DNA from: Nocardia ninae NBRC 108245 | GTDB taxonomy: Bacteria > Actinomycetota > Actinomycetes > Mycobacteriales > Mycobacteriaceae | DNA: 64,000 bases | Direction: 5' to 3' | Assembly (NCBI RefSeq): GCF_007990755.1 | Contig: NZ_BJXA01000026.1 | Location: forward strand, 38,725-102,724 | Part shown: positions 1 through 64,000 of the stretch, piece after piece | How the letters are laid out: each line of letters starts with the position of its first letter | Numbering within the stretch: the stretch's first letter is position 1 | Position numbers and translations under genes: made by a program | The notes under the pieces: generated by a model | Databases searched by the model: none | What the model was told of the DNA's origin: nothing | Seen by the model: only the letters and a program-made list of their open reading frames with translations

Positions 1-57
1 GTGTTGCCCGGAAAAGACTTCTTTAACGGCCTCCCCGCCACCTCGTGGCGCGAGTGA
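1..57 (+). CDS. possible C-terminal tail of an upstream gene (partial)
   Basis: The first 18 codons are open and end in TGA at 55-57, reading ...PGKDFFNGLPATSWRE. This could be the end of a plus-strand gene that begins outside the window. Nothing in so short a piece identifies a family, and the open stretch could be chance. Confidence 0.2.
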   Translation: MLPGKDFFNGLPATSWRE

Positions 58-137
58 GCACAGTAACATTTCAGATTTATCGAAGATAATTCAGGACTAA
101 GGCAGGATTTACGAACAAGATTCTGTACCGTCGAGGA
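58..137 (+). promoter_or_regulatory. AT-rich promoter region of the Lrp/AsnC gene
   Basis: This stretch is much richer in A/T than its surroundings and lies directly before the Lrp/AsnC start. Lrp-family regulators commonly bind AT-rich DNA and autoregulate, so it probably holds the promoter and operator. No single consensus pair stands out. Confidence 0.35.
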
Positions 138-662
138 ATGCGGAAGAATGATTCACCCGGCGGCTCGACTCCACCCGCACCGCCGATCCACCCGCCCGCC
201 GGTGTTCCGATCGATGATATCGACCGGATCCTGCTCGACCAGCTCGCGCGCGACGGCCGGATGACGAACAATGCGCTCGCCGCAGCGGCGGGCATCGCGC
301 CGTCCACCTGCCTCGGCCGAGTGCGCGCCCTGGTGGAGCGCGGCGTCATTCGCGGCTTCCATGCCGACATCGATCCGGCCGCGCTCGGCCGCAGCCTGCA
401 GGCCATGATCGCGGTGCGGCTGCGAGCCAGCGCCCGCCAGCACCTGGCCCAGTTCGGCGAGCAGATGTCGGAGTTCGAGGAGGTGCTCAACGTGTACTTC
501 ATCGCGGGCGCCGACGACTACCTGATCCACGTCGCCACCTCGCACACCGACGAGCTGCGCCGGTTCGTGCTGAACAACCTGAGCGAGCATCCGGCGGTCG
601 CGTCCACCGAGACGATCCTCATCTTCGAGCACATGCGGCCGCGGACGAATACCACGACATGA
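138..662 (+). CDS. Lrp/AsnC family transcriptional regulator
   Basis: A 174-residue DNA-binding regulator. Residues 20-80 form the AsnC-type winged helix-turn-helix (DDIDRILLDQLARDGRMTN... then APSTCLGRVRALVERGVI). The remainder matches the ligand-binding RAM domain (AMIAVRLRA..., VYFIAGADDYLIHV). Length fits the family (about 150-180). It converges on alanine dehydrogenase across a shared terminator. In Mycobacterium tuberculosis the Lrp-type AldR controls the neighbouring ald gene, so control of ald by this protein is a reasonable inference. Its own upstream region is AT-rich, which suits autoregulation. The family call is firm; the target is inferred. Confidence 0.85.
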   Translation: MRKNDSPGGSTPPAPPIHPPAGVPIDDIDRILLDQLARDGRMTNNALAAAAGIAPSTCLGRVRALVERGVIRGFHADIDPAALGRSLQAMIAVRLRASARQHLAQFGEQMSEFEEVLNVYFIAGADDYLIHVATSHTDELRRFVLNNLSEHPAVASTETILIFEHMRPRTNTTT

Positions 663-663
663 C

Positions 664-695
664 AAGGGCGGCCGACCCACCGGTCGGCCGCCCTT
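664..695. terminator. bidirectional stem-loop terminator
   Basis: A perfect 14-bp inverted repeat (left arm 664-677, right arm 682-695) with a 4-base loop sits just after the stop of the Lrp gene and before the stop of ald. The A-rich and T-rich arm ends suit termination in both directions between convergent genes. Confidence 0.8.
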
Positions 696-705
696 GCGAA
701 ACGTG

Positions 706-1812
706 TTACGCAACCAGGCTTTCGGCCGCGTAACCGTGCGCGGCCGCGACGGAAGCGGACAGCAGCACACCACCATGCGTACTGAGACCGCTCGCCAGGC
801 CCTGATCCGCCGCCACCGCCTCGCGCCAGCCGTGCTCGGCCAGCGAAACAACGTACGGCAGAGTGGCATTGGTGAGTGCGACGGTCGAGGTGTAAGGCAC
901 CGCGCCGGGCATGTTGGCCACGCAGTAGAACACCGACTCGTGCACCCGGTAGGTCGGGTCCGCGTGCGTGGTCGGACGCGAATCAGCGAAGCAGCCGCCC
1001 TGGTCGATGGCGATGTCGACGAGCACCGAGCCCGGCTTCATCTGCGCGACCAGATCGTTGGACACCAGCGTCGGCGCCTTCGCACCGGGCACCAGCACCG
1101 CGCCGATCACCAGATCCGCTTCGCGCACGGCCTTTTCGACCTCGAGCCGGTTGGACATGATGGTCCGCACCTGCCCCTTGTACTGCGCGTCGATCTCGCG
1201 CAGCCGGGCGATGTTCAGGTCGAGCACGGTCACCTCGGCGCGCATGCCGTGCGCGATGGCGATCGAGTTGCCACCCGCCACACCCGCGCCGATCACCACC
1301 ACGCTGGCGGGCGGGGTGCCAGGCACGCCGCCCATCAGCACGCCGCGGCCACCGCCGTTGCGCATCAGGTGGTAGGCGCCCGCCTGCGGTGCCAGCCGGC
1401 CCGCGACCTCGCTCATCGGGGCGAGCAGCGGCAGCGATCCGTCCCGGCCGGTGACCGTTTCGTAGGCGATCGAGGTGATGCCCGAGCTCAGCAGCGCGTC
1501 GGTGCACTCCTTGGAGGCCGCGAGGTGCAGGTAGGTGAACAGCACCTGACCTTCCCGCATGCGTGAATACTCCTCGGCCACCGGCTCTTTCACCTTGAGC
1601 ACCAGTTCGGCGGTGCCCCAGACCTCGTCGGCGGAGTTCAGCACCCGCGCGCCTGCGACGGTGTATGCCTCGTCCTCGAACGCCGATCCGCGACCGGCAC
1701 CGGTCTCGATGTACACCTCGTGCCCACGGGAGACGAGCTCGTGCACACCGGCCGGGGTGATCGCAACCCGATACTCGTGGTTCTTGACCTCGCGGGGGAC
1801 CCCGATCTTCAC
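706..1812 (-). CDS. ald: alanine dehydrogenase
   Basis: NAD-dependent L-alanine dehydrogenase (L-alanine + NAD+ + H2O to pyruvate + NH4+ + NADH), 368 residues, the usual length. The N-terminus MKIGVPREVKNHEYRVA is diagnostic. Lys75 (in LKVKEP) and His96 (in TYLHLA) match the substrate-binding lysine and catalytic histidine of the M. tuberculosis enzyme. The Rossmann motif GAGVAGGNS lies near residues 174-183, followed by the acidic VLDLN. The start is GTG at 1812, preceded by AGGAG with a 5-base spacer. The enzyme allows alanine use as nitrogen source and NADH balancing under low oxygen. The convergent Lrp/AsnC neighbour is the likely regulator. Confidence 0.95.
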   Translation of the reverse strand: MKIGVPREVKNHEYRVAITPAGVHELVSRGHEVYIETGAGRGSAFEDEAYTVAGARVLNSADEVWGTAELVLKVKEPVAEEYSRMREGQVLFTYLHLAASKECTDALLSSGITSIAYETVTGRDGSLPLLAPMSEVAGRLAPQAGAYHLMRNGGGRGVLMGGVPGTPPASVVVIGAGVAGGNSIAIAHGMRAEVTVLDLNIARLREIDAQYKGQVRTIMSNRLEVEKAVREADLVIGAVLVPGAKAPTLVSNDLVAQMKPGSVLVDIAIDQGGCFADSRPTTHADPTYRVHESVFYCVANMPGAVPYTSTVALTNATLPYVVSLAEHGWREAVAADQGLASGLSTHGGVLLSASVAAAHGYAAESLVA

Positions 1813-2224
1813 CTGCGCTCCTGAATGTCGATGGATGTCGATAGTCGATCCGCATAATATGGACCGTTACAGGTCAAATTATGAATATCATGCAAGATCA
1901 GGTCTAGATATATGAAGATAATTCTTTGAACTGGCCCAGGCGCGGTTGAATCCTCGGAACAGGTCCGGGCTGACGGCCCTCGCCCGCAAGATGTTCGACC
2001 AGCCGGCCGCAGAGCAGCCGACTGAAGGTTCGCGTGCACATCCCGGCAATCTCACACACGTCCCTCGACCTCACGCACGCCCTCGGCCGCACATCCCCTC
2101 GAACCTCGCGCACGTATTCACTGACCAGTTCGAGCGCACATCCGTGGCCCGCCGAATGCACGCAACCGCAGCGGTAACAAACCTCACAGTCGGTTCGCGA
2201 TAATTCCTGCCTAAGATACAACTT
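1813..2224. promoter_or_regulatory. 412-bp divergent intergenic region (ald / GntR)
   Basis: No convincing gene is seen. The part next to ald (about 1845-1930) is AT-rich with several ATAAT-like hexamers and probably carries the ald promoter and Lrp-type sites. The middle (about 2030-2150) is low in complexity, with recurring CTCRCGCACG and CGCACATCC-like units. The right end carries the palindrome over the GntR start. Confidence 0.4.
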
Positions 2225-2230
2225 GTGTCT
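2214..2230. promoter_or_regulatory. candidate GntR operator overlapping the start codon
   Basis: AGATACAA-C-TTGTGTCT is a 17-bp palindrome with 7 of 8 positions paired, typical in size and TTGT/ACAA content of GntR (FadR-type) operators. It covers the GTG start at 2225, and no Shine-Dalgarno sequence precedes it. This suggests a leaderless, autorepressed transcript. Confidence 0.5.
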
Positions 2231-2866
2231 AAGACGTATTCATCAGCCGAGCATGCCTACCGCGAGGTCAAGGAACGCATCCTGACCGGCGGTTTGTCCG
2301 GAGGCGAACTCATCAGCGAAGGCGAGATAGCCGCCGAGCTCGGCACGTCGCGGACACCCGTGCGCGAGGCCTTCCTGCGGCTGGAAACCGAAGGCTGGAT
2401 GAAGCTCTACCCCAAGCGCGGCGCGCTGGTGGTACCGATACCGCCCGACGAGGCCGAGCACGTCGCCTACGCCCGCTATGTCGTCGAGGCGGCCGCAGTC
2501 CGTGCGCTGGCCGGCACCGACCGGACGGCACTGACGTCGCTGTTCCGTTCGTCGCTCGACCGGCAGCGCGAGCTGGCCGCGGCAGGCGACCTCGACCAGT
2601 TCGCCCTGGTGGACACCGACTTCCATCGCTCGTATGTGATCGCTGCGGGTAACCCACTGCTGGCGAGCTTCTACGATTCATTGCGCGAACGGCAGCGCCG
2701 AATGAACAGCGTCGCGCTACGCCGCGGCCCGATCGACATCGACCGGATCATCGAGCAGCACGCACACCTGGCCGGGCTGATCGAAACCGGAGAGGTCGAC
2801 CGCTTCGCCACCGCACTGGCCGAGCACCTCTCCGGCGTGCACCAGCTAGAGCTACGGGGGCTGTGA
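2225..2866 (+). CDS. GntR family (FadR/FCD) transcriptional regulator
   Basis: A 213-residue regulator. Residues 8-75 form the GntR winged helix (AYREVKERILTGGLSGGELI, then AAELGTSRTPVREAFLRLE). The C-terminal FCD ligand domain keeps the Asp/His set expected to bind metal: DTDFHRSY, EQHAHL and AEHLSG. It starts with GTG at 2225; the DNA-binding domain begins only about ten residues later, so a later start is unlikely. Its TGA overlaps the ATG of the MFS gene, so the two are co-translated, and the regulator probably controls the transporter in response to a small carboxylate or drug-like ligand. The ligand is unknown. Confidence 0.88.
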   Translation: MSKTYSSAEHAYREVKERILTGGLSGGELISEGEIAAELGTSRTPVREAFLRLETEGWMKLYPKRGALVVPIPPDEAEHVAYARYVVEAAAVRALAGTDRTALTSLFRSSLDRQRELAAAGDLDQFALVDTDFHRSYVIAAGNPLLASFYDSLRERQRRMNSVALRRGPIDIDRIIEQHAHLAGLIETGEVDRFATALAEHLSGVHQLELRGL

Positions 2867-4110
2867 TGACGACGCTGACCACCGCGCTCCGGCCCACCCT
2901 CACCAAGCCCGCCACGAAGGCGTGGTGGGGTGTCGCCGCCGCGATGTTCGCCATCGCCTGGGGCGGCAACGAATTCACCCCGCTGCTGGTGATGTACAAA
3001 AACCACGGCCTGCCCGTCACGACGGTGGATCTGCTGCTGTTCTATTACGTCCTCGGCATCGTCCCCGCACTGTTGATCGGCGGGCCGCTGTCGGACCGGT
3101 ACGGCCGCCGCGCGTTGCTGCGTCCGGGCCCGCTGATCACTGCGGCGGGCTCGCTACTGCTGGCATTCGGATCCGCTTCTGTGCCTGCACTTTCCGCCGG
3201 CCGGGTGCTGTGCGGGATAGCGCTCGGACTGGCCATGGCGGTCGGCAGCAGCTGGCTGAAGGAACTCGCGCAACCACCGTTCGGTCCCGCGCTGCCCGGC
3301 GGCACCGGCGCGCGGCGCTCGGCCATGAGCCTCACCGGCGGCTTCGCGGTCGGCGCAGGATTCGCTGGTGTGCTCGCACAGTGGGCGCCGTGGCCCAACA
3401 CACTCGCCTATCTGATCAACGTCGCGCTGTGCCTGGTCGCCGCACTGTGGGTGGCGCAAGTACCGGAAACGGTAGTCCCCCAGAAAAACCCGGGTCGCCT
3501 GCGCGATGACCTGAAGGTACCCGCAGCCGGACACCGCAGATTCCGCTGTGTCGCACTGCCGGTCGCGCTGTGGTTGTTCACCTCCGCCGGCACGGCGTAC
3601 GCGGTCATGCCCACCTTGATGGCGCCGCATATCCACGGCGCACCGATCGCGTTCTCGGCACTCGTCGGAGTCATCACGCTCAGTTGCGGTTTCGCGATCC
3701 AGTCCGTGGCCCGGCGGATCGACAAACCCGGCACCGCACGCGCGGCGGTCGTCTCACTGGCCTTCGTCACCTGCGGAATGATCACGGCGGCTTGGGCTTC
3801 CGCCGCACTGACGCTGTGGGCGACCCTGGCAACGGCCGTCGTACTCGGCGCGGGATACGGCATCGGCCTGGTCGCCGGACTCCAGGAGATCGAACGCATC
3901 GCCACCCCAGCCGATCTCGCCGGACTGACCGCAGTGTTCTACTCGGTGAGCTATCTGGGCTTCGGCGTGCCCGCCCTGCTGTCGTTCCTGCACGAGCAGC
4001 TGGGCTTCGGCTACCCCTCGATGTTCGCCGTGGCGGCGCTCGCGGCAGCAAGCAGCCTGACGCTCGCCATCCGGAACTACCGCGCTGAACCGCGGGCGAC
4101 CTCCCGATAG
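2866..4110 (+). CDS. MFS transporter
   Basis: An integral membrane transporter of the major facilitator superfamily, about 414 residues with roughly 12 hydrophobic segments. The loop 2-3 motif is present as GPLSDRYGRRAL, and the second half repeats the pattern after a long cytoplasmic loop (about residues 195-225). The ATG at 2866 overlaps the stop of the GntR gene; a GTG three bases earlier is in frame but less likely. It was probably acquired or kept as a regulated exporter/importer with its GntR partner. The substrate cannot be read from sequence. Confidence 0.85.
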   Translation: MTTLTTALRPTLTKPATKAWWGVAAAMFAIAWGGNEFTPLLVMYKNHGLPVTTVDLLLFYYVLGIVPALLIGGPLSDRYGRRALLRPGPLITAAGSLLLAFGSASVPALSAGRVLCGIALGLAMAVGSSWLKELAQPPFGPALPGGTGARRSAMSLTGGFAVGAGFAGVLAQWAPWPNTLAYLINVALCLVAALWVAQVPETVVPQKNPGRLRDDLKVPAAGHRRFRCVALPVALWLFTSAGTAYAVMPTLMAPHIHGAPIAFSALVGVITLSCGFAIQSVARRIDKPGTARAAVVSLAFVTCGMITAAWASAALTLWATLATAVVLGAGYGIGLVAGLQEIERIATPADLAGLTAVFYSVSYLGFGVPALLSFLHEQLGFGYPSMFAVAALAAASSLTLAIRNYRAEPRATSR

Positions 4111-4478
4111 GTTGGCCCATACCCGCCCCGTTGCCGCGCACGGTCGCCGGACGGTCGGCCGCAATCGCCATCGCCATTGCCATCGCCGACAAGACAGCGA
4201 GGCCGCCCGCAAAATCAGTGGCGACGGCGACCGACCCGTTGCTACGGTTGCCGCCGCGCTGGTAGAGCGCCCCAGAGATCGGTTTTGCCCGGGCTGACGG
4301 CCCACGGAAGAAAGAGTGTTTATGACCCGGACCGCGCCGAGCGCGCCTCACCGCGTGGCGCCGAGCCGTACCGGTTCCGCCCACGCCCGCACAGCCAACC
4401 GCCGCTAAATACTTCCGAGGCGCGCTCGGCCTGCTCCTGCTGTAACTGCATCAAGCCCTCAGCAAAGGAGTAATCCGG
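4111..4478 (+). other. 368-bp region upstream of the RNHCP genes
   Basis: No conserved gene is recognisable. The region holds a 28-codon open frame (4322-4408) and, at its end, a good ribosome site (AAAGGAG) before the GTG of the first RNHCP gene. The distance from the MFS stop suggests a separate promoter with a long leader. Confidence 0.35.
4322..4408 (+). CDS. possible 28-residue basic leader peptide
   Basis: ATG at 4322, stop TAA at 4406-4408. The peptide (MTRTAPSAPHRV...TANRR) has six arginines, three histidines and no acidic residue. A purine-rich stretch (GGAAGAAAGAG) precedes the ATG. It lies 70 bases before the first RNHCP gene. It could be a real basic micro-protein, a leader peptide affecting expression of the downstream genes, or chance. 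Confidence 0.25.
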   Translation: MTRTAPSAPHRVAPSRTGSAHARTANRR

Positions 4479-4853
4479 GTGTCAGACAACACCTCTCACG
4501 GTCCCAGCGCATCGCTGCGTACCGACACCTTCACCTGCGTGCGTTGCGGCCTCGTCGTGGCCACGCTCGCGCCGGACAACGGCTGGCGCAACCACTGCCC
4601 GAGCTGCCTCAACTCACGGCACACCCACGACCACGTCGAGGGTGGCACTTCCGACTGCCGCGCCAGAATGGCGCCGCTGTCGATTGCCGTGCTGCGCACC
4701 GGCGAATGGGCCGTGGTGCACCGCTGCACCCGCTGCCACGAGCTGGCGCTGCACCCCGTGTGCGGCGACGACAACCAGCTCATCCTGATGCGCATGGCGG
4801 TCCGCCCGCTCGCCGAACCACCGTTCCCCCTCGAAGTTTTCGGCGATCTGTAG
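4479..4853 (+). CDS. RNHCP-domain zinc-ribbon protein (copy 1)
   Basis: A 124-residue protein with the RNHCP signature WRNHCPSCLNSRH (residues 36-48), after which this poorly characterised family is named. Cysteine pairs C20-x2-C23, C40-x2-C43 and C83-x2-C86 look like zinc-ribbon knuckles. The conserved tail reads DDNQLILMRMAVRPLA. The GTG start follows AAAGGAG. It is followed after ten bases by a paralogue with the same layout, so the pair is a tandem duplication in one operon. The role is unknown; the basic, zinc-ribbon character suggests nucleic-acid or ribosome contact (inference). Confidence 0.8.
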   Translation: MSDNTSHGPSASLRTDTFTCVRCGLVVATLAPDNGWRNHCPSCLNSRHTHDHVEGGTSDCRARMAPLSIAVLRTGEWAVVHRCTRCHELALHPVCGDDNQLILMRMAVRPLAEPPFPLEVFGDL

Positions 4854-4863
4854 GGGGTGCGGC

Positions 4864-5274
4864 ATGCCACGAAGGAAACCGGCGGTCCGCCGCCCACAAC
4901 GCACCAAGGACGTATTGCACGGTCGCGCAGGCGAATCCGGTGACGCGTTCCGCTGCGTCGGCTGCCGCATGGAGGTGCCCGTCACCGCGCCGGGCACCGC
5001 CCACCGCAACCACTGCCCGCACTGCCTGTCCAGCCGCCACGTGGACCGACGTGTCCCCGGCGATCGGGCCGAGCAGTGCCGTGGCCGGATGGAGGCGGTG
5101 AGCATGTCCGCCCGCGACAACGGCGAATGGCAGCTGGTCCACCAGTGTCTCGCCTGCGGGGCCCTGAAAGCGAACCGCATCGCAGGCGACGACAACGCCC
5201 TCGCCCTGATGCGAATCGCATTGCGCCCGTTGGCCGATCCACGCATCGGCCGCCGAGCGCTGCTCGCGCTGTGA
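4864..5274 (+). CDS. RNHCP-domain zinc-ribbon protein (copy 2)
   Basis: A 136-residue paralogue of the preceding gene, sharing HRNHCPHCLSSRHVD, three CxxC pairs (FRCVGC, NHCPHC, HQCLACG) and the tail DDNALALMRIALRPLADP. It differs by a longer, more basic N-terminus (MPRRKPAVRRPQRTK), which could bind nucleic acid. It starts ten bases after copy 1 and ends just before a strong hairpin, so both are probably on one transcript. No function is established; the tandem arrangement suggests divergence of partners or metal affinity. Confidence 0.8.
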   Translation: MPRRKPAVRRPQRTKDVLHGRAGESGDAFRCVGCRMEVPVTAPGTAHRNHCPHCLSSRHVDRRVPGDRAEQCRGRMEAVSMSARDNGEWQLVHQCLACGALKANRIAGDDNALALMRIALRPLADPRIGRRALLAL

Positions 5275-5280
5275 ACCAGC

Positions 5281-5312
5281 CCGGTGCCTGCCGATCGCCC
5301 GGTAGGCACCGG
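5281..5312 (+). terminator. stem-loop terminator after the RNHCP pair
   Basis: Arms 5281-5292 and 5301-5312 pair over 12 bp with one G-U, loop of 8 bases. It lies seven bases after the second RNHCP stop and before the stop of the convergent hypothetical gene. Confidence 0.7.
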
Positions 5313-5331
5313 AACAGCACGGCACGCCCGG

Positions 5332-6177
5332 CTACTCGCCGTCGTTGTCTGCTTGGACCGCACGCCGCACCTGGGCGGCCTCCGCGTCGAGCGCCGCGGC
5401 CTGCAGATACGCGGCGGTGGTTTCGGCGAGCAGCGTCGTCCACCGGGCGAGGCGTTCGGTGCGGCGGAGAACTTCCCGCTCGGCCGTGGCCAGTGCCGCG
5501 TCATCCCCGCCGGCCTCCGCCTCCACTGCGGCGGCGTGGGCCGCACGCAGCTTCTCCTCGGCACGGAATCGGAGTTCGCGGCAGTGGTCGGGATCGAAGA
5601 CCTCGGCGCGAATGTCGGCGGCTTCGCCTTCCAGTTCGGCGATTCGAGTCAGCCGCGGGTCGGTCTGATCGATCGTTTCGTCCGGAACCCATTCCTCTTC
5701 GGTGGATTCCCATGGGAGGTCGAAGGTTTCGTCGCTCAGCGCTTTACGCTGGAGAAAGCGCCGGTGGTCTTCTTCGGCCCACTCCAGGTACTCGCGGTAC
5801 TCGGTCATGTCCTTGTCGGTGATCGGCCGATGCCGCGGATGGGCCGTCATGGATATCGCGACGCTGCCGTCGGCATAGCGCAGCAGCACGGTGACCACGG
5901 TGACCGGGCGCGGTTCCGGGTTCCCGTCGACGCGCGCCATCATCACCTCGTACCGGTGTTCCTCCACCACCGTGTCGCAGGCTTGCTCGAACAGTCCGCA
6001 CGCGACCTCGTAGTACTGCCCCGCGGTGCTCCCGGTCAACGGATGTGGTTCGCCTAGTCGGCTCTCTCCCGAATCAACGGTCACCCCATCATGGACGATC
6101 TCCCAGGTATAGCGCTCCGCGAGCTCATCCGCGGCCGTACCGGCCGGCGCTTCAGGGGTATCGGTGACGTCGTGCAC
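5332..6177 (-). CDS. hypothetical protein with C-terminal coiled coil
   Basis: A 281-residue, strongly acidic, soluble protein that I do not recognise. No signal peptide or membrane segment is seen. Residues 1-110 look globular (YTWEIVHDGVTVDSGES, VVTVLLRYADGSVAISM). From about residue 180 to the end the sequence is almost entirely helical, with Ala/Glu/Arg heptads (AELEGEAADIRAEV, EEKLRAAHAAAVEAE), which suggests a coiled coil and oligomerisation. It stands alone between the RNHCP operon (convergent) and the two-component system. High third-position GC supports real coding. Confidence 0.7.
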   Translation of the reverse strand: MHDVTDTPEAPAGTAADELAERYTWEIVHDGVTVDSGESRLGEPHPLTGSTAGQYYEVACGLFEQACDTVVEEHRYEVMMARVDGNPEPRPVTVVTVLLRYADGSVAISMTAHPRHRPITDKDMTEYREYLEWAEEDHRRFLQRKALSDETFDLPWESTEEEWVPDETIDQTDPRLTRIAELEGEAADIRAEVFDPDHCRELRFRAEEKLRAAHAAAVEAEAGGDDAALATAEREVLRRTERLARWTTLLAETTAAYLQAAALDAEAAQVRRAVQADNDGE

Positions 6178-6298
6178 AGTCCGCTCCCATCTCGTGGCGA
6201 ACAGCGGACGCGGCCCGGCTCGGAAACGCCGCTCCCGCTGGCGGTTGCACGCCTATATTTCTCCTTCCGAGCCCAGCACGCCAGCGGCAAATCTGGGG

Positions 6299-6318
6299 AT
6301 TTCCGAATGAACGGAAAT
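6299..6318. terminator. hairpin after the histidine kinase gene
   Basis: ATTTCCG-AATGAA-CGGAAAT is a perfect 7-bp inverted repeat twelve bases beyond the kinase stop. It could end the two-component transcript, or be an operator for the minus-strand hypothetical gene that starts at 6177. Confidence 0.4.
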
Positions 6319-6329
6319 ACTCCGGTGGG

Positions 6330-7700
6330 TCAGTCCGCCGACGGAAAGGTGAGCCGGAAGAGCGCGCCACCGCCCGGAGCGGATTCGGCGGCGATATCGG
6401 CCCCGTGCAGAGCCGCTACCTGTTGGACAATGGCCAGGCCGAGACCGTGTCCGGGTTTCGCCCGCGCGGCGGTGGAGCGATAGAAGCGATCGAAGATGTG
6501 CGGGAAATCTTCCGGCGGTATCCCCGGCCCGTGGTCGCGGACAGTCAATGCGTTGTGCCGCAACACAATGCGGACAACGCCTCGCGGTGGACTGAATTTG
6601 GCGGCATTGTCGAGCAGGTTGGTGATGGCGCGGACGAGCCGAGCGTGCACGCCGCCGATCGTGACGGGCTCGAGCTCGGCCTCGAATGTCAGTGTCGGCC
6701 AGTGCCGCTCAGCGGTCCGCAGGCAGTCCGCCACCAGCAGGTCGAGCCGTAGATCCTCGAAGGATTCCGGCGCAGCGGCCGGGTCGTCGGCGCGCGCGAG
6801 GTCGATCAGATCGGTGACCAGACCGGAGAGTTCCTCGGACTGAATGCGCAAGGCGGACACTGTTTCGTCGAGTTGTCCACCACTGAGGCGAGCGGCCCGG
6901 CGCAGCAGATCGATATTGGTGCGCAATGCCGTCAGCGGTGTGCGCAGTTCGTGCGAAGTGTCGGCGATCAAACGGTGCTGGGCCGCACGGGAGTTCCGCT
7001 CGGCGGTCAGCGCCTGATCCAGCTCGTCGAGCATAGTGTTGAAACTGCTTGCCAGGCTGCGCAATTCGCCGGGTCCGGTGACGGTGATGTGCTGGCGCGG
7101 ATCCCTGGTCCGCGCGATCCTTTCGGCAGCCCTGGTCAGCGTGGTGACCGGCGCGACAGCGCGACGGGCGACAGCGAACCCGACTCCGATGGCAAGCAAC
7201 ATCCCGACCGCCGCCGCGGCCAGCAGGGCGTAGGCGACGCGGCGAAGGCTCGTATCCACGGGATCAGCGCGCTGCGCGATCTGCACCGCACTACCGGAAC
7301 GCAATGGCGCGGTGTACATCCGGAGCGGATACCCAGCCAGCCGGATATCGCTGAAGTACGCCGGTCGCGTGCCTGCCGCTACCGCCGCGGTAGCGGCATC
7401 GACCGGCAGCGGCTGGTTCGGGTCGTGCTCGGATTCGATCCGCCCGTCCGCACCGACCACCTGTACACAGCTCGGGGCGGTCAGATACCGGCACGGCCCG
7501 GACGCGGTGGCCACCTCGGGGTCGGTGGCCACCGTGCGGCTGATGCGGGTAGCTTCCCGGCGCAGTCCGAGGTCGAGCGAACGGTCGAGTTCGTGCACGA
7601 CCACGGCGTAGGCCGCCACCCCCATCCCCGCCAGCGCGCACGCAATGGCGACCACGCAGAACAACGCGACGCGGGCACGTAGCGAACTGGGCAGCCTCAC
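6330..7700 (-). CDS. sensor histidine kinase (MprB-like)
   Basis: A 456-residue membrane sensor kinase. The first transmembrane helix is at about residues 11-33 and the second at about 155-177, enclosing a ~120-residue extracytoplasmic sensor region with two cysteines (GPCRYLTAPSCVQV). A HAMP linker follows, then the H-box DTSHELRTPLTAL with phospho-acceptor His250, an N-box NLLDNAAKFS, and G boxes (DHGPGIPPED, GHGLGLAIV). The start overlaps the regulator stop by four bases, so the pair is co-translated. It probably senses envelope stress like MprB of mycobacteria; that specificity is inferred from architecture only. Confidence 0.92.
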   Translation of the reverse strand: MRLPSSLRARVALFCVVAIACALAGMGVAAYAVVVHELDRSLDLGLRREATRISRTVATDPEVATASGPCRYLTAPSCVQVVGADGRIESEHDPNQPLPVDAATAAVAAGTRPAYFSDIRLAGYPLRMYTAPLRSGSAVQIAQRADPVDTSLRRVAYALLAAAAVGMLLAIGVGFAVARRAVAPVTTLTRAAERIARTRDPRQHITVTGPGELRSLASSFNTMLDELDQALTAERNSRAAQHRLIADTSHELRTPLTALRTNIDLLRRAARLSGGQLDETVSALRIQSEELSGLVTDLIDLARADDPAAAPESFEDLRLDLLVADCLRTAERHWPTLTFEAELEPVTIGGVHARLVRAITNLLDNAAKFSPPRGVVRIVLRHNALTVRDHGPGIPPEDFPHIFDRFYRSTAARAKPGHGLGLAIVQQVAALHGADIAAESAPGGGALFRLTFPSAD

Positions 7701-8368
7701 GGCGGAGCCAGCCGATAGCCGATACCGCGCAGGGTGTGGATCAGCCGGGGTTCGTTGTCGGCCTCCAGCTTGCGCCGCAGATACCGTATGTAGACCTCGA
7801 GCGAATTCGACGTCGAGCCCACCCCGCTCCCCCAGACGCGTTCGATGAGCATCTCCCGCGGCAACGCCTGGCCTTCATTGCGCAACAGCACCTCCAGCAG
7901 CGCGAACTCAGTGCGGCTGAGTTCCACGAGCCGGGCGCCCCGGCGGACCTCGTGCGCAGTGGTGTCCATCACCAAATCAGCGCAGGACAGCACGGCACCG
8001 TCCTCGGGGTAGGTGCGCCGAACCAACGCGCGGACCCTGGCCAGTAGTTCATCCAGGTCGAAGGGTTTGACCAGATAGTCGTCCGCGCCGGCATCGAGCC
8101 CGTCCACCCGATCGGCGACCGCATCACGAGCGGTGAGCATCAAGATCGGCGTGCGATCCCCGCGCGCCCGCAACTGCCTGCACGCGGTCAGCCCATCCAT
8201 GAACGGCATCAGCACATCCAGCAGCACCACCTCCGGCTGCCACCGCTGGATCTCGGCGAGCGCGGCCGCACCGTCCCCCGCAGCGCGGGTCTGATAACCC
8301 TCGCTGTCCATCGCGCGCACCAGCGCCGCCCGGACCGCGTCCTCGTCGTCCACCACCAACACGCGCAT
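7697..8368 (-). CDS. OmpR-family response regulator (MprA-like)
   Basis: A 223-residue regulator. The receiver domain has the acidic pair Asp7-Asp8, phospho-acceptor Asp51 (LLDVLMP), Thr79 and Lys101 (VKPF). The C-terminal winged helix has the OmpR pattern (LSRTEFALLEVLLRNEG, VYIRYLRRKLE, IHTLRGIGYRL). It is the first gene of the operon with the sensor kinase. The divergent lipoprotein gene across the 90-bp promoter region may be a target, since the two share that region (inference). Confidence 0.93.
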   Translation of the reverse strand: MRVLVVDDEDAVRAALVRAMDSEGYQTRAAGDGAAALAEIQRWQPEVVLLDVLMPFMDGLTACRQLRARGDRTPILMLTARDAVADRVDGLDAGADDYLVKPFDLDELLARVRALVRRTYPEDGAVLSCADLVMDTTAHEVRRGARLVELSRTEFALLEVLLRNEGQALPREMLIERVWGSGVGSTSNSLEVYIRYLRRKLEADNEPRLIHTLRGIGYRLAPP

Positions 8369-8458
8369 GTTCCGGATACTACGGATCGGATCCGCGCAGG
8401 CCGGGGACCCTCATGTCGTCTCATCGAACTCTCATCCGGCTTCGGCAACGTGCCGGGC

Positions 8459-8597
8459 ATGAGACGTCGGAGCATCGAACGCACCTACCGAGGTATCGCC
8501 TCGACTACCGTTTTACTGATCGCCGCCCTGACCGTCACGGCCTGCGACAGCAACCCCCGACAGCACGCGCCCACAGCAACGCGGCGACCACGTACTC
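8459..8597 (+). pseudogene. out-of-frame lipoprotein signal peptide of the downstream gene
   Basis: ATG at 8459 opens a classic lipoprotein signal: MRRRS..., a hydrophobic stretch (TTVLLIAALTVTAC) and the lipobox TVTAC with Cys at codon 8543-8545. This frame then runs into arginine-rich shadow sequence. Removing one C from the five-C tract at 8554-8558 joins it directly to the frame of the next entry, giving a continuous exported lipoprotein. It is therefore the broken 5' end of that gene, through mutation or a base-calling error. Confidence 0.75.
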
Positions 8598-10421
8598 GTG
8601 CCGATCGCCGGCGGCCAGGCAGAGGTGGACACCGCATCACTGGCGATCACCGGACTCGTCGACGACGGTGCGCGCATCGCCATCTCCGAAGGCGCACCCG
8701 GCCTAGGCGCCGCGGGTCCGATCCGGATCACCGGCGACCTGGCCACCTGGACCTACCCCGACAAGGGCTTGACCGCCTCCGCCGACGCCGCCGACGGCCG
8801 CCTCCGTGTCGTCCTGTACAGCGACCGCGACGAGCGCCTCGCCTGGCCGGTCACCGGCACCGACCCAGCCGCAGCCGCCCTCCAACTCCCGCGCGGCGAG
8901 GGATTGTCGCTCCCCGTCGACGACCCGTTCTGGAACTCCCCCGACGCCACCCTCGTCGACAACCCCCTCGACCTGACCTCCGGACTGACCATGCCGTTCT
9001 GGGCCTACCGCATCGGTGACCGCGGCGTCAGCTACCTCGCCCCCACCGACATCGGCACCACCCTGACGGTCAACTCCGTAGGTGGGAGACTCCGCGCAAC
9101 AGCCGAGCACGACTTCGCGGCCCGAGCCGATACTCGTGACTACACAATCACTTTCGCCCTGACTGACGCATCACCGGTCGCCGCAGCCAAGGACTACCGC
9201 GCCTGGCTCATGCAACACGGCCAGTTCCGTTCCCTGACCGACAAGATCCGGCAGAATCCCGCGATCTCCCAGCTGCTCGGCGCTTTCCACGCCTACCTCT
9301 GGGGCGACGGCCGAACCTCCGACGCGATCCGCAAGATGCGCGAGCTCGGCCTGACCCGCATGTGGCTCGGCTACGACGCAGGCGACGACCCGATGACCCG
9401 CGACGCCATCGATGCCGCGAAGCAGGCCGGATACCTTGCCGGACCCTATGATTCGTACGCCAACGCCCAAGACCCGGCCACCGCAGACAACCCGAGCTCC
9501 CGCTGGCCCGACCCGATGTGGCCGACCGGCTGCGTGCACGACGCGGACGGCAAGCCGGAGACCGGCTTCGGCAATCGCGGCTGCTACCTCAGTTCCCAAG
9601 CCCTGGCACAGCATCCGCGCCTGCTCGACGACCGGTACGCGAGCATCACAGCCAACGGCGCGAACACCTACTTCCTCGACGTCGACGCCGCAGGCGAGTT
9701 CTTCGACGACTACAGCCCCGACCACCCGATGAACCAGCAGCAGGACCGCACCAACCGGCTGGCCCGCATGCGCGCCCTGGCCGAGGATCGCAAGCAGGTG
9801 CTCGGCTCGGAGTCGGCAGGCGCGTGGGCGAGCACAGTGCTCGCCTACAGCCACGGCTCCCAGACGCCGGTCTCGGATCTGCTGTGGAAGGCGGAGCGGG
9901 ACAAGGAAACCTGGGGCGGCTGGGCCCCGGCGCGTGCCCCACGCAACTTCTTCCAGCCCGCCGAACTACCCGCAGCGGTCGCGAAGGCCATGTTCGATCC
10001 CGCCTACCGAGTCCCGCTGTACGAAACCGTGCTGCACGACTCGGTGATCAACCTGGACCGGTGGGAACTGCCGTACTACAAACTGCCGCAACAACAAACG
10101 ATGCGGGCACTGACTTCGATCTTGAACAACACCCCGCTGAACCTCGTACTGGACCAGGAGCAACTCACCACCCACGGCACCGAAATCGCCCGCTTGCAAA
10201 AGTATTTCGCACCGCTGCACGAAACAGCAGGCACCGCGCCGATGACCGACTTCCAGTGGCTCACCGCAGATCACCTGGTGCAACGCAGCACATTCGGTGA
10301 CGGCACAATGACGGTCACCGCCAACTTCGGCACGCAAACCTACGCAGACCTTCCCGCAGGTTGCGTCGACGCTCGGCTCAGGACCGACACCACACCAAGG
10401 CGACTCTGCCCTGGGACATAA
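8598..10421 (+). CDS. secreted glycoside hydrolase-like TIM-barrel protein
   Basis: The 607-residue open frame from GTG 8598 lacks its signal; with a one-base correction at 8554-8558 the gene starts at 8459 as a lipoprotein. Residues 1-195 form a beta-rich domain (ITGDLATWTYPDKGL, YLAPTDIG). The rest resembles the large TIM-barrel glycoside hydrolases related to GH101/DUF5696: LTRMWLGYDAGDD, a NTYFLDVDAAGEFFDD barrel strand with acidic residues suited to catalysis, then an ERDKETWGGW segment. The likely role is hydrolysis of an extracellular polysaccharide or glycoconjugate. It is divergent from the two-component operon. The exact glycoside family is uncertain. Confidence 0.7.
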   Translation: MPIAGGQAEVDTASLAITGLVDDGARIAISEGAPGLGAAGPIRITGDLATWTYPDKGLTASADAADGRLRVVLYSDRDERLAWPVTGTDPAAAALQLPRGEGLSLPVDDPFWNSPDATLVDNPLDLTSGLTMPFWAYRIGDRGVSYLAPTDIGTTLTVNSVGGRLRATAEHDFAARADTRDYTITFALTDASPVAAAKDYRAWLMQHGQFRSLTDKIRQNPAISQLLGAFHAYLWGDGRTSDAIRKMRELGLTRMWLGYDAGDDPMTRDAIDAAKQAGYLAGPYDSYANAQDPATADNPSSRWPDPMWPTGCVHDADGKPETGFGNRGCYLSSQALAQHPRLLDDRYASITANGANTYFLDVDAAGEFFDDYSPDHPMNQQQDRTNRLARMRALAEDRKQVLGSESAGAWASTVLAYSHGSQTPVSDLLWKAERDKETWGGWAPARAPRNFFQPAELPAAVAKAMFDPAYRVPLYETVLHDSVINLDRWELPYYKLPQQQTMRALTSILNNTPLNLVLDQEQLTTHGTEIARLQKYFAPLHETAGTAPMTDFQWLTADHLVQRSTFGDGTMTVTANFGTQTYADLPAGCVDARLRTDTTPRRLCPGT

Positions 10422-10506
10422 CTGCGCCGCGACACGACTGGGCTCCGGCGGAAGTAACCGGTCGCCCGCGAAATATCTACCCGCGGTACACAACTGCGCA
10501 AGCCAC

Positions 10507-10537
10507 GAGACCCGGTGCTCCTCCGGCACCGGGTCTC
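10507..10537. terminator. bidirectional stem-loop terminator
   Basis: Perfect 12-bp arms GAGACCCGGTGC (10507-10518) and its complement (10526-10537), 7-base loop, between the stops of the plus-strand hydrolase and the minus-strand acyl-CoA dehydrogenase. Confidence 0.8.
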
Positions 10538-10550
10538 CGCACGCACCCGG

Positions 10551-11678
10551 CTACTCGCCGTCCGCCACGCCGAGCACCGACCTGCCGATCTCACCGGCGA
10601 TCACCTCGGTCGAGTACGCCATCAACTGACCCGCCTCCGCATCACGCAGATGACGTTGGATAGGCGACTTTTTGAGATAACCCGACGCACCGCCCACCCG
10701 TACACCCAATTGCGCGACATCCACGGCGACCTTGTTGGCGAGATACTTCGCCCGCGACAGATTGGGGAAGAAACTCGGTATCCCGTTGTCGGCCTCCCGC
10801 AGCGCCCGCTCGTACAACGCATGCGCCGCTGCCAGTTTGGTCTGCACGTCGGCGACCTCGTACTGCACCCACTGCTGATGCGACAGCGGCTTACCGAGGA
10901 TCACCCGCGACTGCGCGTGCTCCACCAGCGCGTCCAGCGCCGCGTCGGCGATGCCGAGCGAGATGGCGGGCAGTCCAGCTGGAATCACCGCGAAGTCCCC
11001 GAACCCTGGTGCCCGGCCCCGATATTCGGCCCGCAGCAGCGTGTTGTCGAACGACAACAGCTGACTGCGCGTCGCCCGCAAACCGAGGGTGTCCCAGATC
11101 GGGATGGTCGACACCGTCTCGTCGGGCACCACCCCGAAGAACGCGGGCACGTCGTCGACCCGCGCGTTCACCAGCAGGTACTCCGCGATCTCACACCCGG
11201 AGACGAATCGCTTGGCCCCGGTCAGCGACCAACCACCCGCGACCGGAACAGCGTCCTGCTGCGGATTGAGAAACCGGTTCCCACTGGCGGGTTCGGACAG
11301 CGCGTTGGCGAAGCGCTTGCCCGCGAGGAACTCGTCGGCGAAGAACGAGCCGAGCGTTTCCTCGGTGAACTCCGCGAGCGCGACCCCGGCCCCCGCGTGC
11401 ATCGTCCAGATCGTCGCCGTCGACGGATCCGCCTTCGCGAGCACGCACACCACATGCCCGAACGCCGAGTAGCTCAGCCCGAGCCCGCCTACGTGTTCCG
11501 GTAATACCGCCCGATCGACATCCGCGTCGTGTAGCGCCGTCAGGTGCGCCACCGCGATCTCGGCCCGCTCGTCGTACCCGGCCGCGACGGCCCGAAACCC
11601 CTCCGCCAACTCGGCGACTCGGTCGAGCACCTTGCGCTCGACATCGCGGACCGGAAAAGAAAACTGGGCAGTAGTCAC
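10551..11678 (-). CDS. acyl-CoA dehydrogenase-like flavoprotein
   Basis: A 375-residue FAD-dependent protein with the three-domain acyl-CoA dehydrogenase fold: N-terminal helices (LPEHVGGLGLSYSAFGHV), a middle beta domain (GGWSLTGAKRFVSGCEIAEY) and a C-terminal helical domain (GVRVGGASGYLKKSPIQRHLRDAEA). The last motif resembles the flavin monooxygenase/desulfurisation (DszC/HpaB-like) branch as much as true dehydrogenases, and I cannot place the usual catalytic glutamate with confidence. It is a single gene ending at a shared terminator. Substrate unknown. Confidence 0.8.
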   Translation of the reverse strand: MTTAQFSFPVRDVERKVLDRVAELAEGFRAVAAGYDERAEIAVAHLTALHDADVDRAVLPEHVGGLGLSYSAFGHVVCVLAKADPSTATIWTMHAGAGVALAEFTEETLGSFFADEFLAGKRFANALSEPASGNRFLNPQQDAVPVAGGWSLTGAKRFVSGCEIAEYLLVNARVDDVPAFFGVVPDETVSTIPIWDTLGLRATRSQLLSFDNTLLRAEYRGRAPGFGDFAVIPAGLPAISLGIADAALDALVEHAQSRVILGKPLSHQQWVQYEVADVQTKLAAAHALYERALREADNGIPSFFPNLSRAKYLANKVAVDVAQLGVRVGGASGYLKKSPIQRHLRDAEAGQLMAYSTEVIAGEIGRSVLGVADGE

Positions 11679-11826
11679 GAAACGCTCTCTGGTCGAAGGG
11701 ATTCGGCTGACCTGCGGTCGGCGGACGACTCGCCGACCCAGGGTACGCAGAACCCCCGCCCATCGAGGCAGGAACGGACAAGCCAGGCACCACCACTGCG
11801 CCGGCCCGGAATCCCCGCCTGACGTG

Positions 11827-13158
11827 CTACTCCGCGACCGGACGACCGGTTCCGCTGCGGCGCAGGCCTTTATAGTCGTACCACCGCGTGATCACCACGC
11901 CGAGCACGAGACCGATGGCCAGTCCGAGCGCCGACATCCAGACGCCCCTGCTGAGCCCCGCCGGACCGCTCGCGTCGAAGTAGAGGATCGCGCGCACCCC
12001 GAGGAACACCTGGTGCATCGGCTCGAAAGACGCCAGCCAGCTGAAGTATTTCGGCGTCGCCTCGATCGGCACGGTGCCGCCGGAGGACGGCAGCCCGAGA
12101 ATGATGAACAAGATCAGGTTGATCAGCAGGCCGGCCGACCCGACGGCCGCGAGCACGGACAGCCCGGTGACGCCGACGGCGATGATGGCCAGCGTGCTGT
12201 ATAGGAAAAGCCCGAGCGGATGATCGAGCGGCATGCCGAGCGCCTTCGCGACGAGCAGGAACACCGCCGCAACAACATTCGCGGTCACCACCATGACGCC
12301 CCACTTGATCAGCAGCGTGTGGAAACGCGAGATCGGCGTCGGCGGGAAATGCACGAACCACGGCCCGTACTCGGTGGGTACGAAGCCGAGTTGCGCGTCG
12401 ATCATCGTGTGGATCGTCATCGAGCCGACCAGCCCGGCCAGCAGGAGCAGCAGCGCGTAGAAGAACGCCGTGAGCCCCTGCCCCGTGCCGCTGGGCAACG
12501 GATGGAACGGTTCGGTGACGATCTGCAGCGGCTCGGCGAGCGCCACCCGGCTGGCACCACTCAGTTCGGGCGCGGGCGGCCCGCCGGGTGGCGGCGTCAA
12601 CTGTGCCCGCACCTGCTCGGTCAGTTGCTGTCCGACCTGCGTGTTCACCTGATCGAGCGCCTGCGTACCGATCTGCGTGACGATCTCGGTCACGAACGCG
12701 CCGCTGCGCGGATTGGTCTGCAACGTGATGATCGGCCGCTCGATATCGCCGGGGATCACGCTTCCGACCCCGAGGATGCCCAGCCGTTTGCTGAAGTCGC
12801 TCGGAATCAGGATGGTGCCGTACACCTTGTTGTCCTGCATGCGCAGCGACGCCTCATTGGCGGAGACCATCTGCAGGTCGATCTTGTCCGCGGGCACCGC
12901 CTTCTTCAGCCCTTCGGCGACCTCATCGCCGAAGACCACCCGCCGCTCCTGCCCCGGCGCGCCGATCGTGTCGCCGACGTCCTGATTCACCAGCGCGATC
13001 GGAAAGTCGTGCATGTTCTCTTCCGGATCGACCACGTATGCCAGATACATCGTGCCGAGCAGCGCCATGAACACGCCGAGCACAGCCACCGGCAGGAGCC
13101 ACATGCGCAGGCCGAGACGACGGTCCGATCGGGCTGCTTCCACGCTGTCCGAAGTCAC
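11827..13158 (-). CDS. DUF3533 / YhgE-Pip-like membrane protein
   Basis: About 443 residues from the GTG at 13158 (the frame is open back to 13251). The layout is one N-terminal transmembrane helix (LRMWLLPVAVLGVFMALLGT), a ~200-residue extracytoplasmic domain (DFPIALVNQDVGDTIG, VYGTILIPSDFSKRL), then five hydrophobic segments, as in ABC-2-like DUF3533 and YhgE/Pip proteins. These are implicated in export or membrane remodelling, often next to lipid or drug export genes. It lies between an acyl-CoA dehydrogenase-like gene and a cation/proton antiporter, all on the minus strand. Substrate unknown; no ATPase partner is nearby. Confidence 0.75.
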   Translation of the reverse strand: MTSDSVEAARSDRRLGLRMWLLPVAVLGVFMALLGTMYLAYVVDPEENMHDFPIALVNQDVGDTIGAPGQERRVVFGDEVAEGLKKAVPADKIDLQMVSANEASLRMQDNKVYGTILIPSDFSKRLGILGVGSVIPGDIERPIITLQTNPRSGAFVTEIVTQIGTQALDQVNTQVGQQLTEQVRAQLTPPPGGPPAPELSGASRVALAEPLQIVTEPFHPLPSGTGQGLTAFFYALLLLLAGLVGSMTIHTMIDAQLGFVPTEYGPWFVHFPPTPISRFHTLLIKWGVMVVTANVVAAVFLLVAKALGMPLDHPLGLFLYSTLAIIAVGVTGLSVLAAVGSAGLLINLILFIILGLPSSGGTVPIEATPKYFSWLASFEPMHQVFLGVRAILYFDASGPAGLSRGVWMSALGLAIGLVLGVVITRWYDYKGLRRSGTGRPVAE

Positions 13159-13281
13159 GGTGTCGGACGGTAGCAGCAGACCGCGCCGACGTTCGGGAGC
13201 TTCGCCGGGCTGTTTGCTACAGCGATGCGAAGGCGGCCCACACGCCTCCACCAGCCGAAGTCCGCGTGTCGCATCATCCCG

Positions 13282-14862
13282 CTACGGCGAGCGCAGATCG
13301 AGCCGCCGCATCACCCGATCGACCAGATCCGGCGGCACCCCCGGTTCCCGCCGCGCGGCCATCGCTTCGGTCCGCCCCGCCGCCAGCACCTCCTGGTTGA
13401 TCCGGTCGAGCTTGCGGTTCAGCCCGAAACTACCCTCGGCCGCCGCCTTCGCATCGTCGGCCGCTTCGGGATCGGCGCGCGCCAAGCGTCTTTCGATCCC
13501 TACATGCAACCGGTCGTACACCTCATCCGGCAGATCCTCGGTGTGCGCCACTTGTTGCAGCCGGGTGAGCTCCGCACGCAGGATCCGCGTCCACAGCTGC
13601 CGCTCCATCAACCGCTCCGACTCCGTATCGACCCGAACTCCCGTCGCACGCACCACAAGCGACAGCGTCGGCCCCTGGATCAGCAAGGTGAACAGCACCA
13701 AGGCGAAAGCGGTGAACAGAATTCCGTTGCGCCACGGGAACGCCGCCCCGGACTCGGTGGTCAACGGCACCGCCAAGGCCAACGCCACGGTGGCCACCCC
13801 GCGCTGCCCCGCCCACCAGGTGACCATGGTCTCCCGCCAGGTATACGGCTCGTCCGCCTCCTTTCGCCGCCACCAGCGACCGAACACCGCCCACGTTCCC
13901 ATCAACCACACCAGCCGCACCCCGACGACGGCGCCGATCACCGCACCGGAGACCCCTAGGAAGCGCGGCCACTCCGGCCCCACATCGCGCAGCACGGTGG
14001 CCAACTCCAGTCCGATCAGCCCGAAAGCGATCCCGGTGACCAGCATTTCGATGATCGCCCAGAACGAGTCCCCGACCAGCCGATAATCGCTGTCACCGAA
14101 GTCGCTGGCCGCGTCGGTCAGATACAGCGCGCACACCAGCACCGCGAGCACCGCCGACCCACCCCAGGCCTCGGCCAGCCGGTAGGCCGCGAACGGCAGC
14201 GCCAAACCCAGCGCCACCTGCCACGCGGCCTCGTCCAGCCGCCGCATCAGCCGACTGCCACCCCAGCCGAACACCAACCCGACCGCGACACCGACCACCG
14301 CCGACACCACGAAGTCCAGCGCCGCCGACCACGCGGAGAACTGCCCGGTGACCACCGCCTGCACCGCGATCCCGTACAGCACGATCGCGGTGACATCGTT
14401 GAACAGCCCCTCCCCCTCCAGCACCGCGACCAGCCTGCGCGGCAGCCCGAGCCGACCGGCCAGCGCGCCGACGGCCACCGGGTCCGGCGGCGCCACCAGC
14501 GCGCCGAGCACGAACGCAACGGCCAGCGGCACCGCCGGGTGCCACAGATGCACCACCACCGCAACCACGGCCGCGGTGGCGATCACCAGCCCGAACGCCT
14601 GCAGGGCGATCGCACTCCAGTTCTGCGCGAACGTGCGCCACGAGGTGCGCCGAGCCGCCGCGTACAGCAGCGGCGGAAGCAGCAGCGGCAGAATGAGATC
14701 CGGCGCGACCCGCACATCGGGCACCGCCGGGATCAGGGCAAGCACACACCCGAACACCGTCATCAGCACGGCCGGGGCCACGCCGAGCCGCCGACCGAGC
14801 GGCTGGGCGAGGATCGTGCCGAACAGCACGAGAAACGGCAACTCCAGATGACTCACGCCCAC
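13282..14862 (-). CDS. CPA1-family Na+/H+ antiporter
   Basis: A 526-residue cation/proton antiporter with about 12 transmembrane segments over the first ~400 residues, then a cytoplasmic tail rich in charged helices. Diagnostic motifs are present: the unwound-helix motif APPDPVAVGAL with the ion-binding aspartate, and EGEGLFNDVTAIVLYG, equivalent to the ES-LFND motif of CPA1 exchangers. It exchanges cytoplasmic Na+ (or K+) for protons. Start is GTG at 14862, with a second in-frame GTG six bases on. A pair of tandem repeats lies just upstream and may regulate it. Confidence 0.9.
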   Translation of the reverse strand: MGVSHLELPFLVLFGTILAQPLGRRLGVAPAVLMTVFGCVLALIPAVPDVRVAPDLILPLLLPPLLYAAARRTSWRTFAQNWSAIALQAFGLVIATAAVVAVVVHLWHPAVPLAVAFVLGALVAPPDPVAVGALAGRLGLPRRLVAVLEGEGLFNDVTAIVLYGIAVQAVVTGQFSAWSAALDFVVSAVVGVAVGLVFGWGGSRLMRRLDEAAWQVALGLALPFAAYRLAEAWGGSAVLAVLVCALYLTDAASDFGDSDYRLVGDSFWAIIEMLVTGIAFGLIGLELATVLRDVGPEWPRFLGVSGAVIGAVVGVRLVWLMGTWAVFGRWWRRKEADEPYTWRETMVTWWAGQRGVATVALALAVPLTTESGAAFPWRNGILFTAFALVLFTLLIQGPTLSLVVRATGVRVDTESERLMERQLWTRILRAELTRLQQVAHTEDLPDEVYDRLHVGIERRLARADPEAADDAKAAAEGSFGLNRKLDRINQEVLAAGRTEAMAARREPGVPPDLVDRVMRRLDLRSP

Positions 14863-14879
14863 GCAGTCTGCTGACCGGA

Positions 14880-14922
14880 CCTGAGAAACGCGAGTGCGTC
14901 ACCCTGAGAAACGCTGATGCGT
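14880..14922. repeat. two tandem 20-bp repeats, each a small palindrome
   Basis: CCTGAGAAACGC-N3-TGCGT-like units at 14880-14899 and 14903-14922 recur with a 23-bp period. Each contains an inverted repeat, ACGC-GAGT-GCGT and AACGC-TGAT-GCGTT. They lie in the 72-bp gap upstream of the antiporter start, so they may be a double operator. Confidence 0.5.
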
Positions 14923-14934
14923 TCGCACCCGCGC

Positions 14935-15789
14935 TCAGGGCTGGATGGTGCCCGCCGCAGCCTCGATGAGCTCGGTCACCGCCGCAGGCTGCGACAACGC
15001 GACCGCGTGACTGCCCGCCTGCTCGACGGTGGTCGCGTTCATCCGCTTGGCCATCTCCCGCTGCCCGTCGGCCGGGATCATCCGATCGTTCTTGGCCACC
15101 AGCGCCCAGCTCGGCAGCGACTTCCATGCCGGAACCCCGCTCGGCTCCATGAACGAGGTCACCGCGATCGGCCGCTGCGCCGCGGCCAGCACCGCTGCCT
15201 CACTCACGGGCAGATCCTGCGCGAAGTTGTCGTGGAACTTGTCCGGCGCGACCGTCAGCTCCTGACCGACTCCACCGCCGGGCAGCGGAAACTCATGCGG
15301 TACACCGATTTTGGTAGCCGGCCCGCCGAACTTCGCGTCCAGCGCACCGACCGGCTCGCCCTGATCCGGGGCGAACGCCGCCACGTACACCAGGCCCGCC
15401 GCCTTCGCCGAACCCGTTGCGGCATTGGTGATCACGGCACCGCCGTAGGAGTGACCCACCAGAATCGTCTTGCCCGGCAACCCGTCCAGCACGCTGCGAA
15501 TGTAGGCCGCGTCGTAGGTGAGCCCGCGCAGCGGCACCGCCGCCGTCGTCACCTGATACCCGTCGCGCTGCAGCTGCGCGGCGACCTTGCTCCAGCTCGA
15601 CCCGTCGGCGAACGCCCCGTGCACCAGCAGCACACCCGGCTTGTTCGCGCTCGGCGCGGGACTCGGGTCGCTCTCGGCGGAGGCGGTGCACGCCGTCGCG
15701 GTCATACCCAGCGTGAGCGCGGCGACCGTCAGTACGGTGCCGCGCCAGCCACGACCTGCCGCACGAGCACGGGACCTGTTGTTACGCAT
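14935..15789 (-). CDS. exported alpha/beta hydrolase lipoprotein
   Basis: A 284-residue protein with an N-terminal arginine-rich signal peptide and the lipobox MTATAC (Cys34), so it is probably lipid-anchored outside the cell. The mature part is an alpha/beta hydrolase: oxyanion region LLVHGAFADGSSW, nucleophile elbow VGHSYGG with Ser114, and the catalytic His261 in GSHAVAL. It resembles the small salicylate-esterase/methyl-esterase-like branch. It is divergent from an AraC-type regulator, which probably controls it. Substrate unknown. Confidence 0.85.
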   Translation of the reverse strand: MRNNRSRARAAGRGWRGTVLTVAALTLGMTATACTASAESDPSPAPSANKPGVLLVHGAFADGSSWSKVAAQLQRDGYQVTTAAVPLRGLTYDAAYIRSVLDGLPGKTILVGHSYGGAVITNAATGSAKAAGLVYVAAFAPDQGEPVGALDAKFGGPATKIGVPHEFPLPGGGVGQELTVAPDKFHDNFAQDLPVSEAAVLAAAQRPIAVTSFMEPSGVPAWKSLPSWALVAKNDRMIPADGQREMAKRMNATTVEQAGSHAVALSQPAAVTELIEAAAGTIQP

Positions 15790-15862
15790 GCTTTTTCGAA
15801 CCCTTCGATAACCGGACTACGGACTCTCGCGGCGAGCAAGCTCCACGGTAGGTGGACAATCA

Positions 15863-15899
15863 GGCAAAAGCTATGCTTCAGAAGCCGAGATAGTTTGCC
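15863..15899. promoter_or_regulatory. inverted repeat between hydrolase and AraC genes
   Basis: GGCAAA-AG-CTAT (15863-15874) faces ATAGTTTGCC (15890-15899), giving ten paired bases with a 2-base insertion in one arm. It lies in the divergent promoter region and is a candidate AraC operator. Confidence 0.35.
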
Positions 15900-15920
15900 G
15901 AAACTCCAGGAGTGTCGACC

Positions 15921-16838
15921 GTGTTCACCCAGACCGAGGACCTCGATGCACTCTCGGAGATCCTGGAGACCGTCCGGCTGCACGGCGACACGGTCGTCCG
16001 TTTCGCACCACCGCCGCCCTTCGAGGTGACCATCCCCGACGGAATCCGCCTGCTGCACATCGTGGAACGTGGCACCATCCGGCTGCGCGTCGGCGACCGC
16101 CCGCCGATCCTGCTCGGCCCGGGCGACCTGGTCCTGCTCGGCTGCGGCGACGGCCATTCACTCGACGTCGGCACCGGCACGACCGCGCGACCGCTGCAAG
16201 ATTCCGACACCTTCCGCCTCGACACCGAACTCGCCGACCCTGAAGCGCCGCGCTGGGTCACCGGAACATTCGCGGTCCAGGAGGCCATCGCGGCCCCACT
16301 GCTGTCGGTGCTGCCCCCGGCGATCCACATTCCCGCCGATCCCGGCGACCGGCCGTGGCTCGCGGCCATTCTGCCGGTGCTGCTCATCGAGGTGACCAAC
16401 CCGAATCCCGGTGCCGCGGTAATGATCTCGCGGGTACTCGACCTGCTGTTCATCCATACCCTGCGCGCCTGGTTCGCCGGCCACGACGCCGAACCAGGCT
16501 GGCTCACCGCGGCCATGGACCCCGCGCTCGGCCCGGTCCTGGCCGCCATCCACCGCGACCCGAGCAAGCCATGGACCGTCACCACGCTGGCCAGGGACGC
16601 CCGCATGTCCCGCTCGGCCTTCGCCGAACGCTTCACCCGGCTGCTCGGGCGAGCCCCCTCCGCCTACGTCACCGAGCGCCGCCTCGACCGCGCCGCCGAA
16701 CTGCTGCGCTCCACTACCGACCCGGTGTCGCGCATCGCCGCCGACGTCGGTTACACCTCCAACGCCGCGTTCAGCCGCGCCTTCCACCGCCGCTACGGCG
16801 ACGCCCCGCAACGCTGGCGCAAGCTGACAGCGCGGTGA
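15921..16838 (+). CDS. AraC family transcriptional regulator (cupin type)
   Basis: About 305 residues. The N-terminal half is the cupin-like AraC sensor (LLHIVERGTIRLRVGD, LLGPGDLVLLGCGDGHSL). The C-terminal 100 residues carry two helix-turn-helix motifs (TTLARDARMSRSAFAERFTRLLG and SRIAADVGYTSNAAFSRAF). GTG at 15921 is chosen because AGGAG lies eight bases upstream; GTG at 15912 is in frame but would overlap that site. It is divergent from the lipoprotein hydrolase, the probable target. This cupin_6-type group often regulates oxidoreductases and hydrolases; the inducer is unknown. Confidence 0.88.
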   Translation: MFTQTEDLDALSEILETVRLHGDTVVRFAPPPPFEVTIPDGIRLLHIVERGTIRLRVGDRPPILLGPGDLVLLGCGDGHSLDVGTGTTARPLQDSDTFRLDTELADPEAPRWVTGTFAVQEAIAAPLLSVLPPAIHIPADPGDRPWLAAILPVLLIEVTNPNPGAAVMISRVLDLLFIHTLRAWFAGHDAEPGWLTAAMDPALGPVLAAIHRDPSKPWTVTTLARDARMSRSAFAERFTRLLGRAPSAYVTERRLDRAAELLRSTTDPVSRIAADVGYTSNAAFSRAFHRRYGDAPQRWRKLTAR

Positions 16839-17120
16839 ACGAGTTGTCCGGTGGACGTCCGGTCGATCGCCGTTTGGGGCGCGCCGCGCTGCGGCAATCT
16901 GGTGCTTACGACGCAGTTCCGGCGAGGTGGTGAAAGGAGAGTCCGATGATTATCGGGATGGTCAGCCACTGGGTTCGTTTGATGCTAGACGTGATCGGTA
17001 TCTGACCCGACGAGTCGAGTACGTACTGCTGCGGAGACCCGCGAGACCGCCCGGTCTCGCGGTGCTCTCCGCGACCGCCGCGATACGCGTACGACCTCGA
17101 ATGATGGGTATTCCCCCGCC

Positions 17121-18248
17121 ATGGACGCAGCCGCGGCGACAGTCGGCGTCGAAGAGGAGTTCTTGCTCGCCGATCCCGAAACCGGTGCGCCCGCCGCGAA
17201 GAACGTCGAGGTCGCACACACCGCGGCCGAACTCGGCATCGATCTGCAACTCGAACTCACCCGCTGCCAGGTAGAAACCAGCACCGGAGTGCACACCGAC
17301 TCGGCCGAACTGGCCAAGGAACTGCGCGATCTGCGCTGCGGCGTCGCCGCCTGCGCGGAGAAGAACGGGGCACTGCTGCTCGCGGTCGCTATTCCGCCGA
17401 CCGTCCCGAACAAGTTCCCGGTCACCGATACTCCGCGCTACCAGCGGATCGCCGAATCCTTCGGCATGCTCGCCCATGAGCAGGGACTGTGCGGCTGCCA
17501 TGTCCACGTGGCGGTGCCCGACCGCGATACCGCCTTGCAGGTCAGCAATTTCCTGCGGCCATGGCTGCCGCTGCTCCTGGCACTCACCGCCAATTCGGCC
17601 ATCTATCGCGGCGCCGACACCGGCTTCGCCAGTTGGCGCAGCATCCTGTGGCGGCGCTGGCCGAGCGCGGGCCCACCGCCCTATTTCGAGTCGGCACGCG
17701 ACTACGACGCCATGGTCGCCATCATGCTGTCCAGCGGCAGCATCCTCGACAAGAAGATGGTCTATTGGGACGTCCGCCCCTCGTCCACCTTCCCCACCGT
17801 GGAGATCCGGGTCAGCGATGTGCCCGCGACGACCGAGGAAACCGTTCTGCTCGCCACGCTGGTCCGTGCGGCGGTGCTGACCGCGCGAATGTCGTTGGCC
17901 CAGCACCGTTCTGCGCCGGAAGTCAGCGCGGAGATGCTGCGCGCGGCCTACTGGAAGGCGGCCCGCACCGGACTCGACGGCGACCTGCTCGACCCGATGT
18001 GCGGCCGCATCGTGCCCGCCCGCGACCTCATCGCCGAGCTCGTCGACTACGTCGGCCCCGCACTCGACGAACTCGGCGACCGCAGGCTCGTCACCGACTC
18101 CCTCACCGCCGTCCTGGCCCGAGGCAACGGAGCGATGCGGCAGCTCAACGCTTTTCGTCAACGTCGCGAAGTCGGCGATGTGGTGGCCGAACTGGCGTCG
18201 GCCACCCTGGCAGGCTGCCGCTCAACCCCGCGGGCTACAGCCACATGA
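17121..18248 (+). CDS. carboxylate-amine ligase, YbdK family
   Basis: A 375-residue ATP-dependent ligase of the glutamate-cysteine ligase type 2 family (YbdK). The N-terminus TVGVEEEFLLADPETG carries the metal-binding glutamates, and HVHVAVPDRD and WDVRPSSTFPTVEIRVSDVP are the family motifs. Members catalyse a weak gamma-glutamyl-cysteine ligase reaction in vitro. In mycothiol-producing actinomycetes the true role is uncertain; ergothioneine biosynthesis uses a related EgtA, but no egtB-E genes are nearby. The 3' end overlaps the convergent VOC gene by 14 bp. Start ATG at 17121. Confidence 0.85.
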   Translation: MDAAAATVGVEEEFLLADPETGAPAAKNVEVAHTAAELGIDLQLELTRCQVETSTGVHTDSAELAKELRDLRCGVAACAEKNGALLLAVAIPPTVPNKFPVTDTPRYQRIAESFGMLAHEQGLCGCHVHVAVPDRDTALQVSNFLRPWLPLLLALTANSAIYRGADTGFASWRSILWRRWPSAGPPPYFESARDYDAMVAIMLSSGSILDKKMVYWDVRPSSTFPTVEIRVSDVPATTEETVLLATLVRAAVLTARMSLAQHRSAPEVSAEMLRAAYWKAARTGLDGDLLDPMCGRIVPARDLIAELVDYVGPALDELGDRRLVTDSLTAVLARGNGAMRQLNAFRQRREVGDVVAELASATLAGCRSTPRATAT

Positions 18249-18609
18249 GGCAGAAGATGTGCCCCACCGGGTCGGCGTAGACGCGGAACTGGTCGTCGTC
18301 GTTGGGCTGCACCAGTTTCGCGCCGAGCGCGAGCGCCTTCGGCTCCGCCACCTCGATATCGTCGACCAAGACATCGAAGTGAATCTGTTGCGACGCTTCG
18401 GGATCCGGGAACCGCGGCGGCTTGTACTCCGGCGAGCGCTGGAAAACGATCCGCCTACCTTCCTGGTCGACGGTGACGACCCACGAGTCGTCCTCGTCGT
18501 CGGTCAGTTCGAGGCCGAGCAGGTCGACATAGAACTCCGCGAGCTTGCGTGGCTCCGGGCAATCCAGCACCACACTGCGCAGCCGACCGACGAAACTGTC
18601 TGAACTCAT
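18235..18609 (-). CDS. VOC (glyoxalase/bleomycin-resistance) superfamily protein
   Basis: A 124-residue single-domain VOC protein with two beta-alpha-beta-beta-beta modules: LRSVVLDCPEPRKLAEFYVDLLGLEL and IHFDVLVDDIEVAEPKALALGA, ending in FRVYADPVGHIFCLMW. Such proteins are often annotated as glyoxalase-like and act as isomerases, resistance or binding proteins. It has a strong AGGAGG site before ATG 18609. It is convergent with, and slightly overlaps, the YbdK gene. Ligand unknown. Confidence 0.85.
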   Translation of the reverse strand: MSSDSFVGRLRSVVLDCPEPRKLAEFYVDLLGLELTDDEDDSWVVTVDQEGRRIVFQRSPEYKPPRFPDPEASQQIHFDVLVDDIEVAEPKALALGAKLVQPNDDDQFRVYADPVGHIFCLMWL

Positions 18610-18804
18610 GGGTTACCTCCTTGGATTCGGGACCTTGATCGCCTACCCGCCGCCCCGGCAAGCAAACGTCCGGCGATGCCCCCGCAACCCGCCGCTGAAT
18701 GAAACACGTTGTGGTCAAATACAATTCGCTGCCGAAGCCCTTACCCCGCCGCACCCGGACTCCTACGATGAGACCGACAACAGCATCGGACGAGGGGGCA
18801 CGAA

Positions 18805-19617
18805 ATGACCGACCTGACGCACGTGATCGACCAATCCAAGCCGAGCATCGCCCGGGTGTACGACTACCTGCTCGACGGCAAGGACAACTTCGCCGTCGAC
18901 CGCGCGATCGGCGACCACTTCAAGAACAACCTGCCCGGCTCGGTGGCCATCGCCTTCACCAACCGGCATGCCCTGGTCCGCGCCGTCCGTGACATCGCCC
19001 GCGACGGCGTGCGGCAGTTCATCGACCTGGGCAGCGGCCTGCCCACCGCGGACAACGTGCACCAGGTCGCGCACCGCTACGCACCGGACGCCAGAGTCGT
19101 CTACATCGACAACGATCCCATCGTCCTGGCGCACGGCCGCGCCCTGCTCGCCACCGAAGCCGGCACCACCGTCTTCCAGGCCGACCTACGCGACCCGCAA
19201 TCCATCCGGGAACACAGCGAAGTCGGCCACATGATCGATTTCGACCAGCCGGTAGCCGTCATCTTCAGCGCCATCCTGCACCACCTCAACGACGACGAGG
19301 ACCCGGCCGCCGTGGTGCGCTACTGGTCCGAACAACTGACGCCGGGCAGCCTGGTCTACATCTCGCACTTCCGCTCGGGCGGCAACCGGGAGACAGCCGT
19401 CGCCGAGGAGAAACTCCAGTCGACCTTCGGGCGCGGCCGCTGGCGGACCGACCAGGAGATCCAGGCCCTGTTCGGTGACCTGGAAATCCTCGAACCCGGC
19501 ATCGTGCCCTGCGCGAACTGGCGACCGGATCTGGCGCCGGTCGACGAGGCGGCACCCGACCGTGCGCTGTCGGTCTGGGAGCAACTGATCGTCACCGGCT
19601 TGGCGCGCAAAGCCTAG
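18805..19617 (+). CDS. S-adenosyl methyltransferase (Methyltransf_19 / DUF574)
   Basis: A 270-residue protein of the actinobacterial SAM-methyltransferase family PF04672. Hallmarks: the N-terminal PSIARVYDYLLDGKDNFAVDR, the SAM-binding FIDLGSGLPT and VVYIDNDPIVLAHGRALL, then ILHHLNDDEDP and VYISHFRSGG. The family is abundant in actinomycetes, usually with unknown substrates and scattered genomic contexts. ATG 18805 follows GAGGGGG. It is followed by a strong hairpin and then the conservon on the opposite strand. Confidence 0.9.
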   Translation: MTDLTHVIDQSKPSIARVYDYLLDGKDNFAVDRAIGDHFKNNLPGSVAIAFTNRHALVRAVRDIARDGVRQFIDLGSGLPTADNVHQVAHRYAPDARVVYIDNDPIVLAHGRALLATEAGTTVFQADLRDPQSIREHSEVGHMIDFDQPVAVIFSAILHHLNDDEDPAAVVRYWSEQLTPGSLVYISHFRSGGNRETAVAEEKLQSTFGRGRWRTDQEIQALFGDLEILEPGIVPCANWRPDLAPVDEAAPDRALSVWEQLIVTGLARKA

Positions 19618-19689
19618 GCCCTGCGTCGATGTCCGGACGGAGGCGCCGGACGGGACTTCGACACCGGCCTGATCACCCCGGAAGTGCGC

Positions 19690-19717
19690 GAGGGATGCCG
19701 CGATTACGGCATCCCTC
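19690..19717. terminator. bidirectional stem-loop terminator
   Basis: Perfect 11-bp arms GAGGGATGCCG (19690-19700) and complement (19707-19717), 6-base loop, between the methyltransferase and the last conservon gene, which converge here. Confidence 0.8.
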
Positions 19718-19742
19718 ACTCGAATAGCGTTGAGCCGCTCGA

Positions 19743-20972
19743 CTACTCCGCAGGCTGCAAAATCACCGGCAGCTTGCCGTGACCGTTGGAGATGAAGCTC
19801 GCCACGGCGCCCAGCTCGGCCGGCTCCGCCGCCAACCGCATGTTCGGGAACCGCTCGAAGAGCGCGGGCAGCGCGATCGCGGCCTCCAGTCGGGCCAACG
19901 GCGCACCGAGGCAGTGATGCACGCCGTGCCCGAAAGCCAAGTGGTCCTTGGTCGCCCGGGTCACGTCGAACTCGTCGGCGGTCTCCCCATGCACCTTCGG
20001 ATCCCGGTTGGCCGCCGCGTAGGCGGGCAGGATCGGTTCACCCTTCGCGATCCGCACCCCCTCGATCTCGATGTCGTCCACCGCGAACCGCAGCGGCAGA
20101 TGTGCGACCGGCGCCTCGAAACGCAGCGACTCCTCGATCAGCTCCGACCAGCCGACCTTGCCCTCGAGCACCGTCGCCCGCTGCTCCGGCCGGGTGATGA
20201 TCGCGTAGATCGACTGGTCGAGCAGGTTGACCGTGGTCTCGTGACCCGCGCTGATCACCAGCAGCAGCGTGTCGATGAGTTCCTGCTCGGTGAGCTGCGA
20301 GCCGTCGTCCTCGTCGCGATGCGAGACCAGCAGGCTGGTCATGTCGTCGCTCGGGTTCTCCCGCCGGTAGGCCACCAGCTCGGCGAGGATGCGATACATC
20401 TCCATGTAGTTGGCCTGCGACTCCTCCGGAGTCAGCGAGGTGTCGAAGATCCCGTCGACGCACGTGCGCAGGCCCGGGTTCAGCGACTCCGGCACCCCCA
20501 TCAGCTCGGAGATGACCTCGATCGGCACCGGATACGCGAAACCCTCCCGCAGATCCACCACTTCACCCGCGGGCACCGCCGCCAACTCGGCGATCAGCCG
20601 CTGCACGATCCGGGTGATCCGCGGCCGCATCGCCTCGGTGCGCCGGTGCGTGAACGCGGGCGCCACCAGCTTGCGCAGCCGCCGGTGATCGGCGCCGTAG
20701 GCGGTGAACATGTTGTTCACCGCCACCCAGAGGAACAGCGGCCAGTCCTGCGGCACTTCACCTTTGGCGAAGGCAGGCCAGTGCTGCCTGGCGTCTTTGG
20801 ACACTTTCGGATCGACGAGCAGCCGCTTGAGCAGGTCGGCGTCGGTGATCGACCACGCGCGCACGCCGCCGGGCAGCTCCACCAGGGTCGCAGGCCCGCG
20901 CTCCCGCAGCCGGGCGGCCTCGCCCTGGATGTCGGTGCCGGCCGGGTCCAGGACTAGCGGCTCGGTGTCCAT
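19743..20972 (-). CDS. cytochrome P450, last gene of the conservon (CvnF position)
   Basis: A 409-residue soluble bacterial P450 with all canonical elements: I-helix AGHETT (242-247), K-helix ExxR (Glu281-Arg284) and heme loop [10 protein letters not shown] with Cys354. It is the sixth gene of the conservon, ten bases after the first P450. In Streptomyces conservons that contain P450s, two adjacent P450s are common, one of them an atypical CYP157. Having intact catalytic motifs, this one is the more likely oxygenase of the pair. Substrate unknown. Confidence 0.92.
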
Positions 20973-20982
20973 CGGGGTCCTC

Positions 20983-22224
20983 CTAAAACACGTTCAACGG
21001 TGGTGACCTAGGGAAGACTACCGGGAGCGAGACCAGCGCTCGATGGAAAGGACCTGGCCGCCAAGACAATTCATCCGCGGGCACGGCAAGGTCCAACTCG
21101 GGCAGTGCGTCGAGGAGTTGATCGATGGCATCCTGCACGATCAGGTAGGCCATCGACCTGGCGGGACAGGAGTGCGGCCCGACACTCCAGGCCAGATGCG
21201 AGCGGTTGTCGACGTACTCGCCGACGCTGATCGACGGATCGTTGTTGCAGCCCGCCATGCTGATCACCACCGGCCGATGCGCGGGCAGCCACACGCCGTC
21301 GATCAAGATCGGCTGCCGCGGGTAGGACACGCAGTAGTTCGCCATCGGCGGGTCGGTGAACAGCACCTCGTCCAGTGCGTCGCGGGTCGAAAGACTGCCG
21401 CCGAGTACGTTTCCCGCGAACCGGTCGTCGGTGAGCATGAGCAGCAGCGTGTTCACAATAAGGTTCAGCTGCGGCTCGATACCCGCCCCGTACAACGTGA
21501 CCAGCTGGTGGATCATCTCCACGTCGTCGAGCCTGGCGGGGTGCCCGAGTAGTCGCGACGTGATGTCGTCGCCCGGCTCCTTACGCTTCGTGGTGACCAG
21601 TTCGAACAGCGCGTCGGTGAGCATCGCGTTGCCCTTGTCCGCGTTCACGCCCTCGAAGATCGCGGCCATCCCGGTCGCGACCTGCTGGCCGATGTCCGGC
21701 GGGCAACCGAGCGTGGCGTTGAGCACCGCGAAGGTGAGCGGGAATGCGTACTGGCTGATCAGGTCCGCGGCACCGTCCTGACAGAACGCGTTGATCAGCG
21801 GGATCGCGATCCGCTCGACGGTGGCGTGCAGGCTGTGCAGGTCGACCTCGCCGATGGCGGCCACGTTGGCCTGCCGGTAGCGCTCGTGTTCCAGACCCGC
21901 GCTGCGCAGCGCGTTCGGCCGCCACTCCAGCATCGGCAGAATGGGGCACTCACCGGCCACACCCTTCTGCCAGGTGCGCGGGTCGGCCGGAAAATGCTCG
22001 GGATCGTTGAGGATGCTCAACGCGGTGTGATAGCCGATCACCAGCGTGGCGGGTACGTCGGGTGCGAGGTTCACCGGCACCAGCGAGCCGTACTGGCGGC
22101 GCATCTCGCGATAGGCGCGGTGCGGGTCGGCGGCGAACTCTTCCGAGTACAGCGAGACACGGGGACCATCGGTGTCGATCGGTGATCCGTGCTGAACCGG
22201 GCAAGAACGCGAAAACGTGCTCAA
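20983..22224 (-). CDS. atypical cytochrome P450, CYP157-like (CvnE)
   Basis: A 413-residue P450 homologue of the conservon type. The heme-cysteine loop is [12 protein letters not shown] (Cys353), with Trp for the usual Phe and Pro after the Cys. The I-helix has GAGIEPQ instead of AGxxT, and the K-helix reads Glu286-Val-Leu-Phe289, so the otherwise invariant ExxR arginine is absent. CYP157 members from Streptomyces conservons are known to lack ExxR. It overlaps the GTPase gene by four bases, so translation is coupled. It may act as a heme-dependent sensor or partner of the GTPase rather than a standard oxygenase (inference). Confidence 0.9.
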
Positions 22225-22826
22225 AGACGTGACTCCTGACGATAGAACAGGAATTCGACGAGCGTTATCAAGGACCGTAAGCAGGTGCCTCGATCACGCG
22301 CGTCCAGAGAAGTGAGCGGGGTGTCGGGCGTCAGGTCCAGTGCGTCCCGGACCTCGCCGAGCGGAAAGTGCTTGGCACCTTCGAACTGGTTGACCGCCAC
22401 CGAATACGGCACCCCGCGCTCCTCCAACACCGAGAGCACCTCGTCGGACTTCTCGATCCGCCTGGTGTCGACCAGCACCAGTGCGCCGAGCGCACCCCGG
22501 GCCAGCTCTTCCCACAGCGGCACGAACCGCTGCTGGCCCGGGGTGCCGAATAGGTAGAGCGCGAGTTGCGGGTTCAGCGTGATGCGACCGAAGTCCATCG
22601 CGACGGTGGTCTGGGACTTACCGGGCAGGCCCATCATGTCGTCGACGCCGACGCTGGCCTCGGTGATCGTCTCCTCCGTGCGCAGCGGCTCGATCTCCGA
22701 AACGCTGCTCACGAAGGTGGTCTTCCCGACCCCGAAATTGCCTGCCACCAACAGCTTTACAGAACGGGTAACGGTCTCCGGCACATAGTCGACTGGACGA
22801 TCAGACGGCGAGAGCACGGAGCCCAT
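22221..22826 (-). CDS. conservon GTPase (CvnD)
   Basis: A 201-residue Ras-like/Mgl-type small GTPase. The P-loop is GNFGVGKTT (29-37), the G3 region FGTPGQQRF, and the G4 position NQFE in place of NKxD, as usual in CvnD proteins. It starts inside the 3' end of the DUF742 gene (26-bp overlap) and overlaps the P450 downstream by four. In Streptomyces, CvnA-D form a membrane-associated complex likened to a eukaryotic G-protein switch: CvnB is the roadblock partner, CvnC is of unknown role and CvnA is the ATPase-domain receptor. Confidence 0.93.
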   Translation of the reverse strand: MGSVLSPSDRPVDYVPETVTRSVKLLVAGNFGVGKTTFVSSVSEIEPLRTEETITEASVGVDDMMGLPGKSQTTVAMDFGRITLNPQLALYLFGTPGQQRFVPLWEELARGALGALVLVDTRRIEKSDEVLSVLEERGVPYSVAVNQFEGAKHFPLGEVRDALDLTPDTPLTSLDARDRGTCLRSLITLVEFLFYRQESRL

Positions 22827-23154
22827 TAAGTACCTCCTCGAGCAGAGCGATCTCCGGCAGGTTTTCCGCCGGGGTAGGTGTGACCAGGTGTCCGCCGTCC
22901 ATCAGATCGGCCGCGACGATCTTCACTACGGACGGCGGCAGGTCGAGGTACGCGGCGATCTCGGCGATCGATAGCGTGCCCCGGCGGCTGCAGAGATTCA
23001 TGACCCGGCGTGCATCGGGCGCGACACCGGGTGACGGGTCCTTTGCGGTACGGACCAATGTGACCAGGTCCAACTCGCGGGTGGGACGCGTGCGTCCCCC
23101 GGTGCGCACGTATGCCCGAACCAAATCGGGATCACGCCGGGACCGTGGTGTCAT
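22801..23154 (-). CDS. conservon DUF742 protein (CvnC)
   Basis: A 117-residue DUF742 protein. A charged N-terminus (RPTRELDLVTLV) precedes a winged-helix-like region (SRRGTLSIAEIAAYLDLPPSVVKIVAADLMDGGHLV). It sits in the invariant conservon order between roadblock (4-bp overlap) and GTPase. The helix-turn-helix-like part suggests protein or DNA contact, but the biochemical role is unknown in the family. The ATG at 23154 overlaps the stop of CvnB. Confidence 0.92.
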   Translation of the reverse strand: MTPRSRRDPDLVRAYVRTGGRTRPTRELDLVTLVRTAKDPSPGVAPDARRVMNLCSRRGTLSIAEIAAYLDLPPSVVKIVAADLMDGGHLVTPTPAENLPEIALLEEVLNGLRALAV

Positions 23155-23576
23155 GGCAATTCGCCACCATCAACACGCCTGCGCGGCTGGCTCCCCAGCT
23201 CGTGCCCGACCCGGCCCGCGAGTTCGTTCATCCGGTGCGCGATGAGTGCCACGTCGATCTCCGGGGTGGTCGCCACGCCGAGGAGCGCGCCGTCACCGGC
23301 GGCGGTGATCAGGATCATGCCCTGGTCGTACTCGGTCATGTTCTGCCGCACACCGTTGTCGCCCTCACCGCAGAACTCCCCGAGGGCCTTGCCCAGTGAC
23401 CGCAGACCCGACGCGGCGGCGGAGAAGCGCTCCGCCTGGTCGCGCTCGATGCCGACCGAGTGCGCGATCCGTAACCCGTCTTCGGATAGCAGTACTGCGA
23501 ATCTGACGCCCGGGACATTGAGGTCTTCGAGTAGCCAGCCCAGCTTGTTGCTGCTGTCGGTCACGGGTGTGGCCAT
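23151..23576 (-). CDS. conservon roadblock/LC7 protein (CvnB)
   Basis: A 141-residue roadblock/LC7 protein: LGWLLEDLNVPGVRFAVLLSEDGLRIAHS followed by ERFSAAASGLRSLGKAL and DQGMILITAAGDGALLGVATTPEIDVALIAHRMNEL. By analogy to MglB it is the likely GTPase-activating or scaffold partner of CvnD. Its start and the stop of CvnA share a base at 23576, so translation is coupled. Confidence 0.93.
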   Translation of the reverse strand: MATPVTDSSNKLGWLLEDLNVPGVRFAVLLSEDGLRIAHSVGIERDQAERFSAAASGLRSLGKALGEFCGEGDNGVRQNMTEYDQGMILITAAGDGALLGVATTPEIDVALIAHRMNELAGRVGHELGSQPRRRVDGGELP

Positions 23577-24985
23577 CAGGATGTCATCCCTTCCGTGTGA
23601 TCGGGGTTGTCGGACTGATCGGTGGCGGCTGCGCGGCCGCTCTTGGAACCGGTGTGCCAGGCCGCGGCTACGTCGGGGCGGGCCAGGCCGGGTTCGGTGC
23701 GCGGCCCGACCGGGGCGAGCGCGACCGTCCGGCGGCGCCGCTTCGGTAAGCCGCCGCTGGTGATCTCGTGCACGGCGAATGGCTCACTCTCACTGGGCTC
23801 TTCGCTCTGCGGTGCGCTGTGCGCGGGGCTCGCGTGGACCGCAGCGGGGACGGGTTCGGCGGGGACCTCTACCTCACGCGCGGGCGTGACCTCCTGGCCG
23901 GGCTGCGGGGTCATCAGCAGGGCCTCGGGGATGTAGACCATCGCCCGCATGCCGCCGTAGACGTTCGGGCCGTCGATGTAGACGGTGAAGCCGTAGCGAC
24001 GTGCCAGTGCGGCGATACCCGGGAAGCCGACCTTCGGCGCGGGGCCGAGCTGGTGGATGTCGACCGAGCGCTCGTGCGCGAGCACCTGCCTGGCCTCCTC
24101 CATCTGCTCGGCGTTCATCCGCACGCCCGCGTCGTCGATGATCACGGTGACGCCGTGGTGCCCCTCCTGGAAGCTGACATCCACGAAAGACGTTGGCGGG
24201 GAATACCGCAGCGCGTTGTCGAGCAGGGTGGCCAGCGTGTGCACGAGCGGTTCCACCGCACGGCTGATGACCACCCGGTCGAGCTGGCCGGGACGCACCC
24301 GCAGGTAGTCGCGGACGCGGCCGACCGCGCCACCGACGACGTCGGTGAGCGACTGGGCGGGCCAGCGCCTGCCGGGCAGGCCACCGCAGACGATCACGTA
24401 GGACTGCGCCTGCCGGATCATCTGCTGCACGGTGTGGTCGATGCGCGTGAGGGTTTCGTACACCTCGTCCTTGCGGTGCTCGCGCAGCGCGGCGCTGACC
24501 ACCTGGCTGACGTCGGCGCCGAGACTGACCACCGACGTGCCGAACGAGCGCACGGCCGCACTGGTCGCCTGTCTGGCCGCGTTGGACACCTCGGTGCGCA
24601 CCGCCTCCTCGGCGGACTTGATCGCCTGCTGCGCCTCGTGGTTCGCGTGTTCCCTGGTCTCGGACCGCAGCAGACTCAGGTCGTCGGCGTACCGCTCGGC
24701 GATCCACCGCAACACCTGCGCGATGCGCGAGTTCTCCAGGCCCGGCGGCACTTCGACCGTAGGGGCCGGGCTGTCGAACCGTCTGATCGACTCCACTACC
24801 GACGGCATCGTGGTCGTCGCGAAGCGTTCGACGGCTTCTTCGGCGGCTCGTTGCTCTCTACTGAGCGCTTCGGCTCTGGCTCGCTGCTGTTTGGCGTAAT
24901 GCACTGCGTACAACGCCACCGCTGTCACCACTACGAGCGCGGCGGCGAGGACCCATGAAAGCACCACGGCGATATCTTGGTTCAT
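23576..24985 (-). CDS. conservon sensor ATPase/kinase-like membrane protein (CvnA)
   Basis: About 469 residues starting at ATG 24985 (an open frame continues upstream to 25156 but is low-quality). One N-terminal transmembrane helix (AVVLSWVLAAALVVVTAVALYAVHYA) is followed by a long coiled-coil/dimerisation region (residues ~30-170). Next comes a GHKL ATPase domain (TLLDNALRYSPPTSF, IIDDAGVRM, KVGFPGIAALARRYGF), then a proline-rich acidic tail. No phospho-accepting H-box is evident, as is usual for CvnA. It is the first gene of the five-to-six-gene conservon operon. Confidence 0.92.
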   Translation of the reverse strand: MNQDIAVVLSWVLAAALVVVTAVALYAVHYAKQQRARAEALSREQRAAEEAVERFATTTMPSVVESIRRFDSPAPTVEVPPGLENSRIAQVLRWIAERYADDLSLLRSETREHANHEAQQAIKSAEEAVRTEVSNAARQATSAAVRSFGTSVVSLGADVSQVVSAALREHRKDEVYETLTRIDHTVQQMIRQAQSYVIVCGGLPGRRWPAQSLTDVVGGAVGRVRDYLRVRPGQLDRVVISRAVEPLVHTLATLLDNALRYSPPTSFVDVSFQEGHHGVTVIIDDAGVRMNAEQMEEARQVLAHERSVDIHQLGPAPKVGFPGIAALARRYGFTVYIDGPNVYGGMRAMVYIPEALLMTPQPGQEVTPAREVEVPAEPVPAAVHASPAHSAPQSEEPSESEPFAVHEITSGGLPKRRRRTVALAPVGPRTEPGLARPDVAAAWHTGSKSGRAAATDQSDNPDHTEGMTS

Positions 24986-25680
24986 CAGTTCTTTCGTCGT
25001 CGATTGGCGCCGAGGATTGGGAGCGCTCGCGAGTGCGAATGCACGAGGCCGCATCGCCTGTCGGTCATGGTGGTTCGTCCCGCCTTCCTCGCGACGCCGA
25101 CCAGCACACCCTGGTCGGATCTGGTCCACGTCGGAGGACCGGCAACCGCCGAACAACAGATTGTGTCCGAACAGTTACCAGAACCCGACGGACCGACATT
25201 AGCAGCAATGCAACTAGTTCTCGCCAGATCCGGTCACATGATTGCGTTTGCAGACAACAGATGACGGGCGCCGCGCGATGCGCAATAATGCTGCGCCACT
25301 GGCGATCACGGCCGCTAGCCACGCGTTGACCAGCGACGTTTCCGAAGTCGCGGCAATGGACACATCATCCGATCTATCAATGGTGCCGCATATCACGTGA
25401 GCGGTGTCAACCACGCCTATCGGCATGCCGTCCGGAAAGGCCTGACAGAACAGGGCATTCGGTTTACTTCCGCTCGGAAGTTTGCTGGCCCGTCCAGTTT
25501 GTTCTGCGCCTGCGGCACCCGAGTCGTCCGCCGCGCCCCCACCCCGAAGATTGCCCACATGTCGCCGGACCGCCCTCGAAGGTTCCGCGCACGGTGCGCC
25601 AGCAGATGTCTGCAGGTGTGCGGACCGTCGTCGGCCCGCATCAACTACGCCGAACCCCGGGTACCGGATACTATGCGGCC
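24986..25680. other. 695-bp region upstream of the conservon
   Basis: No confident gene. GC content is lower than in the neighbours and it should contain the conservon promoter. A minus-strand open frame covers 25214-25687. Its last ~75 codons read like an exported domain plus a terminal membrane helix (LVNAWLAAVIASGAALL) and basic tail, but third-position GC is modest and no signal peptide or ribosome site is seen, so I leave it uncalled. It could be the relic of a small membrane protein gene. Confidence 0.4.
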
Positions 25681-26112
25681 ATGGCAAAGCTGAAGGTCTC
25701 CGTGGATGTGCCGATCTCGCCCGAGGACGCGTGGTCGCACACGTCCAACCTGGCCGATCTCGACAAGTGGCTGACGATGCACGAGGCGTGGCGCAGCGAG
25801 GTGCCCGAGCAGCTGACCGTCGGCACCCAACTGGTCGGCGTCGCCTCGGTCAAGGGACTGCGGAACCGGGTGACCTGGACGGTAAAGGCGGCTGAACCGC
25901 CGCGCCGGCTGCTGCTCACCGGGGCGGGCAAGGGCGGCACCAAGCTCGGTCTCGAACTGCTGGTGGCGCCGAAGGGCGACGGGTCGGAGGTGACCGTCGA
26001 CATCGAGCTCGGCGGCAGGCCGCTGTTCGGGCCGATCGGTGCCGGGGTGGCACGGGCGGTGAAGGGCGATATCGAGCGGTCGCTGGACAAGTTCGTGGCG
26101 CTGTACGCCTGA
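25681..26112 (+). CDS. SRPBCC family protein
   Basis: A 143-residue START/Bet v1-like protein, start ATG 25681 (MAKLKVSVDVPISPEDAWSH). The pattern of beta strands (DVPISPEDAW, SEVPEQLTVGTQLVG, NRVTWTVKAAEPPRRLLL, EVTVDIELGG) and the long C-terminal helix (VKGDIERSLDKFVALY) fit polyketide cyclase/dehydrase-type SRPBCC proteins common in Mycobacteriales, which bind hydrophobic ligands in a deep pocket. It is a single gene between the conservon promoter region and the LysR gene. Ligand unknown. Confidence 0.85.
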   Translation: MAKLKVSVDVPISPEDAWSHTSNLADLDKWLTMHEAWRSEVPEQLTVGTQLVGVASVKGLRNRVTWTVKAAEPPRRLLLTGAGKGGTKLGLELLVAPKGDGSEVTVDIELGGRPLFGPIGAGVARAVKGDIERSLDKFVALYA

Positions 26113-26240
26113 AACAGGCTGCGTCACAGGAGCGCCGGCTTACCTCAGAGCGGCGTCGTCGACGGACCGCGGCCGAGCACAGCGCGCTCGAGGACCTGCC
26201 TGCGCCACAAGCGCTGCCGGCTGCGCCAGGAGAGCTCTCT

Positions 26241-27155
26241 TTACCGCGGCGCGCCGGTGATTCGACGGCCGAGCCCGGCTTTCAAGTGATCGATGACAGC
26301 CCGGGTTCGGCGCGGCAGCGGTGCGGCGGCGGCGTAGAGCGCGGAGATGTCGGCGCTGGGCGTCTGAATGTCCGGAAGCACCTGGACCAGCGAACCATCG
26401 CGCAGCAGCGGGTCGACGTGCCAGAGCGAGCGCATCACCAATCCGCGCCCCTCCAGGCACCACCGGGTGATCACATCGCCGTCGTTGCTGATCAGATTGC
26501 CCGCCACCCGGACCGCGAGTTCCTTTCCGCCGCTCTCGAATCGCCACAGCGCGTAGTCGGATTCGTTCTCGCGCAGGATGATGCAGTTGTGCTGATCGAG
26601 TTCGTCGAGCGTCGCGGGTGATCCATTGCGCCGCAGGTACTCCGGAGAAGCGCACAGCACCCGGCGGTTCACCCACAGTCGGGTGGCGGTCAAACGCGAA
26701 TCCGGCAGCACGCCCACGCGGATGTCGATATCGAAGCCGGTGCCCGCGATATTGAGCGGCAGCGCCGACAGCTCCAGATCCACCTGCACCTGGGGATTGC
26801 GCTCCACGAAATCGGCGAGCAACGCCGAGATGTGCGCCCGCCCCAGGCCGATCGTCGACCGGACGTGCACCCGCCCGCGCAGTTCGTGCCGTTGCTCGGC
26901 GATCGAGTCCTCCAGCTCCTCGAGCTGGGCGGCGATCACCGACGCCCCGGCCGCGTAGCGCTCCCCTTCCGGCGTCAGCGTCAGCCTGCGCGTGCTGCGT
27001 TGCACCAGCAGCACGCCGAGCCGCGCCTCCATCTGCGCGAGCCGTTTGCTGACCGACGACACCGAGACGCCGAATTCCCGCGCCGCCTCGGTCAGGCTGC
27101 GGGAGCGGGCGACGATGTCGAAAAAGGTGACGTCGTCGGTGGACGCGCCGGGCAC
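26241..27155 (-). CDS. LysR family regulator of the tartrate/D-malate operon
   Basis: A 304-residue LysR-type regulator. N-terminal helix-turn-helix: FFDIVARSRSLTEAAREFGVSVSSVSKRLAQME, with the C-terminal effector domain from about residue 90 (HVRSTIGLGRAHISALLADF). It resembles the DmlR-type group that activates D-malate/tartrate dehydrogenase genes. It is divergent from the dehydrogenase gene across 143 bp with an inverted repeat, the normal LysR arrangement, so it is probably activated by tartrate or malate. Confidence 0.9.
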   Translation of the reverse strand: MPGASTDDVTFFDIVARSRSLTEAAREFGVSVSSVSKRLAQMEARLGVLLVQRSTRRLTLTPEGERYAAGASVIAAQLEELEDSIAEQRHELRGRVHVRSTIGLGRAHISALLADFVERNPQVQVDLELSALPLNIAGTGFDIDIRVGVLPDSRLTATRLWVNRRVLCASPEYLRRNGSPATLDELDQHNCIILRENESDYALWRFESGGKELAVRVAGNLISNDGDVITRWCLEGRGLVMRSLWHVDPLLRDGSLVQVLPDIQTPSADISALYAAAAPLPRRTRAVIDHLKAGLGRRITGAPR

Positions 27156-27175
27156 GGCGACCTCCTCGTCTTTTC

Positions 27176-27223
27176 CATTCCGGAAACAGTCTCTTTCGCG
27201 TTCCGCGCTTTTGCCGCGGAATG
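27176..27223. promoter_or_regulatory. inverted repeat in the LysR/dehydrogenase promoter region
   Basis: CATTCCG (27176-27182) and CGGAATG (27217-27223) are complementary half-sites 34 bp apart; the first overlaps the palindrome TTCCGGAA (27178-27185). This matches LysR binding sites spread over a divergent promoter. Confidence 0.35.
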
Positions 27224-27298
27224 TCCGAGCCTACCGTTGTGACCGACCCCCGGACAACGAATACAGGGGCGCTATCGAGAAGATCGGAGCACGCGACG

Positions 27299-28405
27299 AT
27301 GGGTGCAACTCACCGAATTGCGGTCATTCCAGGCGACGGTATCGGCAAGGAAGTCGTGCCGCAGGGAGTCCGGGTATTGGAGGCGGCCGCCGCAGCATTC
27401 GACTTCACCCTGGATTTCACCGAATTCGATTTCGCGAGCGCGGAATACTACGTGGCGACCGGAAAAATGCTGCCGGACCGCTGGTTCGACGAACTCGCCG
27501 GATTCGATGCCATCTTCTTCGGCGCGGTCGGCTGGCCCGAGGTGGTGCCGGACCACATCTCGCTGTGGGGCAGCCTGCTGCAGTTCCGGCGGCATTTCGA
27601 CCAGTACGTCAGCCTGCGGCCGGTCCGGCTGCTGCGCGGTATCACCAGTCCGCTGGCCGGCCGGCAGCCCGGCGAGGTGGATTTCTATGTGGTCCGGGAG
27701 AACACCGAGGGCGAGTACTCGAGCATCGGCGGCAAGATCTTCGAGGGCACCGACCGGGAAACGGTGTTGCAGGAGACCGTGATGACCAGGACCGGTGTCG
27801 ACCGAATACTGAAGTACGCCTTCGAACTAGCGCAACGACGCCCGAAGCGTCACCTCACCTCGGCGACCAAGAGCAATGGCATCTCCATCACCATGCCGTA
27901 TTGGGACGAACGCGTCGCGGCGATGGCGGTGGACTACCCCGACATCGAGGTCGACAAGTATCACATCGATATTTTGACAGCCAATTTCGTGCTGCACCCG
28001 GACTGGTTCGACGTGGTCGTCGCGAGCAATCTGTTCGGCGATATTCTGTCCGATCTCGGCCCGGCGTGCACCGGTACCATCGGTATCGCACCGAGCGGAA
28101 ACATCAACCCCGAGCGCCTGTTTCCCAGCCTTTTCGAACCCGTGCACGGGTCGGCCCCCGACATTGCCGGACAGGGCATCGCCAATCCGATCGGTCAGAT
28201 CTGGAGCGGGGCGATGATGCTCGAGCACCTCGGCGAGCAGGATGCCGCCGATGCCGTGCTGGCGGCCATCGAAACAGTGCTCTCCCGCGGCGAGTCGGCG
28301 TTGACGCCGGACATGGGCGGATCGCAGACGACGGAATCCGTTGGCGGACAGGTGCGTGCACAGCTCGAGTCCGCGACGTCGATGGCGCCCGTGAGCCGGT
28401 CATGA
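27299..28405 (+). CDS. tartrate dehydrogenase/decarboxylase or D-malate dehydrogenase
   Basis: A 368-residue NAD- and metal-dependent beta-decarboxylating dehydrogenase of the isocitrate/isopropylmalate family, TtuC/DmlA branch. N-terminal HRIAVIPGDGIGKEVV; ENTEGEYSSIGG; the catalytic region HIDILTANFVLHPDWFDVVVASNLFGDILSDL with metal-binding aspartates; then EPVHGSAPDIAGQGIANP. These enzymes oxidise D-malate to pyruvate and can convert meso-tartrate to D-glycerate. ATG 27299 has GGAG nine bases upstream. With the transporter and glycerate kinase that follow by ATGA overlaps, the tartrate-to-glycerate role is favoured. Confidence 0.88.
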   Translation: MGATHRIAVIPGDGIGKEVVPQGVRVLEAAAAAFDFTLDFTEFDFASAEYYVATGKMLPDRWFDELAGFDAIFFGAVGWPEVVPDHISLWGSLLQFRRHFDQYVSLRPVRLLRGITSPLAGRQPGEVDFYVVRENTEGEYSSIGGKIFEGTDRETVLQETVMTRTGVDRILKYAFELAQRRPKRHLTSATKSNGISITMPYWDERVAAMAVDYPDIEVDKYHIDILTANFVLHPDWFDVVVASNLFGDILSDLGPACTGTIGIAPSGNINPERLFPSLFEPVHGSAPDIAGQGIANPIGQIWSGAMMLEHLGEQDAADAVLAAIETVLSRGESALTPDMGGSQTTESVGGQVRAQLESATSMAPVSRS

Positions 28406-29700
28406 GTCTGCAAGCACGCCCCGCGCGGTCGTTCGCGCTGCCCACCCTCGACGGCATGCCGCTGATCGTTCCGGTCATCCTGACCGCAGGGGTCCTCGCC
28501 GCCGGGCTCTTCGACGCCATACCCGAGAACATGATCGGCGGGCTCGCCGTGATCGTCGGCCTCGGCATGCTGCTCGGCCCGCTGGGCAACCGGCTGCCGG
28601 TCATCTCCAAAATCGGTGGCGGCGCGCTCATCTGCTTGATGACGCCCTCGGTGCTGGTGTACTTCGGCGCGTTCAACGAGAACACCTTGGCGGCGGTGAA
28701 CTCGCTGATGAAGGAGGCCAACTTCCTCTACTTCGTCATCTGCACCCTGGTGGTCGGCAGCATCCTCGGCATGAGCCGGAAGGTGATGGTCGGCGGGTTG
28801 ATCCGTATCTTCGTGCCGCTCGTCCTCGGGACCGCCGCGGCGGTCTCGGTGGGCATCGGCGTCGCCATGGCGTTCGGCTACAGCTTTCATCGGGCGCTGT
28901 TCTACATCGTGGTGCCGATCATCGGCGGCGGCATCGGCGAAGGTGTCATCCCGCTCTCCTCCGCCTACGCGTCGGCGTTGGGTGGATCACCGGGAAGTTA
29001 TGTGGCCGAACTCATTCCAGCCGCGATCATCGGCAATATCGCCGCGGTCATCACCGCCGGGTTGTTGCGCAGGCTCGGTGACCGCCGCCCACAGCTGGAC
29101 GGTGGCGGTCAATTGGTGAAGGTGCCCACCGATCCCCTTGCCGCCCCGCCGATCCCGCAGCCCGACTTCCCCGCCCGCAACCACGCGCTCGGCGTGCTGC
29201 TCATCTGCGGTCTGTTCGTCCTGGCCACGCTGCTGGAAGAGATCGTGCATCTACCGGCGCCGGTGCTGGTGATCGTCATGTCGGTGTTCTGCAAGCTGTT
29301 CAATGTCTTCCCGGCCGCCGTCGAAGACAGTGTGCGCGGCATATACACCGTCATCTCGCGATACTTCATCTACCCGACCATGATCGGTCTCGGCATGCTG
29401 TATCTGCCGTTGAAGAGCATCATGGGTGTGCTGTCGGTGGGTTACGTAGCGGCTTGTGTCGCAGTGGTACTCGCGATGGCGGCCACTGGCTTCTGGGTCG
29501 GGCGCGCGATCGGCATGTATCCGGTCGACGCCTCGTTGGTCACGGTGTGCCACAGCGGTCTCGGCGGAACCGGCGATGTGGCAATCCTCTCGGCCTCGAA
29601 CCGGATGAATCTGATGCCGTTCGCGCAGATCTCGACGCGCATCGGCGGGGTGACCACGGTCATCTCGGCGGCGACGTTGATCAGGGTGCTCGACGCATGA
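28402..29700 (+). CDS. 2-hydroxycarboxylate transporter (2HCT family)
   Basis: A 432-residue membrane carrier of the CitS/MaeN-type 2HCT family, about 11 hydrophobic segments. Both family re-entrant-loop glycine motifs are seen: IIGGGIGEGVIPLS near residue 173 and HSGLGGTGDVAILS near the C-terminus (with an arginine downstream, FAQISTRIGG). It imports malate, citrate, tartrate or similar hydroxy acids, usually with Na+ or H+. The ATG overlaps the dehydrogenase stop and its own stop overlaps the kinase start. Context points to tartrate or malate as substrate. Confidence 0.88.
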   Translation: MSLQARPARSFALPTLDGMPLIVPVILTAGVLAAGLFDAIPENMIGGLAVIVGLGMLLGPLGNRLPVISKIGGGALICLMTPSVLVYFGAFNENTLAAVNSLMKEANFLYFVICTLVVGSILGMSRKVMVGGLIRIFVPLVLGTAAAVSVGIGVAMAFGYSFHRALFYIVVPIIGGGIGEGVIPLSSAYASALGGSPGSYVAELIPAAIIGNIAAVITAGLLRRLGDRRPQLDGGGQLVKVPTDPLAAPPIPQPDFPARNHALGVLLICGLFVLATLLEEIVHLPAPVLVIVMSVFCKLFNVFPAAVEDSVRGIYTVISRYFIYPTMIGLGMLYLPLKSIMGVLSVGYVAACVAVVLAMAATGFWVGRAIGMYPVDASLVTVCHSGLGGTGDVAILSASNRMNLMPFAQISTRIGGVTTVISAATLIRVLDA

Positions 29701-30827
29701 GGGTCTTGGTCGCGCCCGACAAGTTCAAGAGGAGCCTGACCGCCGCGGCGGTCGCGCGATCGCTGGCCGAGGGGCTGGCCGGGGCCGGCGTCGACAGCAC
29801 GGAGCTCCCGCTCGCCGACGGTGGTGACGGCAGTGTCGACGCCGCCGTCGCGGCCGGGTTCTCCCGCAAGGCGTGCACCGTCGCCGGTGCCCTGGGCACG
29901 CCGCGCCGTGCCACCATGGCGGTCCGCGGCGACACGGTGATCGTCGAGGTCGCCGACACCTGCGGGCTGGCCACCCTGCCCGGCGGGCGGATGCGACCCC
30001 TGGACGCATCGAGTCTCGGCTTCGGACAGGCCATTCGGCAAGCCCTGCGACTGTCGCCGCGCCGTGTGGTGCTGGCGCTCGGTGGCAGCGCAGGCACCGA
30101 CGGCGGCATGGGATTACTGACCGCCTTCGGATTTCGGTTCACCGATCGGACCGGGCGGATCTTGCCGCCGGGCGGACGGGCGCTGCTCGACATCGCCTCG
30201 ATCGATACCTCGGCGGCGGTGCGCCTACCGGCGGTCGACCTCGTGCTCGCTTCTGACGTCACCAACCCGTTGACCGGACCCGAAGGTGCTGCCGCCGTGT
30301 ACGGTCCGCAGAAAGGGGCTGATTCGACGGAGGTGCGGCTGCTCGACCGGGGCCTGCACCACATGGTGGAAGCACTGGCCCGCAACGGCTTTCCTGGAGC
30401 CCCGCGCCTTGCCGCAACCCCGGGTGCAGGCAGCGCGGGCGGGCTCGGCTTCGCCGCCATGCTGCTCGGCGCCCGGATGACCTCCGGCGCCGAGTTCTTC
30501 CTCGACCTGCTCGACTTCGATCGCCATTGCGCGCAGGCAGATCTGGTCGTCACCGGCGAGGGCAGCTTCGATGCGCAGTCCGAGCACGGAAAACTCCCCG
30601 CCGCCGTCGCACGGCGCGCCAAGCCGGTACCCGTCATCGCCGTCGCGGGGCGCAGCGAAGTACCTCGAACTCGTTGGGGTCGAACCGGTTTCGCCGAGGT
30701 CTACGCGCTGACCGACTACACCGATCGAGACACCGCCCGCGATCCCGCGTTGACGGCCGAGCTGCTCGTCCGGATCGGCCGCGAGATCGGGCACTCCCGC
30801 CTGCTGGAATCGGCCGGCGTTCGATGA
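29697..30827 (+). CDS. glycerate kinase (tartrate operon copy)
   Basis: A 376-residue GarK/GlxK-type glycerate kinase (D-glycerate + ATP to phosphoglycerate, typically 2-phosphoglycerate). Diagnostic start MRVLVAPDKFKRSLTA, then LPLADGGDGSVDA, LGGSAGTDGGMGLL, VLASDVTNPLTGPEGAA, YGPQKGA, PGAGSAGGLGFAAML, and TGEGSFDAQSEHGKLP. It is the third gene of the operon (ATGA overlap) and would phosphorylate the D-glycerate made from tartrate. A second glycerate kinase serves the glyoxylate branch 3.2 kb away on the other strand. Confidence 0.93.
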   Translation: MRVLVAPDKFKRSLTAAAVARSLAEGLAGAGVDSTELPLADGGDGSVDAAVAAGFSRKACTVAGALGTPRRATMAVRGDTVIVEVADTCGLATLPGGRMRPLDASSLGFGQAIRQALRLSPRRVVLALGGSAGTDGGMGLLTAFGFRFTDRTGRILPPGGRALLDIASIDTSAAVRLPAVDLVLASDVTNPLTGPEGAAAVYGPQKGADSTEVRLLDRGLHHMVEALARNGFPGAPRLAATPGAGSAGGLGFAAMLLGARMTSGAEFFLDLLDFDRHCAQADLVVTGEGSFDAQSEHGKLPAAVARRAKPVPVIAVAGRSEVPRTRWGRTGFAEVYALTDYTDRDTARDPALTAELLVRIGREIGHSRLLESAGVR

Positions 30828-30864
30828 GCCCCGCCGCCCCTCGAGCGCACTGGCGGGTGACCTC

Positions 30865-31611
30865 TCAACCCGGCAGGTCCGCCGTGACGAGCCGGTACCC
30901 CAGATCCAGGTGCGACCGTTCGAGGAGGTCGGCGTAGCGGGTCTGCCATGCGCCGGTTTCCAGATCTTCGCTCAATCGCGACAACCCTTGTTGCAGCATC
31001 GGTTTCGGCGTGAGCGCCAGCATCGACATCCCCGCCTGCACTGTCTCGTCGAGATAAGCCTCCGGCCTCCGCCAATAGGCACCCCCGAATCCGTCAACGC
31101 AATCGTGCGGCACCGGAACCACCTGTACCTCGGGGCTCTCCAGCAATCCCGTGAGCCGCCCCAGCGACACCGCAAGCCTCGCGTCCGTCGCCGCAGCCGC
31201 AGGCAGATAGTCCCGAACCAGCCAGAACTCCCGGAACACCGCATGATCCCAAGTCAGAATCGCAATCCGCCGCCGCGCAACCCGAACCATCTCGGCAACC
31301 CCTCGCTCGAGATCGCCCCAGTGATGAATAGTCAGCACCGCCAACGCCGCATCCACCGCCCCACTACGCACCGGCAGGTACTCGGCAACTGCCCGAACCG
31401 CAGGAGCCGCCCCCACCGGCCGCTGCGCAATCATCACCCGACTCGGCTCCACCGCAAGCACCGTCCGGCCCGGCTCATAAGAACCAGTCCCCGCACCAAC
31501 ATTCACCACCGACGCCATGCCCTTCAGCGCCACCCCGATCGCTCCGGCAATCCGCGGATCAGGCCGCCGAGTCAGCGCATACGTCCGACCTGTCGCGTCA
31601 TAAACGGTCAT
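30865..31611 (-). CDS. class I SAM-dependent methyltransferase
   Basis: A 248-residue Methyltransf_11-like protein: motif I VVNVGAGTGSYEP, motif II VLAVEPSRVMIAQRP, then AVAEYLPVRSGAVDAALAVLTIHHW and MVRVARRRIAILTWD. It is a short form lacking a long N-terminal region. It follows allantoicase on the same strand after 87 bp and could be the distal gene of the purine cluster, but no purine step needs it. Substrate unknown. Confidence 0.85.
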   Translation of the reverse strand: MTVYDATGRTYALTRRPDPRIAGAIGVALKGMASVVNVGAGTGSYEPGRTVLAVEPSRVMIAQRPVGAAPAVRAVAEYLPVRSGAVDAALAVLTIHHWGDLERGVAEMVRVARRRIAILTWDHAVFREFWLVRDYLPAAAATDARLAVSLGRLTGLLESPEVQVVPVPHDCVDGFGGAYWRRPEAYLDETVQAGMSMLALTPKPMLQQGLSRLSEDLETGAWQTRYADLLERSHLDLGYRLVTADLPG

Positions 31612-31698
31612 TGTGCGCAGTCCCCCAGGCTGTGTCGGTCCACATGATCGGACACTACCGCCAGGTCGGGCAGTGCCGTTCCGCGCAGATCCAGCGAA

Positions 31699-32718
31699 CT
31701 ACTGAAGCCAGCGCGCGTTCAACGCCCGCTCGGCCGCCGCAGTAAGCGAGCCGAGGACCCGAAGCCGAGCAATGCCACCGTCCGGGTAGATGTCCACGCG
31801 GACATGCGTAGCCGGACGATCACTGGCCGCAAGCCGGAACCGGTGGGGCGTGTCGGGTTGCAGTGTTGTCCTCGGCAGCAACTCGAACCACGCGGGGTCA
31901 TCGGTGGACGGCAGGGGCTCGGGGCCTTGGTGGTCGATACCCAGGACGCGGGTTTCGCCGGGTGCGTTGAACAGCAGGTTGGTGGTGTCGAGTTCGATCA
32001 GCGCCGGCACGCCCTGGGCCGCGAGTTCGATGACCGCCCAGTCGTTTCCGTTGTCGCGGCGGCGGGCGGTTTCCCAGCCCTCGGCCTGGTTGCGGGCCAG
32101 GCCGGGCGAGAGCATGTTGTCGGGGGCGGAGTAGAACATGTTGGAGCAGGCCACGGTTCGGGCGCCGTTTTCGAGGGCGGCGAGGTCGACGGTGAGACCG
32201 GTGAGCAGGGTCGGATCCGGGACCACCTCGCCGTGCACGCGCAGCCGCGCGACGCCGCCGTCCGGGTAGATGTTCAGGCGGACGTGGGTGAAGATGCGGT
32301 CGTCGGCAACGGGGAGTTCGTGTTTCGCGTCACCGCCCAGTGCGCTGCGTGGCACGATCTCCACCCACTCGGCCGAATCCAGTTGGGACGGTGACGGATA
32401 GCCGGGAGCTCGGCAGGCCTCGACAGAGGTGAACGGCGGATAGTTGCCCTTGAACCAGGCGGTGTCGACGACAACGCCACGGATCACACCGGGCATCCCG
32501 AGCCGGATGATGGCCCAGTCATGGCCTGGGCCGCGATGCCGGCGAGTCTCCCAGCCGTCGTACTCCTGACCTTTCGGCCCGAAGGTGTGCTCGGCGAAGC
32601 GCGGTTCCCAAGGGTTGATCAGGTTTTCCCGCTCCTCGAACGACTCGTCGCTCGCGGCGACCACCCCGGCGCGGTGCGTGCGCAGCGCCAGGTCGGGCAG
32701 GTTGGTGAAGTCAGACAT
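31699..32718 (-). CDS. alc: allantoicase
   Basis: A 339-residue allantoicase (allantoate + H2O to S-ureidoglycolate + urea). The two internally duplicated jelly-roll halves are visible: [20 protein letters not shown] with [18 protein letters not shown], and again [20 protein letters not shown] with [18 protein letters not shown]. Length is typical. The start overlaps the allantoinase stop by eight bases. The product ureidoglycolate needs a lyase or hydrolase that is not evident in this cluster. Confidence 0.95.
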
Positions 32719-34036
32719 GGTTCCCTATCCGGTTGTGGTGCAAGGAGATCAGGTTGCCCGCGGGCGGGTGGCCGTTGCCGACGACGCGTCCGCGCAGCCA
32801 GGTGGCGTGCACGAGCCCGCGCAGTTCCCGGCCGCCGTAGGGCGTGATCGGATTCTTGTGCGCCAGCGCGCCCGGATCGACGGTGATCGGCGCCCACGGG
32901 TCGAACGCGACCAGGTCGGCGTCGCACCCGATCGCGATCCGCCCCTTGTGCGGCAACCCGGCCAGTTCGGCGGGTGCGGCGGCCATCCAGCGGACCACAT
33001 CGGTCAGCCGGAAGCCGCGCTCGGCGGCGGCGGTCCACACGGCGGGCAACCCGATCTGCAACGACGAGATGCCGCCCCAGGCCGTCGCGAAGTCACCCTC
33101 CTTCAGCTCGGGCGTGCACGGTGAATGGTCGGAGACCACACAGGACAGCACCCCGTCGGCCAAGCCCTGCCACAGCGCGTCCTGGTTGCCCGCGTCACGA
33201 ATCGGCGGGCAGCACTTGAACGCGGTGGACGACGCCTCGGCCGCCGACAGCGTCAGATAGTGCGGGCAGGTCTCCGCGGTGATCCGCACCCCACGCGCCT
33301 GCGCCGCAGCCAGCGGTTCGAGACAGGCCGCCGCCGAGACGTGCAAGATGTGCGCGCGCACGCCGGTCGCTTCGGCCAGCGCGATAACCTCTTGCACCGC
33401 AGCCTTTTCCGCCGCCCCCGGCCGCGAATCCAGGAACGCGCGATACGACCCGTCGATCGGATCGTGCAGCCGCACCGGATCTTCGGCGTGCACGACGAGC
33501 AGCCCGTCGAACGCCGCGAGCTCCCGCATCACCTGCTCGACTTCGCCGAGCCCCAGCGGCGGAAACTCGTCCACTCCCGACGGCGACAGGAAGCATTTGA
33601 AACCGACCACGCCCGCCTCGTGCAGCGGCCGCAGTGATGTCAGGTTCCCCGGGATAGCACCGCCCCAGAAGGCGACGTCCACATGACACTGCCCCGCCGC
33701 AACAGACCGCTTGGTCTCCAAATGCGGCACGGTAACCGTCGGCGGCAGCGAGTTCAACGGCATGTCGACGATCGTGGTCACCCCGCCCGCCGCGGCAGCC
33801 TTGGTAGCCGTGGCGAAGCCCTCCCACTCGGTCCGCCCCGGCTCGTTGACGTGCACGTGCGAGTCCACCAGCCCCGGCAGTACAACGAGATCCGCGAGGT
33901 CGGTGGTCGCCGCCGCGGGCAGCACCGCCTCGTAGTCCGCCAGCGCCACGATCTTGCCGTCCCGCACGGCAATCGCGGCCGCGCGGATCCCCTCCGGCAG
34001 CGCGACCCGCCGGGATCGGATGACCAGATCATGCAT
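32711..34036 (-). CDS. allB: allantoinase
   Basis: A 441-residue cyclic amidohydrolase from ATG 34036 (GGGAGCGAG upstream): allantoin + H2O to allantoate. Binuclear metal ligands: [20 protein letters not shown] (His60, His62), the lysine for carbamylation in [13 protein letters not shown], histidines in VVHAEDP and ILHVSAA, and Asp in [13 protein letters not shown]. This pattern is AllB/PucH type rather than dihydropyrimidinase. It overlaps glycerate kinase upstream and allantoicase downstream. Confidence 0.94.
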
Positions 34037-35210
34037 GGGCACTCGCTCCCAGCCAGGCTCCGGCGATCTCACCGGCCAGCCGTTCCAACAGTGGTCCCGC
34101 GTTCGCCATGCAGACCTCCGGGTCGGGTTCCAGGTCGGTCAGCGCGTACGCCTGCTCGATGTGGGCGCGGCGCAGCTGCTCGCCGGTGAGCGAGCGCTGG
34201 CCGGCCACCGCGACGACCGGCACGGTGGCGCCTGCCGCGGCTCGCGCGACCCCGACCGGCGCTTTGCCGTGCAGGGTCTGCGGATCGAGCGAGCCCTCAC
34301 CGGTGATCACCAGCCGGGCCCCCTCGATCTGCTCGGTGAACGACATCAGCTCCAGGATGAGCTCGATGCCCGGCCGCACCGTCGCGCCGAGGAAGGCGAG
34401 CGCGGCGTAACCCACCCCGCCCGCGGCACCGGCGCCCGGCCGATCCGCGACGTCGGCGCCGAGATCGCGTTCGACGATCGAGGCCAAACGTGCCAGGCCC
34501 CACTCCAATTCGTCGATATCGCTGCTCCGCGCACCCTTCTGCGGGCCGTAGATGTGCGCGGCACCGCGCGGTCCGAGCAGCGGATTGTCCACATCGGACG
34601 CGACGATCACCGGCACCTGCAACATCTCGCTGGCATCGATGCGCGCCAATCTGCTCAGCGCCGCGCCGCCCGGCGGCAGCTCGCGACCGTGGTCGTCGAG
34701 GAAGCGCACGCCGAGGGCCGACATCATGCCCACTCCCCCGTCGGTGCACGCGCTGCCGCCCAGACCGAGCACGACCTGGCGCGCGCCGCGGGTGGCGGCC
34801 GCGCGGATCAGCTCGCCGGTGCCGTAACTCGTTGCCGTCATGGCGGTTTGGAAGGTCGGCCGAATAGGCAGCCGACGCAGGCCGGACGCTTCCGCCAGCT
34901 CGATCACGGCCGCCTCGCCCCTCATCGCGAACGAAGCAGCCACCGGCAATCCCAGCGGTCCGGCGACGCTCGTCTGAAAGCGGACGAAGCCCGACTCCAC
35001 GACGGCGTCGACCGTACCGTCGCCCCCGTCTGCCACCGGCATGCTGACGACGGGGAGGTCCGGGCGTACCCGGCGGAGTCCGGTGACGATGTGCGCGGCG
35101 ACCTGAGGCGCGGTCAGCGACCCCTTGAACTTGTCGGGGGCGACGACGCAATGGCCATCGCGCCACCCGCCGCGCACATCTTTCGAGCGGGGCGCGTCCG
35201 GCCCGCTCAC
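34029..35210 (-). CDS. glxK: glycerate kinase (glyoxylate-branch copy)
   Basis: A 393-residue glycerate kinase from GTG 35210, which overlaps the TGA of gcl (GTGA). Motifs [83 protein letters not shown] and [16 protein letters not shown]. It phosphorylates glycerate from the Gcl-GlxR pathway, joining purine-derived glyoxylate to glycolysis. It is a paralogue, not a recent duplicate, of the kinase at 29697-30827. Confidence 0.93.
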
Positions 35211-37012
35211 CTGCCGCCTCCGACCGGTTCCGGCTCCGGTTCGATGGCGACGGTGGCAGTGGGCGCGTCCGCGGCGGACTGCGCCAGTTCCTCGAATTCG
35301 ACGATGTTGTCGATCTCCAAGCCCATCGACACGTTGGTGACGCGTTCGAGGATGCATTCGACGACCACCGGAACCCGGTGTTCGACGATCATCTTCTTGG
35401 CGTCTTCCAGTGCCTGGCCGATCCGGTCCGGTTCGAAGACCCGAATGGCCTTGCAGCCCAGCCCTTCCGCGACCTTGACGTGATCGACGCCGTAGCCGCC
35501 GACCTCGGGGCTGTTGATGTTGTCGAAGTCGAGCTGAACGTAGTAGTCCATGGAGAAGTTGCGCTGCGCCTGGCGGATCAATCCCAGGTACGAGTTGTTC
35601 ACCAGCACATGGATATACGGGATGTTGAACTGCGCGCCGACAGCCAATTCCTCGATGAGGAACTGGAAGTCGTAGTCACCCGACAGCGCCACCACCGTCG
35701 AATCCGGATCGGCAGTCGCGACACCGAGGGCGGCGGGCAGCGTCCAACCCAGTGGTCCGGCCTGTCCCGCGTTGATCCAGTGCCGCGGCTTGTAGACGTG
35801 CAGCAGCTGCGACGCCTGGATCTGTGAGAGGCCGATGGTGCTGACGTAGCGCACCTCCGGCCCGAATGCCCGGTTCATCTCCTCGTAGACCCGCTGCGGC
35901 TTGATCGGCACATTGTCGAAGTGGGTCTTGCGCTGGCCGAGCTGCTTTCGCGCCCGGACCTGCCCCGCCCAGTCGCTGCGATCGGGCAGTTCGCCGGCCG
36001 CCGCGAGCTCGCGGGCGACCTCGATGAACACCTGCAGCGCCGCACCCGCGTCGGAGGTGATACCGAAGTCGGGGGCGAAGACCCGCCCGATCTGGGTCGG
36101 CTCGATGTCGACGTGCACGAACGTGCGGTCCTTGGTGTAGGTCTCGACGCCGCCGGTGTGCCGGTTGGCCCACCGGTTGCCGATACCCAGCACGAAATCC
36201 GCTTCGAGCATGGTGGCATTGCCGTACCGGTGCGAGGTCTGCAAGCCGACCATGCCCGCGTGCAACGCGTGGTCGTCGGGGATCGTGCCCCAGCCCATCA
36301 GGGTCGGCACCACGGGAACACCGGTCAGCTCGGCGAATTCGACGAGCAGTTCGGCGGCGTCGGCGTTCACGATGCCGCCACCGGCCACCAGCAGCGGCCG
36401 CTGGGCCGCGTTCAGCATGGCGATGGCCTTCTCGGCCTGCGCCCGGGTCGCCGCGGGCCGATGCACCACGAGTGGCTCGTAGGTGTCGATGTCGAACTCG
36501 ATCTCGGCGAGCTGCACATCGATCGGCAGGTCGATCAGCACCGGGCCCGGCCGGCCCTCACGCATCAGCCGAAAGGCCTTCTGGAAGCTACCGGGAACCT
36601 GCGCGGGCTCCAATACCGTGACGGCCCACTTGGCGACCGGCGCGGCGATCGAGGCGATGTCGACGGCCTGGAAGTCCTCCTTGTGCAGTTTCGCGACCGG
36701 CGCCTGACCGGTGATGCACAGGATCGGGATGGAATCGGCGCTGGCCGAGTACAACCCGGTGATCATGTCGGTGCCCGCGGGCCCCGAGGTGCCGATGCAG
36801 ACGCCGATGTTGCCCGCCGTGGCGCGGGTATAGCCCTCGGCCATGTGCGAGGCCGCTTCGACGTGCCGCGCGAGCACGTGCTTGATGCCGCCGTGCGTGC
36901 GCATCGCGCTGTAGAAGGGATTGATCGCCGCGCCGGGCAGCCCGAACGCCTGTGTCGCGCCTTCTTTTTCGAGAATCAGGACCGCGGCGTCGACGGTACG
37001 CATCCGTGCCAT
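35207..37012 (-). CDS. gcl: glyoxylate carboligase
   Basis: A 601-residue thiamine-diphosphate enzyme (2 glyoxylate to tartronate semialdehyde + CO2) from ATG 37012 with AGGAG upstream. The usual ThDP-activating glutamate is replaced by valine (Val51 in [15 protein letters not shown]), the hallmark of Gcl among acetolactate-synthase relatives. The ThDP/Mg motif is [34 protein letters not shown]. Length and end ([11 protein letters not shown]) are typical. It is in the middle of the glyoxylate branch; a 48-codon frame links it to glxR upstream. Confidence 0.96.
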
Positions 37013-37014
37013 GG

Positions 37015-37161
37015 TCAACGCTCCTTGTTCTGGCTTGTGTTGCGTGTTTGCATCGCGTGCGGCTTCGCACGGTCGGCAGGTTTCTCGCTGTGCACCCAGC
37101 CGTCGGGCAGCCGGATGCCGCACTCTTCGTGCCGCGCGATCGACGGCGCGGGCATTCTCAT
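37015..37161 (-). CDS. 48-residue coupled open frame between glxR and gcl
   Basis: ATG at 37161 overlaps the glxR stop (ATGA). The frame reads [20 protein letters not shown]..., is hydrophilic, and stops two bases before the gcl ATG; its last codons contain the gcl ribosome site. It has no recognised domain. It may be a small protein, or act only to carry ribosomes from glxR to gcl. The overlap geometry is the same as in the rest of the operon. Confidence 0.45.
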
Positions 37162-38033
37162 GCCTCGCCTCGACCCGACAGCGCCTCGGCGACCAGCAGC
37201 AGGCCGGAGTGGTCCAGCGAGCCGTAGCCCATGGCGCGGCCCGCCGCGATCAGCTGCGCGGTGAGCGCGCCCATCGGGATCGACACCTCGGCCTCGCGGG
37301 CGGCCTGCAGGATGATGCCCATGTCCTTGTGGTGCAGGTCGATCCGGAAGCCGGGCACGAAGTTGCGGGCCAGCATGGTTTCGCGCTTGAGCTCGAGAAT
37401 CTTGCTGCCCGCCAGACCGCCGGCCAGCACGTCGAGCCCCTTGGCCGCGTCGGCTCCCAGGTTCTCCATCAGCAGGATCGCCTCGGCGACCAGGGCGTAC
37501 GTGCCGCCGACGACGAGCTGGTTGGCCGCCTTCACGCATTGCCCCGCACCGCTGCCGCCGACCAGCGCGAAGGTCTTACCGACCGCCTCGAAAATCGGGG
37601 TGGCAGCCGCGAAGTCGGCCTCGGAGCCGCCGACCATGATCGACAGTGCCGCGTTGATCGCCCCGTTCTCCCCGCCGCTGACCGGTGCGTCCAGCACCCG
37701 CAGACCGTTCTTCTTGCCCTGCTCGGCCGTCCATTTGGCGGTCTTCGGGGTGATGGTGGAGAAGTCGATATAGAGCGAGCCTGGGACGGAGTGCTCGACG
37801 ATCTCGGGGAAGACCTGCTCGATATGCTCGTCCTGCGGCAGCATCGTGATGATGATGTTCTTGTCGCGGACGGCCTCGGCGACGCTGGCCGCGGCGGAAC
37901 CGCCCGCTTCCTTGAGCTTTTCGAGGCCCTTGGGGCCGATGTCGTAGCCGGTTACGTCGTGCCCGGCCTTGACGAGGTGGCCCGCCATCGGGCTACCCAT
38001 GATCCCCAAGCCGATAAAACCGATACTGCTCAT
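37158..38033 (-). CDS. glxR: 2-hydroxy-3-oxopropionate (tartronate semialdehyde) reductase
   Basis: A 291-residue beta-hydroxyacid dehydrogenase (tartronate semialdehyde + NAD(P)H to D-glycerate). N-terminal Rossmann [22 protein letters not shown], substrate motif [22 protein letters not shown], and the catalytic lysine region [14 protein letters not shown]. It lies between hyi and gcl, linked on both sides by tiny open frames with ATGA overlaps. It acts directly after Gcl. Confidence 0.95.
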
Positions 38034-38110
38034 GCCTGCGCCTCGCTTCGCTCGGCTCCGGCATTCCCAAGGGGCGCTGTGTCGATGATTCGTTCGCTGC
38101 GCTCACTCAT
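38030..38110 (-). CDS. 26-residue bridging mini-ORF between hyi and glxR
   Basis: ATG at 38110 overlaps the hyi stop (ATGA) and its own TGA overlaps the glxR ATG (ATGA), so the 73-bp spacer is completely filled by one small frame. The peptide, MSERSERIIDT...[10 protein letters not shown], is built from SER-S-E repeats encoded by GAGCG(C/A)AGCGA-like DNA. This looks like an interspersed intergenic element rather than a folded protein. Its effect is probably translational relay. Confidence 0.4.
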   Translation of the reverse strand: MSERSERIIDTAPLGNAGAERSEAQA

Positions 38111-38910
38111 GCCTGCATCCACTTCCAATCAAGCTCGGGGTCTTTGTATTCGAGGCCGATCCAGCCGTCATAACCTGCGGCGGCCAGGGTTTGGAACAGC
38201 GTGCCGAAGTCGAGTTCACCGGTCCCCGGGCGGCCGCGACCCGGGTCGTCGGCGATCTGCACGTGGCCGATGTGCTGCGCGTAGGTCTTGATCACCTGGA
38301 TCAGGTTTTCGTCCATGCGAGCCAGGTGGTACAGATCGCACAGGAAGCGCACGTTCGGCTCGCCGGTCTGCTCGATCACGCGCACGGCATGCTCGGCGCT
38401 GACGATCGGATAGTGCGGCGACTCATGCGCATTCAGCGCCTCGACCAGTACGGCGGCACCGATCCGAGCGGCAGCGCGCGCGGCCAGCCGCAAGTTCTCC
38501 AGGGCGAGTTCGTCCTGCTTCGCTGGGTCCTCGCCCGCGATGCGGTTGCCGTAGAGGGCATTCAACGCCCGGCAGCCGGTGCGCTCGGCGATCCCGACGG
38601 CTACCTCGATATTGTCACGGAACCGGTTGATCTCACCGGGGACGGAGACAAGACCACGACCCACCGGAATAAGGTCGATGAAATTCAACCCGACCAACTG
38701 CACACCGGCGTCCTCGATCGCGCGCACGAACGCGTCGATCTCTTTGTCCCCCGGCGTGGGATCTTCTCCGAAGGGCCACCAGAATTCGACCGCGTCGAAA
38801 CCGGCCGCCTTGGCTGCGGCCGGACGCTCCAGCAGCGGTAGCTCGGTGAAAAGAATAGAGCAATTGACGTCGAATCTCGGGAGACCGGACTCCCCTGCGT
38901 AATGCTTCAT
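38107..38910 (-). CDS. hyi: hydroxypyruvate isomerase
   Basis: A 267-residue TIM-barrel isomerase of the xylose-isomerase-like family (hydroxypyruvate to tartronate semialdehyde). FDVNCSILFTELPLLERPAAAKAAGFDAVEFWWPF is the Hyi/OtnI N-terminus. Catalytic metal ligands lie in VLVEALNAHESPHYPIVS, FLCDLYHLARMDENL, HVQIADDPGRGRPGTGELDF and WIGLEYKDP. It overlaps the 126-residue gene upstream by four bases. Its place beside gcl and glxR is classic. Confidence 0.93.
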   Translation of the reverse strand: MKHYAGESGLPRFDVNCSILFTELPLLERPAAAKAAGFDAVEFWWPFGEDPTPGDKEIDAFVRAIEDAGVQLVGLNFIDLIPVGRGLVSVPGEINRFRDNIEVAVGIAERTGCRALNALYGNRIAGEDPAKQDELALENLRLAARAAARIGAAVLVEALNAHESPHYPIVSAEHAVRVIEQTGEPNVRFLCDLYHLARMDENLIQVIKTYAQHIGHVQIADDPGRGRPGTGELDFGTLFQTLAAAGYDGWIGLEYKDPELDWKWMQA

Positions 38911-39287
38911 TCAGCTCCTTCTCGATATTTCTTCCAGCTGCCGATGCGGGTGATGTCGATCAGCTCCGGGTACGACGTCGGCGGCCTGCGCAACACCATC
39001 GACAGCACCGACCTGCCGTCGTCCAGTTCGATCGCACCGAGCTCCAGCTCCGGCGGTTCCGCAGGTAGCAGGCTTTCGCGCAGGACGTCGAGCGGCACGT
39101 CGAACAGCTCGCCGGTGATCGAGTAGCCGCCGTCCGGCGACGGGTCGAGGCCGGGAAAACGGTCGCCGACCGAGAAGAATCGGTAGCGTGGCGCGGTTTT
39201 CGCCTCACCGGCGAACGGCGCGCCGTTCAACAGGTGGTTGAGCGGCCCTCCGCGCATGGCGGAACCGTTCAGGAAAATCAACGGCAT
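38907..39287 (-). CDS. stand-alone allophanate hydrolase C-terminal-domain-like protein
   Basis: A 126-residue protein similar in pattern to the C-terminal domain of allophanate hydrolase (AtzF-C), related to gamma-glutamylcyclotransferase-like folds: FLNGSAMRGGPLNHLLNGAPF, APRYRFFSVGDRFPGLDPS, GGYSITGELFDVPLDVLRESLLP, ending TRIGSWKKYREGAE. No amidase domain accompanies it. It heads the gcl branch (AAGGA before the ATG) and overlaps hyi by four bases. In AtzF this domain acts on a carboxyurea-type intermediate. Here it might handle a ureido compound such as ureidoglycolate, which the cluster otherwise cannot cleave (inference). Confidence 0.7.
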   Translation of the reverse strand: MPLIFLNGSAMRGGPLNHLLNGAPFAGEAKTAPRYRFFSVGDRFPGLDPSPDGGYSITGELFDVPLDVLRESLLPAEPPELELGAIELDDGRSVLSMVLRRPPTSYPELIDITRIGSWKKYREGAE

Positions 39288-39416
39288 TATCGGGTCCTTT
39301 TGTATCGAATTTCATCAAGTATGCGTGGATTACGCACTGTTCGGATAGATGAGATCAACCCAAAGCTGATCGAGCATTCCGAAGTCGATTTCGTATGATG
39401 CTCCAGCCGAATACCT

Positions 39417-40484
39417 TCACCGGGTCGGCACGAGGTCCCGATGGATGGCTCCGTCGGTGGTATTGAGTGGCCGAGCCGAGCCGCCGCGCCGGACCGCCAC
39501 GATCTCCGCGGCGATGGCGACAGCGGTCTCCTCGGCCGTGCGCCCGCCCAGGTCGAGCCCGATCGGCGAATGCAGCACCGCCAGTTCGGCTTCCGAGAGT
39601 CCGGCGGCACGCAGACTGGCCATCCGCTCCTCATGGGTGCGCCTCGAACCCATCGCACCGACGTAGGCCACTGGCAGCCGTAATGCCTTCTCCAGCAACG
39701 GGATGTCGAACTTCGCATCATGCGTCAGCACACACAGCACGGTTCGTGAGTCGACCGCGGTGCGCGCGAGGTACCGGTCGGGCCACTCCACGACGACCTC
39801 ATGGGCGTCCGGGAATCGAGCCTGCGTGGCGAACACGGGGCGGGCATCACACACGGTGACGTGGTAGCCGAGAAACCGGCCCATTCGCGTCACCGCTGCC
39901 GCGAAATCTATTGCGCCGAAGACGATCATGCGCGGTGGCGGTACATACGATTCCACGAAGACCGTCAATTCCCGTTCGCCGCAACCGATGACGCGCACGC
40001 CAGTAGCTCCGATGTCGAGCGTTGCCCGCGCTTCGGCCACCACCACCGGATCGAACTTCGCCCCGATCGTCCACCACGGCCCCAAAGCCATTGCCGCCCC
40101 GGTGTTCAGGTCGCGGACCAGCGCCACCGGCTCGGCGGACCGCAGCAACGCCTCGATCGTGTCATGCTCGGCGGGTGTGACGGTCTGCACGAAAACCTCG
40201 ATCTTGCCCCCGCAGGTCAGTCCGACGGCGAACGCGTCGTCGTCGCTGTACCCGAAGGTTTCCCGCACCGGCTGCCCGGTGCGCAGTGCCTCGCGGCAGA
40301 GCTCGTACACCGCGCCTTCGACGCAGCCACCGGAAATGCTGCCGATGACAACACCTTCGGCGTCCACCGCCAGGGCGGCGCCCGGCGGCCGCGGCGCGCT
40401 GCCGCTGACGCCGATCACGGTGGCGACGGCGTAGGTCTTACCCGCCGTATGCCAGGGCAGGAGCTCTGCCGCGAGGTCACGCAT
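39417..40484 (-). CDS. XdhC/CoxI-family xanthine dehydrogenase maturation factor
   Basis: A 355-residue XdhC-type chaperone that protects and sulfurates the molybdenum cofactor before insertion into xanthine dehydrogenase. N-terminal domain: VATVIGVSGSAPRPPGAALAV and IGSISGGCVEGAVYE. The C-terminal Rossmann-like domain reads MIVFGAIDFAAAVTRMGRFLGYHVTVCDARPVFA and VAYVGAMGSRRTHEERM. It lies 13 bases after the purine permease gene. The cognate xanthine dehydrogenase genes are upstream in the same cluster. Confidence 0.92.
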   Translation of the reverse strand: MRDLAAELLPWHTAGKTYAVATVIGVSGSAPRPPGAALAVDAEGVVIGSISGGCVEGAVYELCREALRTGQPVRETFGYSDDDAFAVGLTCGGKIEVFVQTVTPAEHDTIEALLRSAEPVALVRDLNTGAAMALGPWWTIGAKFDPVVVAEARATLDIGATGVRVIGCGERELTVFVESYVPPPRMIVFGAIDFAAAVTRMGRFLGYHVTVCDARPVFATQARFPDAHEVVVEWPDRYLARTAVDSRTVLCVLTHDAKFDIPLLEKALRLPVAYVGAMGSRRTHEERMASLRAAGLSEAELAVLHSPIGLDLGGRTAEETAVAIAAEIVAVRRGGSARPLNTTDGAIHRDLVPTR

Positions 40485-40497
40485 TGTTTCCGCCGTC

Positions 40498-41940
40498 CTA
40501 TCCGCCGAGCATCAGTTCGATGGCCGCGATGCCGAAGTACCCGGCGAAGACCACCGCGACCACCCAGATCAGCCAGTGGATCTCGCTGAACTTGCCGCGC
40601 GCCGCCTTGATCACCACGTAGGCGATGACGCCCGCGCCGACACCATTGGTGATCGAGTAGGTGAACGGCATCAGCACGATGGTCAGGAAGGCCGGAACGG
40701 CGACTTCCAGGTCGGCCCAGTCGATCTTGCGAGCCTGGGTCATCATCAGCGCACCGACCAGCACCAGCGCCGGCGCGGCGGCCTGGATCGGCACCACGGC
40801 CGCGAGCGGGGTGAACAGCACTGCGAGACAGAACAATCCACCGGTCATCACACTGGCCAGCCCGGTACGTGCGCCCTCACCGACACCCGTGGCGGACTCG
40901 ACGTACACGGTGTTACCCGCGCCGCCGCTCACGCCCCCGATGACCTGCCCGATACCGTCGACGGTCAGCACCTTGCCGAGGCCAGGCATGGTGCCGCGCT
41001 CGTCGAGCAGACCCGCCTCGTCACAGACTCCGAACACGGTGCCCATGGCGTCGAAGAACCCGGTGAGCACCAGCGTGAACAGCACAACGCCGGCGACCAA
41101 CCCACCCGCCCTGGCGAATCCGCCGAGCAGATCGATATCGAGCACCAACCCGAAGTCCGGCGCGGCGAAGAAGCCCTTCGGCGTCTCCGGCACCACCGGA
41201 CCCCACGTCTTCGGATCAACCTTCGCCAGCGAGTTGACCACGATGGCGAGCACCGTGGCGACGGCGATGCTGATCAGGATGGCACCGGGCACCTTGCGGA
41301 TGAACAGTGCCAGCATGAGCAGCAATCCAACGGCGAAAATCACTACCGGCCACCCGGAAAGGTGCCCGCCGGCGCCGAGCGTGACCGGCGGCCCGGTCTG
41401 CGCACCGTGGCCGACCACGCCCGCCGAGACCAGGCCGATCATCGCGATGAACATGCCGATGCCGACGCCGATCGCGTTCTTCAGCGAGAGCGGAATGGCA
41501 TTGATGATCATCGTGCGCAGGCCGGTCGCGGCCAGGATCACGATGACCACGCCCATCAGCACCACCAGGCCCATGGTCTGCGGCCACGTCATGTGCGGGG
41601 CCGCTTGGAAGGCGACCACCGGGACGACGCCGAGGCCGGCTGCCAGGGCGAGTGGTACGTTGCCGACGAGGCCCATCAGAATGGTGCTGAGCCCGGCCGA
41701 AAACGCGGTAGCAGTGGTGAGTTGAGCGATACTCAGCGTGTTGCCGTCGATATCCTTGACCCCGCCGATGATCAGCGGGACGAGCAGGATGACGTAGGCC
41801 ATCGCCACGAAAGTGGTGATGCCGCCGCGGATTTCGCGGGAGACGGTGGTCTTGCGTTCGCTCAGCCGAAAGAATCGGTCGAGCGGGGATCTTCCGGTGA
41901 CCGGCTCCGGGACGGAGGAGTGGGTCTGGACTTGGGTCAT
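40498..41940 (-). CDS. NCS2 family purine permease (AzgA-like)
   Basis: A 480-residue membrane permease from ATG 41940, preceded by GAGGAGGG. N-terminal RFFRLSERKTTVSREIRGGITTFVAMAYVILLVPLII is typical of the AzgA/GhxP (adenine, guanine, hypoxanthine) branch. GLMVVM-like and FFDAMGTVFGVCDEAGLLDERG are further signatures, with about 13 transmembrane segments. It imports purine bases for the cluster. It may form a sub-operon with XdhC, since a 156-bp gap with a hairpin separates it from pucD. Confidence 0.92.
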   Translation of the reverse strand: MTQVQTHSSVPEPVTGRSPLDRFFRLSERKTTVSREIRGGITTFVAMAYVILLVPLIIGGVKDIDGNTLSIAQLTTATAFSAGLSTILMGLVGNVPLALAAGLGVVPVVAFQAAPHMTWPQTMGLVVLMGVVIVILAATGLRTMIINAIPLSLKNAIGVGIGMFIAMIGLVSAGVVGHGAQTGPPVTLGAGGHLSGWPVVIFAVGLLLMLALFIRKVPGAILISIAVATVLAIVVNSLAKVDPKTWGPVVPETPKGFFAAPDFGLVLDIDLLGGFARAGGLVAGVVLFTLVLTGFFDAMGTVFGVCDEAGLLDERGTMPGLGKVLTVDGIGQVIGGVSGGAGNTVYVESATGVGEGARTGLASVMTGGLFCLAVLFTPLAAVVPIQAAAPALVLVGALMMTQARKIDWADLEVAVPAFLTIVLMPFTYSITNGVGAGVIAYVVIKAARGKFSEIHWLIWVVAVVFAGYFGIAAIELMLGG

Positions 41941-42028
41941 TGGCGTGCCCTCCTCGGGGCATAGCCGACCTACGAACCGGCCGTCATGGCCGGATCGCGT
42001 GGTTCGGTTCTGCTGTTGTGGGGTCTGT

Positions 42029-42087
42029 GTTGCGTTGTCACGCAGGCGATGTCGCGATAGACACGATGCCCGCGTGACGGACACAAC
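42029..42087. terminator. long imperfect hairpin between pucD and the permease
   Basis: GTTG...GTCACGC (42029-42043) faces GCGTGAC...CAAC (42072-42087), with GGC/GCC pairs inside the loop. It starts ten bases beyond the pucD stop. It could be a terminator or attenuator separating the xanthine dehydrogenase genes from the permease/XdhC pair. I see no match to a known purine riboswitch core. Confidence 0.4.
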
Positions 42088-42096
42088 CCCTGTTGA

Positions 42097-44430
42097 TCAA
42101 CTGCTCCGGATGATGTCTTCCGGACGCACCGGCACTCGGTTGATGTGCACGGTTCCTCCCGCGGAACGGCATGCGTCCCGAATGGCCGCGACGACCGCGG
42201 GAGTCGAGGAGAGCGTGGGTGGCTCTCCGGCGCCGCGCAGCCCGTATGGGGCGTGCGGGTCGGCGTTTTCGAGAATCTCCAGCCGCTGTGGCGGCATATC
42301 GAGAATCGTGGGGATCAGGTAGTCGGTGAAGGACGGGTTGAGCACCTTTCCGTCGCGGACCTGAATTTCCTCCATGACCGCGAGGCCGAGGCCCTGGGCG
42401 GAGCCGCCGTGGATCTGGCCCTCCAGCGACAAGCGGTTCATGATCTTGCCGACATCTTGGACGGCGTCCAGCGCAACGACTTTGACCAGACCCAGTTCGG
42501 TGTCGACATCCACCACGGCCCGGTGCACGCACAGGGCGAGCTGGGTATGGCTGTCGCCCTGGCCCGTCACGGGATCCATGCCGGTGGTCGGCTTGTGATG
42601 GAACTCCCTTGTCTCCTCGATGATTTCGTCACCGAGCAGATCCACGAGCGCGGCATACACCTCGCCGGTGTGCGAGACCACCTTGCCGCCGACCAGCCGA
42701 AGTCCGCGGGCCGCGCCGAAACGTCCTTGGGCCAAGGCGAGTACGCGCATCCGCACCGCCTCGCACGCGGCCTTCACCGCACCGCCGGTCATATACGTCT
42801 GCCGGGAGGCCGACGAGGACCCCGAGCTGCCGACCTGGTTGTCGGCCGGATGGATGGTGACCTTCTCGACACCGAGTTCGGTGCGCGCGATCTGCGCTTC
42901 GACGGTGACCAGCCCCTGGCCGACCTCGGCCGCGGCGGTGTGTACCAGCGCGACCGGTTCGCCGCCGATGACTTCGAGCCGGACTCGCGCCGTGGAGTAG
43001 TCGTCGAAACCCTCGGAGAAGCAGATGTTCTTGATGCCGACGCCGTAGCCGACGCCGCGCACGACGCCCTCGCCATGGGTGGTCTGCGAGGCGCCACCGG
43101 GCAGGTTCCGGATGTCGGCGACATCCAGCGGCGCGGGCAGCGGCATATCGCGCGCCTGCCCGAGCATCTCGGCCATCGGCATCGGCGCGTGCACCACTTG
43201 CCCGGTCGCGATCTTGGAGCCCTGGCTCACAGCGTTGATCTGCCGCACGTGCACCGGGTCCAGCCCGACCGCCTCGGCGATCTTGTCCATCATCGACTCG
43301 TGCGCGAAACACGCCTGCACCGCACCGAATCCGCGCATCGCGCCGCACGGTGGGTTGTTCGTGTAGACGCCGTACGCATCGATCTCGAGGTTCGGGATCT
43401 CGTAGGGCCCCACCGCGAGCGAGGCCGCGTTGCCGGTGACGTTGAGCGTGGCAGAGGTGTAAGCCCCGCCGTCCAGCACGATCCGGACCTTGGCGAACAC
43501 GATCTTCCCGGCCCGGGTGACGCCGTACTCGTAGCGCATCTGCGCCGGGTGCCGGTGCACGTGCCCGAAGAAGGACTCCTCGCGGTTGTACATCATCTTG
43601 ACCGGCTTGCCGGTGTAGAGCGCCAGCATGCCCGCGTGGATCTGCATGGACAGGTCCTCGCGGCCGCCGAACGCGCCGCCGACGCCGGCCAGCGTCATCC
43701 GCATCTTGTCCTCGGGCAGGTCCAGACAGGGGCCGATCTGCGTGAGGTCCCAGTGCATCCACTGCGTGGCGACGTAGAAGTCGAGCCCGCCGTCCTCGGC
43801 GGGCACCACCAGTCCGGACTCCGGACCGAGGAACGCCTGGTCCTGGATGCCGACCTCGTAGTCCTCGGCGATCACCACCTCGGCCAGCGCCCGGCCGACC
43901 TCCATGTCGCCGACGCGCACCGGCTGGTACCGGGTGATGCCGCCACGCTCCTGCACCTTGTGCCGCTCCGGGTCGGCGACCACGGCGAGCGGATCGGTGA
44001 TCGGCTCCAGCACCTCCCACTCGATCACGATGGCTTCCATTGCGCGCCGGGCGATCTCGGGATGATCGGCGGCAACCAGCGCGATCGGCTCACCGTGGTG
44101 GCGGACCTCGTCGATGGCGAGCACCGGCTGGTCCCAAGTGTGGTCGAGCCCGTACATCTTGCGGCCGGGTACGTCCTCGTGCGTCAGCACCGCATGCACG
44201 CCGGGCAGTTTCAGCGCGGGGCCGATATCGAGGCGCAGGATGCGGGCGCGCGGATGCGGGCTGCGCAGGGTCGCGCCCCACAGCATGCCGTCGATCCACA
44301 GATCCGAGGAGTAGGCGAACTCGCCCTTCACCTTCAGGGTGCCGTCGGGCCGCAGCGGGCTCTCGCCGACGCCACCCTTGCCGGGTGCGGCGACCTCACC
44401 GGGGAAACGGGTGGTTCGAACCGAGGTCAT
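42097..44430 (-). CDS. pucD: xanthine dehydrogenase molybdenum-binding subunit
   Basis: A 777-residue large subunit from ATG 44430 (AGGAGGA upstream). It binds the Mo-pterin cofactor and oxidises hypoxanthine/xanthine to urate. Recognisable regions: VGESPLRPDGTLKVKGEFAYSSDL, RSPHPRARILRLDIG, GGAFGGREDLS, NNPPCGAMRGFGAVQACFAHE, VGYGVGIKNICFSEGFDDYS, TAAAEVGQGLVTVEAQI and GAGEPPTLSSTPAVVAAIRDA with the catalytic glutamate. It overlaps guaD by four bases. Partners pucE (2Fe-2S) and pucC (FAD) are upstream. Confidence 0.93.
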   Translation of the reverse strand: MTSVRTTRFPGEVAAPGKGGVGESPLRPDGTLKVKGEFAYSSDLWIDGMLWGATLRSPHPRARILRLDIGPALKLPGVHAVLTHEDVPGRKMYGLDHTWDQPVLAIDEVRHHGEPIALVAADHPEIARRAMEAIVIEWEVLEPITDPLAVVADPERHKVQERGGITRYQPVRVGDMEVGRALAEVVIAEDYEVGIQDQAFLGPESGLVVPAEDGGLDFYVATQWMHWDLTQIGPCLDLPEDKMRMTLAGVGGAFGGREDLSMQIHAGMLALYTGKPVKMMYNREESFFGHVHRHPAQMRYEYGVTRAGKIVFAKVRIVLDGGAYTSATLNVTGNAASLAVGPYEIPNLEIDAYGVYTNNPPCGAMRGFGAVQACFAHESMMDKIAEAVGLDPVHVRQINAVSQGSKIATGQVVHAPMPMAEMLGQARDMPLPAPLDVADIRNLPGGASQTTHGEGVVRGVGYGVGIKNICFSEGFDDYSTARVRLEVIGGEPVALVHTAAAEVGQGLVTVEAQIARTELGVEKVTIHPADNQVGSSGSSSASRQTYMTGGAVKAACEAVRMRVLALAQGRFGAARGLRLVGGKVVSHTGEVYAALVDLLGDEIIEETREFHHKPTTGMDPVTGQGDSHTQLALCVHRAVVDVDTELGLVKVVALDAVQDVGKIMNRLSLEGQIHGGSAQGLGLAVMEEIQVRDGKVLNPSFTDYLIPTILDMPPQRLEILENADPHAPYGLRGAGEPPTLSSTPAVVAAIRDACRSAGGTVHINRVPVRPEDIIRSS

Positions 44431-45776
44431 CGAGATTCCTCCTGTAGCAGGCGATTCCGCGCGGCCGCGCCGGCCCGGCCGACCGCGTCGTGCGAGACGG
44501 TGCGCAGCTCGTCGTTCTCCACGACGGTGCGACCACCGACCAGCAGCCGGGCCAGCGGCGGCGTCGGCCCGAAGACCAACGTGCACACCGGATCCTGGAG
44601 CGCGGCACGGAAACCGTCGACCCGCCACATGGCGATGTCGGCGAGCTTGCCCGGTTCCAGGCTGCCGATCTCCAACTGGCGGCCCAGGTTCCGGGCGCCG
44701 CCCAGGGTGCCGACCTCCAGGGCCTGGCGCGCGGTCAACGCGGTCGGGCCGTGCACCGCACGCTGGAACAGCATGGTCTGGCGCAGTTCACCGGCCAGCG
44801 AGGTCAATTCGCTGGAGGCCGCGCCGTCCACCCCGAGGCCGACCGGGGCACCCGCCGCCAGCAGGTCGGTGATCCGGGCGATGCCCGCGCCGAGCCGGGC
44901 GTTGGAGCTCGGGCAATGCGCCATGCCCGTGCCGGTCTCGGCGAAGCGGCGAATGTCGGCGTCGTGCAGGTGCACGGCATGCGCGAACCAGACGTCGTCG
45001 CCGAGCCAGCCGAGCTTCTCCATGTATTCGACCGGCGTGCAACCCATCTGCTCGCGGCAGTGCTCTTCCTCGTCGAGCGTCTCGGCGAGATGGGTGTGCA
45101 GGCGGACACCTTTGCTGCGCGCCAGCGACGCGGCGTCGGTCATCAGCCCCTCGCTCACCGAGAACGGCGAGCACGGCGCCACCGCGACGCGCAGCATCGA
45201 GTCGAACGACGGATCATGGTATTTATCAATGATTTCCGCGGTGTTCAGCAGGATCGTGTCGCGATCCTCGACGACCTCGTCCGGCGGCAGCCCGCCGTCG
45301 GACTGCCCGCGGTCCATCGAGCCGCGGCACGGGTGGAACCGGATGCCGAGCTCGCGCGCGGCCCGTACCTCGGCGTCGAACAGATCACCGCGCCCCTGCG
45401 GGAACACGTAGTGGTGATCGCTGCTGGTGGTGCAGCCGGTCAGCGCCATCCAGCCCAAACCGGCCGAGGCCGCGCCGTAGACGACGTCGGCGTCCATCCG
45501 CGCCCAGGTCCGGTACAGGCCGGTCAGCCACTCGAACAAGGTCGAGTCCTGGAACATGCCCTGGGTCGCCCACTGGTACAGATGGTGGTGGGTGTTGACC
45601 AGACCGGGGGTGACCAGACAGCCCGTGCCGTCGATGCGTTGCGCGTCCGGCACGATGGGCGCCGGTCCCGCGCCGAGTGATTCGATCCTGCCGTCGGCGA
45701 TCACCAGGTAACCGGCGGGGATCTCCGGCCCGACGACCGGTGCGATGTACGCGTTTTCGATAACCGTCTTGCTCAT
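44427..45776 (-). CDS. guanine / 8-oxoguanine deaminase
   Basis: A 449-residue amidohydrolase of the Atz/Trz family. Metal site PGLVNTHHHLYQWATQG, then LFEWLTGLYRTWARMD, VRLHTHLAETLDEEEHC (metal His and catalytic Glu), FAHAVHLHDAD and GLGVDGAASSELT (metal Asp). The LYQW and LFEWL patterns match the bacterial 8-oxoguanine/guanine deaminase branch (guanine to xanthine + NH3). The GuaD family from E. coli is alternative but less similar in pattern. It lies between the iron-sulfur and molybdenum subunits with ATGA overlaps on both sides. Confidence 0.88.
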   Translation of the reverse strand: MSKTVIENAYIAPVVGPEIPAGYLVIADGRIESLGAGPAPIVPDAQRIDGTGCLVTPGLVNTHHHLYQWATQGMFQDSTLFEWLTGLYRTWARMDADVVYGAASAGLGWMALTGCTTSSDHHYVFPQGRGDLFDAEVRAARELGIRFHPCRGSMDRGQSDGGLPPDEVVEDRDTILLNTAEIIDKYHDPSFDSMLRVAVAPCSPFSVSEGLMTDAASLARSKGVRLHTHLAETLDEEEHCREQMGCTPVEYMEKLGWLGDDVWFAHAVHLHDADIRRFAETGTGMAHCPSSNARLGAGIARITDLLAAGAPVGLGVDGAASSELTSLAGELRQTMLFQRAVHGPTALTARQALEVGTLGGARNLGRQLEIGSLEPGKLADIAMWRVDGFRAALQDPVCTLVFGPTPPLARLLVGGRTVVENDELRTVSHDAVGRAGAAARNRLLQEESR

Positions 45777-46246
45777 TGCGCCGCCGCCTTTCGCTGTGCC
45801 GCGAGCCGCACGGCATCCAGGATTTTCTCGTATCCGGTGCAGCGGCAGAGGTTTCCGGCCAGTGCCTCGCGGATCTCCGCATCGGAAGGATCGGCATTGT
45901 GCTCGATGAGGTCGTGCGCCTGCACGATGAGACCCGGTGTGCAGAAACCGCATTGGACCGCCCCCGCCTCGACGAACGCCTGCTGCATCGGGTCGAGCTG
46001 CGCGCCCTTGGTCAGGCCCTCCACCGTCCGCACCGAACAGCCCTCGGCCTGACCGGCCGCCACCAGGCAGGAACACACCGGTGTACCGTTCAAATAGACC
46101 GTGCAGGAACCACATTCGCCCTGCTCGCAGGCGTTCTTGGAGCCGGGAAGGCCCATCCGCTCGCGCAGCATGTAGAGCAGGCTCTCGCCCTCCCACACGT
46201 CGTCGACGGTCTCCGTGGCGCCGTTCACGTCGAAGGTCACGCGCAT
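45773..46246 (-). CDS. pucE: xanthine dehydrogenase 2Fe-2S subunit
   Basis: A 157-residue small subunit from ATG 46246. The plant-ferredoxin cluster is ligated by Cys40, Cys45, Cys48 and Cys60 (ACEQGECGSCTVYLNG...CSC). The second cluster is ligated by Cys99, Cys102, Cys134 and Cys136 (QCGFCTPG, GNLCRCTGYE). It carries electrons from the Mo centre to the FAD subunit. Its start shares a base with the pucC stop. Confidence 0.95.
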   Translation of the reverse strand: MRVTFDVNGATETVDDVWEGESLLYMLRERMGLPGSKNACEQGECGSCTVYLNGTPVCSCLVAAGQAEGCSVRTVEGLTKGAQLDPMQQAFVEAGAVQCGFCTPGLIVQAHDLIEHNADPSDAEIREALAGNLCRCTGYEKILDAVRLAAQRKAAAQ

Positions 46247-47115
46247 CAGGCTGCCTTCCTTTCTGTCAGGTAGTCGGTCCATGCCCAGCCCAGCGTGCGG
46301 CGGGCCAGCACCGACAGGGCGTGCTTGCGGTAGTCCGCCGTGCCGCGGACGTCGTCGATCGGTGCCGCCGCGGCCGACACGAGCGCGCCGAACTCACGCA
46401 GCACACTGTCGGAGAGCGGGGCCGGATCGTGCCAAGGCAGCTGCGCGGCAAGGAATTCTTCAGCCGGCTTCGCGCGCAACGGCGTCGGTCCGGCCGAGCC
46501 GATGCCGGTCCGCGCGGTGCCGGTAGCCGGGTACAGCGCGACGGCGAACGAGCACACGGCGATCACCATGGCATTGCGCGTGCCGACCTTCGAAAAGTAC
46601 TGCGGCCCTTCGGCGGGCGGCAGCCAGACCGCGCGGATCAGCTCGTCGGGTTCGAGGGCGTTCTTCTTCACCCAGACGTAGAAGTCGTCGATCGGGATCA
46701 TCCGGGTGCCGCGGGTGGCCGACTCGACCTCGATCACCGCGTCGCCCGCGAGCAGCGCCGGATGGGTGTCCCCGGCCGGTGACGCGGCGCCGAGATTGCC
46801 GCCGACGGTGCCGCGGTTGCGGATCTGCGGCGAGCCGACGGTGCGCGAGGCCTGGGCCAGGCCCGGCAACTGATTGCCGAGCCGGTTGATGATCCGGACG
46901 TACGGCACACCCGCGCCGATGCGCAGCTTGCCGTCGATCTCGCTGTACTCGAACAACTCTCGGCACGGATTGAGGTCGAGCAGGGCACTCGGGCGGCCCT
47001 TGTCGAAGTTGAGCTCGACCATCATGTCGGTGCCGCCCTGGATGGGGGTGGCGTCCGGGCGGTTCGACTTGATGTCGAGGGCGTCCGCCCAGCTGGTGGG
47101 TCGCAAGAAGTCCAT
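46246..47115 (-). CDS. pucC: xanthine dehydrogenase FAD-binding subunit
   Basis: A 289-residue FAD subunit. MDFLRPTSWADALDIKS, then the FAD motif PIQGGTDMMVELNFDKGRP, and SRTVGSPQIRNRGTVGGNLGAASPAGDTHPALLAGDA. The ATG at 47115 is chosen because GGGAG lies five bases upstream; an in-frame GTG at 47127 overlaps the uricase stop. It passes electrons from the iron-sulfur centres to NAD+. Confidence 0.93.
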   Translation of the reverse strand: MDFLRPTSWADALDIKSNRPDATPIQGGTDMMVELNFDKGRPSALLDLNPCRELFEYSEIDGKLRIGAGVPYVRIINRLGNQLPGLAQASRTVGSPQIRNRGTVGGNLGAASPAGDTHPALLAGDAVIEVESATRGTRMIPIDDFYVWVKKNALEPDELIRAVWLPPAEGPQYFSKVGTRNAMVIAVCSFAVALYPATGTARTGIGSAGPTPLRAKPAEEFLAAQLPWHDPAPLSDSVLREFGALVSAAAAPIDDVRGTADYRKHALSVLARRTLGWAWTDYLTERKAA

Positions 47116-47117
47116 CG

Positions 47118-47993
47118 TCACTCCCACGCCGGTCCGGCGGCGGGCGCGTCCTCGCGCAACACGGTGCCTTCGATCAGGCCGTAGGGGCGGTCGGCCGCGT
47201 AGAACACCTCGTTGTCGTTGGTCAGCCCGAAGGCGGACAGGTCGACGACGAAGTGGTGCTTGTTGGGCAGCGACAGCCGGACCTCACCGATCTCCGCGCA
47301 GGCAGCGAGTACCCGCTCCCCCATCGCATACAGGGTCTGTTGCAGTGAGTAGCTGTAGGTTTCGGCGAACGCCTCCAGCATGGCGCGCCTGGCCTCGCGG
47401 TAGGTCTTGTCCCAGTCGCTGGGTTCGCCGATGTAGCGCCACTCCGCGTTGACCTCGGTGGCGAGGACGCGGTCGTAGGCCTCTTGCAGCGTGGTGTACT
47501 TGTCCTTCAGGTACCCGTGGAACTCCGAACCGGTCGAGTTGAGCACCACCAGGCCCTGCAAACCCGCGACGACCCAGGACTTTTCGCCGTCGTAGTGCAC
47601 CCGCGCGGTCCGCACCTCCTGGCCCGAGCGAACGAACGAGTGCTGCTCGTTGCTCGCACCGAGCACGATGCGCTCCCACGCGTACTCCTCGACGCTGACC
47701 CGTGCATGGTGAATGGTCGGCTGCGAATCGACGAAATGCCGGGCCAGCAGCTCACCGAACGCCTCCGGCGAGGAGATGCCGTGCTCCTTGGCGAAGGCGA
47801 AGACGGTGTTCTTCTGCGTGTCCGTCGGCAGCACCGCGCTGTTGTCGCCGGTGAGGTGCACCTCGTCCATGTCGCCGGACAGTGCGACGCCAACATTGAG
47901 ATCCCGGATCTCGTGCACGCCACCGTTTTTCGTCACGCCGACGACATGGGTCTCCGCTTTGCCATATCGGTTCGGACCGAGCTTGATCGACAT
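47118..47993 (-). CDS. pucL: urate oxidase (uricase)
   Basis: A 291-residue cofactor-free uricase (urate + O2 + H2O to 5-hydroxyisourate + H2O2). Two T-fold domains. Key motifs are NSAVLPTDTQKNTVFAFAKEHGI with the catalytic threonine and SFVRSGQEVRTARV, plus the end region LPNKHHFVVDLSAFGLTNDNEVFYAADRPYGLIEGTV. No fused decarboxylase domain (the B. subtilis PucL form is fused); here OHCU decarboxylase is a separate gene. Three bases separate it from hiuH. Confidence 0.96.
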   Translation of the reverse strand: MSIKLGPNRYGKAETHVVGVTKNGGVHEIRDLNVGVALSGDMDEVHLTGDNSAVLPTDTQKNTVFAFAKEHGISSPEAFGELLARHFVDSQPTIHHARVSVEEYAWERIVLGASNEQHSFVRSGQEVRTARVHYDGEKSWVVAGLQGLVVLNSTGSEFHGYLKDKYTTLQEAYDRVLATEVNAEWRYIGEPSDWDKTYREARRAMLEAFAETYSYSLQQTLYAMGERVLAACAEIGEVRLSLPNKHHFVVDLSAFGLTNDNEVFYAADRPYGLIEGTVLREDAPAAGPAWE

Positions 47994-47996
47994 TGT

Positions 47997-48296
47997 TCAG
48001 CTACCTCGATAGGTGGAGTAGGAATACGGACTGAGCAGCAGCGGCACGTGGTAGTGCGCCGCCGGGTCGGCGACGGTGAAGTCGATGGCGACCGAGGGGT
48101 AGAACGGGCTGAGCTCGGCGGTGTCGAAAGTCAGCCGGTGCGTGCCGGTTTCGGGATCAGGCAGGTCTTTGATGCGGCCGTCGTCGTCGGTGTGCCGTTC
48201 GGCGAGCACGGTTCCGTCGGCGCGGGACAGCTGGACCCTGAGTCCGGCCGCCGGCCGCCCGGTCACCGCGTTCAGCACGTGGGTGGACAAACTCAC
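47997..48296 (-). CDS. uraH: 5-hydroxyisourate hydrolase (transthyretin-like)
   Basis: A 99-residue HIUase from GTG 48296 (5-hydroxyisourate to OHCU). N-terminal LSTHVLNAVTGRPAAGL, an arginine/histidine active site (ERHTDDDGRIKDL, AAHYHVPLLLSPYSYSTYRGS) and the C-terminal tetrapeptide YRGS, the family hallmark. The start overlaps the decarboxylase stop (GTGA). It acts between uricase and OHCU decarboxylase. Confidence 0.96.
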   Translation of the reverse strand: MSLSTHVLNAVTGRPAAGLRVQLSRADGTVLAERHTDDDGRIKDLPDPETGTHRLTFDTAELSPFYPSVAIDFTVADPAAHYHVPLLLSPYSYSTYRGS

Positions 48297-48805
48297 TTCT
48301 CCCCCAGCAGCTTTCGCACACGCAGCCGGGTGATGTCGGCGAGCTCGCCCTGCACCTTGATGCGCTCGTCGAGCAGCGAGTTGGCCAGGCGCTTGCGCAG
48401 CTCGGTGAGCATTTCCTCGGCGCTGCGGCCGGTGGCGCGGATCAGAAAGACGTGACCGAACCGGTCCTCGTAGGCCCGGTTCCCCGCGGCGAGCTCGGCC
48501 CGCACGGCGGCGTCGGCGGTCGCGGCGCCGGACTGTTCGCCGCGCGACCACTCGGCCTCCCGCTCGGATAACTCGGCCTTGGCCCGATCGCCGATGCGCG
48601 GATGCGCCGACAGCGCCTCCTCGACATCCGGCCAACTCAGCTCGCACACCGCGGCGACTGCCGCGGCGGTGGCGCTCGCGGTGTCGGGATAGGGCCGCGA
48701 GGCCGCCACCTTCTGCGCCCACTGCCGGGACGCGCAGCAGGCCAGCAGTTCCTGCACGGCGCGGTCCGGCGGCAACGAGTTGAGCCATCCGATGTCGCCT
48801 GCCAT
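48293..48805 (-). CDS. uraD: OHCU decarboxylase
   Basis: A 170-residue 2-oxo-4-hydroxy-4-carboxy-5-ureidoimidazoline decarboxylase giving S-allantoin. WLNSLPPDRAVQELLACCASRQWAQKVAASRPY, then LSAHPRIGDRAKAE (catalytic His-Pro-Arg-Ile-Gly) and NRAYEDRFGHVFLIRATGRSAEEML. ATG 48805 follows AGGAGG. It is the first gene of the minus-strand purine cluster, so its promoter should lie in the 162-bp gap shared with pucR. Confidence 0.95.
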   Translation of the reverse strand: MAGDIGWLNSLPPDRAVQELLACCASRQWAQKVAASRPYPDTASATAAAVAAVCELSWPDVEEALSAHPRIGDRAKAELSEREAEWSRGEQSGAATADAAVRAELAAGNRAYEDRFGHVFLIRATGRSAEEMLTELRKRLANSLLDERIKVQGELADITRLRVRKLLGEK

Positions 48806-48883
48806 CTGACCTCCTGTCGGGGTTCGCCAATCTGTTCCGCAAGTACACCCGCCGGGGAACACCGCAGCTAGAAACGAGAAATC

Positions 48884-48902
48884 TGAACTGTGCGCCAGTT
48901 CA
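48884..48902. promoter_or_regulatory. perfect palindrome, candidate PucR operator
   Basis: TGAACTG-TGCGC-CAGTTCA has perfect 7-bp arms around a 5-bp spacer. It lies midway in the divergent region between uraD (start 48805) and pucR (start 48968), so it could control both. Confidence 0.6.
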
Positions 48903-48967
48903 CAACCAACTCTTTGTGCGAATGTCCAAGGGCGTTCACCAGGGGTGCGACTGTTAGCCTTCGCACC

Positions 48968-50473
48968 GTGCGCCTTCGATCACTGCTGACCATGGCGGAC
49001 CTGGGACTAGAGCTCGTCACCGGCGAGGAAGAGCTGGACCGGTTCGTGCGCTGGGTGGTGACCACCGACATGCTCGACCCTGGTCGCTACCTCTCCGGCG
49101 GAGAGCTCGTGCTCACCGGCATGCAGTGGCGCCACGATCCCGCCGACAGCGAGGTCTTCGTCCGCGCGCTGGCCCAGGCCGGCGTGGCGGGCATGGCCGC
49201 AGGTGACGCCAGGTACGGCGGCGCGCCGCCGGATGTGGTCGAGGCCTGTCGCAAGCATCGGATTCCGCTGTTCCGGGTGCCGGAGACGGTCGCGTTCGCA
49301 GCGGTCACCGAGCAGATCACCCGCAATCTGTCGACCGGACGGGCCGCAGATCTCACCGCGATCCTGGACCGGCACCGCCAGCTCGTCTCGGGAGCAGGCC
49401 TCGGCTCGGTGCTGGAACTCATCGAACGCGACCTCGGCATGCGCTGCTGGGTGGTGTCGTCCACCGGCCGGGCAGTGGCCGGGCCCGCCACCGCGCCGCC
49501 GGTCGAGGTGACCACCGCGTTCCTCAGTGCCCGCCGCCTGCCGTGCGCGTTGCTGCACGAGGGCGGCCGATTCTCCCTTTTCGCGGTGGACGAGCACCGC
49601 ACCTCACGGGCCGCGGACTGGTTCCTCGTGTTCGAGGGCGATTACACCGAGTGGCCCGAGGAGCGGCGCGCACTGGCCGGTGAGCTCGCCGCCGTGGTGT
49701 CGCTGGAACGCGCCCGTCAGGACGACCGGCAGAGCGCCGAGGGGCGGCTCGCGCAGGAACTCATCGAACTCATCGTCTCGGATGCCAAACCGACCGAGAT
49801 CATTTCGCGGCTGGAACTCACCGGATTGGGGCCCGCCGAGACCTACATCGCCGTCGCAGCCGCCGGTGACGACACGTTGCGGCCCGGCGAGTTACGCGTG
49901 CTGCTGCGCGAAATCCTTTACGGCAGAAGGCCTGCCGCTGGCGTGGTGGACGGCGAGGCGATCGCGCTGATCCCCGCCGGACCGGACACCCCCGTCATCG
50001 ACGAAATCAACCGTGCGGTCACCGCTTTGGAGCCAGGACTACGCGGCAGCCGACTATCCGTGGGCGTCAGCGGTGTGGTCGACGGCGAAGGCCTGCGCGG
50101 CGCCGTCGAAGAAGCCCGCTACGCCCGCCGCATGGCCGCAGGCCGCCTCCAGCCCGCCAGCGTCGTCGGCCACGATGAACTCGCCACCCACATGCTCCTG
50201 CTCGCCTCAGTCCCCGACGAGGTCCGCCGCATGTTCCGCCTGCGCCTCCTCGACCCCCTCACCACCTACGACCAGGACAACCGCGCCGACCTCGTGCACA
50301 CCCTGGAAACCTTCCTAGAGGTCTCCGGCTCCTGGACCAAATGCGCCGACCTCCTCCACGTCCACGTCAACACCCTGCGCTACCGCATCCAGCGCATCGA
50401 AGAACTCACCGCCCGCGACCTCTCCCGCCTCGAAGACCGAGTCGACTTCTTCCTCGCCCTCGCCTTGCGCTGA
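48968..50473 (+). CDS. pucR: PucR family regulator of purine catabolism
   Basis: A 501-residue PucR-type regulator from GTG 48968. The N-terminal PucR sensor domain includes LRSLLTMADLGLELVTGEEELDRFVRWVVTTDMLDPGRYLSGGELVLTG and RCWVVSSTGRAVAGP. A GGDEF-like middle follows, then the C-terminal HTH_30: FLEVSGSWTKCADLLHVHVNTLRYRIQRIEELTARDL. An in-frame ATG exists at 48890 but it lies within the palindrome. It is divergent from, and probably controls, the purine operon in response to allantoin or a similar intermediate. Confidence 0.92.
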   Translation: MRLRSLLTMADLGLELVTGEEELDRFVRWVVTTDMLDPGRYLSGGELVLTGMQWRHDPADSEVFVRALAQAGVAGMAAGDARYGGAPPDVVEACRKHRIPLFRVPETVAFAAVTEQITRNLSTGRAADLTAILDRHRQLVSGAGLGSVLELIERDLGMRCWVVSSTGRAVAGPATAPPVEVTTAFLSARRLPCALLHEGGRFSLFAVDEHRTSRAADWFLVFEGDYTEWPEERRALAGELAAVVSLERARQDDRQSAEGRLAQELIELIVSDAKPTEIISRLELTGLGPAETYIAVAAAGDDTLRPGELRVLLREILYGRRPAAGVVDGEAIALIPAGPDTPVIDEINRAVTALEPGLRGSRLSVGVSGVVDGEGLRGAVEEARYARRMAAGRLQPASVVGHDELATHMLLLASVPDEVRRMFRLRLLDPLTTYDQDNRADLVHTLETFLEVSGSWTKCADLLHVHVNTLRYRIQRIEELTARDLSRLEDRVDFFLALALR

Positions 50474-50573
50474 TCAGAGTTCTCGCCTCGGCGATCACCC
50501 CAACGCTCGACACCACCGCTTCGGCGTTCCGCACTGCGCCGATCTAACTGCCGCACAACATATTCAACGACAT

Positions 50574-51113
50574 CTACGCATCTGCTGAACCGACCTGGGT
50601 GATCTTGCGGTTGCCCAGGCGGGACATCAGGTCCTGGTGCAGAATGCGCAGTAGGTCGGTCAGGTCGGCCTGCTGCTGGGGAGTCAAGCCGGAGAGTAGA
50701 TCCGCTTCGCGGCCGAGGACCTGGTCGACCAGTCGTTCGACGAGGTCGTGGCCGGCCGGGGTGAGAGCGACGACGACTGCGCGTGATCCGTCGTTCAGGG
50801 GTGAGCGGGCGACCAGGCCTTCGGCTTCGGCGCGGGCGACGCGCTGGGAGATCGCGCCTGCGGTGAGCATGGTGTGGTCTTGGAGCTGGCGGGTGGTCAG
50901 GCGGTACGGCGGGCCGCTGCGGCGGAGCACGCTGAGCAGATCCAGGGTGGCCGTGTCGGCGTGCTCGGCGGCGAGCACTCGGCGGCGGTCGTCGCCGAAT
51001 AGCTTGGCCAAGTGCCAGATTCGGGTTACCACGCCGATGCCGTCGACCGGCGTGCCCGGGCGCTCGCGCCGCCAGGCCAGTGCGATCGCGTCGACGGGAT
51101 CGTTGTCGTCCAT
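50574..51113 (-). CDS. MarR family transcriptional regulator
   Basis: A 179-residue MarR-type winged-helix repressor: the DNA-binding core YRLTTRQLQDHTMLTAGAISQRVARAEAEGLVARSPLNDGSRAVVVALTPAGHDLVERLVDQVL, with a dimerisation helix at each end. It is divergent from an SDR gene across a region with two 14-bp palindromes, so it probably represses both itself and the SDR until an aromatic or phenolic ligand binds. Ligand unknown. Confidence 0.9.
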   Translation of the reverse strand: MDDNDPVDAIALAWRRERPGTPVDGIGVVTRIWHLAKLFGDDRRRVLAAEHADTATLDLLSVLRRSGPPYRLTTRQLQDHTMLTAGAISQRVARAEAEGLVARSPLNDGSRAVVVALTPAGHDLVERLVDQVLGREADLLSGLTPQQQADLTDLLRILHQDLMSRLGNRKITQVGSADA

Positions 51114-51129
51114 GCCACTCCTCGGTTGC

Positions 51130-51166
51130 GTTCAGACCTAAACGACGGCTACGTTTAGATCTAAAC
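51130..51166. promoter_or_regulatory. tandem MarR operators
   Basis: GTTTAGATCTAAAC at 51153-51166 is a perfect 14-bp palindrome. GTTCAGACCTAAAC at 51130-51143 matches it at 12 of 14 bases. The sites are 23 bp apart, about two helical turns, in the 75-bp MarR/SDR divergent region. Confidence 0.7.
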
Positions 51167-51188
51167 ATACCCGATGAAGGAGATTCAC

Positions 51189-51908
51189 ATGGCACGGAAC
51201 ATCGTGGTAACCGGCGGCGCCACCGGCATCGGCCGGGCCATCGCACACACCTTCGCGGCCGCGGGCGACGCGGTGATGATCACCGGGCGCCGGGCCGAGC
51301 CGCTGCACGCCACAGCCACGGAACTCGGCGCGACAGCCTACGTCTGCGACGCGACCGATCCAGCGCAGATCGAGACGCTGGTCGATCAACTCCCCCGCGA
51401 GATCCACGTGCTGGTCAACAACGCGGGCGGCAATACCGACTTCGACCTGAACGCGCCGACCGATCTGCGGAGCCTGGCCGCCGCCTGGCGAGCCAACCTG
51501 GACGCCAACTTGATCAGCGCCGTGCTGATGACCTCGGCGCTGCGTGACCGGCTGACAAATCCCGGTGCCGTGGTGAACATCGGCTCGATCGCCGCGGACA
51601 AAGGCGCGGGCGCCTACGGCGCGGCCAAGGCCGGTCTCGCCTCATGGAATACGCAACTGTCCGCCGAGCTGGGCCCGCTCGGCATCACCGCGAATGTCGT
51701 TTCCCCCGGCTACATCTCCGACACGGAGTTCTTCCGCGACAAATTGACCGACGAGCGGCGCGCATCCCTCATCGCCGCCACCCATACTCGCCGCCCCGGC
51801 ATTCCGGACGATATCGCCGCCGCGGTGCACTATCTCGCTTCACCCGCCGCCCGCCAAGTGACCGGTCAGGTGCTCGCGGTCAATGGCGGCGAACGCACCA
51901 CCCGGTAA
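51189..51908 (+). CDS. short-chain dehydrogenase/reductase
   Basis: A 239-residue classical SDR from ATG 51189 (GAAGGAG upstream). Cofactor motif VVTGGATGIGRAIA with ITGRR (arginines favour NADP), NNAGG, catalytic Ser in VNIGSIAADKG and the YxxxK pair in AYGAAKAGLAS. The end VTGQVLAVNGGE is typical of FabG-like enzymes. It is repressed, probably, by the divergent MarR. The substrate is not readable. Confidence 0.9.
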   Translation: MARNIVVTGGATGIGRAIAHTFAAAGDAVMITGRRAEPLHATATELGATAYVCDATDPAQIETLVDQLPREIHVLVNNAGGNTDFDLNAPTDLRSLAAAWRANLDANLISAVLMTSALRDRLTNPGAVVNIGSIAADKGAGAYGAAKAGLASWNTQLSAELGPLGITANVVSPGYISDTEFFRDKLTDERRASLIAATHTRRPGIPDDIAAAVHYLASPAARQVTGQVLAVNGGERTTR

Positions 51909-52032
51909 GTCCGCCGATACCCGCGGCGCGCGGGAGAAAGGCGGGCAATGGGGTCGATACAGGCATTACGGAAAACGGGGATTAGCATGATCGAGCTGGT
52001 AACGGTGGATTTGCCGATCCCGAGGTGGTTCG

Positions 52033-52965
52033 ATGACGAAAGCTGTTCCACGGCCTGTTGCGCTGGGCGATGATGCTGCCCGGACACTGGCTAATGCCAC
52101 GAAGACCGTTCCGCAGATGGAGTCGATCACCCCTCGGTGGTTGGTTCATCTGCTGAACTGGGTTCCCGTCGAGGCCGGTATCTACCGGCGCAACCGGGTT
52201 ACCCACGAACAAACCGTCGATATTCAGTGCGATAATTTCGACGAGTCTCCGCTTCCGGAGACATTTATCGACTACGAACGAGACCCGCGCGAGTATCGAC
52301 TCAAAGCGGTGCACACGATTCTCGACGTGCACACGCGCGTTTCAGATCTGTATTCGAGCCCGCACGATCAGATTGCTCAGCAGTTGCGGCTCACCATCGA
52401 AGCGATCAAAGAGCACCAAGAGGGCGAGCTGATCAACAGCCCTGACTATGGGCTGATCGCCAATGCCGCGAAAAAGCAACGGCTGGCGACGATCGCCGGG
52501 CCGCCGACGCCCGACGATCTCGACAATCTGATCACGAAGGTGTGGAAAGAGCCCGGGTTCTTCCTTACTCATCCGCAGGGCATCGCGGCCTTCGGCAGGG
52601 AATGCACCCGGCGCGGTGTGCCGCCGCCGACGGTGAGCATGTTCGGGTCGCAGTTCCTGACCTGGCGTGGCATTCCGATCATTCCGTCGGACAAGGTTCC
52701 AGTGGATCGCGGCAAGACCAAGTTTCTGCTGATTCGCACCGGCGAAGCCAGGCAGGGCGTGGTCGGGCTGTATCAGCCGGGGCTGGCCGGCGAACAGGGA
52801 CCGGGTCTTTCGGTGAAGTTCATGGGTATTGATCGCAGCGCGATCGCGTCGTATCTGGTGTCGCTGTACTGCTCGCTGGCGATTCTGACCGACGATGCGG
52901 TGGCAGTGCTCGACGGAGCCGAGGTGGGCAAGTTCCATGACTACGCACCGACCTACCGGAGCTGA
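52033..52965 (+). CDS. family 2A encapsulin shell protein (SrpI/MMPI-like)
   Basis: A 310-residue protein matching the family 2 encapsulin group that includes SrpI of Synechococcus and Major Membrane Protein I of Mycobacterium leprae. These are HK97-fold proteins that assemble into a protein nanocompartment. Visible features: RTLANATKTVPQMESITPRWL, VEAGIYRRNR, SPHDQIAQQLRLTIEAIKEHQEGELINSPDYGL, FFLTHPQGIAAFGRECTRRGVPPPTVSMFG and LSVKFMGIDRSAIASYLVSLYCSLAIL. No cyclic-nucleotide-binding insertion is present, which separates 2A from 2B. The stop lies 29 bp inside the next gene, a cysteine desulfurase, the known cargo of this family. It is predicted to encapsulate that enzyme in the cytoplasm. 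Confidence 0.92.
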   Translation: MTKAVPRPVALGDDAARTLANATKTVPQMESITPRWLVHLLNWVPVEAGIYRRNRVTHEQTVDIQCDNFDESPLPETFIDYERDPREYRLKAVHTILDVHTRVSDLYSSPHDQIAQQLRLTIEAIKEHQEGELINSPDYGLIANAAKKQRLATIAGPPTPDDLDNLITKVWKEPGFFLTHPQGIAAFGRECTRRGVPPPTVSMFGSQFLTWRGIPIIPSDKVPVDRGKTKFLLIRTGEARQGVVGLYQPGLAGEQGPGLSVKFMGIDRSAIASYLVSLYCSLAILTDDAVAVLDGAEVGKFHDYAPTYRS

Positions 52966-55144
52966 CATCTCGCGCCCATCCGACGATGGCGGCGCCGAGT
53001 GGATGCTGCCGGACGAGGCGACGCTGAATCGCCTTGCCGGAGCCTTCTTCTCGGCGCTGCCCTCGGCGTCGGCGGGACTCCCCGCCGCATCTATGGGCCC
53101 GAGCGTGCTGCAACCGGATATGCCGACCTCGCCGCCGAACGTGCCGGTACCGTCTCCGGTGCCGACGGCGACGGCGGTCGGCGCGCCCGGGTTTTCGGGT
53201 GCGCCGCATCCCGGTGGACACCCACCGGCCGCGGCATCCTCGGGCGCACAGAATGTTTCGGGCGCCACACCCGGTGGCCGAACCCCAGAGCCCTATATCC
53301 CCGGGGTCACGGGCATCACAGCACCCGCAAGCACGCCGTCGGTGGCAAGACCCGCCACCGCAACGGCGTCCGGTGCCCGCACCCCGTCGGCCGCGTCCGG
53401 CACAAAAGGACCCTCCGGTGCCACGCCACACGGTGGCCACACGCCCGCAACTGCGTCCGAGGCGACCAAGTCCTCCGGCGCCACCCCGCCCGGCAGCAGC
53501 ACGCGGTCGGCCGCGTCGGGCACGAGAGGTACCTCGGGTGCCACGCCGCCGGGCGGCCGCACGCCGGAGCCGTCCGTGCCGGGTGTGTACGGCACCACCG
53601 TTCCCGGCGGCCGTACATCGTCAGGTGCACAAGGACTTTCGGGCACCACACCGCCAGGTGGCAGCACACCTGCGCCGTCGGTGCCGGGCTGGGGACGCGA
53701 CGTGCCGATGGCCGACGCGGCGGGACAACCCGCGCACCCACCGGTCAGTACCGCGGGCATCCACAACGACCCGTTCTTGACCGCGATACCGTCGTTGCGC
53801 GAAGTGCTTTCACCGCAACGTTTTCCCGAACCCACGTCGTCCGCCACACCGAGCTTCTATTTCCTGGATGCGCCGACCTCGACGGGCACCGCCACGCCGA
53901 CCCGCCTGCCGGACGCACACCCACCGTTCGACGTATACGCCGTGCGCAACGACTTCCCGATCCTGCGGGAACAGGTCAACGGCCATCCGCTGGTGTGGTT
54001 CGACAACGCCGCCACGACGCAGAAGCCGCAGTCGGTGATCGAGCGGATCACCCGCTTCTATGAGCACGAGAACTCCAATATCCACCGGGCGGCACACGAA
54101 TTGGCGGCACGGTCCACCGACGCCTACGAGCAGGCCCGCGACATCGTGGCCCGGTTCATCGGCGCGTCCTCGGCGGAGGAGATCATCTTCGTCCGCGGCG
54201 CCACCGAAGGCATCAATCTGATCGCACAGACGTGGGGCCGCAAGAACATTCGCGCGGGCGACGAGATCATCATCTCGCACCTGGAACACCACGCCAATAT
54301 CGTCCCGTGGCAGATGCTCGCCGCCGAGACCGGCGCGCACCTGAAGGTCATTCCGGTCGACGACAACGGCGAGCTGCTGCTCGGCGAATACACCAGGCTG
54401 CTCTCCGACCGAACGAAACTTGTTTCGGTAACCCATGTCTCGAACGCCCTCGGCACCATAACCCCGGTGCGCGAGATCGTCGCCGAAGCCCAGCGCGCCG
54501 GGGCGGTCACCCTCGTCGACGGCGCGCAATCGGTCCCGCACACCAGCATCGACGTGCGCTCGATCGGCGCCGATTTCTTCGTGTTCTCCGGGCACAAACT
54601 GTTCGGGCCCACCGGAATCGGCGTGGTCTACGGAAAATCCGAGATACTGCAAGACGTGCCACCCTGGCAGGGCGGCGGCAACATGATCAGCGACGTCACC
54701 CTGGAGCGTTCGCTGTTCCAGCCGCCACCGGGACGATTCGAGGCGGGCACCGGCAATATCGCCGACGCGGTCGGGCTGGGCGCGGCCATCGAATACGTCG
54801 AACGTCTCGGCATGGACGCCATCGCGCGCTACGAGCACCACCTGCTCGAGTACGCGACACCCCGGGTCGCCGCGGTGCGCGGGGTCCGGCTGGTGGGCAC
54901 CGCCGCCGACAAGGCGAGCGTGCTCTCCTTCGTCATGGATGGTTACGAGCCGATCGAGGTCGGCCGGGCGTTGAACGAGCAGGGCATCGCGGTGCGCGCG
55001 GGTCATCATTGCGCACAACCGATCCTGCGTCGGCTCGGGCTGGAGGCGACCGTGCGTCCGTCGTTCGCCTTCTACAACACCTGCGCCGAAATCGACCGGA
55101 TGGTGGCGGCGCTCGACCAGCTCGCGGCTCGTTCACCGCGGTGA
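52937..55144 (+). CDS. encapsulin-cargo cysteine desulfurase with long disordered N-terminus
   Basis: A 735-residue protein from ATG 52937, which overlaps the encapsulin gene by 29 bp. Residues ~332-735 are a complete type II (SufS-like) cysteine desulfurase: YAVRNDFPILREQVNGHP, EGINLIAQTWG, PLP-binding Lys554 in FSGHKLFGPTGIG, and active-site Cys692 in RAGHHCAQPILRRLG. Residues 1-331 form a Pro/Gly/Ala/Ser/Thr-rich extension with internal repeats, as in encapsulin-2A cargo. Short conserved-looking islands (LPDEATLNRLAGAFF at 24-38; a PSLREVLSPQRFPEP island before the enzyme) are candidates for shell targeting. It removes sulfur from L-cysteine, giving alanine and enzyme persulfide. Related compartments have been linked to sulfur storage. 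Confidence 0.93.
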   Translation: MTTHRPTGADISRPSDDGGAEWMLPDEATLNRLAGAFFSALPSASAGLPAASMGPSVLQPDMPTSPPNVPVPSPVPTATAVGAPGFSGAPHPGGHPPAAASSGAQNVSGATPGGRTPEPYIPGVTGITAPASTPSVARPATATASGARTPSAASGTKGPSGATPHGGHTPATASEATKSSGATPPGSSTRSAASGTRGTSGATPPGGRTPEPSVPGVYGTTVPGGRTSSGAQGLSGTTPPGGSTPAPSVPGWGRDVPMADAAGQPAHPPVSTAGIHNDPFLTAIPSLREVLSPQRFPEPTSSATPSFYFLDAPTSTGTATPTRLPDAHPPFDVYAVRNDFPILREQVNGHPLVWFDNAATTQKPQSVIERITRFYEHENSNIHRAAHELAARSTDAYEQARDIVARFIGASSAEEIIFVRGATEGINLIAQTWGRKNIRAGDEIIISHLEHHANIVPWQMLAAETGAHLKVIPVDDNGELLLGEYTRLLSDRTKLVSVTHVSNALGTITPVREIVAEAQRAGAVTLVDGAQSVPHTSIDVRSIGADFFVFSGHKLFGPTGIGVVYGKSEILQDVPPWQGGGNMISDVTLERSLFQPPPGRFEAGTGNIADAVGLGAAIEYVERLGMDAIARYEHHLLEYATPRVAAVRGVRLVGTAADKASVLSFVMDGYEPIEVGRALNEQGIAVRAGHHCAQPILRRLGLEATVRPSFAFYNTCAEIDRMVAALDQLAARSPR

Positions 55145-55162
55145 ATGCCCCCTCGTGTCCTC

Positions 55163-55186
55163 TACGTCAGCCGTGCGGCTGACGTA
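55163..55186. terminator. strong stem-loop terminator after the encapsulin operon
   Basis: Perfect 11-bp arms TACGTCAGCCG (55163-55173) and its complement (55176-55186) with only two bases between them, 18 bp after the desulfurase stop and before the convergent deacetylase stop. Confidence 0.75.
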
Positions 55187-55212
55187 AAGGACTGGGCACC
55201 GACGACAGTCAC

Positions 55213-56220
55213 TCAGTACGGCTTGGCCTGACCCGACCACCGCGAATTCAGTGTCCCGGATAAGCGCGCAGGGAAGGAGATCTGCTGTGGATTACCGTCG
55301 GAGGTGTAGCGCTGCTGCGGATCCGCGGCGAGCCGGTCCAGCCAGTAGGTGGAGTCGAAGTCGACCGGCGTTGCGCCCGAACGGATTCGGGGTACCGCCG
55401 TGGGATCGAGGTCGCCGTAGTGCGACGGCGCCGGGTTCGAACCGACCAGCATCACCGCCTCGAACGCATAGTTCGTGCCGTCCCAGCTACCCGCGGTGGC
55501 CAGGGCCCGGTCGGCCGGGGAGATGCCGAGCGGCAACGCCATTGTCCGTACCCGACCGGGCGCCGCCGACACGATGGCGCGCACGTTGTCTGCCAGCTCG
55601 CGTTGGACTCCGGTGCTGTCCAGCTGGGCGAGGTTCGCGTGGCTCGCGGTGTGGGCGCCGATCTCGTAACCGTGTGCGGCCAGCCAGGACAGCGCGCGCG
55701 GATCATTTCCGAACGGCTCATTGTTGACGTAGAACGTTGCGGTGGGCGCGAAGTCGGGATGCTCGGTGCGGAACTGTTCGAGGATGCCGATGGCGGTGTC
55801 GGGCGCTACCTGACCGTCCGCGGTGAAGGTGAGCTGGCTGAGGGTGGAGTCGTCGAAGGTGAGCACCACCGGATGGGTGCCCGCCGGGAGGTCGACAGCA
55901 CCGGAGATGTACGCGGCGGCGGTCACCGGACGGTAGTTCTCGCGATACAGCCGATCGAGCTCAGCGCGGAATTTCGCTGGCGTCTGGTCGTATTCGCTGT
56001 CCGGCACGGCCGCCAGCTGGTGGTACATCAGGATCGGCACGACGCCGAGCTCGTTGGCGCCCACCGCGGCGGGATCGGGCGGCGGGCTGCTCGCGGGCGG
56101 CGGCGTCTCCGCCATCGCACGCGGTGGATCGACTGGTTCGGCGTCCGCCGTGCAGGCCGCGGCCGTGCACATCAGCACCGACAACATAACTCGAACACCG
56201 AAGGTCGCGTTCATCGCCAC
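55213..56220 (-). CDS. polysaccharide deacetylase lipoprotein
   Basis: A 335-residue exported protein: signal peptide VMLSVLMCTAAAC with probable lipidated Cys23, a Pro-rich linker, then a NodB-type deacetylase domain. Motif 1 VVLTFDDS (Asp122-Asp123) and motif 2 HTASH (His189-x3-His193) supply the base and metal ligands. It should remove acetyl groups from cell-wall or capsular polysaccharide. ATG 56214 is an alternative start two codons later. It is divergent from a DUF4015 glycosidase-like gene, so the two may act on the same polymer. Confidence 0.88.
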   Translation of the reverse strand: MAMNATFGVRVMLSVLMCTAAACTADAEPVDPPRAMAETPPPASSPPPDPAAVGANELGVVPILMYHQLAAVPDSEYDQTPAKFRAELDRLYRENYRPVTAAAYISGAVDLPAGTHPVVLTFDDSTLSQLTFTADGQVAPDTAIGILEQFRTEHPDFAPTATFYVNNEPFGNDPRALSWLAAHGYEIGAHTASHANLAQLDSTGVQRELADNVRAIVSAAPGRVRTMALPLGISPADRALATAGSWDGTNYAFEAVMLVGSNPAPSHYGDLDPTAVPRIRSGATPVDFDSTYWLDRLAADPQQRYTSDGNPQQISFPARLSGTLNSRWSGQAKPY

Positions 56221-56330
56221 CGCGCGAACAGTACGCGAGCGCGACCATTTCGTTGCATACGAAACACCGGCAAAGTAGCGACGGCCGCGGGCCGAACCCG
56301 CGATAGTTGATCATCTTCGGACGAAAGTTG

Positions 56331-57932
56331 GTGTGCGCGTTGCTAGAAAGACTAGGCGTTACAGGACACCGGCGGTTGGCGGCGGTCCTGGTTATCTCAG
56401 TCTTATCAATTCTTGTCGCTTCTGTGACCCTCAGCTGGGTGCGTACCGAACCCAAGGGATTGAGCCTGGCCGGCCTCCCGAACACGCTGATCGGCGCGAC
56501 TGCCCTGTCCGCCACGACATTGCGGGTGGACGCGGGTGAACACGACCCCGCCGCTATGCGACTCGAGCTCAACGGCGTGCCGGTCGACGGCACCGTCGAA
56601 GGCAATACCGTCGTGTACCGCCCGGGGTCACTGCCCGATGGCGAGCACAAGTTCACCGCCGAGATCCCGCCGAGCGTGCTGGGCTTCCTGCGCACCGGTC
56701 CCGGCGTATCCAAGACGTTCACGGTGGACAACGAACCACCAGCCCTGGAGCTGACCCAACCCACGGGCGTGACTTCCTACCGTCAGCCGGTTACCGTGCG
56801 CGGCAAGGCAAAAGGCGCCGACCGCGTCTCGGTCGGCGCCCAGTCGGTGACCCCCGCCGCCGACGGCACATTCGAGCTCACCCTGCCTCGGATCCAGACC
56901 GGCGCCGACGTCGTCGCCGTGGACGGCGCGGGAAACCGGACCACCGCGGCGATCACGGCAGCGGTGGAGCAGCCCAAGATCAAGGCGGTCCACGTGACCG
57001 CCTACGGCTGGTCGGACGACGGCCTGCGCGAGGACGTGCTGGCCATGGCCCGCGACGGGCGCATCAACACCGTGCAGCTCGACATCAAGGACGAGGACGG
57101 TGTCGTCGGCTACGACTCCCAGGTGCCGCTCGCCCGGGAGTCGGGCGCGGTCACCCCGATCTACGACGCCCCCACGGCCTTGCGGCAATTGCATGACATG
57201 GGCATCCGCGTGGTGGGCCGGATCGTCGCGTTCCGGGACAAGACGATGGCCGAATGGGCCTGGCAGACAGGGCGTTCCGACTGGGTTGTGCAAACCCCCT
57301 CGGGTCAGCCGTACTCCAGCAAGTACGGCCCGATCGCCTTCACCAACTTCGCGAACCCCGAGATGCGCAAATACAACATCGATCTCGCGGTCGAGGCGGC
57401 GAAGCTCGGCTTCGACGGCATCATGTACGACTACATCCGGCGACCGGACGGCGCGCTGTCGCAGATGCACTTCCCCGGCGCCACGGTGTCGCCGACCGTC
57501 TCCATCGCCGAGTTCCTCAGGGAGAGCCGCGATCCGGTGCGCGACGCGGGCGCCGACCAGAGCGCCGCCGTGTTCGGCATCGCCTCCACCCGCCCCGATC
57601 AGATCGCCCAGGACATTCCGCTGATGGCGAAGTACGTCGACTACATCGCCCCCATGGTGTACCCCTCCCATTGGAACCCCGGCGAATACGGTGTCGCCAA
57701 CCCGAACTCCCAGCCCTACGACATCACCTTCCGGTCGTTGCAGGACTTCCACACCCAGACCCAGGGCACCGGCGCCCAGATCGTCCCGTGGTTGCAGGAC
57801 TTCAGCCTGGGCGTGAACTACGGCCCCGCCGAGGTGCGTGCCCAGATCGACGCCGCGAACGACGCGGGCGTCAACGGCTTCTTCCTCTGGAGCCCGACGG
57901 TGCGCTATCACCTCGCAGGTTCCTCGGACTGA
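56331..57932 (+). CDS. DUF4015 putative glycoside hydrolase, membrane-anchored
   Basis: About 533 residues from GTG 56331 (GGACGAAAG upstream; the frame opens at a TTG at 56307). An N-terminal transmembrane helix (RLAAVLVISVLSILVASVTL) anchors the protein outside the cell. Two beta domains follow (residues ~45-215; PPALELTQPTGVTSYRQPVTVRG). The TIM-barrel DUF4015 domain begins near residue 220: VHVTAYGWSDDG, TVQLDIKDEDGVVGY, GIRVVGRIVAFRDKTMAEW, GFDGIMYDYIRRPDG with an acidic active-site strand, and YVDYIAPMVYPSHWNPGEYG. The family is GH13-like and poorly characterised. Divergent from the polysaccharide deacetylase. Confidence 0.85.
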   Translation: MCALLERLGVTGHRRLAAVLVISVLSILVASVTLSWVRTEPKGLSLAGLPNTLIGATALSATTLRVDAGEHDPAAMRLELNGVPVDGTVEGNTVVYRPGSLPDGEHKFTAEIPPSVLGFLRTGPGVSKTFTVDNEPPALELTQPTGVTSYRQPVTVRGKAKGADRVSVGAQSVTPAADGTFELTLPRIQTGADVVAVDGAGNRTTAAITAAVEQPKIKAVHVTAYGWSDDGLREDVLAMARDGRINTVQLDIKDEDGVVGYDSQVPLARESGAVTPIYDAPTALRQLHDMGIRVVGRIVAFRDKTMAEWAWQTGRSDWVVQTPSGQPYSSKYGPIAFTNFANPEMRKYNIDLAVEAAKLGFDGIMYDYIRRPDGALSQMHFPGATVSPTVSIAEFLRESRDPVRDAGADQSAAVFGIASTRPDQIAQDIPLMAKYVDYIAPMVYPSHWNPGEYGVANPNSQPYDITFRSLQDFHTQTQGTGAQIVPWLQDFSLGVNYGPAEVRAQIDAANDAGVNGFFLWSPTVRYHLAGSSD

Positions 57933-57952
57933 TTCGGGAGCACGGCGCGAAC

Positions 57953-57979
57953 GGCCCAGGCGCGGTGCCGGCCTGGGCC
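57953..57979 (+). terminator. stem-loop terminator
   Basis: Perfect 9-bp arms GGCCCAGGC (57953-57961) and complement (57971-57979), 9-base loop, 20 bp after the DUF4015 gene. Confidence 0.65.
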
Positions 57980-58072
57980 TACTACCTGCAAAAATACAAC
58001 GCGAACGACCGATCGGTTATGATGAATAAGCATGATCACACCTCACGTGACCGGCGCGGTTACGCTGGTGTG

Positions 58073-58555
58073 GTGAACGTTGAAGTGACGCGCCTACCGG
58101 GTATCGGTGTGCGCAAGGACTTTCCGGTCAAGGGCGGTCGCCGCCGGATCGGGGTCATCGATCACAAGGACGGCACGATCTATCTGATCGTCAGCAAAGC
58201 CGACAATCCGGAAGCCACGGATCAGATTCCGCTGTCGGCGTCGGAGGCGGCCGCGCTGGCCAACTTACTGGGCGCCCCGCAGCTGATCGCGCAGCTACGG
58301 GACGAGCATCGCGAGTTCGACGGCGTGAATACCCGGCAGTTGTTGATTCTCGACGACTCCCCCTATGCCGGCCGCCCGCTCGGCGATACCGAGATGCGCA
58401 GCCGGACGCGGTGCTCCATCGTGGCGATCATGCGGGGTGGTGCGGTCATCCCGTCGCCCGGCCCGGACTTCATGTTCGCCGCAGGCGACCTACTGGTGGT
58501 CGTCGGTACCGCCGAGGGATTGGAAGCCGCCGCCAAAATCCTCACCGACGGCTGA
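58073..58555 (+). CDS. KhtT-like cation/proton antiporter regulatory subunit (TrkA-C)
   Basis: A 160-residue soluble protein: an N-terminal domain (EVTRLPGIGVRKDFPVKGGRRRIGVIDHKDGTIYL) and a C-terminal TrkA-C (RCK_C) domain (RCSIVAIMRGGAVIPSPGPDFMFAAGDLLVVVGTAEGLEAA) that binds nucleotide-like ligands such as c-di-AMP in relatives. Such KhtT proteins gate a KhtU K+/H+ antiporter normally encoded next to them, but none is present here. GTG at 58073 has no ribosome site, and a -10-like TACGCT ends six bases upstream, so it may be leaderless. Confidence 0.82.
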   Translation: MNVEVTRLPGIGVRKDFPVKGGRRRIGVIDHKDGTIYLIVSKADNPEATDQIPLSASEAAALANLLGAPQLIAQLRDEHREFDGVNTRQLLILDDSPYAGRPLGDTEMRSRTRCSIVAIMRGGAVIPSPGPDFMFAAGDLLVVVGTAEGLEAAAKILTDG

Positions 58556-58564
58556 GCGGTACCT

Positions 58565-59281
58565 TCAGCCGCTGAACACGTCGAACACTTCCTCCGCCCG
58601 GTCCCGGCTGTGGTACATATCCCAGGCCGTGTCGGCGAGCTGGTCGGGATCGAGGGTGTGACCGTCGGGCGATCCGTAGCGGTCCGGATCGGCGGTCACC
58701 ATGCTGTGGATATCCCCGCGTTCGATGAGACCGCCGATGGTGAGGGTGCCCGCATAGACCCCGCGATCGGCGAGAGCGGCATGCAGCGTGACGGCGTAGT
58801 TGCGCAACGCGGCGGAGGGCAGCGCCAGGTGGCCGAGCATGGGCATCGGCCGGACGCTGGAGAGCCCGCCCGCGAACAGTAGTGCGCCGGAACCGCGGGC
58901 CAGCATGGCCGGGAGCACGTCGTGCACCATGTCGACGGCGGGCCAGATCCAATCGAACGCGGATCGCGCTGTGTCGGCGTCCATTTCGGTGAGCGGGATG
59001 GGGTGGTGCGCCGAAGCCGGTCCGTAGTAGGCGAGTTCGATGTCACCATCGCTCGCTATGTCGGCGAGAACCGACTTCAGCCGGGCCCGGTCGGCGACGT
59101 CGGCCGCATGGGCGGTGGCGTCGATACCTTGCGCCGCAAGATCTTTCAGATAGCTCTCGTGGCGCGCGTCGTTGCGCGACACCAGCGCGACCCGGAATCC
59201 CTCGCTGCCGAATCGCCGCGCCATGGACATGCCGAGTCCGGGTCCGACGCCGATGATCACGGCCGTGGGTGTGCTGGACAT
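58565..59281 (-). CDS. atypical SDR-family protein without the catalytic YxxxK
   Basis: A 238-residue Rossmann protein: AVIIGVGPGLGMSMARRFGSEGFRVALVSRN is an SDR cofactor site, and ATAHAADVADRARL and ALLFAGGLSS follow. Where classical SDRs have YxxxK this one reads HLALPSAALRNYAV, so both catalytic tyrosine and lysine are missing. It may be a regulatory NAD(P)-binding protein or use another mechanism. Strong AGGAGA before ATG 59281. Divergent from a TetR gene with operator-like dyads between them. Confidence 0.85.
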   Translation of the reverse strand: MSSTPTAVIIGVGPGLGMSMARRFGSEGFRVALVSRNDARHESYLKDLAAQGIDATAHAADVADRARLKSVLADIASDGDIELAYYGPASAHHPIPLTEMDADTARSAFDWIWPAVDMVHDVLPAMLARGSGALLFAGGLSSVRPMPMLGHLALPSAALRNYAVTLHAALADRGVYAGTLTIGGLIERGDIHSMVTADPDRYGSPDGHTLDPDQLADTAWDMYHSRDRAEEVFDVFSG

Positions 59282-59302
59282 AAGATCTCCTGTTCCTAAA
59301 CT

Positions 59303-59352
59303 GAGGGGGCCCTCGATTTAAAAACCTAGCACGAAATCGAGGAGCCCCTCGA
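59303..59352. promoter_or_regulatory. TetR operator pair
   Basis: GAGGGGGCCCTCGATTT (59303-59319) is mirrored by AAATCGAGGAGCCCCTC (59334-59350), 15 of 17 bases complementary. The right site contains its own palindrome, TCGAGG-AGCC-CCTCGA (59337-59352). The layout suits two TetR dimers in the divergent SDR/TetR promoter region. Confidence 0.65.
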
Positions 59353-59371
59353 CTTTTGTAGGATGGTCGCC

Positions 59372-59938
59372 ATGACCAAACCGTTGCGCCGCGACGCGGC
59401 CCGCAATCGCGAGAAGCTGTTGCGCGAGGCCGCCGGTGTGTTCACCGAGCAAGGGCTCGACGGTTCACTGGAGGAGATCGCGCGCCGGGCCGGGGTCAGC
59501 ATCGGCACGCTCTACAACCACTTCCCGCACCGTGACGCGCTCATCGATGCGCTGCTGCCCGCCCGGCTCGCCGCGATGGAGGATTTCGCCGCGCGAGCGG
59601 CGGCCGAACCGGATGCGTGGGTGGCGTTCAGCGGCTTCATCGAGCAGCTGCTGGACCAGTTCACCGCAGACCGCGGGCTGCTCGAGGCCTTCACCGGTAA
59701 CCACCCCGCCGCCGCCCAGCTCACCGAGGCCTGCCACCGCGGCATGTCACACCTCTCGACGCAGCTGCACCGGGCCAGGCAGGCGGGTGCGGTGCGCGCC
59801 GACGCGACCGATGACGACGTGGTGCATCTGGTGTGGGCACTGTCGCTGCTCGGCGAGGCGACCGGCGCACCCGCCTGGCGCCGCTGCCTGCAACTGGTCC
59901 TCGACGGCCTGCGCCCCACCAACCCACCGACGCGATAG
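59372..59938 (+). CDS. TetR family transcriptional regulator
   Basis: A 188-residue TetR repressor. N-terminal helix-turn-helix: RRDAARNREKLLREAAGVFTEQGLDGSLEEIARRAGVSIGTLYNHFPHRDALIDALL. The all-helical ligand domain follows (FIEQLLDQFTADRGLLEAFTG). ATG 59372 is chosen over 59363 because the AGG at 59360-59362 is too close to the earlier ATG. It probably represses itself, the hydrolase that follows after ten bases, and the divergent SDR. Confidence 0.9.
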   Translation: MTKPLRRDAARNREKLLREAAGVFTEQGLDGSLEEIARRAGVSIGTLYNHFPHRDALIDALLPARLAAMEDFAARAAAEPDAWVAFSGFIEQLLDQFTADRGLLEAFTGNHPAAAQLTEACHRGMSHLSTQLHRARQAGAVRADATDDDVVHLVWALSLLGEATGAPAWRRCLQLVLDGLRPTNPPTR

Positions 59939-59948
59939 GACCGATACC

Positions 59949-60734
59949 GTGCCATATGCCAAGGCCGCCAACGGAGTTCGCCTCGCGTATCAAACCGCGG
60001 GCGCGGGCACGCCGCTACTCCTGCTCGCCGGGCAAGCCAACAACCATCACTGGTGGGACGGCATCCGCGAGGATTTCGAAACCCGGTATCGCACCGTCAC
60101 CCTCGACTGGCGCGGCACCGGCGACAGCGACAAGCCCGACGAGCCTTACAGCACAGCGGGTTTCGCCGAAGACGTGGTCGCGGTGCTGGATGACCTCGGC
60201 ATCGAACGGGCAGCGGTGTACGGCACGTCGATGGGTGGCCGGGTCGCGCAATGGCTGGCCGCCCGCCATCCCGAACGGGTGCACGGCCTCGTCCTCGGCT
60301 GCACCTCCCCCGGCGGCAAGCACGGCATCGAACGCGGTCCCGAGATTCGGCAGTCGCTCGTCCAGCCCGACCGGGACGCGGCCGATCAGGCCCTGCTGGA
60401 ACTGATGTACACCCCGAAGTGGCTCGCGCACACCACCGGCCCGTACAACACCGTCGGCGATCCCACCATGCCCGCCTACGCCAAACGCCGGCACCTGATG
60501 GCCAGCAACCGCCACGACGCCTGGGATGCACTGCCGGACATCGCAACTCCCACCCTGATCGTGCACGGCACCGAGGACCGCTTCAATCCGGCGGCGAACG
60601 CGCCGTTGCTCGCCGAGCGCATCCCGCACGCTCGCATGCGGTTGATCGCCGGCGCACGGCACGCCTACTTCGACGAATTCCGTGCCATCGCAAGCCCGCT
60701 CGTGCTGGACTTCTTGAACGAGGTCGGTACATAA
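59949..60734 (+). CDS. alpha/beta hydrolase
   Basis: A 261-residue cytoplasmic alpha/beta hydrolase from GTG 59949 (AGGA upstream). Oxyanion region LLLLAGQANNHHWWDGIRED, strand VTLDWRGTGDSDKP, nucleophile elbow YGTSMGGRV with Ser94, catalytic acid in HGTEDRFNP and the histidine in AGARHAYFDEF. It resembles 3-oxoadipate enol-lactonase-type or lipase/esterase-like members. It is in an operon with the TetR regulator. Substrate unknown. Confidence 0.88.
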   Translation: MPYAKAANGVRLAYQTAGAGTPLLLLAGQANNHHWWDGIREDFETRYRTVTLDWRGTGDSDKPDEPYSTAGFAEDVVAVLDDLGIERAAVYGTSMGGRVAQWLAARHPERVHGLVLGCTSPGGKHGIERGPEIRQSLVQPDRDAADQALLELMYTPKWLAHTTGPYNTVGDPTMPAYAKRRHLMASNRHDAWDALPDIATPTLIVHGTEDRFNPAANAPLLAERIPHARMRLIAGARHAYFDEFRAIASPLVLDFLNEVGT

Positions 60735-60778
60735 CGCCTGCCCGGGCCCGACTTCCGACATTGATTTCGCTGAAACTC

Positions 60779-60808
60779 TTGACGCGGGCAACATCCCGGA
60801 GTTACTAT
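60779..60808 (+). promoter_or_regulatory. sigma-70-type promoter upstream of rpoB2
   Basis: TTGACG (60779-60784) and TACTAT (60803-60808) are separated by 18 bp, a near-consensus housekeeping promoter. It would give an untranslated leader of roughly 235 bases before the rpoB2 start. Confidence 0.5.
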
Positions 60809-60842
60809 TCCCACAGAGGAAAACATTCGAAGTGGCTCTCCC

Positions 60843-61004
60843 ATGTGCCCGAATCTCGAATGCCTATTGTGCTGCCGCGAATATGCGAGTAATTTGATGC
60901 GTTGCGCTGGCTGCCTCCTGTCCGACCCCACGAACCAATCCGTTGTGATCACCACCGATTACGTGGTCCTCACTTCCTATGGTGTGCGAGTTCCGTTCGG
61001 GTAG
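60843..61004 (+). CDS. possible 53-residue cysteine-rich leader ORF
   Basis: ATG 60843 to TAG 61002-61004, inside the predicted rpoB2 leader. The N-terminal half has six cysteines in 24 residues ([20 protein letters not shown] then CAGC), a zinc-knuckle-like pattern; the rest is [17 protein letters not shown]-like. No strong ribosome site is seen. It could be a small zinc protein, a cysteine-sensing leader peptide, or chance. Third-position GC is about 68 percent. Confidence 0.3.
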
Positions 61005-61050
61005 GCGATCACACGCAATTCATCAGCATGAGGTCGTGGAAGGACGCACC

Positions 61051-64000
61051 GTGTCAGTCTCCCCGCACCAAGCCACCCACAATGCCCAGGTCATCGCCGG
61101 TGTCCCCGGCGCTCCGAAGCGGGTGTCTTTCGCCAGAATTCGTGAGCCGCTCGACGTTCCGGGGCTGCTCGACCCCCAATTCGACTCATTCCAATGGCTG
61201 ATCGGCGCGCCACAGTGGCGGGCCCGCGCCGCCGCCCGCAGCCAGGACAACTCGGCGGGCGGCCTCGAAGAGGTGCTCGCCGAGCTCTCGCCGATCGAAG
61301 ATTTCGCAGGCACGATGTCACTGTCGCTGTCCGACCCTCGGTTCGAAGAGGTCAAGGCCTCTGCCGACGAGTGCAAAGACAAGGACATGACCTACGCGGC
61401 GCCGTTGTTCGTCACCGCGGAGTTCATCAACAACAACACCGGTGAGATCAAGAGCCAGACGGTCTTCATGGGAGATTTCCCGATGATGACCGACAAGGGC
61501 ACGTTCATCATCAACGGCACCGAGCGCGTCGTCGTCTCCCAGCTGGTTCGTTCGCCGGGCGTCTACTTCGACCACTCCGTCGACAAGACCACCGAGAAAG
61601 ACCTGCACAGTGCCCGGGTCATTCCGTCGCGCGGCGCGTGGCTGGAGTTCGACATCGACAAGCGCGACACGATCGGCGTGCGCATCGACCGCAAGCGTCG
61701 TCAGCCGGTCACCGTGCTGCTCAAGGCCTTCGGCTGGACCGTGGAGCAGATCGCCGAGCGCTTCGGGTTCTCCGAGATCATGATGTCGACGCTGGCGAAA
61801 GACCACACCACGGGCACCGACGAGGCGCTGCTCGACATCTACCGCAAGCTGCGGCCCGGCGAGCCGCCGACCAAAGAGTCGGCGCAGAACATGCTGGAGA
61901 ACCTGTTCTTCAAGGAGAAGCGCTACGACCTGGCGCGCGTCGGCCGCTACAAGGTCAACAAGAAGCTCGGCCTGCACATCGACCAGATGACGCTGACCGA
62001 AACAGATCTCGTCACCATCATCGAGTACCTGGCTCGCCTGCACCGCGGCGACAAGACCATGAACTCGCCCGACGGCGTCGAACTCCCGATCACCGTCGAC
62101 GACATCGACCACTTCGGCAACCGTCGCCTGCGCACCGTCGGCGAGCTGATCCAGAACCAGGTCCGGCTGGGCCTGTCCCGCATGGAACGCGTTGTCCGCG
62201 AACGGATGACGACCCAGGACATCGAGGCGATCACCCCGCAGACCCTGATCAATATCCGCCCGGTGAGCGCGGCGATCAAGGAGTTCTTCGGCACCTCCCA
62301 GATGTCGCAGTTCATGGACCAGAACAACCCGCTGTCCGGGCTCACCCAGAAACGCCGCCTCACGGCGCTGGGCCCGGGTGGTCTCTCGCGGGAACGGGCC
62401 AGCATCGAGGTCCGCGACATCCACTTCAGCCACTACGGCCGCATGTGCCCGATCGAAACCCCGGAAGGCCCGACCATCGGCCTCATCGGCTACCTCTCGG
62501 TGTTCGCGCGGGTCAACCCGTTCGGTTTCATCGAGACGCCGTACCGCAAGGTGGTCGACGGACGAGCCACCGACGAGGTGGTCTACCTGACCGCCGATGA
62601 AGAGGAGCGGTATATCCGCGCCCAGGCCAACTCGCCGGTCGACGCGCAGGGGCGACTGGTCGAGCAGAAGGTCCTCGCGCGGCGCTTCGGTGACGAAGTC
62701 GAGTTCGTCTCCCCCGCCGAGGTCGACTACATGGATGTCTCACCGCGCCAGATGGTTTCGGTCGCGACAGCGATGATTCCGTTCCTCGAGCACGACGACG
62801 CCAACCGTGCCCTGATGGGCGCCAACATGCAGAAGCAGGCGGTGCCGCTGATCCGATCCGAGGCCCCGCTGGTGGGCACCGGCATGGAGCTACGCGCGGC
62901 CATCGACTCCGGCGATATGGTCGTCAACGAGAAAGCCGGTGTGGTGGAGGAGGTTTCGGCCGACTACCTCACGGTGATGGCCGACGACGGCACCCGCAGG
63001 AGTTATCGCCTGCGCAAGTTCGACCGGTCGAATCAGGGCAACTGCGTGAACCAGCGCCCGATCGTGGACGAGGGCCAGCGGGTCGAGGTCGGCCAGGTGC
63101 TGGCCGACGGTCCGTGCACCGAGAACGGTGAGATGGCGCTGGGCAAGAACCTGCTCGTCGCGATCATGCCGTGGGAAGGCCACAACTACGAGGACGCGAT
63201 CATCCTGTCGCAGCGCCTGGTCGAGGAGGACGTGCTCACCTCGATCCACATCGAAGAGCACGAAGTCGATGCGCGTGACACGAAATTGGGCGCCGAGGAG
63301 ATCACCCGCGATATTCCGAACATCTCCGACGACGTGCTCGCCGACCTCGACGAGCGCGGCATCATCCGGATCGGCGCGGAGGTTCGGGACGGCGACATCC
63401 TCGTCGGCAAGGTCACCCCGAAGGGTGAGACCGAGCTGACCCCCGAAGAGCGGTTGCTACGCGCCATCTTCGGCGAAAAAGCGCGCGAGGTGCGCGACAC
63501 CTCGCTGAAGATGCCACACGGCCAATCCGGGAAAGTTATTGGTATCCGGGTCTTTTCGCGCGAAGACGACGACGACCTGCCGCCGGGCGTGAACGAGCTG
63601 GTGCGCGTGTACGTGGCGCAGAAGCGCAAGATCCAGGACGGCGACAAGCTCGCCGGTCGCCACGGCAACAAGGGTGTTATCGGCAAGATCCTGCCGACCG
63701 AGGACATGCCGTTCATGACCGACGGCACCCCGGTCGACATCATCCTGAACACCCACGGCGTGCCGCGCCGGATGAACATCGGCCAGATCCTGGAGACCCA
63801 CCTCGGCTGGATCGGCAAAACCGGTTGGGAGGTCAAAGGTGCGCCCGACTGGGCCGAGACACTGCCCGAGGAACTGCTCGCCGCACCCGCGAACAGCAAT
63901 CTGGCGACGCCCGTGTTCGACGGAGCTCGTGACGAGGAGCTCACCGGACTGCTCGGCTCGACGCTGCCCAATCGCGATGGCGAGGTGATGGTCGGCCCGG
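61051..64000 (+). CDS. rpoB2: RNA polymerase beta subunit, rifampicin-resistance-type paralogue (partial)
   Basis: Start GTG 61051 with GGAAGGA upstream; 983 codons are in the window and the 3' end lies beyond it. The sequence is a full-quality mycobacterial-type RpoB ([59 protein letters not shown]). The rifampicin pocket (codons 414-482) differs from wild type at the key drug-contact sites: the histidine of LTHKRR is Gln (Gln433; E. coli 526), the serine of RRLSALG is Thr (Thr438; 531), Leu511 is Met (Met418), and Ser574 is Tyr (Tyr481). No rplJ/rplL precedes it. This fits the duplicated rpoB2 known in Nocardia rather than the housekeeping copy. Confidence 0.92.

Follow-up and report, generated by a model that had tools for sequence, protein, structure and literature searches.

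Among the described family 2A encapsulins, that of Acinetobacter baumannii (PDB 8t6r) is the best PDB sequence match to the shell protein reported here, covering its residues 8-308, and it is described as cargo-loaded. The SrpI-CyD system of Synechococcus elongatus (PDB 6x8m) is alike in its shell family, in its SufS-like cargo and in the disordered tail with two motifs that this cargo bears (PMC8049743), and the Mmp1 encapsulin of Mycobacterium smegmatis (PDB 8wol, 8won) is also an actinobacterial family 2A shell. The openly accessible passages of one report give the cargo motifs of SrpI-type systems as LARLANEFFS and AASPYYFLDG and state that the first 100 residues of the S. elongatus tail loaded a fused protein, while a piece with the second motif alone did not (PMC8049743). 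In family 2A operons, serine acetyltransferase and rhodanese genes are described as enriched but not obligatory in the accessible part of a second report (PMC8346489).

The window, which is the whole 64-kb stretch of DNA that was analysed, belongs to a 9.70 Mb assembly of 204 contigs from a Nocardia close to N. suismassiliense. The shell DNA of the window's nearest relative, L033, is the same as that of L097 (Nocardia suismassiliense S-137). Over 20 kb the window and L033 are about 95.8% identical, and they are colinear save for one break within the cargo gene. The window contains a pair of genes that very probably forms a two-gene family 2A encapsulin cassette, in which a shell encloses a SufS-type cargo anchored by its tail and holds sulfur released from cysteine.

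Shell gene, cargo gene and cargo tail

52022-52028, + strand: GAGGTGG, Shine-Dalgarno-like, ahead of the shell gene (read from the sequence; an AAGG/GAGG-type stretch is kept in the alignment of relatives)
52033-52965, + strand: gene for the family 2A encapsulin shell protein, 310 aa (NF041162, PF19307, PDB matches)
52921-52927, + strand: GAGGTGG, Shine-Dalgarno-like, within the shell gene and 9 nt ahead of the cargo start (read from the sequence)
52937-55144, + strand: gene for the 735-aa cysteine desulfurase cargo, which shares 29 bp with the shell gene (NF041166, TIGR01979)
53024-53053, + strand: cargo motif M1, residues 30-39, LNRLAGAFFS (relaxed pattern; published counterpart LARLANEFFS)
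53054-53854, + strand: spacer rich in Pro/Gly/Ala/Ser/Thr, of variable length (93 of its codons missing in N. suismassiliense)
53855-53866, + strand: cargo motif M2, residues 307-310, FYFL, then D ([FY]YFL; published counterpart AASPYYFLDG)
55157-55192, + strand: hairpin 3' of the cargo stop, between convergent genes (fold of 55142-55215)

The shell protein scores 526.2 bits against NF041162, the NCBIfam model for family 2A shells (cut-off 380). PF19307 (SrpI-like, 336.7 bits) is its sole Pfam domain, and no cyclic-nucleotide-binding domain was detected in the Pfam search. The family 2B model is passed as well (414.9 bits, cut-off 400), with the best stretch restricted to profile positions 208-449, i.e., the shell part of that model. 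Sequence matches among solved structures include 8t6r (E 2.6e-153) and 6x8m (E 2.4e-141), as well as 9ksl, 8wol and 8won. The AlphaFold2 model of the shell is of low confidence (mean pLDDT 48.9), so support for an HK97 fold comes mainly from the sequence. A Foldseek search with this low-confidence model returned family 2 encapsulin entries at ranks 1-7, a T5 capsid at rank 8 and phage capsids next (TM ~0.49, rmsd ~24 A), and it contributes little beyond the sequence match.

A shell search of 118 Nocardia genomes, which are a sample from a larger group, gave some match in 87 and a full-length match at 76-100% identity in 23. The full-length matches are taken as 2A, and the others are confined to the region that a 2B shell would be expected to match. 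In all 23 genomes with a full-length 2A shell, a gene over the cut-off of the cargo model lies directly 3' of the shell gene and on the same strand.

Read from ATG 52937, the desulfurase scores 854.6 bits against NF041166, the curated model for family 2A cargo (cut-off 800), and 555.3 bits against TIGR01979 for sufS (cut-off 475.1). The closest PDB chain to its desulfurase domain is 8kg1. Residues H451/H452, K554 and C692 sit within EHHAN, SGHK and GHHC motifs, and by their likeness to SufS we take them to be the catalytic positions. The start at -29 relative to the shell end is the nearest one in 21 of the 23 genus loci; L041 has its nearest start at -26, and L054 has one at -23 in addition to that at -29. 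Further in-frame cargo starts are present (in the window, an ATG at -71), but only the -29 start is common to relatives. In the 23 loci inspected, the cargo start is preceded by AGGTGG or by AGGTGA/AGGTCG. The desulfurase would be made from this codon within the 3' end of the shell gene, probably by translational coupling.

Downstream of the cargo gene, the fold of 55142-55215 reaches -35.3 kcal/mol (z -4.66), and 0 of 200 shuffles were as low. No T-run follows the hairpin at 55157-55192, and it is absent from the terminator scan list.

An earlier note on this DNA had described an SrpI/MMPI-like family 2A shell gene overlapped for 29 bp by the gene of a cysteine desulfurase cargo, with a strong hairpin closing the pair. 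The curated models and solved relatives bear out the shell assignment, and the overlap is confirmed by the position of ATG 52937 inside the shell reading frame. The family 2A pairing is likewise upheld by the NF041166 score, the presence of both published cargo motifs and the recurrence of the pair in 23/23 genomes. The hairpin is indeed strong, though without a T-run. The same note gave the enzyme a disordered N-terminal extension of 331 residues; the disorder agrees with the structure prediction, and the length is corrected to 330 residues, counted to the FDV..VR motif at the beginning of the enzyme.

In the AlphaFold2 model of the cargo (22-row alignment, mean pLDDT 59.8), residues 1-328 are mostly below pLDDT 50, an indirect indication by which the tail is predicted to be disordered. 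The exceptions are residues 24-41 and a few short stretches. A helix at residues 27-39, the only one predicted in the tail, lies over M1. Both motifs occur in all 24 Nocardia cargos (those of the 23 genomes and L109, N. thailandica) when M1 is sought with a relaxed pattern and M2 as [FY]YFL, and M2 is present in two copies in 11 of them. A first, stricter M1 pattern missed L048, L050 and L054 among these cargos. The wider comparison began with 113 stretches (the window and 112 loci), from which 18 with shell DNA duplicating another were dropped, leaving 95. L122, where the contig ends ahead of the cargo, and L171, where no open start was found, were omitted from the motif table. Across the resulting 93 cargos of all groups, 79 match the stricter pattern for M1 and 67 that for M2, so in its strict form M2 is not universal.

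Tail length varies from 53 to 330 residues among the 24 Nocardia cargos. The window has the longest tail, and the shortest, in L054, consists of M1 and M2 and hardly anything else. None of the 24 tails contains a cysteine. Compared with the window, L033 lacks 93 codons at a single point that is flanked on both sides by similar GGC-CGN-ACN units, which suggests that the indel may have arisen through recombination between diverged repeat units. In the tail DNA, blastn detected a single 42-bp pair (86% identity), and searches for tandem repeats and for ungapped direct repeats of 20 or more had no hits. The interval between M1 and M2 would be a flexible spacer of nearly free length, and M1 may be the main anchor.

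Based on the current evidence, the cassette may work as follows. A promoter with its own leader would drive production of the shell protein, which by homology would form an icosahedral shell of HK97 fold; the shells of relatives measure about 25 nm. The disordered tail would anchor the enzyme inside this shell via M1 and M2. The encapsulated enzyme would take sulfur off cysteine, and, as has been reported for relatives, the shell would retain this sulfur in the form of persulfide or elemental sulfur. By analogy with these relatives, assembly, loading, sulfur storage and induction under sulfur limitation are all to be expected. The points counted against this reading were the score on the 2B model, the low-confidence shell model, the lack of an adjacent accessory sulfur gene and the absence of strict M2 from 26/93 cargos.

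Neighbouring genes and cysteine supply

A Pfam scan of nine of the genes that flank the pair (47121-60731) found neither a serine acetyltransferase nor a rhodanese, and neither was detected when the whole window was searched by tblastn with one query for each enzyme. This is what the earlier note had stated for the adjacent genes. Its view that the absence is unusual is not supported, because the absence is the rule of the branch to which the window belongs: either partner is present in 0/33 loci (24 Nocardia and 9 other actinobacterial loci).

The survey behind this count covered 95 distinct loci by tblastn at E 1e-8, with two queries per enzyme (serine acetyltransferase-like and rhodanese) taken from these loci; the representatives tested are Hexapep and Rhodanese in Pfam. 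The stretches searched were up to ~21 kb long, some of them short, and for the window its whole length was used. Serine acetyltransferase-like genes were found in 0/24 Nocardia loci, 1/10 other actinobacterial loci (L165), 3/3 loci of genus g29, where the gene passes the curated CysE model, and 47/58 remaining loci, which are mostly proteobacterial. The corresponding counts for rhodanese, from which a protein unlike the queries would escape, were 0/24, 0/10, 0/3 and 55/58. Once overlapping-frame artefacts are set aside, no neighbouring gene is common to more than 9/33 loci of the branch. The SDR gene upstream (51174-51908) was considered as an operon partner and rejected; it lies ahead of the shell gene only in the window and L033-L039, which are 8/33 branch loci.

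The shell tree was built from 57 chosen rows of the 95 and rooted at the midpoint, and its bootstrap is not fully settled. One side of a starred branch unites the 24 Nocardia rows with those of 9 other actinobacterial loci; L165 and the rows of g29 lie opposite, with the proteobacteria. Nocardia does not form one group: L053 pairs with L096, from another genus, and the long branch of L054 is placed unsurely. The cassette has likely moved between genera.

Because the accessory genes are missing at the locus, other parts of the genome must provide both the cysteine and the sulfur acceptor. The window's genome has 12 rhodanese domain matches, and none of the 7 listed is on this contig. With the curated CysE model, no gene in the 118 sampled Nocardia genomes is over the cut-off, which a divergent acetyltransferase may escape; three weaker matches reach 148-170 bits, and the best match in the window's genome has 31 bits. 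Among 14 control genomes, 8 pass the same model. In cargo-bearing genomes of other genera, 5/10 pass, three of them in g29 with the gene near the encapsulin and two in g8 with the gene elsewhere in the genome. With no canonical serine acetyltransferase found in the genus, the cell must obtain its cysteine in a different way, for which reverse transsulfuration is a candidate. The window's genome has 22 PALP matches, and the catalytic stretch of ten was scored with NCBIfam models. One stretch reaches 484 bits on cystathionine beta-synthase, against a cut-off of 510 set for the whole protein, and two resemble cysteine synthases and, as fragments, fall below the cut-offs.

The lack of a rhodanese adjoining the locus to retrieve stored sulfur is also relevant to a different view of the shell, in which it chiefly channels or boosts desulfurase activity, either by shielding the persulfide from other acceptors or as an activator, and no sulfur is stored. 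In S. elongatus, encapsulation enhanced the enzyme activity, and the accessible text of that study discusses a shell that acts like SufE (PMC8049743). However, the closest solved shell, 8t6r, is cargo-loaded, and this view is considered unlikely. The sulfur-holding cassette remains the preferred reading of the gene pair.

The leader ahead of the shell gene

51983-51988, + strand: TAGCAT, candidate -10 element (a similar TAnnnT lies 9-10 nt ahead of the leader in most of the 22 leader loci)
51998-52015, + strand: 18-nt leader GGTAACGGTGGATTTGCC, 17 nt ahead of the shell ATG, with the imperfect dyad GGTAA-N8-TTGCC (pattern count, locus comparison)

Across the sample of 118 Nocardia genomes, the exact pattern GGTARCGGTNGATTTGCC has 16 sites, all of them 17-18 nt ahead of a full-length 2A shell gene; these come from related loci and so are not 16 independent events. 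No sampled Nocardia genome without a full-length 2A shell has an exact site, and the pattern read backwards, used as a control, has 0 sites in every one of the 118. Among the 23 genomes with the shell, the exact site is lacking in 7, of which five have an altered copy and two (L053 and L054) have no copy; for L054 the leader was sought ahead of a start position extrapolated from the shell match. With up to 5 mismatches, the leader is found in 22/24 Nocardia loci (up to 2 mismatches in 21), 16-20 nt from the shell start. In comparison, the best of 4800 shuffled stretches had 4 mismatches, a value reached 8 times. The leader is absent ahead of the non-Nocardia shells inspected. Based on this distribution, it is a strong candidate for a cis-element that would control expression of the cassette.

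In the window's own genome, 19 leader-like sites with up to 3 mismatches were found (15 forward and 4 reverse) versus 7 for the backwards control, and a single site has 0 mismatches. A leader regulon in this genome was considered and dropped: there is no sign of one, and the three sites with 2 mismatches lack a convincing context. A scan of 50400-56400 for sigma-70-type promoters found none. In the accessible passages of PMC8049743, PMC8346489, PMC12407261 and PMC10960027, no mention of such a leader was found.

The leader could also be a mere remnant of recent common ancestry. The leader loci are related, several of them as near copies. However, the bases farther upstream are far less conserved in the same loci. 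The shells that have the leader span 89-100% identity and their flanks differ, and because no neighbour is common to more than 9/33 branch loci, the leader appears to have outlasted its surroundings. A leader devoid of function is therefore quite improbable.

The dyad would suit an operator bound by a protein as well as a small hairpin in the mRNA. As an mRNA element, it would form a small hairpin in the 5' UTR that tunes translation or stability, and its position between the candidate -10 element and the Shine-Dalgarno stretch agrees with this. The hairpin has five pairs; over 15 distinct rows, 96% of the cells are paired and one change occurs on both sides, so that the pair counts favour a hairpin weakly and not decisively. 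On the other hand, shuffles average 94.7% of cells paired and 30/500 equal the hairpin score, one pair is broken in 3/15 rows, and no Rfam family reaches its gathering score within the 64-kb window. Because the loop is conserved as much as the stem, an operator is put slightly ahead of a hairpin, and the mRNA element is retained as a tentative alternative.

A third possibility is that the conserved stretch belongs to a short upstream reading frame, such as a cysteine-sensing leader peptide. In the window, a frame from ATG 51987 enters the shell gene and has several cysteine codons at its end, and the variable positions 10 and 19 share one codon position. However, in L041 and L044 the frame lacks a start, with a stop codon immediately upstream, and in L034-L037 and L042 it finishes without cysteine codons. 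The cysteine leader peptide was rejected because the reading frame is not kept in relatives, and a short upstream reading frame is highly improbable.

Overall, it seems fairly probable that the leader is a dedicated control element with a single target, the Nocardia encapsulin, acting via a regulator or in the mRNA. It would have been inherited together with a stand-alone two-gene sulfur cassette that functions in a genus lacking a canonical serine acetyltransferase.

Comparison with known systems

Family 2A encapsulins are widespread, and the Nocardia set bears on their regulation and on the question of which regions of a long cargo tail matter. It provides natural experiments in the form of a 53-residue tail that is nearly motif-only, two close relatives that differ by 93 codons and a leader whose 16 exact sites in the 118 genomes sampled all belong to a single gene. 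If the reading of the leader is true, its binder would reveal how an actinobacterial sulfur encapsulin is turned on. In addition, a genus whose sampled genomes have no CysE hit above the cut-off poses a question about the source of cysteine for the encapsulated enzyme.

The Acinetobacter loci compared (L174, L175) differ from the window in that serine acetyltransferase-like and rhodanese genes are both nearby, and the window has neither. Genus g29 belongs to the same family as the host, but a CysE gene is nearby in 3/3 loci and its shells group with proteobacterial ones. For S. elongatus SrpI-CyD, induction by sulfate starvation was demonstrated, and for the window it would be expected by analogy; the S. 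elongatus tail has 225 residues in contrast to the 330 of the window (PMC8049743 for S. elongatus). In its kind, the locus is an already known family 2A sulfur encapsulin nanocompartment, with nothing unusual in type. What is new is the leader, seen ahead of this shell gene only, the stretchable tail of the enzyme and the absence of the partner genes across the whole branch.

Genes flanking the shell and cargo genes

The region upstream of the shell gene (45773-50473) contains a set of genes resembling purine degradation, within which a uricase and a PucR regulator were recognized by Pfam. Judging from their sequences, the adjoining frames look like candidate xanthine-dehydrogenase-type subunits and a candidate amidohydrolase. 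Downstream of the cysteine desulfurase cargo gene, Pfam identified two further genes:

55213-56220, convergent with the cargo gene, polysaccharide-deacetylase protein
56307-57932, divergent, DUF4015 glycosyl-hydrolase-like protein

Atypical shells and CysE among Nocardia

The most divergent Nocardia shell, L054 (genome G035), has 76% identity and occupies a long branch on the shell tree. Its gene is without the leader, the 18-nt element that precedes the window's shell gene, and its locus encodes the shortest cargo tail, only 53 residues. The leader is also missing from the Nocardia shell gene L053 (G042), whose product pairs on the tree with L096 (G131), a shell from another genus. Given this cross-genus pairing and the missing leader, the L053 shell looks as if it was separately acquired.

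None of the 118 sampled Nocardia genomes possessed a match over the cut-off of the curated serine acetyltransferase (CysE) model, and weaker matches of 148-170 bits were present in three of them (loci L177, L178 and L179).

A second shell-like protein in the same genome

Besides the window's shell, its genome encodes another shell-like protein, 470 aa in length (L055:1087-2499, minus strand), close to the end of contig C15. This protein matches the window's shell in two separate pieces, with 47 and 52% identity, the pattern expected if it were a family 2B shell, whose sequence is interrupted by an inserted domain.
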